Below, piece by piece: positions 1 to 37,227 of a DNA stretch of 37,227 bases. Made by a program: the position numbers and the translations under genes. Location of the stretch: positions 1-37,227 of IMG/VR virus record IMGVR_UViG_3300030099_003170. The stretch is one strand, 5' to 3'. The notes under the pieces were generated by a model. The model searched no databases, was not told where the DNA came from, and worked only from the letters and a program-made list of their open reading frames with translations. The stretch comes from a virus. How positions within the stretch are numbered: the stretch's first letter is position 1; the number at the start of each line of letters is the position of its first letter.

Positions 1-98
1 CTGCTCTTTGCCCTTGTATAAATGATAGTACATTTTTTTCTAATATACTTCCTGAAAATCCTAACTCTATAAACTTTCTTTTAAAGTAATCTCTTACT
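1..98. repeat. Terminal direct repeat, left copy (circular overlap)
   Basis: Bases 1-98 are identical to 37129-37226. The next base differs (c at 99, a at 37227, the last base of the window). The simplest reading is an assembly overlap of a circular or circularly permuted genome, giving a unit length of 37128 bp. The frame of the giant leftward gene is kept exactly across the join, which supports a true circle. A genuine short terminal repeat of a linear virion genome cannot be excluded from sequence alone. Confidence 0.9.
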
Positions 99-1843
99 CT
101 GTCTCTTCTTGTTGGGTTTTCTTGAAACCAAGACATAACACCAGAAGCCTTAAGAAGTTCTTGGTTGCCCATTAAATCTGCAATGCCTTCTTCAATTAAC
201 TTATCTTCGTCATATATATGTCTTTTCTTTAATTCTTCTACGGCTTCTTCGTGTGTTTTTCCTTGCTCTTCTATTAGTTCTACATACTCTTCGTTATGCA
301 TTTTAGTAAAGTAAGTATCACCCATTTGTTCTGCTGACTCACCAAACGCATCTCTTAACGCATCGTATGCTTGAGCATTTGTTCCTCTAACAGAGTGAAC
401 TAATTCATGTGTAAAAACAGCAGCCATTTTTGCTGCATTAGAACCGTTGGCACGAATAAAAATTACATTCTTATTAGTTCCAACAAAGCCAGAAATTTTG
501 TATTGCTTACGGCCATCTGGAGAATCAGCGTCTTTTGACGTAGCGTTGTAAAACACTACACGCCTTCCACCCATTTTTTTAGCAAGAGCATTTAATCCTC
601 TAAATGCAGATAGAACTACAGGATTCATTTTTTCAGGATCTACTAAACTAATTTGCACATCCTGTGATTCTTTTTTCATTTTTTCGGTTTTATCAGTTTC
701 AAACTTTCCGTTCTCCCTGTCTTGTACCATTTGTAAATCTTTTTGTAAATCTTCGTCTGTTGCTTCTACCACAGGTGTTTCTTGTTGATTAGAAACTACA
801 GGAATGTTACCGCTTTCTCTTTGTTTTTTTTCTGCTTCTTTTCTTGCTTTTTCTTGTGCTTCTTGTCTTTCTAAACTTGCAAGTCCACCTTCTTCTTGTA
901 CTCGTGCTGCATCTCTTCTTGTTTGACCTACTATACCAGCCCCTGATATAACTGGGCCAGCAACTCCACCATACGCAAATGTTTCACCAAGACCTGATAA
1001 TGTTTCTTTCCAAGTAGATGTTTCGTAATCCATTGCTCCTTGCAATGCACGAATACCTAAATCCGCTACTACTTCTTCAGATCCTTCTGTCACATAAGAA
1101 ACAGCACCTCTTTGTAAACCTAATTGCAACATTTTTCTTTTTGCTGCTAATCGGTTCCCAGATCTAAACGATTTGCCTATAGATTTTAATTGTTTTCTTG
1201 TAACATTAACACCTTTAATTTGTCTTCCTAAACCTACTCTTTCTGAAACAGCCTCTACAAAAAATGCACCTGCACCAGTTAAAAATTGATCCGTTAGATT
1301 TGCATCTGGCCTTTGTTGCACAAGTGTTGTAATTTCATTTCCTGCTGATACAGAACCCATATATGCAGACGCTATAGTAGCCGCTAATGCAGGATTTGCT
1401 GCACCCATAGACAGTATAGATGGAGCAGCCTGACCAATAACATTTGTCACATTAAAAACTACAGAATCACTATCTGCTTGTCTTTTTAACAATTCTCCTT
1501 CTGTTACCTTTGGTCTTATTATTTTTTCGCCAGTAAATGCTTCTACTGTGGCATCTCCTAATTCTTGTGCTATGTCAAACTCACCACTTTGAATTAATCC
1601 AGCACCTAATTGCAAATCTTTTCCAAACTCCTCAAGGCCTTCAAGGCCTGTAAGAGATCCTGCCTGTCTTGCTAAATACCCTGACAATCCAGCAATTCCT
1701 GCACTTGAAGATTGCACAACTGATCTTAAGCCGTCTTGAATATCTACATAAAACGGTTTGTCATATGTTTCTGGAAATCGTTTTTTTAAACTATCTAACA
1801 GATCATCTTGTGTAAATTGTTTGTTATTATTTTCTGTAGACAT
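1..1843 (-). CDS. Giant internal-type virion protein, N-terminal part, with HELVH zinc-metallopeptidase motif
   Basis: This is the first 614 codons of a protein that continues through the contig ends into 37129-31178, in the same frame, for about 2597 aa in total. The ATG at 1843 follows an AAGGA Shine-Dalgarno. An HELVH motif lies at residues 479-483 and an EEGIAD stretch near 551-556 could supply a third, glutamate ligand. Together these are typical of zincin-like domains in large polyvalent phage proteins. Gly/Ala-rich, weakly hydrophobic stretches (about 135-170 and 280-310) precede it. Proteins of this size at the end of the tail operon in phages lacking a tape measure are usually packaged in the virion and ejected into the host, so I infer that role. 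The protease could mature virion proteins or act in the cell; no activity is proven by sequence. Confidence 0.8.
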   Translation of the reverse strand, partial: MSTENNNKQFTQDDLLDSLKKRFPETYDKPFYVDIQDGLRSVVQSSSAGIAGLSGYLARQAGSLTGLEGLEEFGKDLQLGAGLIQSGEFDIAQELGDATVEAFTGEKIIRPKVTEGELLKRQADSDSVVFNVTNVIGQAAPSILSMGAANPALAATIASAYMGSVSAGNEITTLVQQRPDANLTDQFLTGAGAFFVEAVSERVGLGRQIKGVNVTRKQLKSIGKSFRSGNRLAAKRKMLQLGLQRGAVSYVTEGSEEVVADLGIRALQGAMDYETSTWKETLSGLGETFAYGGVAGPVISGAGIVGQTRRDAARVQEEGGLASLERQEAQEKARKEAEKKQRESGNIPVVSNQQETPVVEATDEDLQKDLQMVQDRENGKFETDKTEKMKKESQDVQISLVDPEKMNPVVLSAFRGLNALAKKMGGRRVVFYNATSKDADSPDGRKQYKISGFVGTNKNVIFIRANGSNAAKMAAVFTHELVHSVRGTNAQAYDALRDAFGESAEQMGDTYFTKMHNEEYVELIEEQGKTHEEAVEELKKRHIYDEDKLIEEGIADLMGNQELLKASGVMSWFQENPTRRDRVRDYFKRKFIELGFSGSILEKNVLSFIQGQRA

Positions 1844-1854
1844 TTAAATTCCTT

Positions 1855-3486
1855 TTACTTTGCTTGAACTCCAAATCGTACATTTGGAGCAAAAATTTGT
1901 TTTTTTGGTTCTGGCCTTCTTCTTCCCTGACTAATAAGGGAAGACAATTTTTCTGTAACTGCTACAACTGTGTCTTTATCTGTTACACCTTTTAAATACA
2001 AAAATACCTGAGCCAAATATTCATTTACTTCGTCCAAACTTTTTTCTGATAAATCTTCTATTTTTTGTTGCGTGAGGCCAAGACCCCCTAAATTTGGTGG
2101 CCCTGCTAATTGAATAAACACGCCTCTTTGATCAGGAAAAGCACTACTTAAGTCTAGAGGTGGGGTTCCACCACCACTTACTGTTGGAGGAGGTTTTTCT
2201 TCTACAGTTAAGCCTGTGTCATCAATATTTTTTTTAATTGCTTCATCATTGTTTGTTACAGCATTAGCATTTTTTTCGTTTATATTATCTGGGTTTATAT
2301 TTAGAAAGTTTGCTGCTGCTAAAAGAGTTCTTTCGTCACCAGCAACAGATGTTTGGTAATTTAAACTAGACATGAGAACACTATCAAACTGCCTAGCAAT
2401 ATCCATCATTTTTGTCACATCGTTTCCAGTCGCAGGCATTGTTATAAAACCATCTTCTAAAAAATCTTGCATCAATTGCTCGGCTGTATAGTTACTCATA
2501 TTTGCATAAATATCTTTATACCTTGGCATATTAGAAGTTGCATAAGTGCGTGGCCCTTGTAAATTTAAATACCTTGCATACCTCTCTGCCTTAGCAGAAA
2601 TTTCGTTTCGTTGATTTTGCAAAGTCAAAAGTTGATTATTTAATGATGATGTCTTGTCTGGCTTTAATTTATCCGCTTCTGATAAACCTGAAATTGTTTT
2701 ATTTAAATTGTCTATTTGTTTATCTAAATCATCTGTTTGTTTTGTTAAGTCAGAATATAAATTTTTCATAGGAGTAACAAATCTAGAAAAATTTTCTTTG
2801 TTTACTGCTTCCCATTTATTTTTTTGCAAGTAAGCATTGCCTGTGCCCTGTTGTTTATTTGCCGCAAAATTTCTAAACATTCGTGGTATAGAATCAGGAT
2901 CAATTTGGGCTATTGTTTCAAACAAACCTAACTCTTCTTCAGACAAACCAAACGCTGTTGCATTTTGCCTTATGGCTTCTAACCCCATTCTAGAAGCGTT
3001 TGCTTTTCTTTCTTCTTCTAATCGTTGTATTCTTCTTTGCTCACGAGCCTTACCTAATGATAAAAACTGTGTGTTGGTAATAGGAACTCTAGCAACCTTG
3101 CCTCCACCCATTTGCATATCTGCATAAGGCTCGCCACCTACAACAACAAGATTTAAAAACTCTAAGCCTTCAGGACTATCACCTGCTACACTTCTTAAAG
3201 CAGCATTATAATTAGCACCTTCTTCTTGGCCTTCAAAATATAAATTTCGTATGTCTTTATTTTTTGATGTTTTTGACACTTTTCTTGATACAGCACTTTG
3301 AGCAGTTCTGTAATTTATGTCGTTATCATTAAACATTTTTTGCAGGTTTTCTATAGAGTATTGAACATCTTGTAATGTTTCTTCTACATTTGGAGTTATA
3401 CCCATTCTTGCAAAACCATCGCCAGCACTTATTCTTTTTAAACCACCTTGGTTAAAAGATGAATCTTCTATATTTAAAATGCTCAT
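1855..3486 (-). CDS. Putative internal virion / tail-associated protein (543 aa, coiled coil)
   Basis: I do not recognise a family. The protein is largely helical and polar, with a heptad-rich coiled coil at about residues 242-305 and a Pro/Gly-rich linker near 430-450 (PPPTVSGGGTPP). Its position between the S74-domain protein and the giant protein, in a tightly packed late operon, suggests a virion component of the internal-protein type that accompanies the giant protein during DNA ejection. The ATG at 3486 overlaps the end of the upstream gene by 4 nt, and only 11 nt separate its stop from the next ATG at 1843. It has no signal peptide and no clear membrane segment. Confidence 0.65.
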   Translation of the reverse strand: MSILNIEDSSFNQGGLKRISAGDGFARMGITPNVEETLQDVQYSIENLQKMFNDNDINYRTAQSAVSRKVSKTSKNKDIRNLYFEGQEEGANYNAALRSVAGDSPEGLEFLNLVVVGGEPYADMQMGGGKVARVPITNTQFLSLGKAREQRRIQRLEEERKANASRMGLEAIRQNATAFGLSEEELGLFETIAQIDPDSIPRMFRNFAANKQQGTGNAYLQKNKWEAVNKENFSRFVTPMKNLYSDLTKQTDDLDKQIDNLNKTISGLSEADKLKPDKTSSLNNQLLTLQNQRNEISAKAERYARYLNLQGPRTYATSNMPRYKDIYANMSNYTAEQLMQDFLEDGFITMPATGNDVTKMMDIARQFDSVLMSSLNYQTSVAGDERTLLAAANFLNINPDNINEKNANAVTNNDEAIKKNIDDTGLTVEEKPPPTVSGGGTPPLDLSSAFPDQRGVFIQLAGPPNLGGLGLTQQKIEDLSEKSLDEVNEYLAQVFLYLKGVTDKDTVVAVTEKLSSLISQGRRRPEPKKQIFAPNVRFGVQAK

Positions 3487-3935
3487 TGCCCGCCTCCAAA
3501 TAATCTATTTACTAAACTTTCAATTGGATTCATAGATGATTCTATTTGATTCATGTAGGTACTTGCATCTTCAAAAGGATCGAACACATCGATTTTGCCA
3601 CCTTTTCTTTCTGCTGACATAGCCCCAAGATTTAAACCAGAAGATATTCCTGCTAGAAAATCACGACCACCTGTGTATACAGGAGCACCTGCAAATTTGC
3701 CTACATCAACTGTTCCTGCTAAATCAGCAAAACTATCTGCAATATCACCAATACGTTTTGCTTTTCGTCTTTGTTTTGATCTAAATTTAGTAAGTTCACC
3801 AAACGCTTCACTTGTATCTTTCATATCGCTGATGGCTTTATCACGTCTTGATCTTTCACTAAGAGGCATACCGCCTTTCATAGCATCAACTCGTTCTTGA
3901 AATGAACCTCTCATACCATAAAACTGATTAGCCAT
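3483..3935 (-). CDS. Small late protein of unknown function (150 aa)
   Basis: The protein is Arg/Lys-rich in its first two thirds and has no domain I can name. I chose the ATG at 3935 (start MANQFYGMRG) because a strong AGGAGG lies just upstream and the overlap with the previous gene is then only 8 nt (ATGGCTAA). A start at 3986 is possible in the same frame but would give a 59-nt overlap and no better ribosome site. Sitting between the S74-domain gene and the 543-aa gene, it is probably a minor virion or assembly protein of the tail/internal module; that is inference from context. Confidence 0.65.
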   Translation of the reverse strand: MANQFYGMRGSFQERVDAMKGGMPLSERSRRDKAISDMKDTSEAFGELTKFRSKQRRKAKRIGDIADSFADLAGTVDVGKFAGAPVYTGGRDFLAGISSGLNLGAMSAERKGGKIDVFDPFEDASTYMNQIESSMNPIESLVNRLFGGGQ

Positions 3936-5094
3936 GTGTTGCCTCCTCGTACTCATATGTTTCAAGTGCTTGTTTGTCGTACTCAATATCCTCCATTGAG
4001 TCTATATCTTCAAACTTTTCAAACAACATTTTGTAAGATATTTTCTTAAATCCGTCATGTTCAAATATTACTTCTGGATGTAAAACTTCTACTTCTTGTG
4101 CAATGAATCCTCTTGATTCACCTTCTAGACCAAACCTTCTGGCTATTTTATTCCAGTCCCATTTGTAAATTGTAAGACCATATCGTTCTCCAATTGGAAC
4201 TAGATTTGTTTTAAGCCTTATATCTGAAGAAAACAAAGCAGCCATTCCAGCACCTGCTGCTTGTCCAGCAAGTTGTGCACCAATGCCACCTTGTTTAGCA
4301 TTGTTAAATACTGTTGGGTTTCTATATCCAGTCGTTAACATTCCACTTAAAAGACTTAGAGGTTGCATAAATTGTTGTTCTCGTGCATCCATAATGCTTT
4401 GTTGATACTGATTAAACAATCCTATTCGGCTTTGTGTGTAATCACTTAGTGCACCTGCTCTACCAAGACCTAAGTTCATCATGTTAGTTGCACCAAATTG
4501 ACCTAAGCCTGCTTGGAACTGACTACCTTGCATTTCTAAATTTGCTCTATTTTGCATCATTTGTGCTAACCTAGCACCAAAGTCTTCCTGCATAGCACCC
4601 ATGTCTAAAGCAGTTTGTTGTTGGATACTTCCTAAAGCACCTGCTCCCACCGAACTTCCTGTCAATCCCATGCCTGCTAACTGTTGTTGCAGCATTCTTT
4701 GCTGTCTATCTCCTGCTTGTTGCCTTAGTTGCAATGCAGAATCAATGCCAGTAGTTTGATATTGTTGAATAGCCTGATCTGCAAATGACCTTGCTGCATC
4801 AAAAGATGTTTGAAACCCTGAAAGTAAATTGCTAAAATCAGTAGCAAAGTCAGTTTCTACACCTCCGAGTAATCCTTGCAACTGATCAAAGCCTTCTGTT
4901 AAAAAACCTAATGCTTCGTCACGACCCTCAGTAAATGCTGATGCTAAATCACCATAAGAACCAAACAATGTAGTGCCTTCTGGCAATCCTGCTAGTTCTT
5001 CATACTGTTGACGCATTTGAGGGAACAAATCAAATAAACTTTTTGCTCCGATTTCAGGACGCTTGCCACCAAATAGATCACTTAAAAATCCCAT
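3928..5094 (-). CDS. Gln/Ala-rich virion protein with C-terminal peptidase S74 (intramolecular chaperone) domain
   Basis: Residues 1-285 are helical and Gln/Ala/Met-rich (many QQ pairs) and lack the beta repeats of tail fibres. Residues about 289-365 carry the S74 hallmark: SSDIRLK with Ser290-Asp291 as the likely self-cleaving pair, then GFIAQEV at 329-335 and an HPEVI segment. In known S74 proteins (endosialidases, T5 L-shaped fibre) this tail trimerises, helps folding and then cuts itself off. Here the N-terminus MGFLSDLFGG and the gene order suggest a tail-tip or ejected protein. The ATG at 5094 shares one base with the TAA of the preceding gene (TAATG), implying translational coupling. 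Confidence 0.8.
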   Translation of the reverse strand: MGFLSDLFGGKRPEIGAKSLFDLFPQMRQQYEELAGLPEGTTLFGSYGDLASAFTEGRDEALGFLTEGFDQLQGLLGGVETDFATDFSNLLSGFQTSFDAARSFADQAIQQYQTTGIDSALQLRQQAGDRQQRMLQQQLAGMGLTGSSVGAGALGSIQQQTALDMGAMQEDFGARLAQMMQNRANLEMQGSQFQAGLGQFGATNMMNLGLGRAGALSDYTQSRIGLFNQYQQSIMDAREQQFMQPLSLLSGMLTTGYRNPTVFNNAKQGGIGAQLAGQAAGAGMAALFSSDIRLKTNLVPIGERYGLTIYKWDWNKIARRFGLEGESRGFIAQEVEVLHPEVIFEHDGFKKISYKMLFEKFEDIDSMEDIEYDKQALETYEYEEATHG

Positions 5095-7481
5095 TATGTC
5101 ACCACCGTTTGTGTATTTTTTAAGTTTGGCCCACCATCTTCAATGAGGGCTGCCACTTCTTCCAAGATGATTGGCCTGCCTAAACCTTGTATAAGAATGT
5201 AATGGGCAGGTGCATTAACATTTAAATTTTTTCTATTGCTTCTTCCTGCTGGGACTTCTCCTAGATTCTTTACAGAAAACGAACTAGCAGGAGATCCAGT
5301 TATAACTAGTGTAGTCTTGTAATCTGCATCAGTAAAAGAAGTAGTTGTTTGATCTTCATAGTATGAGGCATCTGTAGGGTTTGATAAATCTGTTTCTGCT
5401 GATCTAAATAACTCTGTACCACCTGATTTTATTTTCCAATAGGTACTTTCAAACACTAATTCACATGAATCTGGGCCAGAGTATTCTCTACCTTGACCCT
5501 CTTCAAATGGATTTGTAACTACATATTCTCCAACACCTACAAGAAAATTACCATCTAAAGAGTTTCCTGATTGAGTTTCGTAAGATCCAGTAGAAGAACT
5601 GGCTGCTGTAAATAGACCACCATTCAATGCTGTGTTGGTATTGTCAGTTAAATCTGTATAGGTTCCTGTACTACTTGTAGAAGCAATAAACAAAGTACCT
5701 TGTAAATCTCCTGTGTCCAAAACTTGTGCAAGTAATTTATCTCTAAAAGCACTACCCTTTGCCTGTTCAGGAGTTTCTCCTGACAATAAAAACACATCAG
5801 TTTCTGGTGGTATTGGGTAAACATCTGTGCCAGCAGTAGAATCAGTACCTGTTGATAGTTGAGGTACTGCATATTCTTCAATATCCATGTCTATTTCTAT
5901 TGCTTTTACTCGTGTTCTTCTTCGTTGCGGATTGTATATTGGCCCAATTTTTACATACGATAAAATAAATCCATTAAAATAATCTTGCCATGAAGGTGTA
6001 TCTAAACCAGTTGATTGTGCATCAGGGTATCCATCACTTCCAAAAGTAGCACCTTCTGAAAATCTGCATATCTTACTGTCATTTGCAAAAACTGTGTACA
6101 TAGTCTGTGACGTTGCAGGACGAACAGTAGTAGCAACTTTTGGCCCATCAAAATCAGGATCGTTGAAAACCTGAGGCCAAAACGAGTTTGTAGGTATATG
6201 ATAAAAATAATGTACTGAATTAAGAGGAGCAACTGTGCGTGTTAGATATATCCATATACCTTGTCTTCTTTGATCATACACAATGTTTTCTGTTACTTCA
6301 TTCCATTCAGTTTGATCAAATGCATCGTCTAATCTGCCATCGCTAATTTTATTGCTTTCATCTATAGAAAATGAGTTTTCATTTACTAGATACAATCCAT
6401 CGGTGCCAATAAAATACAATGATCTGCCAGTTGCGTTAGCAAAAGCAGTTGGGCCTACCAAGCCAACACTATGACTCAAACTTTTAAATTGTGCACCACT
6501 AAACGCTGGGTCTTGAGTAAGAAGAACCATGCTATTAGTACAGCCAAATAAAAGTCCGTTAGAACCAAATGGTATCATTCCTACAATATTGTCACCAAGT
6601 CTACCAAACTTTGTTCCTGAACTACCAAACAAAGCAGTAGTAGAGTCAGTTGTATTTACTACCCAATTGCTTCCTACATCATGTGTAGCGTCTGGTATAG
6701 CAGACATAAACCAGTTGGTTGGATTTTTGGGTTGACCAGATAAAACAATTCTTGATCCTAAGTTTGCAATTATTGTTGCACCTTCACCTGCTGCTGGTGC
6801 ATTAATAGTGTGATCGTCATTAGCACCTTCACTAGAATCGCTTACTCCAATTAAAGCACCGCCAGTAGCGTCTGTGGGCAACCACTCTTGCCATTGTGGT
6901 GCAGTTGCCGTTCCTACATTTAATTTAACTTTAAAATACTCTGGCCTTAAAATACTACTATTAGATGTGCCAGAGTTAGAAGCACCTGCGGTACTACTTG
7001 TTGCAGTACCATCTTGGTATTTAGAACATGCAAAGTAAAAAAAGTCTCCTACCTGTACACCCTGTATACGATCATCAAATGAACCATCGGTGTTAAAAGG
7101 GTAGTGCTGTGTTCCTGCATTAGCACCACTTGTATCTGTCATTGATGTCCAAGAACCTGCACCTCTTGCAACTGAAGATTGAGTGTTATAAAAAAACTCG
7201 CCATCGACAATAGCAATTAAACCGTCTTTTATTTCGCCATTAGCATCAAAAGTTTTAAAATATCCTAAAAACTGAAATGATCCTGTACCAGCATGTATAT
7301 TAGTTTTTAACTGCAAGGTCGCAACACCTTGTCTACTTGCTATACGCAACTTGTCTTCAAATGTATCAAACGGCAATACATTGAGGCATTCGTGCGTAAA
7401 CTCTTGGCTGCTGTCGTTGTACGGCATACCAGAGGCAAAGCCCCGTCTTGGTAAAGGAATTGGTGTTAAAGGCTTTATCAT
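5094..7481 (-). CDS. Tail nozzle-type protein (tail tubular protein B-like)
   Basis: The 795-aa protein starts with an N-terminal stretch of the type seen in podovirus nozzle/hub proteins (PLPRRGFASG ... ECLNVLPFDTFEDKLRIASRQG). It continues with long beta-rich sequence, including SLYFIGTDGLYLVNENSFSI near residue 355 and WIYLTRT-like blade segments, consistent with a beta-propeller-like nozzle. It follows the fibre and adaptor-like genes with one-base stop/start overlaps at both ends, which fits a stoichiometric tail module. The size agrees with T7 gp12-type nozzles (about 790 aa). I assign it from overall layout and the N-terminal pattern, not from a catalytic motif. Confidence 0.65.
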   Translation of the reverse strand: MIKPLTPIPLPRRGFASGMPYNDSSQEFTHECLNVLPFDTFEDKLRIASRQGVATLQLKTNIHAGTGSFQFLGYFKTFDANGEIKDGLIAIVDGEFFYNTQSSVARGAGSWTSMTDTSGANAGTQHYPFNTDGSFDDRIQGVQVGDFFYFACSKYQDGTATSSTAGASNSGTSNSSILRPEYFKVKLNVGTATAPQWQEWLPTDATGGALIGVSDSSEGANDDHTINAPAAGEGATIIANLGSRIVLSGQPKNPTNWFMSAIPDATHDVGSNWVVNTTDSTTALFGSSGTKFGRLGDNIVGMIPFGSNGLLFGCTNSMVLLTQDPAFSGAQFKSLSHSVGLVGPTAFANATGRSLYFIGTDGLYLVNENSFSIDESNKISDGRLDDAFDQTEWNEVTENIVYDQRRQGIWIYLTRTVAPLNSVHYFYHIPTNSFWPQVFNDPDFDGPKVATTVRPATSQTMYTVFANDSKICRFSEGATFGSDGYPDAQSTGLDTPSWQDYFNGFILSYVKIGPIYNPQRRRTRVKAIEIDMDIEEYAVPQLSTGTDSTAGTDVYPIPPETDVFLLSGETPEQAKGSAFRDKLLAQVLDTGDLQGTLFIASTSSTGTYTDLTDNTNTALNGGLFTAASSSTGSYETQSGNSLDGNFLVGVGEYVVTNPFEEGQGREYSGPDSCELVFESTYWKIKSGGTELFRSAETDLSNPTDASYYEDQTTTSFTDADYKTTLVITGSPASSFSVKNLGEVPAGRSNRKNLNVNAPAHYILIQGLGRPIILEEVAALIEDGGPNLKNTQTVVT

Positions 7482-8722
7482 TATCTAATTGTTATCCCTA
7501 AAATATGAAACTTTGTAACCCCATCACCCTCTTGAGCATCTGACCTAGATATTACTGCCGTTCCAGTATTAAAATCAGTTTGTGCTTGGGTAAAATTGGT
7601 ATACGTTCCATTGGTGCAATTTACGTTTACTGAATCATTTCTAGCAGTAGGGCTTTGATTACTTCGTGCATTTTTAATTCCAATAAAATTAGTTGTTGGA
7701 TTGAACAAGGCAGATAAACCTTGTTTATCACCATCCGCAATAATAACTAATGCAAGATCGCATGAACTTAATCCAGAAACAGTTCCTACTCCTATTTTCG
7801 TTGTCGTGTTAGAAGAAAGTGTTTGCATTGTTGGGCTTACATTAAATTCAATTACTGAAATTTTTCCAAAGTCTTGTGCTTCTGCATAGTCATGTACAAA
7901 TTTAGTAGTAGCAAGTTTGGTTGAGTCATTAGAAACAGACTGTGTTACGGCTGTTGTTCCTGTAGGTAACGATGGAGTTCCAGTAAATGCTTGACTATCT
8001 ATTGCTGCTTTTAATCCAAGTTGTGTTGCAACGGTACTTCCACCAATACTAGCCAATTGATTTATTTCTGCACCTGTTACTGTTACAAGAGTGCTACCTA
8101 TAGTAAGTTTATCATCAGCAACTGTTACAGTACCTGTAGTTGTTAAATTTTTAACGCCTGTAATATCGCCGTCAGCCTTGAGTACAAATGTTTTGTTTGT
8201 TGTACCATTTCCACCGCCTTGATAGATTTCTATAACAGGATCGGTAGAAGTATCCCCTGCACTTTGTATTTTTACAATTCCTGCATCATCTGCAATTATC
8301 CCATTATTGTCATGGTCTGCGTTTGAAATATCAATGTCACCAATTGTTAAATCGCCTGACATAGTAAGATTAGTATTGCCACTTAAATTTTGTGTATTTA
8401 AAGTAGTAAGTGAGGCAGTACCATTTGCATCTAAAGAAATAATTCTATTAGCGTCTCCTGATGGAGCAAAGTGATCACCATTGGGAGTAAGACCATGCAA
8501 ACCTTTGACTTGATCACAAGCAATAGAGTTTGGCCCACCCAATGCCCTCAATGCGTTAAGTGCATCATCGCCATTGCCAATGTACAAACGAGGAGTAAAA
8601 GTTGGAGTAGAAGCGTCAGCAAACACTACAATTGGTTCACCTGCTGCTGCTACATCATCTAATGCTCCTGCATTTGCTTTACTTGCTTGGGGTATTCTTC
8701 TTAGTTGTATTGATGTTGCCAT
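7481..8722 (-). CDS. Tail fibre / receptor-binding protein
   Basis: The N-terminus IQLRRIPQAS...AGEPIVVFADA...RLYIGNGDD matches the 'RRGT...GE...L+IGDG' virion-attachment segment common to many phage fibres. Residues about 75-250 are low-complexity beta repeats rich in T, G and D. Around residues 245-285 lies a classic fibre repeat (QAFTGTPSLPTGTTAVTQS followed by STKLATTKFV). The last about 125 residues are unique and probably form the receptor-binding tip. ATG at 8722 overlaps the upstream stop by one base. Binding target unknown. Confidence 0.8.
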   Translation of the reverse strand: MATSIQLRRIPQASKANAGALDDVAAAGEPIVVFADASTPTFTPRLYIGNGDDALNALRALGGPNSIACDQVKGLHGLTPNGDHFAPSGDANRIISLDANGTASLTTLNTQNLSGNTNLTMSGDLTIGDIDISNADHDNNGIIADDAGIVKIQSAGDTSTDPVIEIYQGGGNGTTNKTFVLKADGDITGVKNLTTTGTVTVADDKLTIGSTLVTVTGAEINQLASIGGSTVATQLGLKAAIDSQAFTGTPSLPTGTTAVTQSVSNDSTKLATTKFVHDYAEAQDFGKISVIEFNVSPTMQTLSSNTTTKIGVGTVSGLSSCDLALVIIADGDKQGLSALFNPTTNFIGIKNARSNQSPTARNDSVNVNCTNGTYTNFTQAQTDFNTGTAVISRSDAQEGDGVTKFHILGITIR

Positions 8723-8991
8723 TAAATATTTACCTCATACGATGTAACAGAATTTATCTGCTTTCGTGTTAATTCTGTTTGTACTGACTGCACAGTTGCC
8801 GTTTTTCTTTTCTTAAAAGTTTTTTGTGCTTTTTTCAACAATGCTGGGTTTCTTGCATCTGCTGATAAAGAAGCAAAGTTTATCGGCGTATCTTTAATAT
8901 ACCTTCTATCTGGTTTTAAATAGACAGCAGTAACTGTCCCAAATGGGTTGTAGTAAACATATCCACCACCTCTTGGTAACTTACTTGGCAT
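8722..8991 (-). CDS. Small late protein of unknown function (89 aa)
   Basis: A basic 89-aa protein starting MPSKLPRGGGYVYYNP, with a short beta-type N-terminal half and a lysine-rich middle (KKAQKTFKKRK). No family is recognised. It lies between the adaptor-like gene (2-nt gap) and the fibre gene (1-nt overlap), so it is co-translated with the tail module and may be a small tail or fibre-attachment component. That role is inferred only from position. Confidence 0.6.
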   Translation of the reverse strand: MPSKLPRGGGYVYYNPFGTVTAVYLKPDRRYIKDTPINFASLSADARNPALLKKAQKTFKKRKTATVQSVQTELTRKQINSVTSYEVNI

Positions 8992-8993
8992 GA

Positions 8994-9812
8994 TTAACTC
9001 GGATTAGGAACTGTGCTGTTTAAAGGAACTGGGAAAGAAGGCGGTACAGCCAATTTAAGTTTTCCAAAGTTTGACTGAACCATACCATCACGAGTGATTG
9101 CTCTTTGATAAAGAGGGCCAGCCTCTATAGCAAGAAGTTGTTCACTAAGATTACCTTGCTCATATCCTAAACCAAACGCTCTAAGATACTGAACAAACAA
9201 AGGATCCATATAATATGGGAACTGAAACTCAGAAGCAGCCACAGCATTGTCTGTGTTTGATCCTTCTGTAATACCTGTGCTTACCAAGGTGTCAGTTACT
9301 ATAGACCCTACAACAGAACCTGTTGCTGATGTAGAATCGGCTAAAGCAAAACCTTTTCGGTAAGACATTAAATATCTATCAGTATCAGTTATGTTTTCTG
9401 GAAATACTCTTAAAAATACACGAGGTGCATCTCCTGTACTTCCATCAACTGTTAGTGCTCCAGATGATCCAGAGGTATAAACTACAGCCACATACTCTAC
9501 ACCTGACGAAGATTGCCCAGATCCAACTAGATCAGAAATCATTTCAGGAGTAGTAAGTTGTACATTAAAAGATGATCCATTGCCCGTAATTTGTATTATT
9601 TCAGCAAAGTCTAAAGGCAATGAAATGTATCCATCACCATCAGGCCCTATTACATAATCATGCACTTCTCTCCATTTCCAAGGCATAGAGTAGAAGTAAT
9701 TTCCAGCATCATTAATAATTTGAGCAATACGCTCGTTATCTGTAGCAATGGCGGTAGACGGGTTACCCCCTGTTGCTAAGAGAACATGTTCAATAGCAGT
9801 TTTCAGATTCAC
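8994..9812 (-). CDS. Head-tail adaptor-type protein (tail tubular protein A-like)
   Basis: This 272-aa protein starts with a helical segment (LKTAIEHVLLATGG ... ERIAQIINDAGNYFYSMPWKWRE) resembling the N-terminus of podovirus adaptor/tail tubular A proteins, where paired helices are followed by a Trp-rich strand. Then come beta strands (GYISLPLDFAEIIQI). The start is GTG at 9812, supported by an AAGGGG Shine-Dalgarno; no ATG fits better. It is the first gene after the intrinsic terminator at 9832-9874, so the tail module is set apart transcriptionally from the capsid genes. Family assignment is by pattern and position only. Confidence 0.6.
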   Translation of the reverse strand: MNLKTAIEHVLLATGGNPSTAIATDNERIAQIINDAGNYFYSMPWKWREVHDYVIGPDGDGYISLPLDFAEIIQITGNGSSFNVQLTTPEMISDLVGSGQSSSGVEYVAVVYTSGSSGALTVDGSTGDAPRVFLRVFPENITDTDRYLMSYRKGFALADSTSATGSVVGSIVTDTLVSTGITEGSNTDNAVAASEFQFPYYMDPLFVQYLRAFGLGYEQGNLSEQLLAIEAGPLYQRAITRDGMVQSNFGKLKLAVPPSFPVPLNSTVPNPS

Positions 9813-9831
9813 AGTAGTCCCCTTTCAGAGA

Positions 9832-9874
9832 GTAAAAAAATTAAAAGGTATCTGGGGAGATTTCTCCCCCCAGA
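9832..9874 (-). terminator. Intrinsic terminator after capsid/cement genes
   Basis: Read leftward, TCTGGGG...CCCCAGA forms a 7-bp stem extended by AG/CT around an AAAT loop with two extra Gs bulged (9851-9874). It is followed by a T-rich run (TTTTAATTTTTTT). This is a standard Rho-independent terminator placed between the cement-like gene and the adaptor gene. It is likely partial, because tail genes downstream have no obvious strong promoter. Confidence 0.8.
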
Positions 9875-9895
9875 ACCGTAGACATAAAAGCAGAA

Positions 9896-10366
9896 CTATG
9901 CGTCTGCAGTTGCAAAACCATTAATGCCGTCAAACAAGCATGAAGTTAAATCTCCAGCAGTTGCTGTATCGGCTAATGCAATTGCTATAACTTTATGAAT
10001 TGATCCACTATCACTTGCAGGGTCAGTAGTTGAAGCAACTAGTCTTCCTGCATTTGATGCGTCACAGTTTGCTGCAACGCCTGCATCAACATTAGCAGCA
10101 CAATTACAATCGAAAACTCCTCGTATACCGATTTGTCCTTTTGCTCCCGCAGCAACTGCTTCAGTTGCAACGCCTGCTAATGTTCCGATTCCAGAGGAAG
10201 CGGCGGAAGCAGCAGCCGTATCACAAGCAGCAAATTTGCCACTTGCAAGAGTTAAAAGAACAATATCGCCTTTAGAAAGAGCACTGGTGCAAGTAATACT
10301 TACAACTTCTTTTTTAAAGTCAATTCCCTCAGCAGAAGGGCCTTGAATTGGTGCTAAATTAACCAT
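9896..10366 (-). CDS. Capsid cement/decoration-like protein (DUF2190-like)
   Basis: A 156-aa beta-rich protein with alternating Gly/Ala/Val (LSKGDIVLLTLASGKFAACDTAAA, GIGTLAGVATEAVAAGAKGQIGIRGVFDC). This spacing resembles the DUF2190 capsid-cement family, in which 'G.V.......G...GVA...A..G....V...GV' repeats. It follows the major capsid gene by 18 nt and has a good AAGGA site, so it should be made in capsid-like amounts before the terminator at 9832-9874. It contains four Cys residues (CNCAAN, CDAS), which is unusual for the family. The assignment rests on pattern and gene order. Confidence 0.65.
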   Translation of the reverse strand: MVNLAPIQGPSAEGIDFKKEVVSITCTSALSKGDIVLLTLASGKFAACDTAAASAASSGIGTLAGVATEAVAAGAKGQIGIRGVFDCNCAANVDAGVAANCDASNAGRLVASTTDPASDSGSIHKVIAIALADTATAGDLTSCLFDGINGFATADA

Positions 10367-10384
10367 CTTTAATCCTTTCTTTTA

Positions 10385-11785
10385 TTAAGAGACAATTGGC
10401 TTAATTACGCCAAGACGTGAACGTGAACGGCAGAATAAGTTCATCCAACAATCTACAGGTTGAACATAAGTAAACGGCTGATTTGGGTGCCGTAGAACTT
10501 CATGCTTAACCATATATCTTCGTGCGTGGAAGAACATGTTTAGATATTCACCGTTTATGAAATAATAACGTGGGCCAAAGTCCTGAACTGCTGATCCAGT
10601 TTCAGTAGTACATGTTCCAAGTAAAGAAACATTACTTGCGTTATTCCTAGCACTAATAGTAGTTTGTGTACCGTTAGTTGCTGTTGGATATTGAGCAGCA
10701 CTATCTAACTGTGAAACATAAGTTAGAGGAATACCAGCGTATGTAGGAGCAAGATAACCTGCGTCCTCAGCACTTACACCCATAAGACGGTCGTTAGAAA
10801 CACGCAATGCTCTCTTATAAGCATTGATACCTTCTCGTGAACATAGGATCATTTGTTGTTGAAATCCTGTGTCATCAAAATACTCAGCGTATTTATTAGG
10901 TGCACGGTATTGAACTTTGTAAAACATATCATCAAAAGCAGGGAATAGACCACCTACAAGCACATTGCTTCCAGAAGTTCCTTCCATGTTTCCATCAATT
11001 GCTGGTGATGAAGTAGGAGTTAAGTTGACACCAGCAGTATCATCTACATCTGGGCCAGCGTTGCCTACACTTTTGTAATATGAAATTTGGTTAGACCATT
11101 TAGTAGAACTACCATCTGCTAAACTAATAGTTGCACTATCTGAGTTAGGATTAATACCCTGAACAGTAGCACTAGATGATGTTGTTCCAATAGGAATGGT
11201 ACCACGAGGATCACCATCTACAGTAAGAGATGTATTACCACCTTCAATGTTAGTACGCTCAGTAATGAAGTGGAAAATTGATGCAGGTAAAGTACCAGAA
11301 GCACCTTCCATTTCGCTGTAGTTTCCAGCAGATGGTTTAAACAAATCTTCTTCCATTCCATTTAAGAATGAAGTCCATAGACGTTGTTCTTTAACTCTCT
11401 TGAGATGCTTGTATTGACCCTTAATACCGTCTCGTGCTAGACCTTCTGACATGTTGAGTTCAACTTCTGCGTCAGTCCATGACATATGGTCGATCATAAA
11501 TCGCCAATGTTGAGTAATAGTATCAGTCACTTGTGGCATCTGCCATGTGAAAGTTTCATTTGGTTTGTAGTGAGAATAAGTAGAGCCAGTTTCAAACATC
11601 ACGACATCACGAATTTCTCGTCCGCCTTGAATTGATCGCTCGGCTCCTTTACCTGCGAATAAGCCATTAAACACATAGTTGTGCTTGGCTGCTTCGTTAA
11701 TCACTTCATCAGCAGAGGTCAAGTAACTTGGCCCTGTTGTTTGCATGAAGTCATTAAAATTTTGAATTGAGGTTCCCTCAGCCAT
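10385..11785 (-). CDS. Major capsid protein
   Basis: A 466-aa protein directly downstream of the scaffold gene and upstream of the cement-like gene. It has the look of an HK97-fold shell protein of podoviruses: an N-terminal arm (NFNDFMQTTGPSYLTSADEV), a long helix region (DAEVELNMSEGLARDGIKGQYKHLKRVKEQRLW), and a C-terminal A-domain type stretch (MILCSREGINAYKRALRVSND ... YFINGEYLNMFFHARRYM). No catalytic motifs are expected. ATG at 11785 has a purine-rich AAAGGG site. The fold is inferred; the role is well supported by context and size. Confidence 0.85.
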   Translation of the reverse strand: MAEGTSIQNFNDFMQTTGPSYLTSADEVINEAAKHNYVFNGLFAGKGAERSIQGGREIRDVVMFETGSTYSHYKPNETFTWQMPQVTDTITQHWRFMIDHMSWTDAEVELNMSEGLARDGIKGQYKHLKRVKEQRLWTSFLNGMEEDLFKPSAGNYSEMEGASGTLPASIFHFITERTNIEGGNTSLTVDGDPRGTIPIGTTSSSATVQGINPNSDSATISLADGSSTKWSNQISYYKSVGNAGPDVDDTAGVNLTPTSSPAIDGNMEGTSGSNVLVGGLFPAFDDMFYKVQYRAPNKYAEYFDDTGFQQQMILCSREGINAYKRALRVSNDRLMGVSAEDAGYLAPTYAGIPLTYVSQLDSAAQYPTATNGTQTTISARNNASNVSLLGTCTTETGSAVQDFGPRYYFINGEYLNMFFHARRYMVKHEVLRHPNQPFTYVQPVDCWMNLFCRSRSRLGVIKPIVS

Positions 11786-11799
11786 TTAACAACCCTTTC

Positions 11800-12819
11800 C
11801 TAAGATTGCATCATGGCACGTTTGGCTCCTTCTAATCCTTCTCCGTTTAGTATGGCTTCTAGGGCTAGATCTTCTAGTTCTGCATTTGACATTGCTGCCG
11901 TTGGCATGTTGCCCCCTGATTGTTTCGCTGGCTGCCCAAGATCCCTTGGATCTGGTTCAGCAGCACTCTGGTTAGTCTGCTCTTTAGGTGCTTCCGTTTG
12001 TGCTCCCTGCACAGGGGCTGGTTGCTGTTTCGGTTCACCTAGTATATCTACTGCGGCTGCGAACATCATTTGTTCCACACTATTGAACTGATTAGGATTT
12101 TCAGTACCAATTTGTGCCATCCGTTGTTGAATTTGATCCCGATTCGTACTTAAATCAGGCCATAGATTTGAAAGCACTCGCTCAGATAGAGCAAGCGATT
12201 CTTGCAATTGAGTTTCTTGCATTGCTTGTATCTGTTGTTGCAATCGCTCATTTTGCTGTTGTAACTGCGTGTTCAGTTTCAACAAGGGTTCAGACATTTC
12301 ATCTCCAAATTGCTCTTTAAGTTTACTAATCGTGTCATCAGTAGACTCAGTAGAACTTTCTTGAGAAGAATCTGAATCAGCCTCACCTGTAGCCTCGTTG
12401 CTTTCAGATGAATCTTGATTGGTTGCACCGAGTTTGGCATCCACATCCTCTTGTCTTTTCCGTGCTTTTGCAGCCCATTCGATTAACTCATCTGGATTAT
12501 CTGCTGACATCTTGTCTAAGAGGTTATAGGGAACGCCATCCCTTCGTAGTGCTTTGTAAGCAGCCTTTAGTTCGGGAGAAGTATCCTGTGGGCGAGTCGT
12601 ATCCTCCTTTGAAGCAGGTTCTTCTTTAGGAGCGACTGGTGCCTCCGATGCTTTCTCCACGGGTTCTGGGGTTGCCTCCGCTTTTGGTGCCTCTACCTTT
12701 GGTTGAGGCGTAGTCTGTTGTTGACCATATACAGAAGTCTCTTTTGAAACCCCTGCTCGGTCAAGTATCTGATCAAGTATTTGATCTTCTGTTAGTTTTG
12801 CATTTGTCTCTTCTGCCAT
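11800..12819 (-). CDS. Scaffolding protein
   Basis: A 339-aa, very acidic, Gln/Glu/Ser-rich protein without globular signature. It has a P/A/E-rich disordered stretch (about 38-80) and a coiled coil (residues about 165-215, DTISKLKEQFGDEM ... QQQNERLQQQIQAMQE). Near the C-terminus (about 310-335) is a helical segment, the usual capsid-binding end of phage scaffolds. The gene sits immediately upstream of the major capsid gene, with a 14-nt gap. In such phages the scaffold fills the procapsid and leaves before DNA packaging. The start at 12819 is preceded by AGGAGA. Confidence 0.8.
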   Translation of the reverse strand: MAEETNAKLTEDQILDQILDRAGVSKETSVYGQQQTTPQPKVEAPKAEATPEPVEKASEAPVAPKEEPASKEDTTRPQDTSPELKAAYKALRRDGVPYNLLDKMSADNPDELIEWAAKARKRQEDVDAKLGATNQDSSESNEATGEADSDSSQESSTESTDDTISKLKEQFGDEMSEPLLKLNTQLQQQNERLQQQIQAMQETQLQESLALSERVLSNLWPDLSTNRDQIQQRMAQIGTENPNQFNSVEQMMFAAAVDILGEPKQQPAPVQGAQTEAPKEQTNQSAAEPDPRDLGQPAKQSGGNMPTAAMSNAELEDLALEAILNGEGLEGAKRAMMQS

Positions 12820-12827
12820 TTTTTCTC

Positions 12828-13157
12828 CTAGTCGAGTATGGACACCGTTGCTTTCATATTTCCTGCTGTTTCAGCAACCGTTACTTTCATATCAGGAAAT
12901 AAACTTACTACTGAGGCTGCTGATACCGTGGTACTAGTATCACCACTTTGCCCAGAAGATAAGATTTTTACTACTGCATAAGCATGATCAGACGATAATC
13001 GACCATGCAAAGTGGCTGTTGCTGTTGAGTTTGTTCCGCTTTCGCAGACGTTAGATATCTGTAAAATTCCTGATTTCGTATTTATTACGTTTGGACGAAA
13101 TGTAACTCCTGACGTGTCCGCCGCAGTTAATTCTTTATGTGTTTGATGAACTGGCAT
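12828..13157 (-). CDS. Small head-module protein of unknown function (109 aa)
   Basis: A beta-rich, Ser/Thr/Val-rich 109-aa protein without Trp and without a known motif. It is the first gene after the terminator at 13215-13251 and lies 8 nt before the scaffold gene, so it belongs to the scaffold-capsid-cement transcription unit. A head decoration or assembly helper is plausible by position only. An AGGAGAAAAA site precedes ATG 13157. Confidence 0.6.
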   Translation of the reverse strand: MPVHQTHKELTAADTSGVTFRPNVINTKSGILQISNVCESGTNSTATATLHGRLSSDHAYAVVKILSSGQSGDTSTTVSAASVVSLFPDMKVTVAETAGNMKATVSILD

Positions 13158-13214
13158 TTTTTTCTCCTGCTATCATTTACCATAGGGGGACAATCATGTC
13201 CATAGTTAACCTTT

Positions 13215-13251
13215 AAAAAAACGCTTGATGACCTTATCGGCCACCAAACGC
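13215..13251 (-). terminator. Intrinsic terminator between portal-side and capsid genes
   Basis: Leftward RNA pairs CGUUUGGUGG (13250-13241) with UCAUCAAGCG (13231-13222), ten continuous Watson-Crick or G-U pairs around a 9-nt loop, and seven Us follow at once (13221-13215). The 107-bp gap around it also holds GGACA-TGAT-TGTCC, a small perfect inverted repeat, just before the capsid-side genes. A restart promoter probably lies here; the best guess is a TATGGT -10, with no convincing -35. Confidence 0.75.
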
Positions 13252-13264
13252 CAGAGAGGAAGGG

Positions 13265-13564
13265 CTAATCACGGGTCAAATTATGCCTTGAAGAAAACTC
13301 TTTCTCATGTCTTCTTGAAGTAATAATTGGCATACCTTGATTGTTGCACTTTGCTCCTGCAACATATCTTGGCCCAGACCTTGAAACATATGGGTAGCCA
13401 TGTACTACAGCACCCATTCCAGCATCTACTATAAAAGAAGAAACTCGTGTCCATTCGTTTCCATCTTCATCTTCTACAGTAGAACCAATATCAGGGACAT
13501 CAGACATATTAAAGAAAAATTCTTTTTTTTCGCCCCTGTTATTTTTAAACTCATACATCGGCAT
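13265..13564 (-). CDS. Hypothetical protein, FmdB-like N-terminus (99 aa)
   Basis: The protein begins MPMYEFKNNRGEKKEFFFNMSDVPDIG, which resembles the start of FmdB-type zinc-ribbon proteins (MPIYEY...). The paired cysteines of that family are missing; only one Cys is present (CNNQG). So zinc binding is unlikely and the resemblance may be only a shared small beta fold. It overlaps the portal stop by one base (TAATG) and is followed by an intrinsic terminator, so it is translated with the portal. Phages often carry such a gene next to the portal; function unknown. Confidence 0.6.
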   Translation of the reverse strand: MPMYEFKNNRGEKKEFFFNMSDVPDIGSTVEDEDGNEWTRVSSFIVDAGMGAVVHGYPYVSRSGPRYVAGAKCNNQGMPIITSRRHEKEFSSRHNLTRD

Positions 13565-15336
13565 TATCGGTTTCTCCTTGCCTCTCTTCTGGCTTCAGCA
13601 GCAGGGCCACTAGGTGACATCTGACCTGACACATTGCCTGCTGTTGGATTTGGTATACCGTTCATGTTAACCCCACCAAAGGAAGGGCCACCGCCACTCA
13701 TCATTTGTTGTTGACCTTGTTGCATAGCACCCTGCATGTCTATGACATTACCAAGTTCAGGTATATTTAAACTGTGACCTAAGTAGTCAAAAAGTTTATT
13801 CCATTGCACAAACGGTGCTTGTGGTATCAATGGAGCAAGGTTTCCTATAAGACCAATTACCTCTGTTGCTCTTCTTTGTTGCGATGCTTGGTTTACTTTT
13901 TCTGTTGAGTATGGATCTATTTCTAAATCTAAATCTTCATAGTTACCCGCACCTGATCCACCCTTAAATACAGGATCTACTTCATTTAACATATCAATGC
14001 CTTCTTGACCTAATGGTAATTGGACACGATCATCGTGAAATAAATACCAAGAAACTGACTTTAAAACAGTCTCAAGAGAAGATCTAAATTGTCTTTGTAT
14101 ATGTGCAATACGCAAGCCTGATGCTGATTCTGCTACAGAAACCTCAGTTGCTGTTGCATCTCCGCTAATCATACCTCTTTGCACTTCATTCATACCTGAC
14201 AATCGATCAATTCTGTTTTGCAAATCGTTAACATATGTTAATTGTTGCTGTGTAATACCGCCTATTTCGACTGGAACAATCCTGTCACCATCTAAAGAAT
14301 CTACAGGTATAACAAATAAATCTGGCGATTCTTTGATTTGTTGTGGCAAAGTTCTATTCTTAGCATCAACAAAAATTAATCGTTTGTATGCACCTGCCCC
14401 GTAAGTAATAGATCGGTAATGGTTGTTTAAATCTTTAATAATTGGATTACTTGCAACCAATGGTGACAATGGATATGGCGAGTTTGGAACTGTATAAAAT
14501 CCAAAAACACTATATGGGCCTGATCGTGGTCCATAATAATCTACTGGCTCTCTAATCATGCCTCGATCATTTTCGCTTGATTCACTTCCATATGCTTCGG
14601 AGTTGTACCCAAAGGTATATATTTTACCATGAAACTTGCCATTTTTTGGTGGCTGTGCTGAAGGTACGAATACTTCGTAAACCGCAATTTCATCACGGTA
14701 TCCAGCATAAGAAGATCTATATCCTGATCGTAGTTCAGATGTTCCAGAGCCATCAGCAATTTTTTCTATTTCTTCTGCATTGTAAGTCTTGTCTTTCTCT
14801 GCTAACGCTAACAAGTCTTCTTTTCGTGAAATATACTTGTGCCCCATGTACTTGCAGTTGTCAAGGTCTTGTGCAGCAGGATCAACAAAGAAATGCTCTG
14901 GGTTTATTCGATACACCTTTGGCAAGAACATTGGATCATTTGATGTTGTAGTTTGACCCAATAATGGCTCTTGTCTTGTAAGTGCAACACCCCAAGCAAA
15001 GAAAGTATCAACTGCAATTTTTTGCATAGTGTCTCTAAAATCTGTAGATCTGCACCATAAATTTAATGCCAACTGCATCTTTTGAGCAGTCAACTTTTGT
15101 TGTACTGGCCTTCTTGATGACACTCTTACAGTTGGATTATCGTAAATTAACCTTGGTAAAACTAAACTAACATACTCAAACATCGAGTTTGCAGGGTCAA
15201 AATCAGTAGATTCATACCCTCCGCCTTGATAGTCAGGGCCAGTATATCGGTTGATCATCGCACGATAATCACCTAAATGCTGATCTCTAAAATCTTCAGC
15301 CTGATTTACTTCGTCAATTAAATATTCTGGAGTCAC
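13564..15336 (-). CDS. Portal protein
   Basis: A 590-aa protein with the layout of podovirus portals. It has an N-terminal helical part (LIDEVNQAEDFRDQHLGDYRAMINRY), a wing region with SMFEYVSLVLPRLIYDNPTVRV, and a central ...NPIIKDLNNHYRSITYGAG... clip-proximal segment. A long crown/stem helix region follows (NDLQNRIDRLSGMNEVQRGMISGDATATEVS), then a Met/Gly/Gln-rich disordered tail. It forms the dodecameric DNA gate and docks the terminase. The start is GTG at 15336, whose bases overlap the TGA of the 42-aa gene; GGAAT upstream is a weak ribosome site, so coupling probably matters. Placement between the lysis-type membrane genes and the capsid genes is ordinary. Confidence 0.92.
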   Translation of the reverse strand: MTPEYLIDEVNQAEDFRDQHLGDYRAMINRYTGPDYQGGGYESTDFDPANSMFEYVSLVLPRLIYDNPTVRVSSRRPVQQKLTAQKMQLALNLWCRSTDFRDTMQKIAVDTFFAWGVALTRQEPLLGQTTTSNDPMFLPKVYRINPEHFFVDPAAQDLDNCKYMGHKYISRKEDLLALAEKDKTYNAEEIEKIADGSGTSELRSGYRSSYAGYRDEIAVYEVFVPSAQPPKNGKFHGKIYTFGYNSEAYGSESSENDRGMIREPVDYYGPRSGPYSVFGFYTVPNSPYPLSPLVASNPIIKDLNNHYRSITYGAGAYKRLIFVDAKNRTLPQQIKESPDLFVIPVDSLDGDRIVPVEIGGITQQQLTYVNDLQNRIDRLSGMNEVQRGMISGDATATEVSVAESASGLRIAHIQRQFRSSLETVLKSVSWYLFHDDRVQLPLGQEGIDMLNEVDPVFKGGSGAGNYEDLDLEIDPYSTEKVNQASQQRRATEVIGLIGNLAPLIPQAPFVQWNKLFDYLGHSLNIPELGNVIDMQGAMQQGQQQMMSGGGPSFGGVNMNGIPNPTAGNVSGQMSPSGPAAEARREARRNR

Positions 15337-15461
15337 TTTTTATTCCAAGGCATCATTCCAGATACCCATGCGTACAAAGGCTTGCCAATTAAAGCCCCAG
15401 CAGCAAATACAACTATTGAATAAGAAATCATTCCCATTGTGCTTCTTATGAAATCGCCCAT
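15333..15461 (-). CDS. Tiny single-span membrane protein (42 aa)
   Basis: ATG at 15461 follows GGGAGG and overlaps the stop of the upstream 53-aa gene by one base (TAATG). The product has one hydrophobic segment (MISYSIVVFAAGALIGKPLY, residues 11-30), a short N-terminal head and a Lys-rich end (PWNKK). Its stop overlaps the GTG start of the portal gene. It belongs to a row of small membrane-type genes here, and a holin, pinholin or antiholin role is possible. I recognise no family. Confidence 0.65.
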   Translation of the reverse strand: MGDFIRSTMGMISYSIVVFAAGALIGKPLYAWVSGMMPWNKK

Positions 15462-15622
15462 TATTCCTCCCTTATTGCACTTAGCAATTTTAAAATTTCA
15501 GCAGAACTTTCTGCTGCCTGTTTAGTGTTATCAGATATTTCCTTCAATAAGTCAATAGTCTGTTCTGAATTAAATTTTATATCAGACAAATATGCCTCTT
15601 CATGTTCTGGATGTAAATTCAA
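15461..15622 (-). CDS. Small coiled-coil protein with TTG start (53 aa)
   Basis: A longer open frame extends to 15955, but its upstream part shadows the 106-aa gene. I place the start at TTG 15622, whose bases overlap the TGA of that gene (TTGA); GAGG lies about 6 nt upstream. The product begins MNLHPEHEEAYLSDIKF and is one long acidic amphipathic helix (about 18-52) without membrane segment. Such a soluble coil after a membrane gene could be an antiholin or a holin partner, but that is a guess. Confidence 0.55.
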   Translation of the reverse strand: MNLHPEHEEAYLSDIKFNSEQTIDLLKEISDNTKQAAESSAEILKLLSAIREE

Positions 15623-15939
15623 TCTTGCCTCGCATCCTCTGGGTTTCTTTTGCCCAGTCGATCCCAATCGGGAGGCATATCTCGAAGAAGCCTTATCATT
15701 ACATCTAGTCTTATCAAATCGTTGTCCATCGCTCTCACACGATCTATTAACTTGATAATCATTTTGTTCTGGGCTTCTGATTTTGCCATCAATTGGGAGT
15801 GCTGTGTGTCCAATTTGCTGAGTAAAATATTCATCATCCAGCGAGCCATAAAATAAATTCCACCGATTAGTACGATGGTTAAGAACGCTGGAAACCCTAA
15901 TGTTTCGACAAGAGTTACTATGTCTGTTGCTTTTGGCAT
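15619..15939 (-). CDS. Holin-like membrane protein (106 aa)
   Basis: One strong transmembrane segment at about residues 14-35 (GFPAFLTIVLIGGIYFMARW) is followed by a long charged coiled coil (about 38-95) and a basic end. Length and topology (N-out, single span, cytoplasmic coil) fit class III-type holins or the phage 'DUF' holin-like group. Neighbours are a lipoprotein-type gene and two more tiny proteins, consistent with a lysis cassette inside the late operon, although the endolysin candidate lies elsewhere (25101-25517). ATG 15939 has GGAAG upstream. Confidence 0.6.
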   Translation of the reverse strand: MPKATDIVTLVETLGFPAFLTIVLIGGIYFMARWMMNILLSKLDTQHSQLMAKSEAQNKMIIKLIDRVRAMDNDLIRLDVMIRLLRDMPPDWDRLGKRNPEDARQD

Positions 15940-15957
15940 GCCATCTTCCGATCACAA

Positions 15958-16350
15958 TTAATCTCCATCAAGCATTTCTCGTATGGTCTTGTAACCAAAC
16001 GCAAGACTGATTATTCCTGTCGCAATAATTGCTGGAATGAATATCCAATCAGCATATTGCGAAACTACAAAGTTTACTAAACACAATGCAATACCTGCGA
16101 GTATCGCCCGAAAACCCATTGCCCCCCTAGTAATAACGAGTGCAGCAATGCCAGCAAGGGTAGCCAATCCACCTACCACACTAAGTATTGACAAGGCTCC
16201 AGTTGCGTCTGAAACCGCCCCTGTGGCACTACTTGCACCCGATGTAATAGACGAACCTAAAGTGTCGCTAAGGGACGGAAGAGAAGAGCATCCCGTAACC
16301 ACGACTAATAACAATAACATGAAGAAGTAAAAAGATTTGGTTCGTCTCAC
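15958..16350 (-). CDS. Membrane lipoprotein with additional spans (130 aa)
   Basis: It has an N-terminal signal peptide with a lipobox (LLLLVVVTGC, cysteine at residue 21), then a Ser/Gly/Ala-rich stretch (22-52). About three hydrophobic segments follow (SILSVVGGLATLAGIAALVI; FRAILAGIALCLVNFVVS; WIFIPAIIATGIISLAFGY). A lipid-anchored protein with extra spans is unusual; it may be a holin/spanin-type lysis factor or a superinfection-exclusion protein. The start is GTG at 16350, overlapping the preceding TAG by one base. Its position in the membrane-gene row supports a lysis role, but the family is not recognised. Confidence 0.6.
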   Translation of the reverse strand: MRRTKSFYFFMLLLLVVVTGCSSLPSLSDTLGSSITSGASSATGAVSDATGALSILSVVGGLATLAGIAALVITRGAMGFRAILAGIALCLVNFVVSQYADWIFIPAIIATGIISLAFGYKTIREMLDGD

Positions 16351-17252
16351 TACATGAATCCTTTGCCGTGTTCGGCATCTACCATATTTAAATCTGCACT
16401 TAAATCACCAACTAAAGATCTGCTTAGAGTTTCATTTGCTAAATCTTCACCTAGTAAAGTAATTCCATCTAGTGGTTTTTTTGTTTTATATGTGTGATCG
16501 CTACCCCCATCTGACTCGATAAGAGTTGTTGAATCCCATTTATTGGCTAAATAACCTTCTAATAAAATTCTTTCTGCGTCTGTTAAAGCATCGGCATACA
16601 TAACTATTTCACATATTTGACCATTTAAAGGTTTTTGTGGAGATGCTTGTGTTCCAGAACAACCAATACATAATAAACCTGTAGTAGCATCATTATCATC
16701 GTAATCACCTGCTTCTGTTTCTGTGCTTTCTAACTTGCCATTAACTCGCCAAAAAGAATCACTTGAACCAGTTGATTGCCGATCATATGAAGCCATAGTC
16801 ATATCATTACCAACATTTACTAATGCAGAATCAGCATCACCGCCAGTTCCAAAATATTTTATAGGCCTGTTACTGCTTGCTGTATATCTAAATTCAAACA
16901 AACTGTTGTCTTGATTATCTCCAAAAACTGTTTCCGCAGTTCCACCAGTAGTTGCCGTTTTAAAAACAGAAGTTATAAAAAAACCTGACGTTCCAAACTG
17001 AGTAACAATACCACCACCAAATAAACACTCAGTTCTTGAACTGTCAAAATCTACTACAGGCAAACCATTTTGGCCTTGCAGCAAAACGTCAGGAGCATTT
17101 TGAGTAGCAGTAGTTGCTTTTTGTACATGAAAACCATTACCGCTTTCATCAGCCCAAAAATTAACATCAGTACCATTCGTCAGATAAGACAACGAATCGC
17201 CTCGCACCCAATACTGGAGGTTATCCAAAACGCTAGGATTCCATAGTGGCAT
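16350..17252 (-). CDS. LamG / concanavalin-A-like domain protein (300 aa)
   Basis: Most of the protein is a beta jelly-roll of the LamG/laminin-G-like type. It begins with LQYWVRGDS...WADESGNGFHV, has a central GFFITSVFK strand, and ends with the signature LNGQICEIVMYADALTDAER followed by LLEGYLANKW (about 205-240). These domains bind sugars or surface proteins and are common on phage virions. It could be a head or tail surface adhesin. The gene overlaps the 34-aa basic gene upstream (TGATG) and the lipoprotein gene downstream, so it belongs to the same late transcript. Substrate unknown. Confidence 0.75.
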   Translation of the reverse strand: MPLWNPSVLDNLQYWVRGDSLSYLTNGTDVNFWADESGNGFHVQKATTATQNAPDVLLQGQNGLPVVDFDSSRTECLFGGGIVTQFGTSGFFITSVFKTATTGGTAETVFGDNQDNSLFEFRYTASSNRPIKYFGTGGDADSALVNVGNDMTMASYDRQSTGSSDSFWRVNGKLESTETEAGDYDDNDATTGLLCIGCSGTQASPQKPLNGQICEIVMYADALTDAERILLEGYLANKWDSTTLIESDGGSDHTYKTKKPLDGITLLGEDLANETLSRSLVGDLSADLNMVDAEHGKGFM

Positions 17253-17356
17253 CAGTAGCCCCTACGCATAGTTTTTTTCTTCTTTTTAGCCATAACTTTT
17301 TTCTTTTTAGCAGGCCTTCCAACTTTTTTTCCGTATGTCCCTTTTCCCATTGGCAT
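17252..17356 (-). CDS. Tiny very basic protein (34 aa)
   Basis: ATG at 17356 is preceded by GGAGAAAAATT, and the TGA overlaps the ATG of the LamG-like gene (TGATG). The product starts MPMGKGTYGKKVGRP and continues with two lysine clusters (AKKKK, AKKKKK), with 16 of 34 residues Lys or Arg. It resembles short MGKGTYG-type basic proteins I recall from marine phages. It probably binds nucleic acid; no function is known to me. Confidence 0.65.
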   Translation of the reverse strand: MPMGKGTYGKKVGRPAKKKKVMAKKKKKTMRRGY

Positions 17357-17529
17357 AATTTTTCTCCTTTTCTACCAAATATTGCCTATCTCAAAGAGGT
17401 ATGGCCTCGCTTATTGCTAATATTAGGCGTACTAGACGGCTACAAAGAGAGGCTTTTGGAGGCTGCACACCCCTATGTTTTAGGCATCTTGTTATTACCA
17501 CAGGTACATGGCTGTGTCTACCCTAAAAA
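17357..17529. other. 173-bp intergenic stretch without a supported gene
   Basis: I find no open frame with a credible start on either strand. On the leftward strand it holds weak hairpins (CACAG/CTGTG; an imperfect CCTATCTC/GAGGTATGG stem) and the palindrome CTAATATTAG. None is followed by a T-run, so no terminator is called. The sequence may carry a late promoter for the LamG/membrane/portal segment, but I see no convincing -35/-10 pair. Confidence 0.5.
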
Positions 17530-17808
17530 TTATGGACATTTCCATCTTTTCATGGCGGCTCTAGCCCTAGTTGCTGGGCCTTTTGATTTCTTTACAACAC
17601 CACCCATACGAGCACAAAAAGATTTTCTCCTTTTGGCTGCTTTGCTTCCTCTTTTTACTTTTCCTGTAACTGGTGCTTTTAGTTTAGATCCAGTTTGTCG
17701 GTTGTGCTTTGCTCTTCCTTTAGCAGTCAACCCAGCCCCTTTGCTTACTGGCAACTTCTCGCCTCGTCCTACACTTAAACTAACGCTTTTTCTTTTCTTT
17801 TTTGCCAT
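17530..17808 (-). CDS. Lysine/arginine-rich conserved-type phage protein (92 aa)
   Basis: A strongly basic protein starting MAKKKRKSVSLSVGRGEK, with GLTAKGRAKHNRQTGS and KRRKSFCARMGGVVKKSKG segments. I recall this arrangement (SVGRGEK ... GLTAKGR ... SFCARM) from a widespread small marine-phage family of unknown function. No membrane segment; two cysteines (SFCARM, WKCP). It lies 9 nt downstream of the large terminase. Its charge suggests DNA binding during packaging or in the head, which is inference. Confidence 0.7.
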   Translation of the reverse strand: MAKKKRKSVSLSVGRGEKLPVSKGAGLTAKGRAKHNRQTGSKLKAPVTGKVKRGSKAAKRRKSFCARMGGVVKKSKGPATRARAAMKRWKCP

Positions 17809-17817
17809 GTTGTTTTC

Positions 17818-19629
17818 TTACCATGGGTACAAGTCTTGGTCAACCTTTAATATTGAACCCAATGTATCTGGCCCCCACTCAGTTTTGTTGTCTTCATAAT
17901 AAGAGGGCCATTCTTTTCTAAGCAGTATGCAACCAGATATAGCAATGATACGGTCACCATGTGCTTCTTTTGCACCTGTGTTTTCATCCCTAACAGAAGC
18001 CGACTCTATGCCACCATTCTCTGTAATTACATAATTTAATGCTTCTTCTAGTGCATCTTTGCATCGAATAACTATGTCTTCGGTAATCATAGCCCTAGTA
18101 AGACCCCCTAACAAAACCCTTTTATTAGATCTTGTAGATGTCCAGCCGTATCTTTTGCCTCTTTTTTCGGTGCTTGTACCAACGGAACGCTGACGATACA
18201 AAGCGGAATAGCCCAACCTCTCAAAGTCTAGGTGCATTGCACCGCCAGCCCCGTTGGTTTCCCACCCCACAAGGGCCTCAGTCATGGCTCCATTGTAGAT
18301 ACTGCTACCTGCTAGAGCCATTTGTTCTGCTAAATCTTGTGGTGCGGTTCTTGGGTCTGCAAATATAGCAACTATTTGGCCATCGTCAACATCCATTACC
18401 GCACAGGTAGCATTTGCTTTACCAGTCCCATAACTTGGGTCGGCAAATATTACATAGTTAGTCATTTTCACACCGTCTGGTTCTGTCCACACATACCATC
18501 GTCCATTGTCGCTTTCTTCAAAACCACGACTTCCAATCTCACAACGCCTTGGTTTTTCCATATATCGCTTGATATGGTCAGAAACCACAGCACTTGGAAA
18601 GAATTGATCACCAGATTGCTGGTCATCAGCAAAAATATTCTGAGCCACATCCGTAGGATCAGCCCGTCTGTCTATTTGTTTTTGCAACCATGGTGTCCAA
18701 TAGTAAGTTCTGCCTACCAATCCAGTAATTGAACCGTCATTATCTACCCTTAGTTCCCTGTTATCGCCCTTCTTAGGGACGTTATAGTACAACACATCAA
18801 TAATTTTTGGTGTGCCATTGGTCAATCCTTGCTTACGAAGTCTCGAATAAGTAGTGCCTGCACCTAGTGGAGTAGAAACCACGATTCGACATCCAGATGT
18901 GTCGGCAGCAGATCGCCACGCATCTTCCGCAGGCCCCATCGCTGCAAACTCATCAAATACGACCGCTTGTGCTCGACCTCCTCTACCAACATGTCCTGTT
19001 GATGCTTGCCCAAGAATTGTAGATCCTGACTGAGGGTTTCGGAATTGCAAGTGCGAACGATTCTTACCTCCGAACTCAAGTTCCGATAAGTCGCAAGGGA
19101 GAAGCCATGGCGGTTGTTTCTTAAGTAAATATTCAATCTTCCAGAATAAAGATGAAGGATCGCCTCTGCGATCTAGGGATTCTTCGACTCTTGAGACGTA
19201 GATCCATTGGCTTTCTGGCACGAACAGAAAATGCCACGCACCAAGCAATGCCACCAACCACGACATTCCGCAGTCTCTCGATTTGGACAACACGACATCA
19301 TTGCCTTCTTGCACAGCCCTAGACATTTCTTCCAAGGCATTAACTTGCACAGGCCACAAAGAAAATGGCACATGCGGTTGTTTCGCAGGCACTTCTCGTC
19401 CGTTTTCATCGACTTCTCGCACTCGGTATGTCCAGCAGCAGTACGCCGCCCACCATTCAATAGATTGGCTAGATAATGTCCACATTTGTCCTTGAAGTTC
19501 TTCATTGTTTCCTGCTTTCTCTAAAATATCTAATCTTGACGCTTGAACCTCTTGGGCACTTGTAGGTATCCAAAGACCTGTCTTCGGACACTTTCTGCCC
19601 CTTTCAAACTCTAACGGAAATAATTCCAT
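17818..19629 (-). CDS. terL: Terminase large subunit (packaging ATPase-nuclease)
   Basis: A 603-aa two-domain packaging motor. The ATPase half shows a Walker A-type loop SKSRDCGMSW (115-124), Walker B AVVFDE (222-227) and the coupling motif STPLGAG (252-258). The RNase-H-fold nuclease half shows IFADPSYG (Asp397), GWETNG (Glu457) and AHGD (Asp559), a plausible set of metal ligands. It docks at the portal and cuts concatemeric DNA. The ATG at 19629 directly follows the stop of the 76-aa gene. The small subunit is about 1.4 kb upstream, separated by seven small genes, a wider gap than usual. Confidence 0.96.
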   Translation of the reverse strand: MELFPLEFERGRKCPKTGLWIPTSAQEVQASRLDILEKAGNNEELQGQMWTLSSQSIEWWAAYCCWTYRVREVDENGREVPAKQPHVPFSLWPVQVNALEEMSRAVQEGNDVVLSKSRDCGMSWLVALLGAWHFLFVPESQWIYVSRVEESLDRRGDPSSLFWKIEYLLKKQPPWLLPCDLSELEFGGKNRSHLQFRNPQSGSTILGQASTGHVGRGGRAQAVVFDEFAAMGPAEDAWRSAADTSGCRIVVSTPLGAGTTYSRLRKQGLTNGTPKIIDVLYYNVPKKGDNRELRVDNDGSITGLVGRTYYWTPWLQKQIDRRADPTDVAQNIFADDQQSGDQFFPSAVVSDHIKRYMEKPRRCEIGSRGFEESDNGRWYVWTEPDGVKMTNYVIFADPSYGTGKANATCAVMDVDDGQIVAIFADPRTAPQDLAEQMALAGSSIYNGAMTEALVGWETNGAGGAMHLDFERLGYSALYRQRSVGTSTEKRGKRYGWTSTRSNKRVLLGGLTRAMITEDIVIRCKDALEEALNYVITENGGIESASVRDENTGAKEAHGDRIIAISGCILLRKEWPSYYEDNKTEWGPDTLGSILKVDQDLYPW

Positions 19630-19860
19630 CTATTTCCATGTGCCCCCTTGGCTTTTATACTTCTTCTCTGCCCAGATTATTGAGTTCCCATCTGGATAAT
19701 TAGGCCATATCTCCGATGCCATGTTTGTTACCCTTGCCCATAGTTTAATATTTATAGGCATTGCTTTTTCATGTGGCCTTTTAAAATTTTTTATAGGATT
19801 GCCATTCTTATCCGTTGGCATCCTACGCTTCATCTTCAACTCTTTTTTTGCTTGATCCAT
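19630..19860 (-). CDS. Small basic protein before terL (76 aa)
   Basis: A basic 76-aa protein (MDQAKKELKMKRRMPTDKNG...) with a C-terminal Trp-containing part (LWARVTNMASEIWPNYPDGN). It abuts the genes on both sides without gaps, so it is translated together with terL. No family is recognised; a packaging accessory is possible from context. One of a cluster of lysine-rich mini-proteins between the terminase subunits. Confidence 0.6.
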   Translation of the reverse strand: MDQAKKELKMKRRMPTDKNGNPIKNFKRPHEKAMPINIKLWARVTNMASEIWPNYPDGNSIIWAEKKYKSQGGTWK

Positions 19861-20154
19861 TTACTTCTTCTTTGTTTTTTTGCGAATCAAGTCCGAATCA
19901 GCCTTTCTAGCACCACCCTTGCCAGTTGCAAACGAACGAACTCTTCCCGCAGCCCATTGATGAGCCGACACCTTCGGCCGACTTCCACTACTGTAGTACG
20001 CCCCCAAACCCCTAGAATAAACTTTTGACAAAGTGGATTTAGATATTCCACTCGACTTAGAATATTTAGCAATAACACCAGCCCTGCCACTACTGCTACT
20101 TTTTTTTGCTACCTTTTTTTTTGCCACCACTCGCTCTTTTCTTGGATATCGCAT
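19861..20154 (-). CDS. Lysine-rich protein with YYSSGSRP motif (up to 97 aa)
   Basis: The C-terminal part (GLGAYYSSGSRPKVSAHQWAAGR ... FATGKGGARKADSDLIRK, in two stretches) looks like a small conserved marine-phage family (DUF5824-like as I remember it). The N-terminal start is uncertain: ATG at 20154 would overlap the upstream gene by 59 nt, while GTG at 20127 gives 88 aa beginning MAKKKVAKK, the usual style of these genes, with 32 nt overlap. The overlap contains A9 and A8 runs. The product is strongly basic and presumably binds DNA. Confidence 0.6.
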   Translation of the reverse strand: MRYPRKERVVAKKKVAKKSSSSGRAGVIAKYSKSSGISKSTLSKVYSRGLGAYYSSGSRPKVSAHQWAAGRVRSFATGKGGARKADSDLIRKKTKKK

Positions 20155-20320
20155 CCATCATGGCAGGAGTCAACTTGCCCTGCTTGTATAACTTTCTAGT
20201 TCGTAATATTTCTGATTCCCTAGCAGAAGGATTCTTGGCACCAGAAACATACTTCTTTGGTACCCCCCTCTTTGTTTTAGGAACCTTGGCAAATTTACGT
20301 TTTACCTTCTTCTTTGCCAT
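20096..20320 (-). CDS. Lysine-rich mini-protein (74 aa)
   Basis: Starts MAKKKVKRKFAKVPKTKRGV and ends in KKRASGGKKKGSKKK, with more than a third Lys/Arg. The middle (NPSARESEILRTRKLYKQGK, then LTPAMMDAISKKR) is helical. ATG 20320 lies just after the TAA of the 43-aa gene. The gene ends within A-rich runs that overlap the next gene. No known function; a DNA-binding head or packaging factor is a reasonable guess. Confidence 0.6.
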   Translation of the reverse strand: MAKKKVKRKFAKVPKTKRGVPKKYVSGAKNPSARESEILRTRKLYKQGKLTPAMMDAISKKRASGGKKKGSKKK

Positions 20321-20322
20321 AC

Positions 20323-20454
20323 TTACTTCTTCTTACGTCTAAGTCCCGCAAAATCAGCCTTCGTGATCATGTCTCTAGGAGCAGCGATGCTGGCTATTTT
20401 TTTTTGCTTGGTGCTTAACTTTTTTTTTACTTTCTTCTTAGCCTTCTTTTTCAT
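20323..20454 (-). CDS. Lysine-rich mini-protein (43 aa)
   Basis: ATG at 20454 overlaps the TGA of the upstream 48-aa gene (ATGA). The protein is MKKKAKKKVKKK followed by LSTKQKKIASIAAPRDMITK and ADFAGLRRKKK. The C-terminal half (KQKKIASIAAPRD.IT..DF..LR) resembles a tiny marine-phage/bacterial family I have seen next to terminases. Two A9 runs in the mRNA make it slippage-prone. Function unknown. Confidence 0.6.
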   Translation of the reverse strand: MKKKAKKKVKKKLSTKQKKIASIAAPRDMITKADFAGLRRKKK

Positions 20455-20597
20455 TTCTTTGCCTTAGGCTTTGTATGCCCATAACCTTTCTTTTTCAATG
20501 CAAGGTGATCTTTCATAGTATTTGCCTTCACCGCTTTGCCACCCTTGCTATACATCATGTGCGGTTTAAACTTCTTACTAACTTTTTTCTTAGCCAT
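20451..20597 (-). CDS. Lysine-rich mini-protein (48 aa)
   Basis: ATG at 20597 shares 8 nt with the end of the upstream membrane-protein gene (ATGGCTAA), with GAGG just upstream. The product begins MAKKKVSKKFKPHMMYSKGG and continues KAVKANTMKDHLALKKKGYG with a basic tail. The 'KPHMMY..GKA..A.T...HLALK+KGYGHTK' arrangement is one I remember from marine phages. The gene is conserved-looking rather than random, but its role is not known to me. Confidence 0.65.
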   Translation of the reverse strand: MAKKKVSKKFKPHMMYSKGGKAVKANTMKDHLALKKKGYGHTKPKAKK

Positions 20598-20886
20598 CCT
20601 CGTCCTCCATGTACCTTTCTATGCACTCTAGCCTTCGATACAGGCGTTCCATGTGATCTCGTGCCTCATCAGCCATCCTACGCTGGTTGCTGTCATATCG
20701 AGCCACCGTCCATGTAAAGCCAACCGATGCAATCAGAGAAATAATAAATACAGGTAAACTTATGTACAAATCTTTCTCCGTGGTCATCTCAGCAATACTT
20801 GCCAATTTTTCGACCTGCGAACTAAACGCCGTGCCAGATATCCACATTATTGTATTACTTGCTACCGCACCCAGTTTACAGTTCAT
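20590..20886 (-). CDS. Single-span membrane protein with coiled-coil tail (98 aa)
   Basis: One transmembrane segment at about residues 40-62 (LYISLPVFIISLIASVGFTW) is followed by a charged helix (ARYDSNQRRMADEARDHMER ...). The ATG at 20886 has only a weak ribosome site; an internal ATG giving MTTEKDLYISLP (about residue 34) is an alternative. A membrane protein between the terminase subunits is unexpected; topology resembles small holins or spanin-like i-components. It may be a second holin-type protein in this genome. Confidence 0.6.
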   Translation of the reverse strand: MNCKLGAVASNTIMWISGTAFSSQVEKLASIAEMTTEKDLYISLPVFIISLIASVGFTWTVARYDSNQRRMADEARDHMERLYRRLECIERYMEDEDG

Positions 20887-20933
20887 TTTCGAAATCTAAT
20901 ATATTTCTTTCACCAAGGGAACCCTAAATATTC

Positions 20934-21080
20934 TTATTCTTTAATTTTACACCCATCCCCTGTGTCTCCATCACAACATGGCCCAATGTTTCCTCCACAC
21001 TTACTACATTGTATGTGACCATGTACATATATCGGCTCATACCTTCTTCCACATAAAGGACATGTTTCAGGGACTGTCAT
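20934..21080 (-). CDS. Zinc-ribbon mini-protein (48 aa)
   Basis: ATG at 21080 has GAGG six bases upstream and overlaps the end of the small-terminase gene by 14 nt in another frame. The product MTVPETCPLCGRRYEPIYVH continues with HIQCSKCGGNIGPCCDGD and ends KIKE. Two CxxC knuckles (CPLC at 7-10, CSKC at 25-28) form a clear four-Cys zinc ribbon, and two adjacent Cys (35-36) and one more (44) follow. Zinc-ribbon mini-proteins often bind nucleic acid; coupling to terS suggests a packaging accessory, by inference. Confidence 0.75.
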   Translation of the reverse strand: MTVPETCPLCGRRYEPIYVHGHIQCSKCGGNIGPCCDGDTGDGCKIKE

Positions 21081-21687
21081 CTTTTTCCTCAAGGGGTTTT
21101 AAAACGGTTGTTGTCTCTGGGGCCACCATGCCAGAGTCAGAAGGGATCACCGTACCCCCCACCCCTTTGTCAGAATTTAAATTTTTTGCAGTCGACTCGA
21201 CAAATTTATTTTCTTGTTGCCCTAGCAATCTTTTTAAATCTTCTACGCTTTCTTTTTTTCTCTCAACAGATAATTCTATCTTCATCGGCTCGCTGTTCTT
21301 CTTGTAAAGATCTGAGCAATGACTGAGAACAAATCTCAACATGTTTGTATCGGGTTCATTGTGTGCATCACCTGAAGCAAGGCGGACGGCAACCTCGTGC
21401 AGTCTCTCCATACATGAAGCAATCGATTGCTGTACTAGATCCTCGAACTCTGGCTGTTCTCTTCTCCATCTAGTGAGTGTACGCCATTTTGGTGCCCCCT
21501 CTTCTCGCATTGCTGAGGCTATAACACCGTTACATCGATTTAATATTTCCAGAAAGTGGGATTGTCTGTCTTTCATACGTTGACGTCTAACAGCCTTAGA
21601 GCGATCCCTAGCGTGTTCTAACTGTGTATGGGTATCCTGAGGGCTATTGTACCCTTCGTTACTGGTAACATGTTCACTCATAGGCAT
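21067..21687 (-). CDS. terS: Terminase small subunit (DNA recognition)
   Basis: The protein has an N-terminal helix-turn-helix type region (SHFLEILNRCNGVIASAMRE then GAPKWRTLTRWRREQPEF, about 43-80), a helical oligomerisation region (DLVQQSIASCMERLHEVAVR, about 83-102) and a disordered acidic tail. This layout fits small terminase subunits that bind the packaging site and load TerL. It is the first gene of the leftward block, starting ATG 21687 (MPMSEH; second ATG two codons later) with a poor ribosome site. It ends overlapping the zinc-ribbon gene. Length (206 aa) is normal. Confidence 0.75.
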   Translation of the reverse strand: MPMSEHVTSNEGYNSPQDTHTQLEHARDRSKAVRRQRMKDRQSHFLEILNRCNGVIASAMREEGAPKWRTLTRWRREQPEFEDLVQQSIASCMERLHEVAVRLASGDAHNEPDTNMLRFVLSHCSDLYKKNSEPMKIELSVERKKESVEDLKRLLGQQENKFVESTAKNLNSDKGVGGTVIPSDSGMVAPETTTVLKPLEEKDDSP

Positions 21688-21790
21688 AAGAGTAATGGAG
21701 GGTTATTGTCTTTACTACCCTATAAATATGACACCCGCTCAAATTTTTTTAAAAATATTGACCAATTTGAACATTTTTTACTATTGCCTG

Positions 21791-21818
21791 TTGCATAAAG
21801 GATCCGATAGTGTAATAT
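21791..21818 (+). promoter_or_regulatory. Early promoter P1 (sigma70-type)
   Basis: TTGCAT (21791-21796), 16-bp spacer, TAATAT (21813-21818); expected start near 21825. It drives the first early gene at 21868. Use of host sigma70 RNA polymerase fits the absence of a phage RNA polymerase gene. Confidence 0.65.
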
Positions 21819-21828
21819 ATGACAAGTA

Positions 21829-21844
21829 AGGTTAATAGTAACCT
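21829..21844 (+). promoter_or_regulatory. 5'-leader hairpin of P1 transcript
   Basis: AGGTTA-ATAG-TAACCT is a perfect 6-bp inverted repeat beginning 10 nt after the -10 box, i.e. at the very 5' end of the transcript. The following ACAGAAAGGATT holds the Shine-Dalgarno for the ATG at 21868. The same cassette is found at 23254-23269. Confidence 0.6.
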
Positions 21845-21867
21845 TCAACACAGAAAGGATTCAATTA

Positions 21868-22167
21868 ATGAATTTAAGATTTTACAAACCATTCAACCGT
21901 GTTGGTGACAATTGTATTCGGGTATACAGATATCACCGAATGAAATGCAATGCAAGGGAATATACTTTGAATAAAATGTTGGATAATTGTAAACGCTTGA
22001 AATCTCCTCCAGACCAAGTAGAACAGATTGAAATGGCGATACGTGAAAATGAAAAAAAATTAAACGATTTGAAAAAAGTAGAAAGTCAAGTTTACTGCCA
22101 CGCAAGCACCGACTACTACCATCGCCCGAAAACCCCTTGCCCCATTAACACAGGTGGACACCTATAG
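21868..22167 (+). CDS. First early protein, unknown function (99 aa)
   Basis: A basic 99-aa protein (MNLRFYKPFNRVGDNCIRVY...) with a short beta-like N-terminus. A charged helix follows at about 45-73 (PPDQVEQIEMAIRENEKKLN), then a His/Tyr/Pro-rich tail with two cysteines. No family is recognised. As the first gene behind P1 with a strong AGAAAGGA site, it is expected to be made at once after infection; such proteins are often host-takeover factors. That is inference from position. Confidence 0.7.
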   Translation: MNLRFYKPFNRVGDNCIRVYRYHRMKCNAREYTLNKMLDNCKRLKSPPDQVEQIEMAIRENEKKLNDLKKVESQVYCHASTDYYHRPKTPCPINTGGHL

Positions 22168-22172
22168 GACAT

Positions 22173-22243
22173 TGAGATTATGGGATCGAGTGCCTCAAAA
22201 ATGGGGCATTCATTCCTGCAATTTCGCAGGGCATAGAAAGGAG
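22173..22243 (+). promoter_or_regulatory. Two-hairpin leader RNA element, copy 1
   Basis: It begins TGAGATTATGGGATCG. Stem 1 is GTGCCTC (22190-22196) with GGGGCAT (22203-22209). Stem 2 is CCTGC-AATTTC-GCAGG (22215-22230). AGAAAGGAG follows at once and serves the ATG at 22250. A second copy at 22631-22698 shares the opening, stem 2 and its loop, while stem 1 has different bases that still pair. It looks like a cis-acting RNA that controls translation or RNA processing. Confidence 0.7.
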
Positions 22244-22249
22244 TCAGTA

Positions 22250-22633
22250 ATGACTACAACACAAACAAATAAAAACTTCGCAGGTAAATTCGTAGACGAT
22301 CGAGTAGGTATTGAGAATAAAACTCATACTACCTTTGTAATGGGCTACGACACAAACCTAAGCGGTAGGAGTCTTTTAATAAATAAACCAGAGGAAGAAT
22401 GGACGCAGGAAGATGTGAACTTTTGGGAAATGGCGAAAAAACGCAAGTCGTTTGCTGTGTGGGCGTGTAAAGAAGAACACGGTGACAAAGTTTACAAATG
22501 GGTTAAATCTCGTACAGACATGAAACATGTGACTTACAGATCAATGAACTCAATTAAGAAGCATATTGGCAACAATATACATATACATATCTACACAGTC
22601 GGAGATGATCACCCTGCAATTACAGGCGAGTGA
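22250..22633 (+). CDS. Early protein of unknown function behind leader element copy 1 (127 aa)
   Basis: The frame is open further upstream, but the start is ATG 22250 (MTTTQTNKNFAGKFVDDRVG) because AGAAAGGAG lies 6 nt before it and the upstream part is the leader element. The protein is soluble, of mixed composition, with a WTQEDVNFWEMAKKRKSFAV segment and a His/Ile-rich strand near the end (NNIHIHIYTVGDD). No known family. Early position and special leader suggest tight control of its level. Confidence 0.7.
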   Translation: MTTTQTNKNFAGKFVDDRVGIENKTHTTFVMGYDTNLSGRSLLINKPEEEWTQEDVNFWEMAKKRKSFAVWACKEEHGDKVYKWVKSRTDMKHVTYRSMNSIKKHIGNNIHIHIYTVGDDHPAITGE

Positions 22634-22698
22634 GATTTTGGGATCGGGCACCCTTTGGGGTGTCCATTCCTGCAATTTCGCAGGGCACAGAAGGAGGG
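22631..22698 (+). promoter_or_regulatory. Two-hairpin leader RNA element, copy 2
   Basis: It starts with the stop codon of the upstream gene (TGAGATTTTGGGATCG). Stem 1 is GGGCACCC (22646-22653) with GGGTGTCC (22658-22665), 8 pairs including one G-U, loop TTTG. Stem 2 is the same CCTGC-AATTTC-GCAGG (22669-22684). AGAAGGAGG follows for the ATG at 22703. Stem 1 differs at several positions from copy 1 on both sides while keeping pairing. Confidence 0.7.
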
Positions 22699-22702
22699 CA
22701 TT

Positions 22703-23029
22703 ATGCCTAAAAAAATTACTCTCTCTACGATTAAGAGTTTTATTCGTAAAAACAGAGATAACCTGTATTTCAAATCACGATCTCATTTCGATGGGATGGT
22801 CGATATGGTTACGCCTACAAACGGATCATGGAGTAAAGCAGAGCCCAGTAGGCACAGCAAATTACACCATTTCCATAAAAATACCCTTGGCGTTGAGGGT
22901 GCATGGTTTGTTCTGCAATCACGGGATAGTTTCAGAAAAATTGACGATGGGGAATTTGAGGGTTACGAAATTTTCAACTGTTGCGGATGTTTTAATCTTG
23001 GCATCAAGAAGGAGGCTGTCAATGTCTAA
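22703..23029 (+). CDS. Early protein of unknown function behind leader element copy 2 (108 aa)
   Basis: Start ATG 22703 (MPKKITLSTIKSFIRKNRDN) is supported by GAAGGAGG. The order is an N-terminal helix with SFIRKNRDNLYFKSRSHFDG, MVDMV, a His/Lys-rich loop, a strand GVEGAWFVLQSRD and a final FEGYEIFNCCGCFNLGI with three cysteines. I have seen proteins with this general pattern (SFIRKN..LY.K..S.FDGM.D) in phages and other mobile elements, without known function. It overlaps the next gene by 8 nt. Confidence 0.7.
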   Translation: MPKKITLSTIKSFIRKNRDNLYFKSRSHFDGMVDMVTPTNGSWSKAEPSRHSKLHHFHKNTLGVEGAWFVLQSRDSFRKIDDGEFEGYEIFNCCGCFNLGIKKEAVNV

Positions 23030-23204
23030 TACAAACGTATTTTCTGCTATCTCTCTTATTGAATCGGGCGAAGGCGAATTAAATGACCATTTGGAGGCGT
23101 GGCAATTACTGGTCGATACTGGCATATGTTGGCAGTTGCAAGGATGGTATGGTCGCACGGCTAAGGATTTAATTGCTCAGGGGCATATTGAATTTAACAA
23201 TTAA
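23022..23204 (+). CDS. Small early protein (60 aa, DUF7417-like)
   Basis: ATG 23022 follows AAGGAGG and overlaps the preceding stop by 8 nt (ATGTCTAA). The long open frame upstream of it is a shadow. The product contains HLEAWQLLVDTGICWQLQGW followed by YGRTAKDLIAQG, close to a small family found on phages and plasmids (as I recall, DUF7417). It is likely a compact helical protein. It ends before the second early promoter. Confidence 0.7.
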   Translation: MSNTNVFSAISLIESGEGELNDHLEAWQLLVDTGICWQLQGWYGRTAKDLIAQGHIEFNN

Positions 23205-23214
23205 AAGAGCCGAT

Positions 23215-23243
23215 TTGACAAGAGGATACAAATAGGTTATAAT
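23215..23243 (+). promoter_or_regulatory. Early promoter P2 (perfect sigma70 consensus)
   Basis: TTGACA (23215-23220), 17-bp spacer, TATAAT (23238-23243): an exact consensus promoter. It stands right after the 60-aa gene and re-starts transcription for the genes from 23292 onward, probably including recombination and replication genes. Confidence 0.88.
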
Positions 23244-23253
23244 AGTTCAAGAT

Positions 23254-23269
23254 AGGTTAATGGTGACCT
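23254..23269 (+). promoter_or_regulatory. 5'-leader hairpin of P2 transcript
   Basis: AGGTTA-ATGG-TGACCT, 10 nt after the -10 box, exactly as behind P1, followed by ACAGAAAGGATT and ATG 23292. Relative to the P1 copy, one arm base changed so that an A-U pair became G-U. Thus RNA pairing is kept while DNA symmetry is lost, favouring a role as a 5' mRNA hairpin. Confidence 0.6.
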
Positions 23270-23291
23270 ACAAAACAGAAAGGATTTTCTT

Positions 23292-23528
23292 ATGAAAACA
23301 TTTAGAGTTAGATATTTTGAAACACGTCAGGCAGAGAGATTTGTTGATGCCGAAAGTGTGAAGCACGTAGAAAAAATACTAGGCATTACTAAGGATAACA
23401 GAGTAATTACAGATGAAGACCAATGGGGAGAAATTGCAGAAGAAGGCAAGTGTGGACGAGGTCATTTAACTGTAGAACAGGGATGGGTTCAAGATCAAAT
23501 TATAAGTATTAAAGATCAGGAGGATTAA
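23292..23528 (+). CDS. Small acidic early protein (78 aa)
   Basis: Starts MKTFRVRYFETRQAERFVDA, a beta strand followed by an 'A-E-S' helix (SVKHVEKILGI), which is the style of DpnD/PcfM-like small alpha/beta proteins. The two paralogous genes downstream (23658, 23893) share this kind of N-terminus. First gene behind P2 with an AGAAAGGA site, so probably abundant early. Function unknown. Confidence 0.65.
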   Translation: MKTFRVRYFETRQAERFVDAESVKHVEKILGITKDNRVITDEDQWGEIAEEGKCGRGHLTVEQGWVQDQIISIKDQED

Positions 23529-23530
23529 AA

Positions 23531-23665
23531 ATGAAAAAATTACCAAGTTTGGAAGACATGTTATTTCAAATATTAGGGGCTAACGGTTTAGCCCCTGATG
23601 AAATCAAAAAAACGGTAAATGATGCTATGACAGCAGAGAAAAAAAAGGAGGTGTCTGATGAGTAA
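23531..23665 (+). CDS. Tiny early protein (44 aa)
   Basis: ATG 23531 follows CAGGAGG (23518-23523) two bases after the preceding stop. The product MKKLPSLEDMLFQILGANGL continues with APDEIKKTVNDAMTAEKKK and ends EVSDE, two short amphipathic helices. Its last codons lie in the 19-nt junction sequence GGAGGTGTCTGATGAGTAA, which also provides the ribosome site and ATG of the next gene (8-nt overlap). No family known. Confidence 0.6.
   Translation: MKKLPSLEDMLFQILGANGLAPDEIKKTVNDAMTAEKKKEVSDE
23647..23665 (+). repeat. 19-nt gene-junction repeat, copy 1
   Basis: GGAGGTGTCTGATGAGTAA. It encodes EVSDE-stop of the upstream gene and supplies SD plus ATG AGT of the downstream gene. Copies 2 (23882-23900) and 3 (24087-24105) read GGAGGTGTCCGATGAGTAA and are identical to each other. 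Confidence 0.85.
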
Positions 23666-23900
23666 AAAATTATATAAAATAAAAATGGACGGTTACTTCA
23701 CTCAAACAAAACAAGTAACCACATATATCGAAGCAGATTCAAAGGACGATGCTCTTAATCGTGCTAGTAAAAAAGCACATTACTACCTTAGTAATGCTGA
23801 GGGAGTATCTGGAGATCATTGGGATAATATTCCTACAAACATTTCATGTAGTCTTGACGATTATTCGATTGTTTCTTGCAGGGAGGTGTCCGATGAGTAA
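23658..23900 (+). CDS. Early protein, paralogue of next gene (80 aa)
   Basis: MSKKLYKIKMDGYFTQTKQV then TTYIEADSKDDALNRASKKA. It is a beta-alpha protein whose first half aligns with the 70-aa product of 23893-24105 (MSKKYKVKL, then EADSHDEATKKAM), so the two arose by duplication. The C-terminus CREVSDE comes from junction repeat copy 2. The fold resembles DpnD/PcfM-type small proteins; function unknown. The start is fixed by GGAGG 6 nt upstream. Confidence 0.7.
   Translation: MSKKLYKIKMDGYFTQTKQVTTYIEADSKDDALNRASKKAHYYLSNAEGVSGDHWDNIPTNISCSLDDYSIVSCREVSDE
23882..23900 (+). repeat. 19-nt gene-junction repeat, copy 2
   Basis: GGAGGTGTCCGATGAGTAA, end of the 80-aa gene and start of the 70-aa gene. 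Confidence 0.85.
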
Positions 23901-24105
23901 AAAATACAAAGTAAAACTAAACATTTACGGAACTATTACAGAGCAAGTAACAATGACTCTTGAAGCAGATTCACACGATGAAGCAACTAAAAAGGCTATG
24001 TATTTTCGATATGATCAAAATTTGTGGGACGGTAAACCAGAAATGATTGAGCAGGATGCTACTGACTGGCAGGTTGTCGATGCTGAGGAGGTGTCCGATG
24101 AGTAA
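23893..24105 (+). CDS. Early protein, paralogue of preceding gene (70 aa)
   Basis: Start ATG 23893 (MSKKYKVKLNIYGTITEQVT) in the junction repeat. An EADSHDEATKKAM helix and a final DWQVVDAEEVSDE follow. It is shorter in the middle than its paralogue upstream. An open frame running in from 23749 is a shadow. The same C-terminal five residues EVSDE as its two upstream neighbours come from the shared junction. Function unknown. Confidence 0.7.
   Translation: MSKKYKVKLNIYGTITEQVTMTLEADSHDEATKKAMYFRYDQNLWDGKPEMIEQDATDWQVVDAEEVSDE
24087..24105 (+). repeat. 19-nt gene-junction repeat, copy 3
   Basis: GGAGGTGTCCGATGAGTAA, identical to copy 2; end of the 70-aa gene and start of the 113-aa gene. Confidence 0.85.
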
Positions 24106-24439
24106 TCCAAATGCATCCGCCGATTTACATGAAGTAATGTCAAATCATATATATGAATATGTTTCAGACAAACTCTACCATATTTTATATTCGCAATGGT
24201 TTACTGGTTTTAAGTATGTTACCGATCCTGATCTAATGGGTCGGATCTTAACGCTCAAAGATTTAGCCAAAGATCACGGTATAGATTTCAATGAATTGTT
24301 GGAAGATACTTTCGATCCTATTAGACCATACGATGAATCATTTATGGAAGACTTAAAAAATCAAGATCGACTTGACCGTCAAAGGGCACTCAAGTACAAT
24401 CAAGAAACAGAAAGGGATAACAATGGTTCAAAGAAGTAA
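24098..24439 (+). CDS. Early protein of unknown function (113 aa)
   Basis: Starts MSNPNASADLHEVMSNHIYE. It is helical and acidic with aromatic patches (KLYHILYSQWFTGFKYVTD) and a charged end (DRQRALKYNQETERDNNGSKK without a clear motif). The start comes from junction repeat copy 3. It overlaps the next gene by 17 nt, whose ribosome site AGAAAGGGA lies inside it. No family recognised. Confidence 0.65.
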   Translation: MSNPNASADLHEVMSNHIYEYVSDKLYHILYSQWFTGFKYVTDPDLMGRILTLKDLAKDHGIDFNELLEDTFDPIRPYDESFMEDLKNQDRLDRQRALKYNQETERDNNGSKK

Positions 24440-24710
24440 GCACAGTATAGATATCATCGACCTTGATTTAGGTGATGGTACATATCTTAGACAGTTTGAA
24501 GGCGTAATTGCTATGCTCAAGTACCCTTCGGGCATACATAATGTTGAATATCCTATTTGGGCTATTGAATTAGCAGACTTTGAGCCTGCACTTATCGACA
24601 AGTGTGATGGATCAGAGCCTGAATATCTTAGTTACTCTGATACTGATTTACTATTCAGATCTAGCGATGTACTACAAAATTATATTTTAAGAAAGGTGGT
24701 TTCACGATGA
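24423..24710 (+). CDS. Early protein of unknown function (95 aa)
   Basis: ATG 24423 (MVQRSKHSIDIIDLDLGDGT) with AGAAAGGGA upstream; the frame upstream to 24372 lacks a ribosome site. The product is acidic and beta-rich (YLRQFEGVIAMLKYP, PIWAIELADFEPALIDKC). No known domain. It ends with a 4-nt overlap (ATGA) onto the 61-aa gene. Confidence 0.65.
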   Translation: MVQRSKHSIDIIDLDLGDGTYLRQFEGVIAMLKYPSGIHNVEYPIWAIELADFEPALIDKCDGSEPEYLSYSDTDLLFRSSDVLQNYILRKVVSR

Positions 24711-24892
24711 GCAACGTAGATCATAGAGACTCTTTGATTCCTTGGAATTTACGTCCTGACAATATTGAATTGTGGGCTGAGGAACTAGACCTAATAGAAA
24801 ACCCCCATGAAAATGAGGGTTCTCTGCACAGAAAGAAAATAAATTCTTCAGTTGCAAATATAAACAAGAACAAAGGAGATTGCAATGAGTGA
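24707..24892 (+). CDS. Small early protein (61 aa)
   Basis: MSNVDHRDSLIPWNLRPDNI continues with an acidic helix (ELWAEELDLIE) and a Lys/Asn-rich tail. The gene contains an internal hairpin (ACCCCCATGAAAATGAGGGT, near 24798-24819, one mismatch) that might affect the downstream start. Overlaps the next gene by 8 nt. No family recognised. Confidence 0.6.
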   Translation: MSNVDHRDSLIPWNLRPDNIELWAEELDLIENPHENEGSLHRKKINSSVANINKNKGDCNE

Positions 24893-25079
24893 TGTAGAAA
24901 AAAATGAAAAACGATGGGCATTGAAAATAAATATTCCAGTAGATTCGGAGGCTGACCGATTAATAAGAGAGATTGATGAGGTTCAAACTCAACTATTCGG
25001 GAAGCCATTACCACGCCATGCGTATTTGGTTCGTGGCTTGAAACATATCAAAGAGTATTACAGTCAAATTCAAGACTGA
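24885..25079 (+). CDS. Small early protein, possible ribbon-helix-helix type (64 aa)
   Basis: One beta strand (RWALKINIPVDSEADRLIRE) is followed by two helices (IREIDEVQTQLFG; PRHAYLVRGLKHIKEYYSQI). This strand-helix-helix order and size would suit a small DNA-binding regulator of the ribbon-helix-helix kind, but the typical 'R-x-x-x-x-x-E' spacing is not decisive. AAAGGAG lies 5 nt before ATG 24885. Confidence 0.55.
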   Translation: MSDVEKNEKRWALKINIPVDSEADRLIREIDEVQTQLFGKPLPRHAYLVRGLKHIKEYYSQIQD

Positions 25080-25100
25080 TCCACAGCACAGGAGAAAATA

Positions 25101-25517
25101 ATGATACCACTATTAACATGCCTAGCATTCGTTCTAAGCGTTCCAGATATGTCACCAATTGAGGATGCAATCTGGGCTGTGGAATCGAACAGATGCCAGT
25201 CAGGCTGTCCCAAAGGAGACTCACAAAATGCTCGTGGCCCACTTCAGATATGGCGTGGTGCGTGGTCTGATTGTAAACGTAACGATGAGACATACGAGAT
25301 GTGCGAATCTCTGGAATACTCATTAAAAATCTTTCGCCGATACTGCGAACGATACTTAACTGTTAAGCGTTTAGGTCGAGTCGCAACTGATGAAGACAGG
25401 GCCAAATTGTGGAATGGTGGGCCTAATTTCTTTCGCACCAAATCACAAAAAAAATTAGACAATCTTGCCAGATACTGGGCAAAAGTAAAAAAGGAGTTGG
25501 ATGAAAATGAGGGATAG
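25101..25517 (+). CDS. Exported lysozyme/transglycosylase-like endolysin
   Basis: Residues 1-17 form a hydrophobic leader (MIPLLTCLAFVLSVPDMS) likely used for Sec export. A lysozyme-fold pattern follows: AIWAVESN with Glu28 as probable catalytic acid, GDSQNARGPLQIWRGAW (GPLQI 46-50), a helix ending RYCERY (80-85), WNGGP (104-108) and ARYWAKV. This pattern matches a family of phage peptidoglycan hydrolases with GPxQI and HNGGP motifs; here His of HNGGP is Trp. Several cysteines (26-70) may form disulfides outside the cytoplasm. It sits among early genes, away from the holin candidates. ATG 25101 has AGGAG. Confidence 0.75.
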   Translation: MIPLLTCLAFVLSVPDMSPIEDAIWAVESNRCQSGCPKGDSQNARGPLQIWRGAWSDCKRNDETYEMCESLEYSLKIFRRYCERYLTVKRLGRVATDEDRAKLWNGGPNFFRTKSQKKLDNLARYWAKVKKELDENEG

Positions 25518-26298
25518 AGACTATCGTAATCAAACAGGGTATTCACAATCAGATCTAAGGATCTTAGTGGAAAAGTGTCCAAAGGCATTTAGGTATCATC
25601 TTGATAACCCACAGCCACGGTCATCTTCAATGATGCTAGGAACAGCCGTTCACATAGCACTACTAGAGCCCGACAAGATAGCATCAGAGATAGCGGTTAC
25701 AGAATTAAAAACCAGAAGAGGTCAAGCATGGGATACTTTCAAGACCGAGAATCTAAATAAAGAATGTATTCTGAAGGCTGATGAATGGGCACATGTACTT
25801 GGGTGCGTTGATGAGATAAGACAACATCCACTTTGGAATCAATGCCTTAGAGACAATCCAGTTATTGAGAAGCCGTTGTTCTGGTCTGACCCTTTTAACC
25901 CTAATATAAAATTAAAAAGCAAGCCTGATATTGTGACCGATACTATGGTGATAGATGTAAAAACTACCACCGATCTGTCTAGTTTTCACAGAAACTTTTT
26001 TAACTATTGGTATCACTTTCAAGCGTCCGCTTACACTCGTGCAGTTCAACAAGAGTACGGTGGTGAGCCACGCCAATACAAGATATTAGCAGTAGAAACT
26101 AAGGGAATAAACCTAGTTAAAGCATTTGATATTGATGATCAAGTCATCGAGTTTGGTTCGATGTACTGGGAGAAAGCATTAAGTATTCTTACTTGGTGCC
26201 TAAGAGAAGACCGATACCCTGATTACGGTGATCAGGCAAACGGGTATATAGGATTGCCTGAATGGGCACAGAAAGAAATGGAGGCGATAACTCAATGA
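25501..26298 (+). CDS. PD-(D/E)XK exonuclease (RecB/Cas4-like, RecE-type role)
   Basis: A 265-aa nuclease with the ordered motifs of the RecB/Cas4 superfamily: GTAVH (47-51), KPD (141-143), IDVKT (151-155, Asp152 and Lys154) and QASAY (174-178). Such phage enzymes resect double-strand ends 5'-3' to expose single strands for the annealing protein encoded next door. The start could be ATG 25501 or the second ATG two codons later; AAGGAG at 25491-25496 fits either. It overlaps the endolysin gene by 17 nt and the ERF gene by 4 nt. Confidence 0.85.
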   Translation: MKMRDRDYRNQTGYSQSDLRILVEKCPKAFRYHLDNPQPRSSSMMLGTAVHIALLEPDKIASEIAVTELKTRRGQAWDTFKTENLNKECILKADEWAHVLGCVDEIRQHPLWNQCLRDNPVIEKPLFWSDPFNPNIKLKSKPDIVTDTMVIDVKTTTDLSSFHRNFFNYWYHFQASAYTRAVQQEYGGEPRQYKILAVETKGINLVKAFDIDDQVIEFGSMYWEKALSILTWCLREDRYPDYGDQANGYIGLPEWAQKEMEAITQ

Positions 26299-26990
26299 GT
26301 ACTACCACGAAGAAGACTACCACTAAGAAGAAGGAAGTCTTAAACCTACACCAAAGATTAAATTTAGTTCGAGAGCAACTAAGTCAGCCACTAGTAAAGG
26401 AGTCCATGGTTCACAATCAATATTCAGCCGTGACCCATGATCAAATTACTGGTGCTGTTAGAGATCTACTTACTAAGTTTGGTATTAGCACTTGCCATGA
26501 TGTTGAAACATATACAAGAGATAATAATTTTATTGTCTTAAAAGGCATCACTACTTATTACAATGTCGATAACCCAGATGACAAACTAACCCTTGGGTGG
26601 TATGGAGAGGGTGTTGATAGAGGTGACAAGGGACTAGGCAAGGCTTGGAGTTATGGATTGAAGTATCACTACGCTAAAATGTTTGGCATATTGTCTGGAG
26701 ATCAAGACGAAGTTGATCAGCATATATCTGAGTACAAGCCGTCTGGATCTGGGAAGATAGCAAACAATACCGTAGTAAGCACTAATGAATCTAGTTCTGA
26801 ATCACAGAGAGAGCAGATTAGAAAGTTGATATCTGACGTGTCTGAGTTTGATCCTGATGTATTTGACAACATGATGTCACATTTTAAAAAGGAGTTTGGA
26901 ATTTCTAACATTACTGATATGTCAAGATCAATGGCTGATACTTGCATACAACATCTTAAAAATAAAATAGCACAACAAGGAGGTGCATAA
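26295..26990 (+). CDS. erf: ERF-family single-strand annealing protein
   Basis: Start ATG 26295 (MSTTTKKTTTKKKEVLNLHQ) overlaps the exonuclease stop (ATGA) and follows GGAGG. The centre has the ERF signature YGEGVDRGDKGLGKAWSYGL then KYHYAKMFGI (103-132), plus an upstream ITTYYNVDNPDD strand region. A Ser-rich linker (150-172) leads to a helical C-terminal domain. It would anneal complementary strands during concatemer formation and repair, working with the exonuclease upstream and the SSB-like protein downstream. Confidence 0.88.
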   Translation: MSTTTKKTTTKKKEVLNLHQRLNLVREQLSQPLVKESMVHNQYSAVTHDQITGAVRDLLTKFGISTCHDVETYTRDNNFIVLKGITTYYNVDNPDDKLTLGWYGEGVDRGDKGLGKAWSYGLKYHYAKMFGILSGDQDEVDQHISEYKPSGSGKIANNTVVSTNESSSESQREQIRKLISDVSEFDPDVFDNMMSHFKKEFGISNITDMSRSMADTCIQHLKNKIAQQGGA

Positions 26991-27356
26991 ATGAAACAAG
27001 GTTTTAAACTACATCCAACAGGAAACTTTAGGGCAACTATTACCTCTGTAGAACAAGCCGTATCCAAAGCGGGTAACGATATGTTAGTCGTTCAATTTGA
27101 TACCGATTGTGACTTTAAGTATGGATTGAAAGATTGGGTTATGCTAAAATCTAAAGGATTAGCAGGGGAAAAAAGAGAAGCATTCAAAAAAGTATTTGGT
27201 ATCAAGACTGGTGACGCAGTAGATCTAGAGTCTTTAGTTGGAGAAAGTTGCAATGTATTTATCGAACATGATGGAGGCTGGACAAGAGTTCACTACGAAT
27301 CAGACCAGCAACCACCAAGCGAACCAGCAATAAAGGATTCTGATATCCCGTTTTGA
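26991..27356 (+). CDS. SSB-like single-strand DNA-binding protein (DUF669-like)
   Basis: The 121-aa protein follows the pattern of phage DUF669/OB-fold proteins: GNFRATITSVEQAVSKAGND then MLVVQFDTDC, a central WVMLKS ... KVFGI helix and LESLVGESCNVFIEHDGG. It ends in KDSDIPF, matching the acidic DIPF tip that SSBs use to recruit partner proteins. It immediately follows the ERF gene (AGGAGG, no gap), completing an exonuclease-annealase-SSB module. Confidence 0.8.
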   Translation: MKQGFKLHPTGNFRATITSVEQAVSKAGNDMLVVQFDTDCDFKYGLKDWVMLKSKGLAGEKREAFKKVFGIKTGDAVDLESLVGESCNVFIEHDGGWTRVHYESDQQPPSEPAIKDSDIPF

Positions 27357-27373
27357 TGGTTATCCTTCTCTTG

Positions 27374-27393
27374 CTGTGCCCTAGCGGGTGCAG
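27374..27393 (+). promoter_or_regulatory. Intercistronic hairpin before winged-helix gene
   Basis: CTGTGCCC-TAGC-GGGTGCAG forms eight continuous pairs in RNA (two are G-U). It lies in the 45-nt gap between the SSB-like and winged-helix genes, 8 nt before the latter's ATG, which otherwise has only a weak ribosome site. No T-run follows. It could modulate translation or mark an RNA processing site. Confidence 0.5.
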
Positions 27394-27401
27394 TAAGAAT
27401 T

Positions 27402-27761
27402 ATGACAGAAAGATCTTTATTTGATAAACCAGTCGGTAGAGGTGAGTCTACTGAAAAAATCCGCTTTGATAATAAGGTAAGCGGTGAGGCTTTTAAAAAG
27501 TCCTTTGTTCGTGCTAAATCTGTACAGCATTCAATATTGATGTGCTTTAAATTAGAGATGAAAACATGCGAAGAGATTGAAGAGGAATTAAACAAGTCAC
27601 ATCAATCTGTATCTGCTACGTTGAACGCCCTAATGAAAAAGGACTTGATTGAGAAGTCTGGTCTTACTAAAAAAGTTGCGAGTGGCAATCTTGCAAACCT
27701 TTGGAGGCTTACAACTAAAGGAGAAATGGAGGTTAAAAGATGGAGCGACCTGAATTTCTAA
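27402..27761 (+). CDS. Winged helix-turn-helix DNA-binding protein (119 aa)
   Basis: Residues about 41-108 form a winged-helix domain: a helix SVQHSILMCFKLEMKTCEEI, recognition helix SHQSVSATLNALMKKDLIEK, and a wing ending LWRLTTKGE, as in MarR/phage regulator folds. The N-terminal 40 residues are polar. It might regulate early/late switching or assist replication. It overlaps the next gene by 22 nt. The only strong regulator candidate in the genome. Confidence 0.75.
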   Translation: MTERSLFDKPVGRGESTEKIRFDNKVSGEAFKKSFVRAKSVQHSILMCFKLEMKTCEEIEEELNKSHQSVSATLNALMKKDLIEKSGLTKKVASGNLANLWRLTTKGEMEVKRWSDLNF

Positions 27762-28081
27762 ACGAAAAAAGAAAAAAGCGTATAGTTGAATTGTTAAAAG
27801 CATTACCTAAAGGGGACTTTACACCCATGCTCACGAGTCAATTACTATTGATGAATGGTGCTGAAGAAAAAGAAGTTGAAGATGTTGATGACTGGTCAGT
27901 AGTTACACGAGATAGCAATGGTATGCCTGACCGTGTTATTTGTTCTGGTATTGATGACGGCCGAGTGTTGCAATTAATATTATTTGCAGTACCACTTTTA
28001 AAATCTTGCATAGACACTATAGATTTTCAGAGAAGAATCAATAAGATCTATGCTGAAAGCAGAAACAGAAAGGAATCTTAA
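27740..28081 (+). CDS. Early protein of unknown function (113 aa)
   Basis: Starts MERPEFLNEKRKKRIVELLK within the 3' end of the winged-helix gene (22-nt overlap, GGAGG upstream). Helical ends and an acidic middle (GAEEKEVEDVDDWSVVTRD). No family recognised. Shares one base with the start of the replication initiator gene, so probably co-translated with it. Confidence 0.65.
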   Translation: MERPEFLNEKRKKRIVELLKALPKGDFTPMLTSQLLLMNGAEEKEVEDVDDWSVVTRDSNGMPDRVICSGIDDGRVLQLILFAVPLLKSCIDTIDFQRRINKIYAESRNRKES

Positions 28082-28791
28082 TGAACAATCTGCACAGAAT
28101 GGCAAGGGCTATGGAAGAAAAAAGCCTTACTTGCAATCAAAGAATAGTTCTTCTTATATTAATAAATCATACAGGAGTAGATAGCGGAGAATGTTTTCCT
28201 AGTCTTAGAAGGATTAGTGAGAAGTCTGGCCTATCAAGATCTACTGTAATGAGAGCCATAGATAGAATGCATACGTTAGGCATGATCATGGTAGAAAATA
28301 GAACAAGAGCCAACGGATCTAGCACATCAAATCTGTACAAATTAAATGATCAATGGTGGGAGGAGGGGTGTCAAATTGAAACCCCCCCTAGTGTCACTAC
28401 TGACACCCCCCCCGTGTCACAGGTGACACCCCTTGAACCGACTAATAAAGAACCGACTAATACTAAAGTATTTGAAATAGGTGCTGAAAAAATCTATTCA
28501 ATTTACCCTCGCAAGATAGGAAAAAAAGCAGGGATAAAAGCAATCATCTCTGCCTCCAAAAGAGTGATGAAACATTCAGGCGTATCAGAGGCAGACGCAT
28601 TTACCATGCTGTATGTTTCGGTAGAGAAGTACCCGTTTGGTAATGAGAAAAAATACATTCCCTACCCATCTACTTTTTTTAATCAAGAGCGTTACCTTGA
28701 TGAAGTAGAAATTGAAATAAAAACTACAGATACTTTGGTAGAAATGACGAAGAGAATAAAAGCACAGGAGAAAAACAATGAGTTGGGATGA
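28081..28791 (+). CDS. Replication initiator (lambda O-like, HTH plus C-terminal organiser domain)
   Basis: The N-terminal part (15-90) is an HTH_36-type winged helix (LTCNQRIVLLILINHTGVDS ... GLSRSTVMRAIDRMHTLGMI), as in phage replication initiators. The linker (about 95-128) is Pro/Thr-rich. The C-terminal part has IYPRKIGKKAGIKAI (140-154) and KYIPYPSTFFNQERYLDE (191-208), the 'YP+K..K ... YIP.P.TFLN..RW' pattern of replisome organisers. The DNA coding for the linker contains three 23-bp palindromic iterons, as lambda O contains its own origin. It should bind these and recruit the host helicase, possibly through the next gene's product. Confidence 0.85.
   Translation: MNNLHRMARAMEEKSLTCNQRIVLLILINHTGVDSGECFPSLRRISEKSGLSRSTVMRAIDRMHTLGMIMVENRTRANGSSTSNLYKLNDQWWEEGCQIETPPSVTTDTPPVSQVTPLEPTNKEPTNTKVFEIGAEKIYSIYPRKIGKKAGIKAIISASKRVMKHSGVSEADAFTMLYVSVEKYPFGNEKKYIPYPSTFFNQERYLDEVEIEIKTTDTLVEMTKRIKAQEKNNELG
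28368..28436. repeat. Candidate replication origin: three tandem 23-bp palindromic iterons
   Basis: Units start at 28368, 28391 and 28414, exactly 23 bp apart. The consensus is GTGTCANNNNTGACACCCC with a C-rich tail. Units 2 and 3 are perfect inverted repeats (unit 3 also extends to GTGTCAC/GTGACAC); unit 1 has a decayed right arm. The period is not a multiple of three, so selection is on DNA and not on protein. An AT-rich stretch follows (about 28460-28510). Location inside the initiator gene mirrors lambdoid origins. Confidence 0.78.
28435..28462 (+). repeat. Direct repeat GAACCGACTAATA (two copies, 15-bp period)
   Basis: Copies at 28435-28447 and 28450-28462, directly after the iterons. 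The 15-bp period keeps frame and codes EPTNK-EPTNT in the linker of the initiator, so it may be a protein-level repeat; it could also be an accessory origin site. Confidence 0.7.
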
Positions 28792-29311
28792 AAGCCACAC
28801 CACCACCATGTCAGAGTTGTACCCAAACTGGTCACCTACAGCCATGCAACTTGAAGAATACATGAAAGAGTTTAGTAATACCGATGAGTTCTATCTAAGA
28901 GGTGCCATCAAATTGTATTACAGAAAGAGTAAATACCCTACGCCACCAAGACCTGAAGCATTGCGTGAAAAACTTAGAGAATATGTTGAAGAAGATAAAA
29001 AAGAAAACGGTAAAGGTACAGGACACAAATGGTATTGGGTTAAATTTTTAAATGAAAAAGGTTATTCAGAGGTAATGGAAGTTATCAATGATAGAGAACA
29101 TGCACTACAGATAGGGGAACAAGTAAACGGTGTTGTTACTGAAAAGTGGAGAGAAGATGGTATGTGGAAAGAAAAAACATTGAGGAAGGGTGTAGAGTTT
29201 CAATGGCAACTAAAAAAAGAAGAGCCAAAAATTAGCACACCTAACAGCACCCTATCAAAAAACATTGGTATGATTAAGGAAGAGATGAGTAAAGGGACGG
29301 TACAGTTTTGA
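28778..29311 (+). CDS. Possible helicase-loader-type replication protein (177 aa)
   Basis: Overlaps the initiator gene by 14 nt. The N-terminal segment (ELYPNWSPTAMQLEEYMKEF ... FYLRGAIKLYYRKSKYPTPP) resembles the N-terminus of phage helicase-loader/inhibitor proteins (G39P, lambda P-like), where 'LYP...' is followed by a short helical bundle and 'FPPT/P'. The rest is charged and helical. Position right after an O-like gene supports a loader role, as O-P pairs. The family link is weak and needs profile comparison. Confidence 0.5.
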   Translation: MSWDESHTTTMSELYPNWSPTAMQLEEYMKEFSNTDEFYLRGAIKLYYRKSKYPTPPRPEALREKLREYVEEDKKENGKGTGHKWYWVKFLNEKGYSEVMEVINDREHALQIGEQVNGVVTEKWREDGMWKEKTLRKGVEFQWQLKKEEPKISTPNSTLSKNIGMIKEEMSKGTVQF

Positions 29312-29793
29312 CTGAAGAGGTACTAGCATGGGTGGTAGAAGGCGAGCCAAAGGCACAGCCTCGCCCCCGTGCCGTATCCATCAATGGCAAAGCACGAATG
29401 TATAACCCTAACAACGCACGGGGTTACAAGGACACAATAGGTATGGCCATGCATGAGGTAGCGAAGAGAAGAAGAGTGGTACTACCAATTCATGGTCATA
29501 TCTTTGTGGACTTACAACTGTTTTTTAAAAGACCTAAAAGGTTGTGTAGAAAAAAAGATCCTGCGGGAGAGATGTGGCATGTATCAAAACCTGACTGCGA
29601 TAATGTAGCAAAAGCAGTTCTTGATGCTATTTCACAATGGGGTGGGATATCGGATGACAAGTCTGTGGTGTACTTGTCCGTATCTAAAAAGTGGGTAGCC
29701 AAGGAAGAAGGGCAACCTAGAACAGAAATACTGTTAAGCAGGGAGGCTCTCGATGCCAAAGAAAACACAGAAGAAAGATCACAAGGATCTTGA
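29308..29793 (+). CDS. rusA: RusA-type Holliday junction resolvase
   Basis: A 161-aa protein with the RusA pattern: VEGEPKAQPRPR near the N-terminus, KPDCDNVAKAVLDAI (94-108) and ISDDKSVV (114-121). Asp96, Asp98 and Asp116/117 are likely metal ligands. It resolves four-way junctions and branched DNA before packaging. The start is TTG 29308, whose bases overlap the TGA of the previous gene (TTGA); it places the conserved N-terminal strand correctly. Overlaps the next gene by 41 nt. Confidence 0.9.
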   Translation: MTEEVLAWVVEGEPKAQPRPRAVSINGKARMYNPNNARGYKDTIGMAMHEVAKRRRVVLPIHGHIFVDLQLFFKRPKRLCRKKDPAGEMWHVSKPDCDNVAKAVLDAISQWGGISDDKSVVYLSVSKKWVAKEEGQPRTEILLSREALDAKENTEERSQGS

Positions 29794-30016
29794 AATAGAA
29801 ATGTTGAATAAAATAATAGACGATCAGCAAGAAAAAATAGAAAAGCAAAACTCTATAATATTAAAACAAGCAGAAGTTGTAGGGGATGCTATGGTCTATG
29901 TATCAGATATAGAAAAGAAAAAGTTTCCATCGGTGTATACAAGAAAAACTTATGATGAATCATACGATGATTTAGAAAAAACTATGGATTCACCTGACAT
30001 AAGAAAAGAATTTTAG
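29753..30016 (+). CDS. Last rightward gene: coiled-coil protein (87 aa)
   Basis: MPKKTQKKDHKDLEIEMLNK leads into an uninterrupted helical coil (DDQQEKIEKQNSIILKQAEV) and an acidic/Tyr-rich end. It has no known domain. It starts inside rusA behind GGGAGG and is the last gene before the convergent hairpin at 30048-30095. Function unknown. Confidence 0.6.
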   Translation: MPKKTQKKDHKDLEIEMLNKIIDDQQEKIEKQNSIILKQAEVVGDAMVYVSDIEKKKFPSVYTRKTYDESYDDLEKTMDSPDIRKEF

Positions 30017-30047
30017 TATAATAAAAAACCAAACTTGCCCCCGATAA

Positions 30048-30095
30048 AATCACCCCTGTAAATGAGAAATCGCAGAGCCATTTATGGGGGTGATT
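30048..30095. terminator. Long hairpin between converging transcription blocks
   Basis: AATCACCCCTGTAAATG (30048-30064) pairs with CATTTATGGGGGTGATT (30079-30095): 17 positions with one or two mismatches around a 14-nt loop. It stands between the last rightward gene and the last leftward gene, whose TAA lies in its edge. Only T4 follows leftward and no T-run rightward, so it may act as a weak bidirectional terminator or a 3'-end RNA stabiliser. Confidence 0.6.
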
Positions 30096-30357
30096 ACATA
30101 TCTACTTCGTTTAATTTAATTAACTTTGTAACAGCAAACTTAGGTATAGTAATTACATAATCAAAGGTTTCGCATTCTGGCTTCCATGCACCAGCAACAG
30201 ACAAACTTTCATTTGTTTCTCTTACAAGAAATCCACATTGATATATCATTTGTGGATCTGGTATGTCATGCAAACTCACCTCTGCATTGTCAGCAGGTTC
30301 ACATGAATCTAACCACTCAACTAAGACACTCGGCCATTCTTGCGACTGGTTTTTCAC
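30094..30357 (-). CDS. Small closing gene of the leftward block (87 aa)
   Basis: I choose GTG 30357 because AAAGGA lies 9 nt upstream; ATG at 30375 or 30411 is possible in the same frame but lacks a good ribosome site. The product has PSVLVEWLDSCEPADNAEVS, then MIYQCGFLVRETNESLSVAG and an end FDYVITIPKFAVTKLIKL. This looks like a small phage family with a 'V.W.D....G.L......L.......I.IPK..I..I..L' outline. Function unknown. It overlaps the phosphoesterase gene by 41 nt. Confidence 0.6.
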   Translation of the reverse strand: MKNQSQEWPSVLVEWLDSCEPADNAEVSLHDIPDPQMIYQCGFLVRETNESLSVAGAWKPECETFDYVITIPKFAVTKLIKLNEVDM

Positions 30358-31147
30358 AGGGAACCATCCTTTCATAAGTAGAAGCAGACCACTCAACACC
30401 ATTGCATTCATGTAATTTTTTAGCCGTGTTTACTTCCCCATAAACAATGGCTTGACCCCAACAAGAAACATCTTTTCTTGTCATGTATTCTGGCGTTTGA
30501 TCACCGAATCCGAGAGTTCCTGCATTAGCAAAGAAGTGGGGTAGCCGTACCCGTGCAGATTTCTTAGCCTGCGTGACTTGGACTGGACGATGTGTGTGCC
30601 CCCTAATCCATAGCCTCCACGGTTGTGCACCTGTAACATACGACATCTGTAAGGATTCGGTTTCGTCACTATTACTCCCTGCATCAAAGCCATGAAAAAA
30701 ACCAATCTGTCCTAGAGAGTAGACACATTGTGCCCCTTTCTCATATGGATATTGTTTCCACTTTCTAAACTCATCACCATAGGTGCGAGTGTTATTCCAA
30801 TTCACAATATCTCTTAAACCTTCAGGTATTCTTCTTGGATCGCACCGTTGTATGTTGTCATCATGGTTTCCCAATGTCCAAACAAACGATGCGTTGGTAG
30901 GAGAAGCACGTCTTACTTGCTCTAAAAAATTAGAGGCTACAGCGTACTCATCTAACAACGTATGCTTTACTTCATCTGGATGCACCGATGCAGCCGATGC
31001 GTCAAACAGATCACCAAGACACACAACTACATGTGGCTTGTAATCTGCTATTTCATCTAGCACCCAACGCATAGCCTCAGCCGTGGGATAAGGACTATGA
31101 AAACATGAGAATGCTATAAACCTTTTTATGTTTGTTTCTTTTTTCAA
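30317..31147 (-). CDS. Calcineurin-like metallophosphoesterase with altered first motif
   Basis: Contains GDLFD (45-49), GNHD (93-96), FFHG with His152 and GHTH (183-186), four of the five metal-site motifs of calcineurin-type phosphoesterases. The first motif, normally DxH, reads SCFHSPY: Cys15 stands where Asp is expected and His17 is kept. It may be a nuclease or phosphatase acting on DNA ends or nucleotides. The start is TTG 31147 with GAGGTGA upstream. It follows the giant virion gene by 30 nt, an odd place for an enzyme, hinting at late expression. Confidence 0.82.
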   Translation of the reverse strand: MKKETNIKRFIAFSCFHSPYPTAEAMRWVLDEIADYKPHVVVCLGDLFDASAASVHPDEVKHTLLDEYAVASNFLEQVRRASPTNASFVWTLGNHDDNIQRCDPRRIPEGLRDIVNWNNTRTYGDEFRKWKQYPYEKGAQCVYSLGQIGFFHGFDAGSNSDETESLQMSYVTGAQPWRLWIRGHTHRPVQVTQAKKSARVRLPHFFANAGTLGFGDQTPEYMTRKDVSCWGQAIVYGEVNTAKKLHECNGVEWSASTYERMVPCEKPVARMAECLS

Positions 31148-31177
31148 TTGTCACCTCAGCCCCTTCACCCTCTGAGG

Positions 31178-34100
31178 TTAACCTGCGTTCTGAAAGTTCT
31201 CCTGTCTTTCTTTTGACATTTCCAAAGACGGACGTATATCAAAATTTTTCACTTCGTTATACAAAGAAGTAAGACCAGTTCCTTCTTGTAACTCAGTTAA
31301 ATATGTAACTAAAAGTTCTTGTAATTCATTTTCTAGTTCGGCATTTAATTTGTTACGTTCTTGTTGTGGTAAAGATTTTATTTCTTCTTGTGTACCATAC
31401 TTTCTTTTAACCTTTCTTTCTTCTGATCTATACTCTTTATACATATCAACAAATTTATATAGTGGCCTACTAACTTCGTCTGGTATATCTTTACTCTCAA
31501 CATCCTTTAAGGCTTTTTCAAAGTAGGCACCTAATGCCAATACCCTATCGCCCTTAGTTTTCCTAGACTCAAAATCTCTAGCCCACTCTGCCATTGGTGT
31601 ATACAAAGGGTTACCAAACAATTTAGTTGCTTCAACCATCTGTCTTGTTACCCCTCTAAAATCTCCTTCAAGAGCCTTGTCAGCACCCCTAGCAAAAGAT
31701 CTTAATGCACTACTTATGGTATCTATACTCGCTACCTGTAAAGGATCTCGGCCAGCAAACTTACCAAGTTGCTCTGCTGCATTCAACAGTCTCCAATCGT
31801 CTCCAATAATCTCTCTATCTTTTGCTGCTCCTATAGCAGATGATGTAAATGAAAGGAAAAGATTGGCTAAAGGTTCACCCATAGGTATTAAACTAGTAGT
31901 ATCTCGAACAATACCACCTACTATTCTTCTTGCAGTTCTTTCTTCTTCTTCTATTTCTTGTAATATGTCATCTTCAAAACCAAACAATGTTGAAAGTGCT
32001 ATTGCGAATGGAGATGCAATCAAAGCGTTTGCTCCAAAACTAGCAACCATATTCCCTGAAACGGCTGCTACTGCTTTTCCAAGTTTATGATCTTGTCCTA
32101 ATTTCTTTTTCTGTAATTCTTCCATTATCATGGTAGTTTTTTTCATTGGATCAGATTGAAATAACAATAAAGATTTAGAGATACTACCAACACCTGATTT
32201 GGTTTTTATTCTTGTAGCCCATCCAGCATCGTCCATTGGGCTAGTAACATTCTGAGTTTCTCTTAAAGCATCAGATGCTTTTTCAGCAGCGTACTTTCTT
32301 TTTTGTTCAGGCGTAGCATCGGGCAACAATTGATCTGCTTCTGCAAGATAACCTTTGTAAGCAACCATGCAAACACCTGCATCAATAGTCTGTAATATTC
32401 TAATAGAACCTCGTACCCCTTTAAGTGCACCGTAGACTGCAACTCCTCTTTCTTTTAATGAAAGATTATTTGTGTTCGCTAACGCTCCATAAAATTGTGC
32501 TAATGCATTCTCTAAAGTAGCATTGTCTTTTAAGCCTAATGTTTCTGCTTCTCCCTCAAGAGATCCATCGTTGTAAGAGTGACCAGAAAATCTTGAGTAC
32601 CCTTCTTGTCCAAACAATCTGTCTCTTATGTATGGAGAATCTTCAATCATTTGTCTATACAATTTTTTACTAAAGGTAGGTCTTAGACCTTCTAAGAAAA
32701 ACTTAGTATCCATGGAATATAATAAGGATGCTGTACCACCAAAATACATTTTAGCCCACGTTCTTGGACTAATGGTAAGAACAGATGCAGCAAGATTTCC
32801 TAATGCACCATCAAATATTCTATCTAAGGTTTCTACTGGTTTTCCTGCATTCATTCTTGAAGACGCTAAGATTTGCATTCGCAACGTTTCAAGGGTATCT
32901 GCACCATAGGCTTCTTCAATTTGTTTTTTAATTTCTGTATCGTTTAACATGGAGTCTATGTCTTTAGTTGGCACTAAAAACTCTGACATTGAATGCATTG
33001 TTTTCATGTGATCAAACCATAACTCAAGGCCATCTTGTAACAAAACAGGAACGTTGTTATTAACTCTGTCCTTAGTAAAACCTTGAGCATTTAAAACACT
33101 ATTAATGTCATTCCCATAGTTGTCTATAATAACTGCTGAGGGCTTAGTACCATCTTTCTTTATGCTGTCTCTGTCTAATCCTGCTGGGAAATATCCTTGT
33201 ACTACCTCTGGCTCTGTACCAGTTACTTCTCTAATTGCTTTGTATGCATCAACTCTTGACAGTTCCATTTGCTCTTTCATAACAGCAACAAGATCTGCCA
33301 ACTCTGGATTTTGCTGGGCTATGTCTGATCGAAAAGCAATTATATCTAATGTTGCTTCTTCTATTTCATCCTTAATAAAATTACCATCTTCATCTCGCAC
33401 TTTAATTTTAAGTTTTGCTCCTATAAAATCGCCTGCTTTGTTTTTTCTTTCAACATCCATTCTTTCTAAAATGTCAGGATCAATAGCAAGAAGATGCAAC
33501 GCTTCTCCTAATGTTATTTGAACTACTTGTTCTTGGTCAGTTCCTCTTCTTGTTGTAAAGGTAAAGTACTGTGTCATTGCACGGCCATTGCGTTCAGAGC
33601 AACAGTTTCTCAAATGATTAAAGTTTCTAAATCCTGCTGCTCTTGCTGCTTCGTCAACAGCCTTAATAGTCCTGTTATTTTTCTCAATCATTTTTGCCTC
33701 TGCTTTTCTAAGCGTTGGCACAATAAATCTATAAAGAGCACTATCTTTACCGCCACCTATAAGACTCACAGATCTAGACAAGTCCATGGCGTTCCTAAAC
33801 CAATTTTTAATAACTGGTGTTTTCGTTGCTTTCTCTGTTTCTACAGCCTCTAAATTTCTTTTTCTTACTGTCTGTTCTACTTCATCTTTAATAGAACGTC
33901 TTGCTTGTGCTAATCTTTCTGCCCTTGCCTCTGTTATATACAAAGACTCGCCAGCATAGGCATTGTATTTTTCTACAATTTTTTGCTGAAGAGATCGTAA
34001 CTTCTCTTCTCTTTCCATTAATTGCAAAGCGTCTAAATCTTTTAATCCTGTTTTTGCTTTCTTTGTTAATTCATCCGCTTCTTTAACTAGACCCATGACT

Positions 34101-37100
34101 TCATCTCTCTGAGACACTTGTTCCTCTGGGGAATTTTTAGATGTCTCAGGCGTAGGAGTAGTGCTAGATAAAAACGATTTTTTTTTACGAACTTGTTTAT
34201 TTACTTTTTTCAGTTTGTCAACAGATAACTTGTACGACAATACCTTGCCAGTTCTTCGCATCTTGTCTATTAGTTTAATAGCCTTGCTCGTAGATTTTAC
34301 ATTAGTAATTTGTTTTAAAAGTTTTCCTCTCTCTGCTAACGGCAAGTCTTGTGCTTCTGCAATAAGCATTGGCTGTATTTCTTTTATTAATTCTTTTTCT
34401 CTTTTATTTTTTTCTTTTATATTTTTTATTGATTCTTGTTTTCTTTTAAGTTTTTCTTTTAGATTTTGCAGTTTAAGATCTTTGAGTCTTAGTTTGCCTT
34501 CATATCTTCTTGATATATTTTCAAGTCTTTCTTCTAACTTCGCTAGTTTTTCTTCTCCCTTTTTTTCTTTTTTAATTCTGTCTTTAAACTTTCGTATGTA
34601 ACTTCCTTTGAGATCTTTCCCAGCCAGTATGTTTTCATATACTTTCAATGCTGTTAAGAATTGCCATTGAGGCATTGCTGGGTTTTTTTCTTTCATTGTT
34701 TCTTTAACCCAGTCAGGATGCTGACCATTTAACATTTTTGCTATTGAAACAGATACAGGATCTCCTTCGGCAAACAACATATCAATTAATCTTTGAGTGT
34801 CTGACTTTGGCCCATCTACATCTAAAGCAAAGTCTGGTCTACTTAGTCTATGTGCATCAAAAGAAACTTGAGCAAGTTCTTCTGCTTTCTCGCTCGTAAT
34901 GGTATCACCATATTTAGTTTGTATTTGATTTAGCACTTCTTCATAAGTAACAGAATCTACACCTGTAAACTTATCTGCTATTACTGTAGGATCAGAAACG
35001 GATGGAAGGACTGCCTGTATTGTTCCTTCAGAAACAGGTGTGTCTATAGAAAGATCTGGTGCTTGAACGTCTTCGTCTACTGCTCGTTCGGCTGGGGGTT
35101 TTGGTCTACTGGGGAGGACAAATCCTTGGCTTGCAATTCTCTTGTCCCCTCTGAGGTCGGAGATAAATCCTTTGAATCCTTCATTTCGTTCTTTGGCGAT
35201 TTTGAGAAGTTTCCTCTCAACCCTGTTGAGATCGAGACGCTGCTGACGGGAAGACCTAGCCTCTGGAGATCTTCCAATGTTCCTACTCGTGCCCTTTTTA
35301 ACGATGGCTTGGCTTGTTCTTTCGTCATAATTACCCTCCTCGATATAATGGCTGCTGTAAGCAGCATTAAATATTGTAACATCATCTACAAAGTTTTCAT
35401 ATTTATTTCCTAAAAAAGATTGTATTTCTTCTTGAGTAGGAACCTTGTCGTATGCGTTTATTTCTACCATAAACCCATTGCCATATTTTGCTAGGTTTAC
35501 ATCAGTACCTATTTCAGTAGCAAGGTCTTTTGTAAATTGATTTATTTCTGCTTCAGTTGCATCAGGCCTATTTACAAATACTGTAAATGTTCTTGTCGCA
35601 TCTCCAACACTATCTTCAGGATTAATGTTTTCAAATCTACTTGAAGCCATTGCTTTTTGATTGAATGTTTTTCCTAGATAAGCCAAAAATGTTTCTACTT
35701 CTGAATCTGTTAAATCAAAAAAAGTGTCTTTAGTACGACCAACCAACGGAATACGCATGTTAGGATTTAACTCTCCTAAATAAGTACCTCCACCTTCGTA
35801 ATCTATTCTAGAAATGTTTACGCCTTTGACCCCTGTAATTGATTCTAAGAGTTCTGATATAACACTTCGTGATCCCTTAGGTGCTTTGCCTAAAGATTTA
35901 AAAGTCTTTTTCTGTATCTGATTATATTTCTTTTTAAATTGTTTTACTAAAGGTTTAGTTGGATCCTGTGTCTTTAACCATTCGTTCAACTCGTCTGCTT
36001 CTTTTCCTTCTGGTGTAACTTGCGTTGCCACTTCAACGGTAGCAAACTCCATATCAGCAAAAATATCAGCAGTAGATGAAAGAGCAGAAGTTAATTGTTT
36101 TCCTTTTTCCCCTGTAAAATGTTCCATGGTAAGAGCATTTTCTTCTGGTTTTAATATGCCTTTTTTCTTTAAGGACTTAATTATAGTCTGTAAAGACTGT
36201 GCGTAATCATCACTTACACCTTGCTTGCTGGCTTGTTTTTGACCTCTTATTGCTACCCAACCTAAAGCCTGTAACTGCCACGCCTCAAAAGGCTGTGCTC
36301 CTTCAGGAAGTTTTTCATTTAAAACATCCCTTAATGCTAAGTAGTAATTAGAAATATATTCATAAAGAGAACCTTTAGATCCAAGAACATTTTCTTTTAC
36401 ATCAAACAATGCAGCAACTTGCCTGTCGTTAGTAGACAAGGGAACGGTGTTAGACTCGCCCATCAAATATAAAAAAGTGTTTGCAAAGTTTCCAAACTTT
36501 AAAGACTGCGGCCCAGTATCCATTGCATTTTTAAGTGTGGTTGTGTGCGTTCTTGTTCCTGTGTTAATAGGAACTCTTCTGTTAATTTCAGAAAACATAG
36601 ACAACGCTTGTAACATGTTTGGATATGGTGCTTCTCCACCACTTGTTGCTGACAACAAATTGACAAATCGTTTCATTTGGTCTTGTGGTATTTGAACCAA
36701 ATCTTTAAAAGATTGAGAAGACAACTCATACCAAAATCTTGCTCGGCTTGGTTGCTCTAACATATCCATAATAACTTCTGCAGTTGGCAAAGTTATACCA
36801 GCAGCATCTTTTTTTGCTTTATCTGTAGAGTTTTTATCTGTTATATCTTTTATTCTGTCTATATCGTCTTGTGATATTTGTAATACAGGATTAGGTTTTT
36901 CTGCTAGTCGCTCCCATGTTTCTTCTGGATCAACTGGCTGACGAGGCTCAGGACTAGACTTTCTCTTGTCTTCGTGTATAACTTCTGACAATTGATCTAA
37001 CGTCCTAGATTGTGCAGAATAACTAGGATCACTTAACACATCATCAAGCGACAACATAGCCTGATCAGACTCTACATCTACTTCGTTGTTAATGTAATCT

Positions 37101-37227
37101 ATGTTTTCTTGTTGTCTTTTTGGGCCTGCTGCTCTTTGCCCTTGTATAAATGATAGTACATTTTTTTCTAATATACTTCCTGAAAATCCTAACTCTATAA
37201 ACTTTCTTTTAAAGTAATCTCTTACTA
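31178..37227 (-). CDS. Giant internal-type virion protein, C-terminal part (continues from 1843..1)
   Basis: Codons 615 onward of the roughly 2597-aa protein; 37129-37227 repeats 1-99, and no stop interrupts the frame between 37129 and the first internal Met at 37057. A very long Lys/Glu coiled coil lies at about residues 1450-1530 (EEKLAKLEERLENISRRYEG and onward) and another charged helical part lies near 1590-1680. A hydrophobic Ala-rich segment at about 2300-2330 (GNMVASFGANALIASPFAIA) could insert in a membrane. Preceding it is SLLLFQSDPMKKTT. Such features fit large ejected proteins (T7 gp16-like role, or DarB-like/large polyvalent proteins). I see no lytic transglycosylase motif. It ends ENFQNAG. 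Confidence 0.8.
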   Translation of the reverse strand, partial: VRDYFKRKFIELGFSGSILEKNVLSFIQGQRAAGPKRQQENIDYINNEVDVESDQAMLSLDDVLSDPSYSAQSRTLDQLSEVIHEDKRKSSPEPRQPVDPEETWERLAEKPNPVLQISQDDIDRIKDITDKNSTDKAKKDAAGITLPTAEVIMDMLEQPSRARFWYELSSQSFKDLVQIPQDQMKRFVNLLSATSGGEAPYPNMLQALSMFSEINRRVPINTGTRTHTTTLKNAMDTGPQSLKFGNFANTFLYLMGESNTVPLSTNDRQVAALFDVKENVLGSKGSLYEYISNYYLALRDVLNEKLPEGAQPFEAWQLQALGWVAIRGQKQASKQGVSDDYAQSLQTIIKSLKKKGILKPEENALTMEHFTGEKGKQLTSALSSTADIFADMEFATVEVATQVTPEGKEADELNEWLKTQDPTKPLVKQFKKKYNQIQKKTFKSLGKAPKGSRSVISELLESITGVKGVNISRIDYEGGGTYLGELNPNMRIPLVGRTKDTFFDLTDSEVETFLAYLGKTFNQKAMASSRFENINPEDSVGDATRTFTVFVNRPDATEAEINQFTKDLATEIGTDVNLAKYGNGFMVEINAYDKVPTQEEIQSFLGNKYENFVDDVTIFNAAYSSHYIEEGNYDERTSQAIVKKGTSRNIGRSPEARSSRQQRLDLNRVERKLLKIAKERNEGFKGFISDLRGDKRIASQGFVLPSRPKPPAERAVDEDVQAPDLSIDTPVSEGTIQAVLPSVSDPTVIADKFTGVDSVTYEEVLNQIQTKYGDTITSEKAEELAQVSFDAHRLSRPDFALDVDGPKSDTQRLIDMLFAEGDPVSVSIAKMLNGQHPDWVKETMKEKNPAMPQWQFLTALKVYENILAGKDLKGSYIRKFKDRIKKEKKGEEKLAKLEERLENISRRYEGKLRLKDLKLQNLKEKLKRKQESIKNIKEKNKREKELIKEIQPMLIAEAQDLPLAERGKLLKQITNVKSTSKAIKLIDKMRRTGKVLSYKLSVDKLKKVNKQVRKKKSFLSSTTPTPETSKNSPEEQVSQRDEVMGLVKEADELTKKAKTGLKDLDALQLMEREEKLRSLQQKIVEKYNAYAGESLYITEARAERLAQARRSIKDEVEQTVRKRNLEAVETEKATKTPVIKNWFRNAMDLSRSVSLIGGGKDSALYRFIVPTLRKAEAKMIEKNNRTIKAVDEAARAAGFRNFNHLRNCCSERNGRAMTQYFTFTTRRGTDQEQVVQITLGEALHLLAIDPDILERMDVERKNKAGDFIGAKLKIKVRDEDGNFIKDEIEEATLDIIAFRSDIAQQNPELADLVAVMKEQMELSRVDAYKAIREVTGTEPEVVQGYFPAGLDRDSIKKDGTKPSAVIIDNYGNDINSVLNAQGFTKDRVNNNVPVLLQDGLELWFDHMKTMHSMSEFLVPTKDIDSMLNDTEIKKQIEEAYGADTLETLRMQILASSRMNAGKPVETLDRIFDGALGNLAASVLTISPRTWAKMYFGGTASLLYSMDTKFFLEGLRPTFSKKLYRQMIEDSPYIRDRLFGQEGYSRFSGHSYNDGSLEGEAETLGLKDNATLENALAQFYGALANTNNLSLKERGVAVYGALKGVRGSIRILQTIDAGVCMVAYKGYLAEADQLLPDATPEQKRKYAAEKASDALRETQNVTSPMDDAGWATRIKTKSGVGSISKSLLLFQSDPMKKTTMIMEELQKKKLGQDHKLGKAVAAVSGNMVASFGANALIASPFAIALSTLFGFEDDILQEIEEEERTARRIVGGIVRDTTSLIPMGEPLANLFLSFTSSAIGAAKDREIIGDDWRLLNAAEQLGKFAGRDPLQVASIDTISSALRSFARGADKALEGDFRGVTRQMVEATKLFGNPLYTPMAEWARDFESRKTKGDRVLALGAYFEKALKDVESKDIPDEVSRPLYKFVDMYKEYRSEERKVKRKYGTQEEIKSLPQQERNKLNAELENELQELLVTYLTELQEGTGLTSLYNEVKNFDIRPSLEMSKERQENFQNAG
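37129..37226. repeat. Terminal direct repeat, right copy
   Basis: Identical to 1-98; the final base of the window (37227, a) differs from base 99 (c). If real, this change would turn an Arg codon (aga) into Ile (ata) in the giant protein; a contig-end error is more likely. Confidence 0.9.

Follow-up and report, generated by a model that had tools for sequence, protein, structure and literature searches.

The question raised by the viral contig IMGVR_UViG_3300030099_003170 was whether its two ends belong together and encode a single giant protein and, if so, what kind of phage protein this would be. The window, that is, the whole stretch of DNA analysed, comprises 37,227 bp, and its positions 1-98 and 37129-37226 form an identical end repeat of 98 bp. 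The ends disagree solely at base 37227, where the contig has A and position 99 has C. This base is probably an assembly tip, and because of it the circularity may escape a test that demands a perfect end repeat. Closing the repeat gave a circle of 37,128 bp. Leftward from the ATG at 1843, which is preceded by AAGGAA, one frame reads through the join to 31178 with a single terminal stop and encodes 2597 residues. The gene measures 7794 bp, or 21.0% of the closed circle, in agreement with the share of about 21% given by the initial annotation, in which one protein across the ends had been proposed. The span assigned there, 31178-37227, holds the right part of the gene, but 1-1843 belongs to the gene as well. 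The warning that annotation of the linear contig would split the giant was correct in principle, two open-ended frames being present, 2-1843 (614 aa) and 31178-37225 (2015 aa), in identical phase through the repeat.

A second circular contig opened inside the giant gene was G008 (39,067 bp; entries L171 and L172), which has an exact end repeat of 123 bp. Its closed product (3076 aa) and the product of the uninterrupted gene in a further relative, G006, were 98.4% identical along 3073 residues; a cut in the same gene, which is intact in G006, indicates that the join is more than chance. A single ORF of the relative L170 is colinear with the giant on both sides of the join (residues 426-502 and 1741-2423), and whole-gene relatives remove most of the doubt on the join. 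Direct terminal repeats exist in T7-like phages, and the circle was judged here from the overlap of the ends, which would leave room for a linear genome whose ends are 98-bp direct repeats and in which the gene is truly split into pieces of 614 and 2015 aa. Such a split is extremely improbable, since frame and phase are continuous across the join, G008 is cut with another repeat length while G006 is intact, and the gene is whole inside contigs of other relatives. The shared repeat, the in-phase frames and the G008/G006 control thus confirmed, at the level of sequence, that the contig ends belong together and encode one phage protein of 2597 residues. All features are detailed in Table 1.

Table 1. 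Position of the features along the contig (residue numbers refer to the giant protein).
Feature	Position	Strand	Basis
Giant gene, 5' part (residues 1-614)	1..1843	-	ATG 1843 start
Giant gene, 3' part (residues 615-2597 + stop)	31178..37128	-	read on from the join; G008/G006 control
Terminal repeat copy 1	1..98	.	assembly overlap of circular map
Terminal repeat copy 2	37129..37226	.	identical to 1-98; 37227 mismatched
N-terminal module, residues ~134-337	833..1444	-	hhalign vs shuffles
Zincin-like metallopeptidase domain (supported), residues 395-613	5..661	-	alignment A4, AF2 model, sub-threshold matches
HELVH motif, residues 479-483	395..409	-	sequence and alignment
E552 (EGIA), predicted third zinc ligand	188..190	-	conservation
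DUF7178-like domain, residues ~720-912	36236..36814	-	sub-threshold PF23802, phmmer, alignment A8
Region between DUF7178-like domain and coiled coil, residues 1000-1235	35267..35974	-	no family match
Lys/Glu-rich coiled-coil stretch, residues ~1440-1720	33812..34654	-	composition
C-terminal helical module, residues 1715-2480, family core	31532..33829	-	alignment, profile
Most hydrophobic window, residues 2308-2326	31994..32050	-	Kyte-Doolittle
543-aa coiled-coil gene just upstream of giant	1855..3486	-	ORF list, relatives
S74-type tail-fibre gene	3928..5094	-	
Major head protein gene	10385..11785	-	
Portal gene	13564..15336	-	
TerL gene	17818..19629	-	
Small terminase subunit gene	21067..21687	-	
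Exonuclease, Erf-like, SSB, O-like and RusA-like genes, consecutive	25501..30016	+	
Metallophosphoesterase-like gene	30317..31147	-	

The giant is the last tail-side gene and shares its strand with the portal, major head protein, terminase and tail-fibre genes, an arrangement that is syntenic in the relatives. The plus strand carries the genes for an ExoVIII-like exonuclease, an Erf-like annealing protein, SSB, an O-like initiator and a RusA-like resolvase. A metallophosphoesterase-like gene lies directly downstream of the giant. Relatives were reached by means of the TerL and portal alignments, which matched scores of IMG/VR contigs; judged from these matches and from its genes, the phage is a member of a sizeable uncultivated group of podovirus-like gene content. 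Single-protein scans of viral contigs with the giant retrieved no relative, and tblastn of the GenBank phage collection with the two parts of the giant and with the portal gave no match. TerL of the relative L004 reached 128 GenBank phage records, but only distantly: identity was below 60% throughout, and most of the matches were partial. At the corresponding late-gene position the relatives encode giants of 2351-4126 aa, directly upstream of which, where the fetched stretch reaches it, there is a co-directional ORF, mostly of 419-598 aa. A match to the giant of the contig is encoded in nine of 35 related records and an LPD38 giant in nine different ones, with no record encoding both; absence from the remaining records is uninformative, as some of them are fragments.

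The giant is organised, in this order, into an N-terminal module, a zincin, a DUF7178-like domain, a coiled coil and a helical C-terminal module of 766 residues. The N-terminal module is Gly/Ala-rich and includes a TEGSEE motif. Against the joint profile of both giant classes it obtained an hhalign score of 56.5 (E 1.2e-6), the best of 60 shuffles scoring 23.8, and the profiles of class A and class B giants matched each other with an E of 1.8e-12. These profile comparisons support a module common to both classes, LPD38 giants included.

Two middle domains were recognised. The HELVH site reported by the initial annotation is borne out by alignment A4 (13 homologous regions), in which E480, H483, E552 and a C-terminal glycine are invariant; a glutamate as third ligand had been proposed near 551-556, and conservation across the 13 regions points to E552. 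In all 31 full-length giants with this C-terminal module, [H/E]ExxH is followed by E[G/S]xA. In the AF2 model of the domain (pLDDT 60, low confidence), a helix and three strands precede the HELVH helix, and the helix with E552 comes later; this is the order of a zincin, as given for the superfamily by Iyer et al. (PMC5512222). Alignments A5 and A6, in which the second half of the domain of the contig giant was misplaced, were excluded from folding. Matches of the region to DUF2268 and DUF6782 were sub-threshold; the model gave no match to solved structures at E up to 0.001, and several zincins appeared among the weak rows of the fold searches, none of them significant. Together, the alignment and the low-confidence model support a predicted zincin-like metallopeptidase with HExxH and a downstream Glu helix.

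The first zinc ligand varies among the 31 giants: 15, including that of the contig, have HExxH and 16 have EExxH (L170, L173, L175, L176, L193-L195, L201, L206, L210, L212, L216, L219, L221, L222 and G008). At least five His/Glu changes were counted on the tree of the C-terminal module. Each replacement of His by Glu needs two base changes. Given this difference among relatives, the canonical HExxH is not required by every member.

For the second middle domain, the match to PF23802 (DUF7178) reached 16.4 bits, below the curated cut-off of 27 bits (E 0.0089), and covered 34-192 of 193; phmmer homologues (best E 6e-5) occupy the same relative position after the zincin in other giants. The nearly full-length sub-threshold match and these homologues support its being a divergent relative of DUF7178. 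A Lys/Asp motif suggested a helix-hairpin-helix glycosylase; no glycosylase was found in PDB profile searches with the domain, and this reading is a lead only.

Residues 1000-1235 had no family match; their likeness by eye to a domain of the relatives was rejected, the score (18.1) being lower than that of shuffles (24.4). Matches of the giant to HeLo, QIL1, kinase and phosphatase families were of low complexity or sub-threshold and were set aside. The long Lys/Glu coiled coils of the initial annotation correspond, on composition, to the Lys/Glu-rich helical stretch of Table 1, where residues 1440-1545 include 32 K+R and 19 E+D among 106 residues. The late hydrophobic segment was also recovered, as the top 19-residue window, with a mean Kyte-Doolittle value of 1.68 that is moderate for a membrane span.

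The C-terminal module aligned end to end with those of nine relatives (10 sequences in total), with 49 invariant columns and about 21-24% identity. The A7 profile detected it in 33 viral loci, all uncultivated, where 36 ORFs hold it, and in 0 GTDB genomes; tblastn of GenBank phages with the modules of L174 and L176 gave no match, and neither did Pfam or PHROGs with the module. Its AF2 model was mostly helical, at a low-confidence pLDDT of 53. Foldseek searches against BFVD returned 48 matches with E no higher than 1e-3 (the best at 4e-10) and with low TM-scores of 0.17-0.33, and most of those with a name were fragments of phage giants (large polyvalent protein, PolyVal ADP-ribosyltransferase, MuF, structural protein); against PDB nothing was significant (E above 0.3). 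Direct comparison of A7 with the LPD38-type C-terminus produced no alignment, although full-length profiles compared earlier had matched at E 9.7e-7 over part of it, so that the two types may be related. The LPD38 giants of the same clade, found at the corresponding locus of sister genomes (e.g., G002 with 3940 aa and G021 with 3848 aa), share with the contig giant the position, the N-terminal module and a zincin with the E-x-A third-ligand motif, but their C-terminal module is of the LPD38 type.

Phage-type polyvalent proteins, as described by Iyer, Burroughs, Anand, de Souza and Aravind (2017, PMC5512222), are multi-domain proteins with a zincin hub encoded in the late-gene neighbourhood, and the giant resembles them in these traits. 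Members unite domains of disparate activity, for which the zincin and the DUF7178-like domain are the candidates in the giant. ART-PolyVal occurs in six of the 10 giants of alignment A3 and in the C-module homologues L174, L175 and L177, and LPD38 stands at the same locus in sister genomes. From ART-PolyVal in relatives, the late-gene position and the zincin, we consider that the giant is quite probably a phage-type polyvalent protein, which would be packaged in the virion and ejected into the bacterium with the DNA. Late-gene position, synteny and homology to polyvalent-protein giants also support the virion-type protein first proposed, predicted to be present in the virion; what goes beyond that proposal is the assignment to the polyvalent proteins, together with the DUF7178-like domain, the N-terminal module common to both classes and the family-wide C-terminal module. 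Unlike typical members, the giant carries in its own sequence no polyvalent-protein Pfam domain (ART-PolyVal, LPDs) above the curated cut-off, LPD38 (PF18857) included; such a domain is usual, not universal, in the class. This absence counts against the polyvalent reading, as do the zincin being the sole enzymatic domain recognised, the lack of canonical HExxH in some members, and zincin and C-module models of low confidence without a significant PDB match.

Another possibility is that the giant is mainly an ejection machine, whose N- and C-terminal modules build an envelope channel while the zincin and the DUF7178-like domain aid assembly or passage and have no effector role in the host. Its late position adjoining a coiled-coil gene, and a middle that differs among relatives between two shared terminal modules, fit such a role, as does the ejected giant N4 vRNAP, in which an HExxH subdomain likewise occurs together with a large, mostly C-terminal helical part (PMC12633501). 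The large late proteins that leave the head in podoviruses (T7 gp16, PhiM1 TEP/OEP) offer a likeness too, VIA-align listing the PhiM1 ejectosome (8vb2_A) for residues 30-335 of the low-confidence C-module model with Z 6.2 over 210 residues at 5.5 A, although a Z under 8 lies within the stated background of the tool and the Foldseek similarity was not significant. In contrast to those proteins, no lysozyme, transglycosylase or other peptidoglycan-cleaving domain was found in the giant, and its variable middle can hold ART-PolyVal, which fits delivered effectors; a purely machine role is possible but doubtful. It is unlikely that the zincin acts instead in the producing cell as a packaging or maturation protease before assembly, with only part of the protein entering the virion. 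Autoproteolysis before packaging has been discussed for P1 DdrB (PMC5512222), and the zincin does sit between the N-terminal module and the remainder, but N4 vRNAP is packaged unprocessed (PMC5512222), and an obligate maturation step would require activity of the EExxH form found in half of the relatives.

Under the polyvalent-protein reading, packaging, ejection and processing are what we infer from the class and from the analogy with N4 virion RNA polymerase (gp50, about 3500 aa), which likewise combines an N-terminal part, cargo, an HExxH subdomain and a helical C-terminal part. The zincin of the giant precedes the cargo, whereas that of N4 follows it; no sequence similarity between the two was found, and the giant gave no Pfam, NCBIfam or PDB-sequence match to a single-subunit RNA polymerase domain. 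The giant would be packaged in the head and exit by way of the tail, either before the DNA or together with it; its N- and C-terminal modules would serve packaging and envelope passage, and its middle domains would act in the new host. The substrate of the zincin might be the giant itself, whose middle domains would thereby be set free, and not a host protein; this self-cleavage after entry is the least certain step, rated clearly lower than an ejected polyvalent protein. A complete self-cutting ejection device, with envelope-crossing end modules, host-directed cargo freed by the zincin and a repeated His/Glu switch that tunes or disables the cut, appears rather improbable.

The kind of protein is known, and this branch of it is uncultivated and undescribed. 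What is new is the C-terminal module, its exchange for the LPD38 type and the recurrent His/Glu switch. An uncultivated giant lineage, with a C-terminal module unmatched in Pfam and PHROGs, is added to the polyvalent-protein class, and in one phage clade a single locus carries either of two unlike C-terminal modules, exchanged for each other. Cuts internal to the gene in circular contigs hide such giants from annotation, as in two genomes of this small set, the contig and G008. Finally, the recurrent switch between His and Glu constitutes a natural series for asking whether the activity of the zincin is needed.
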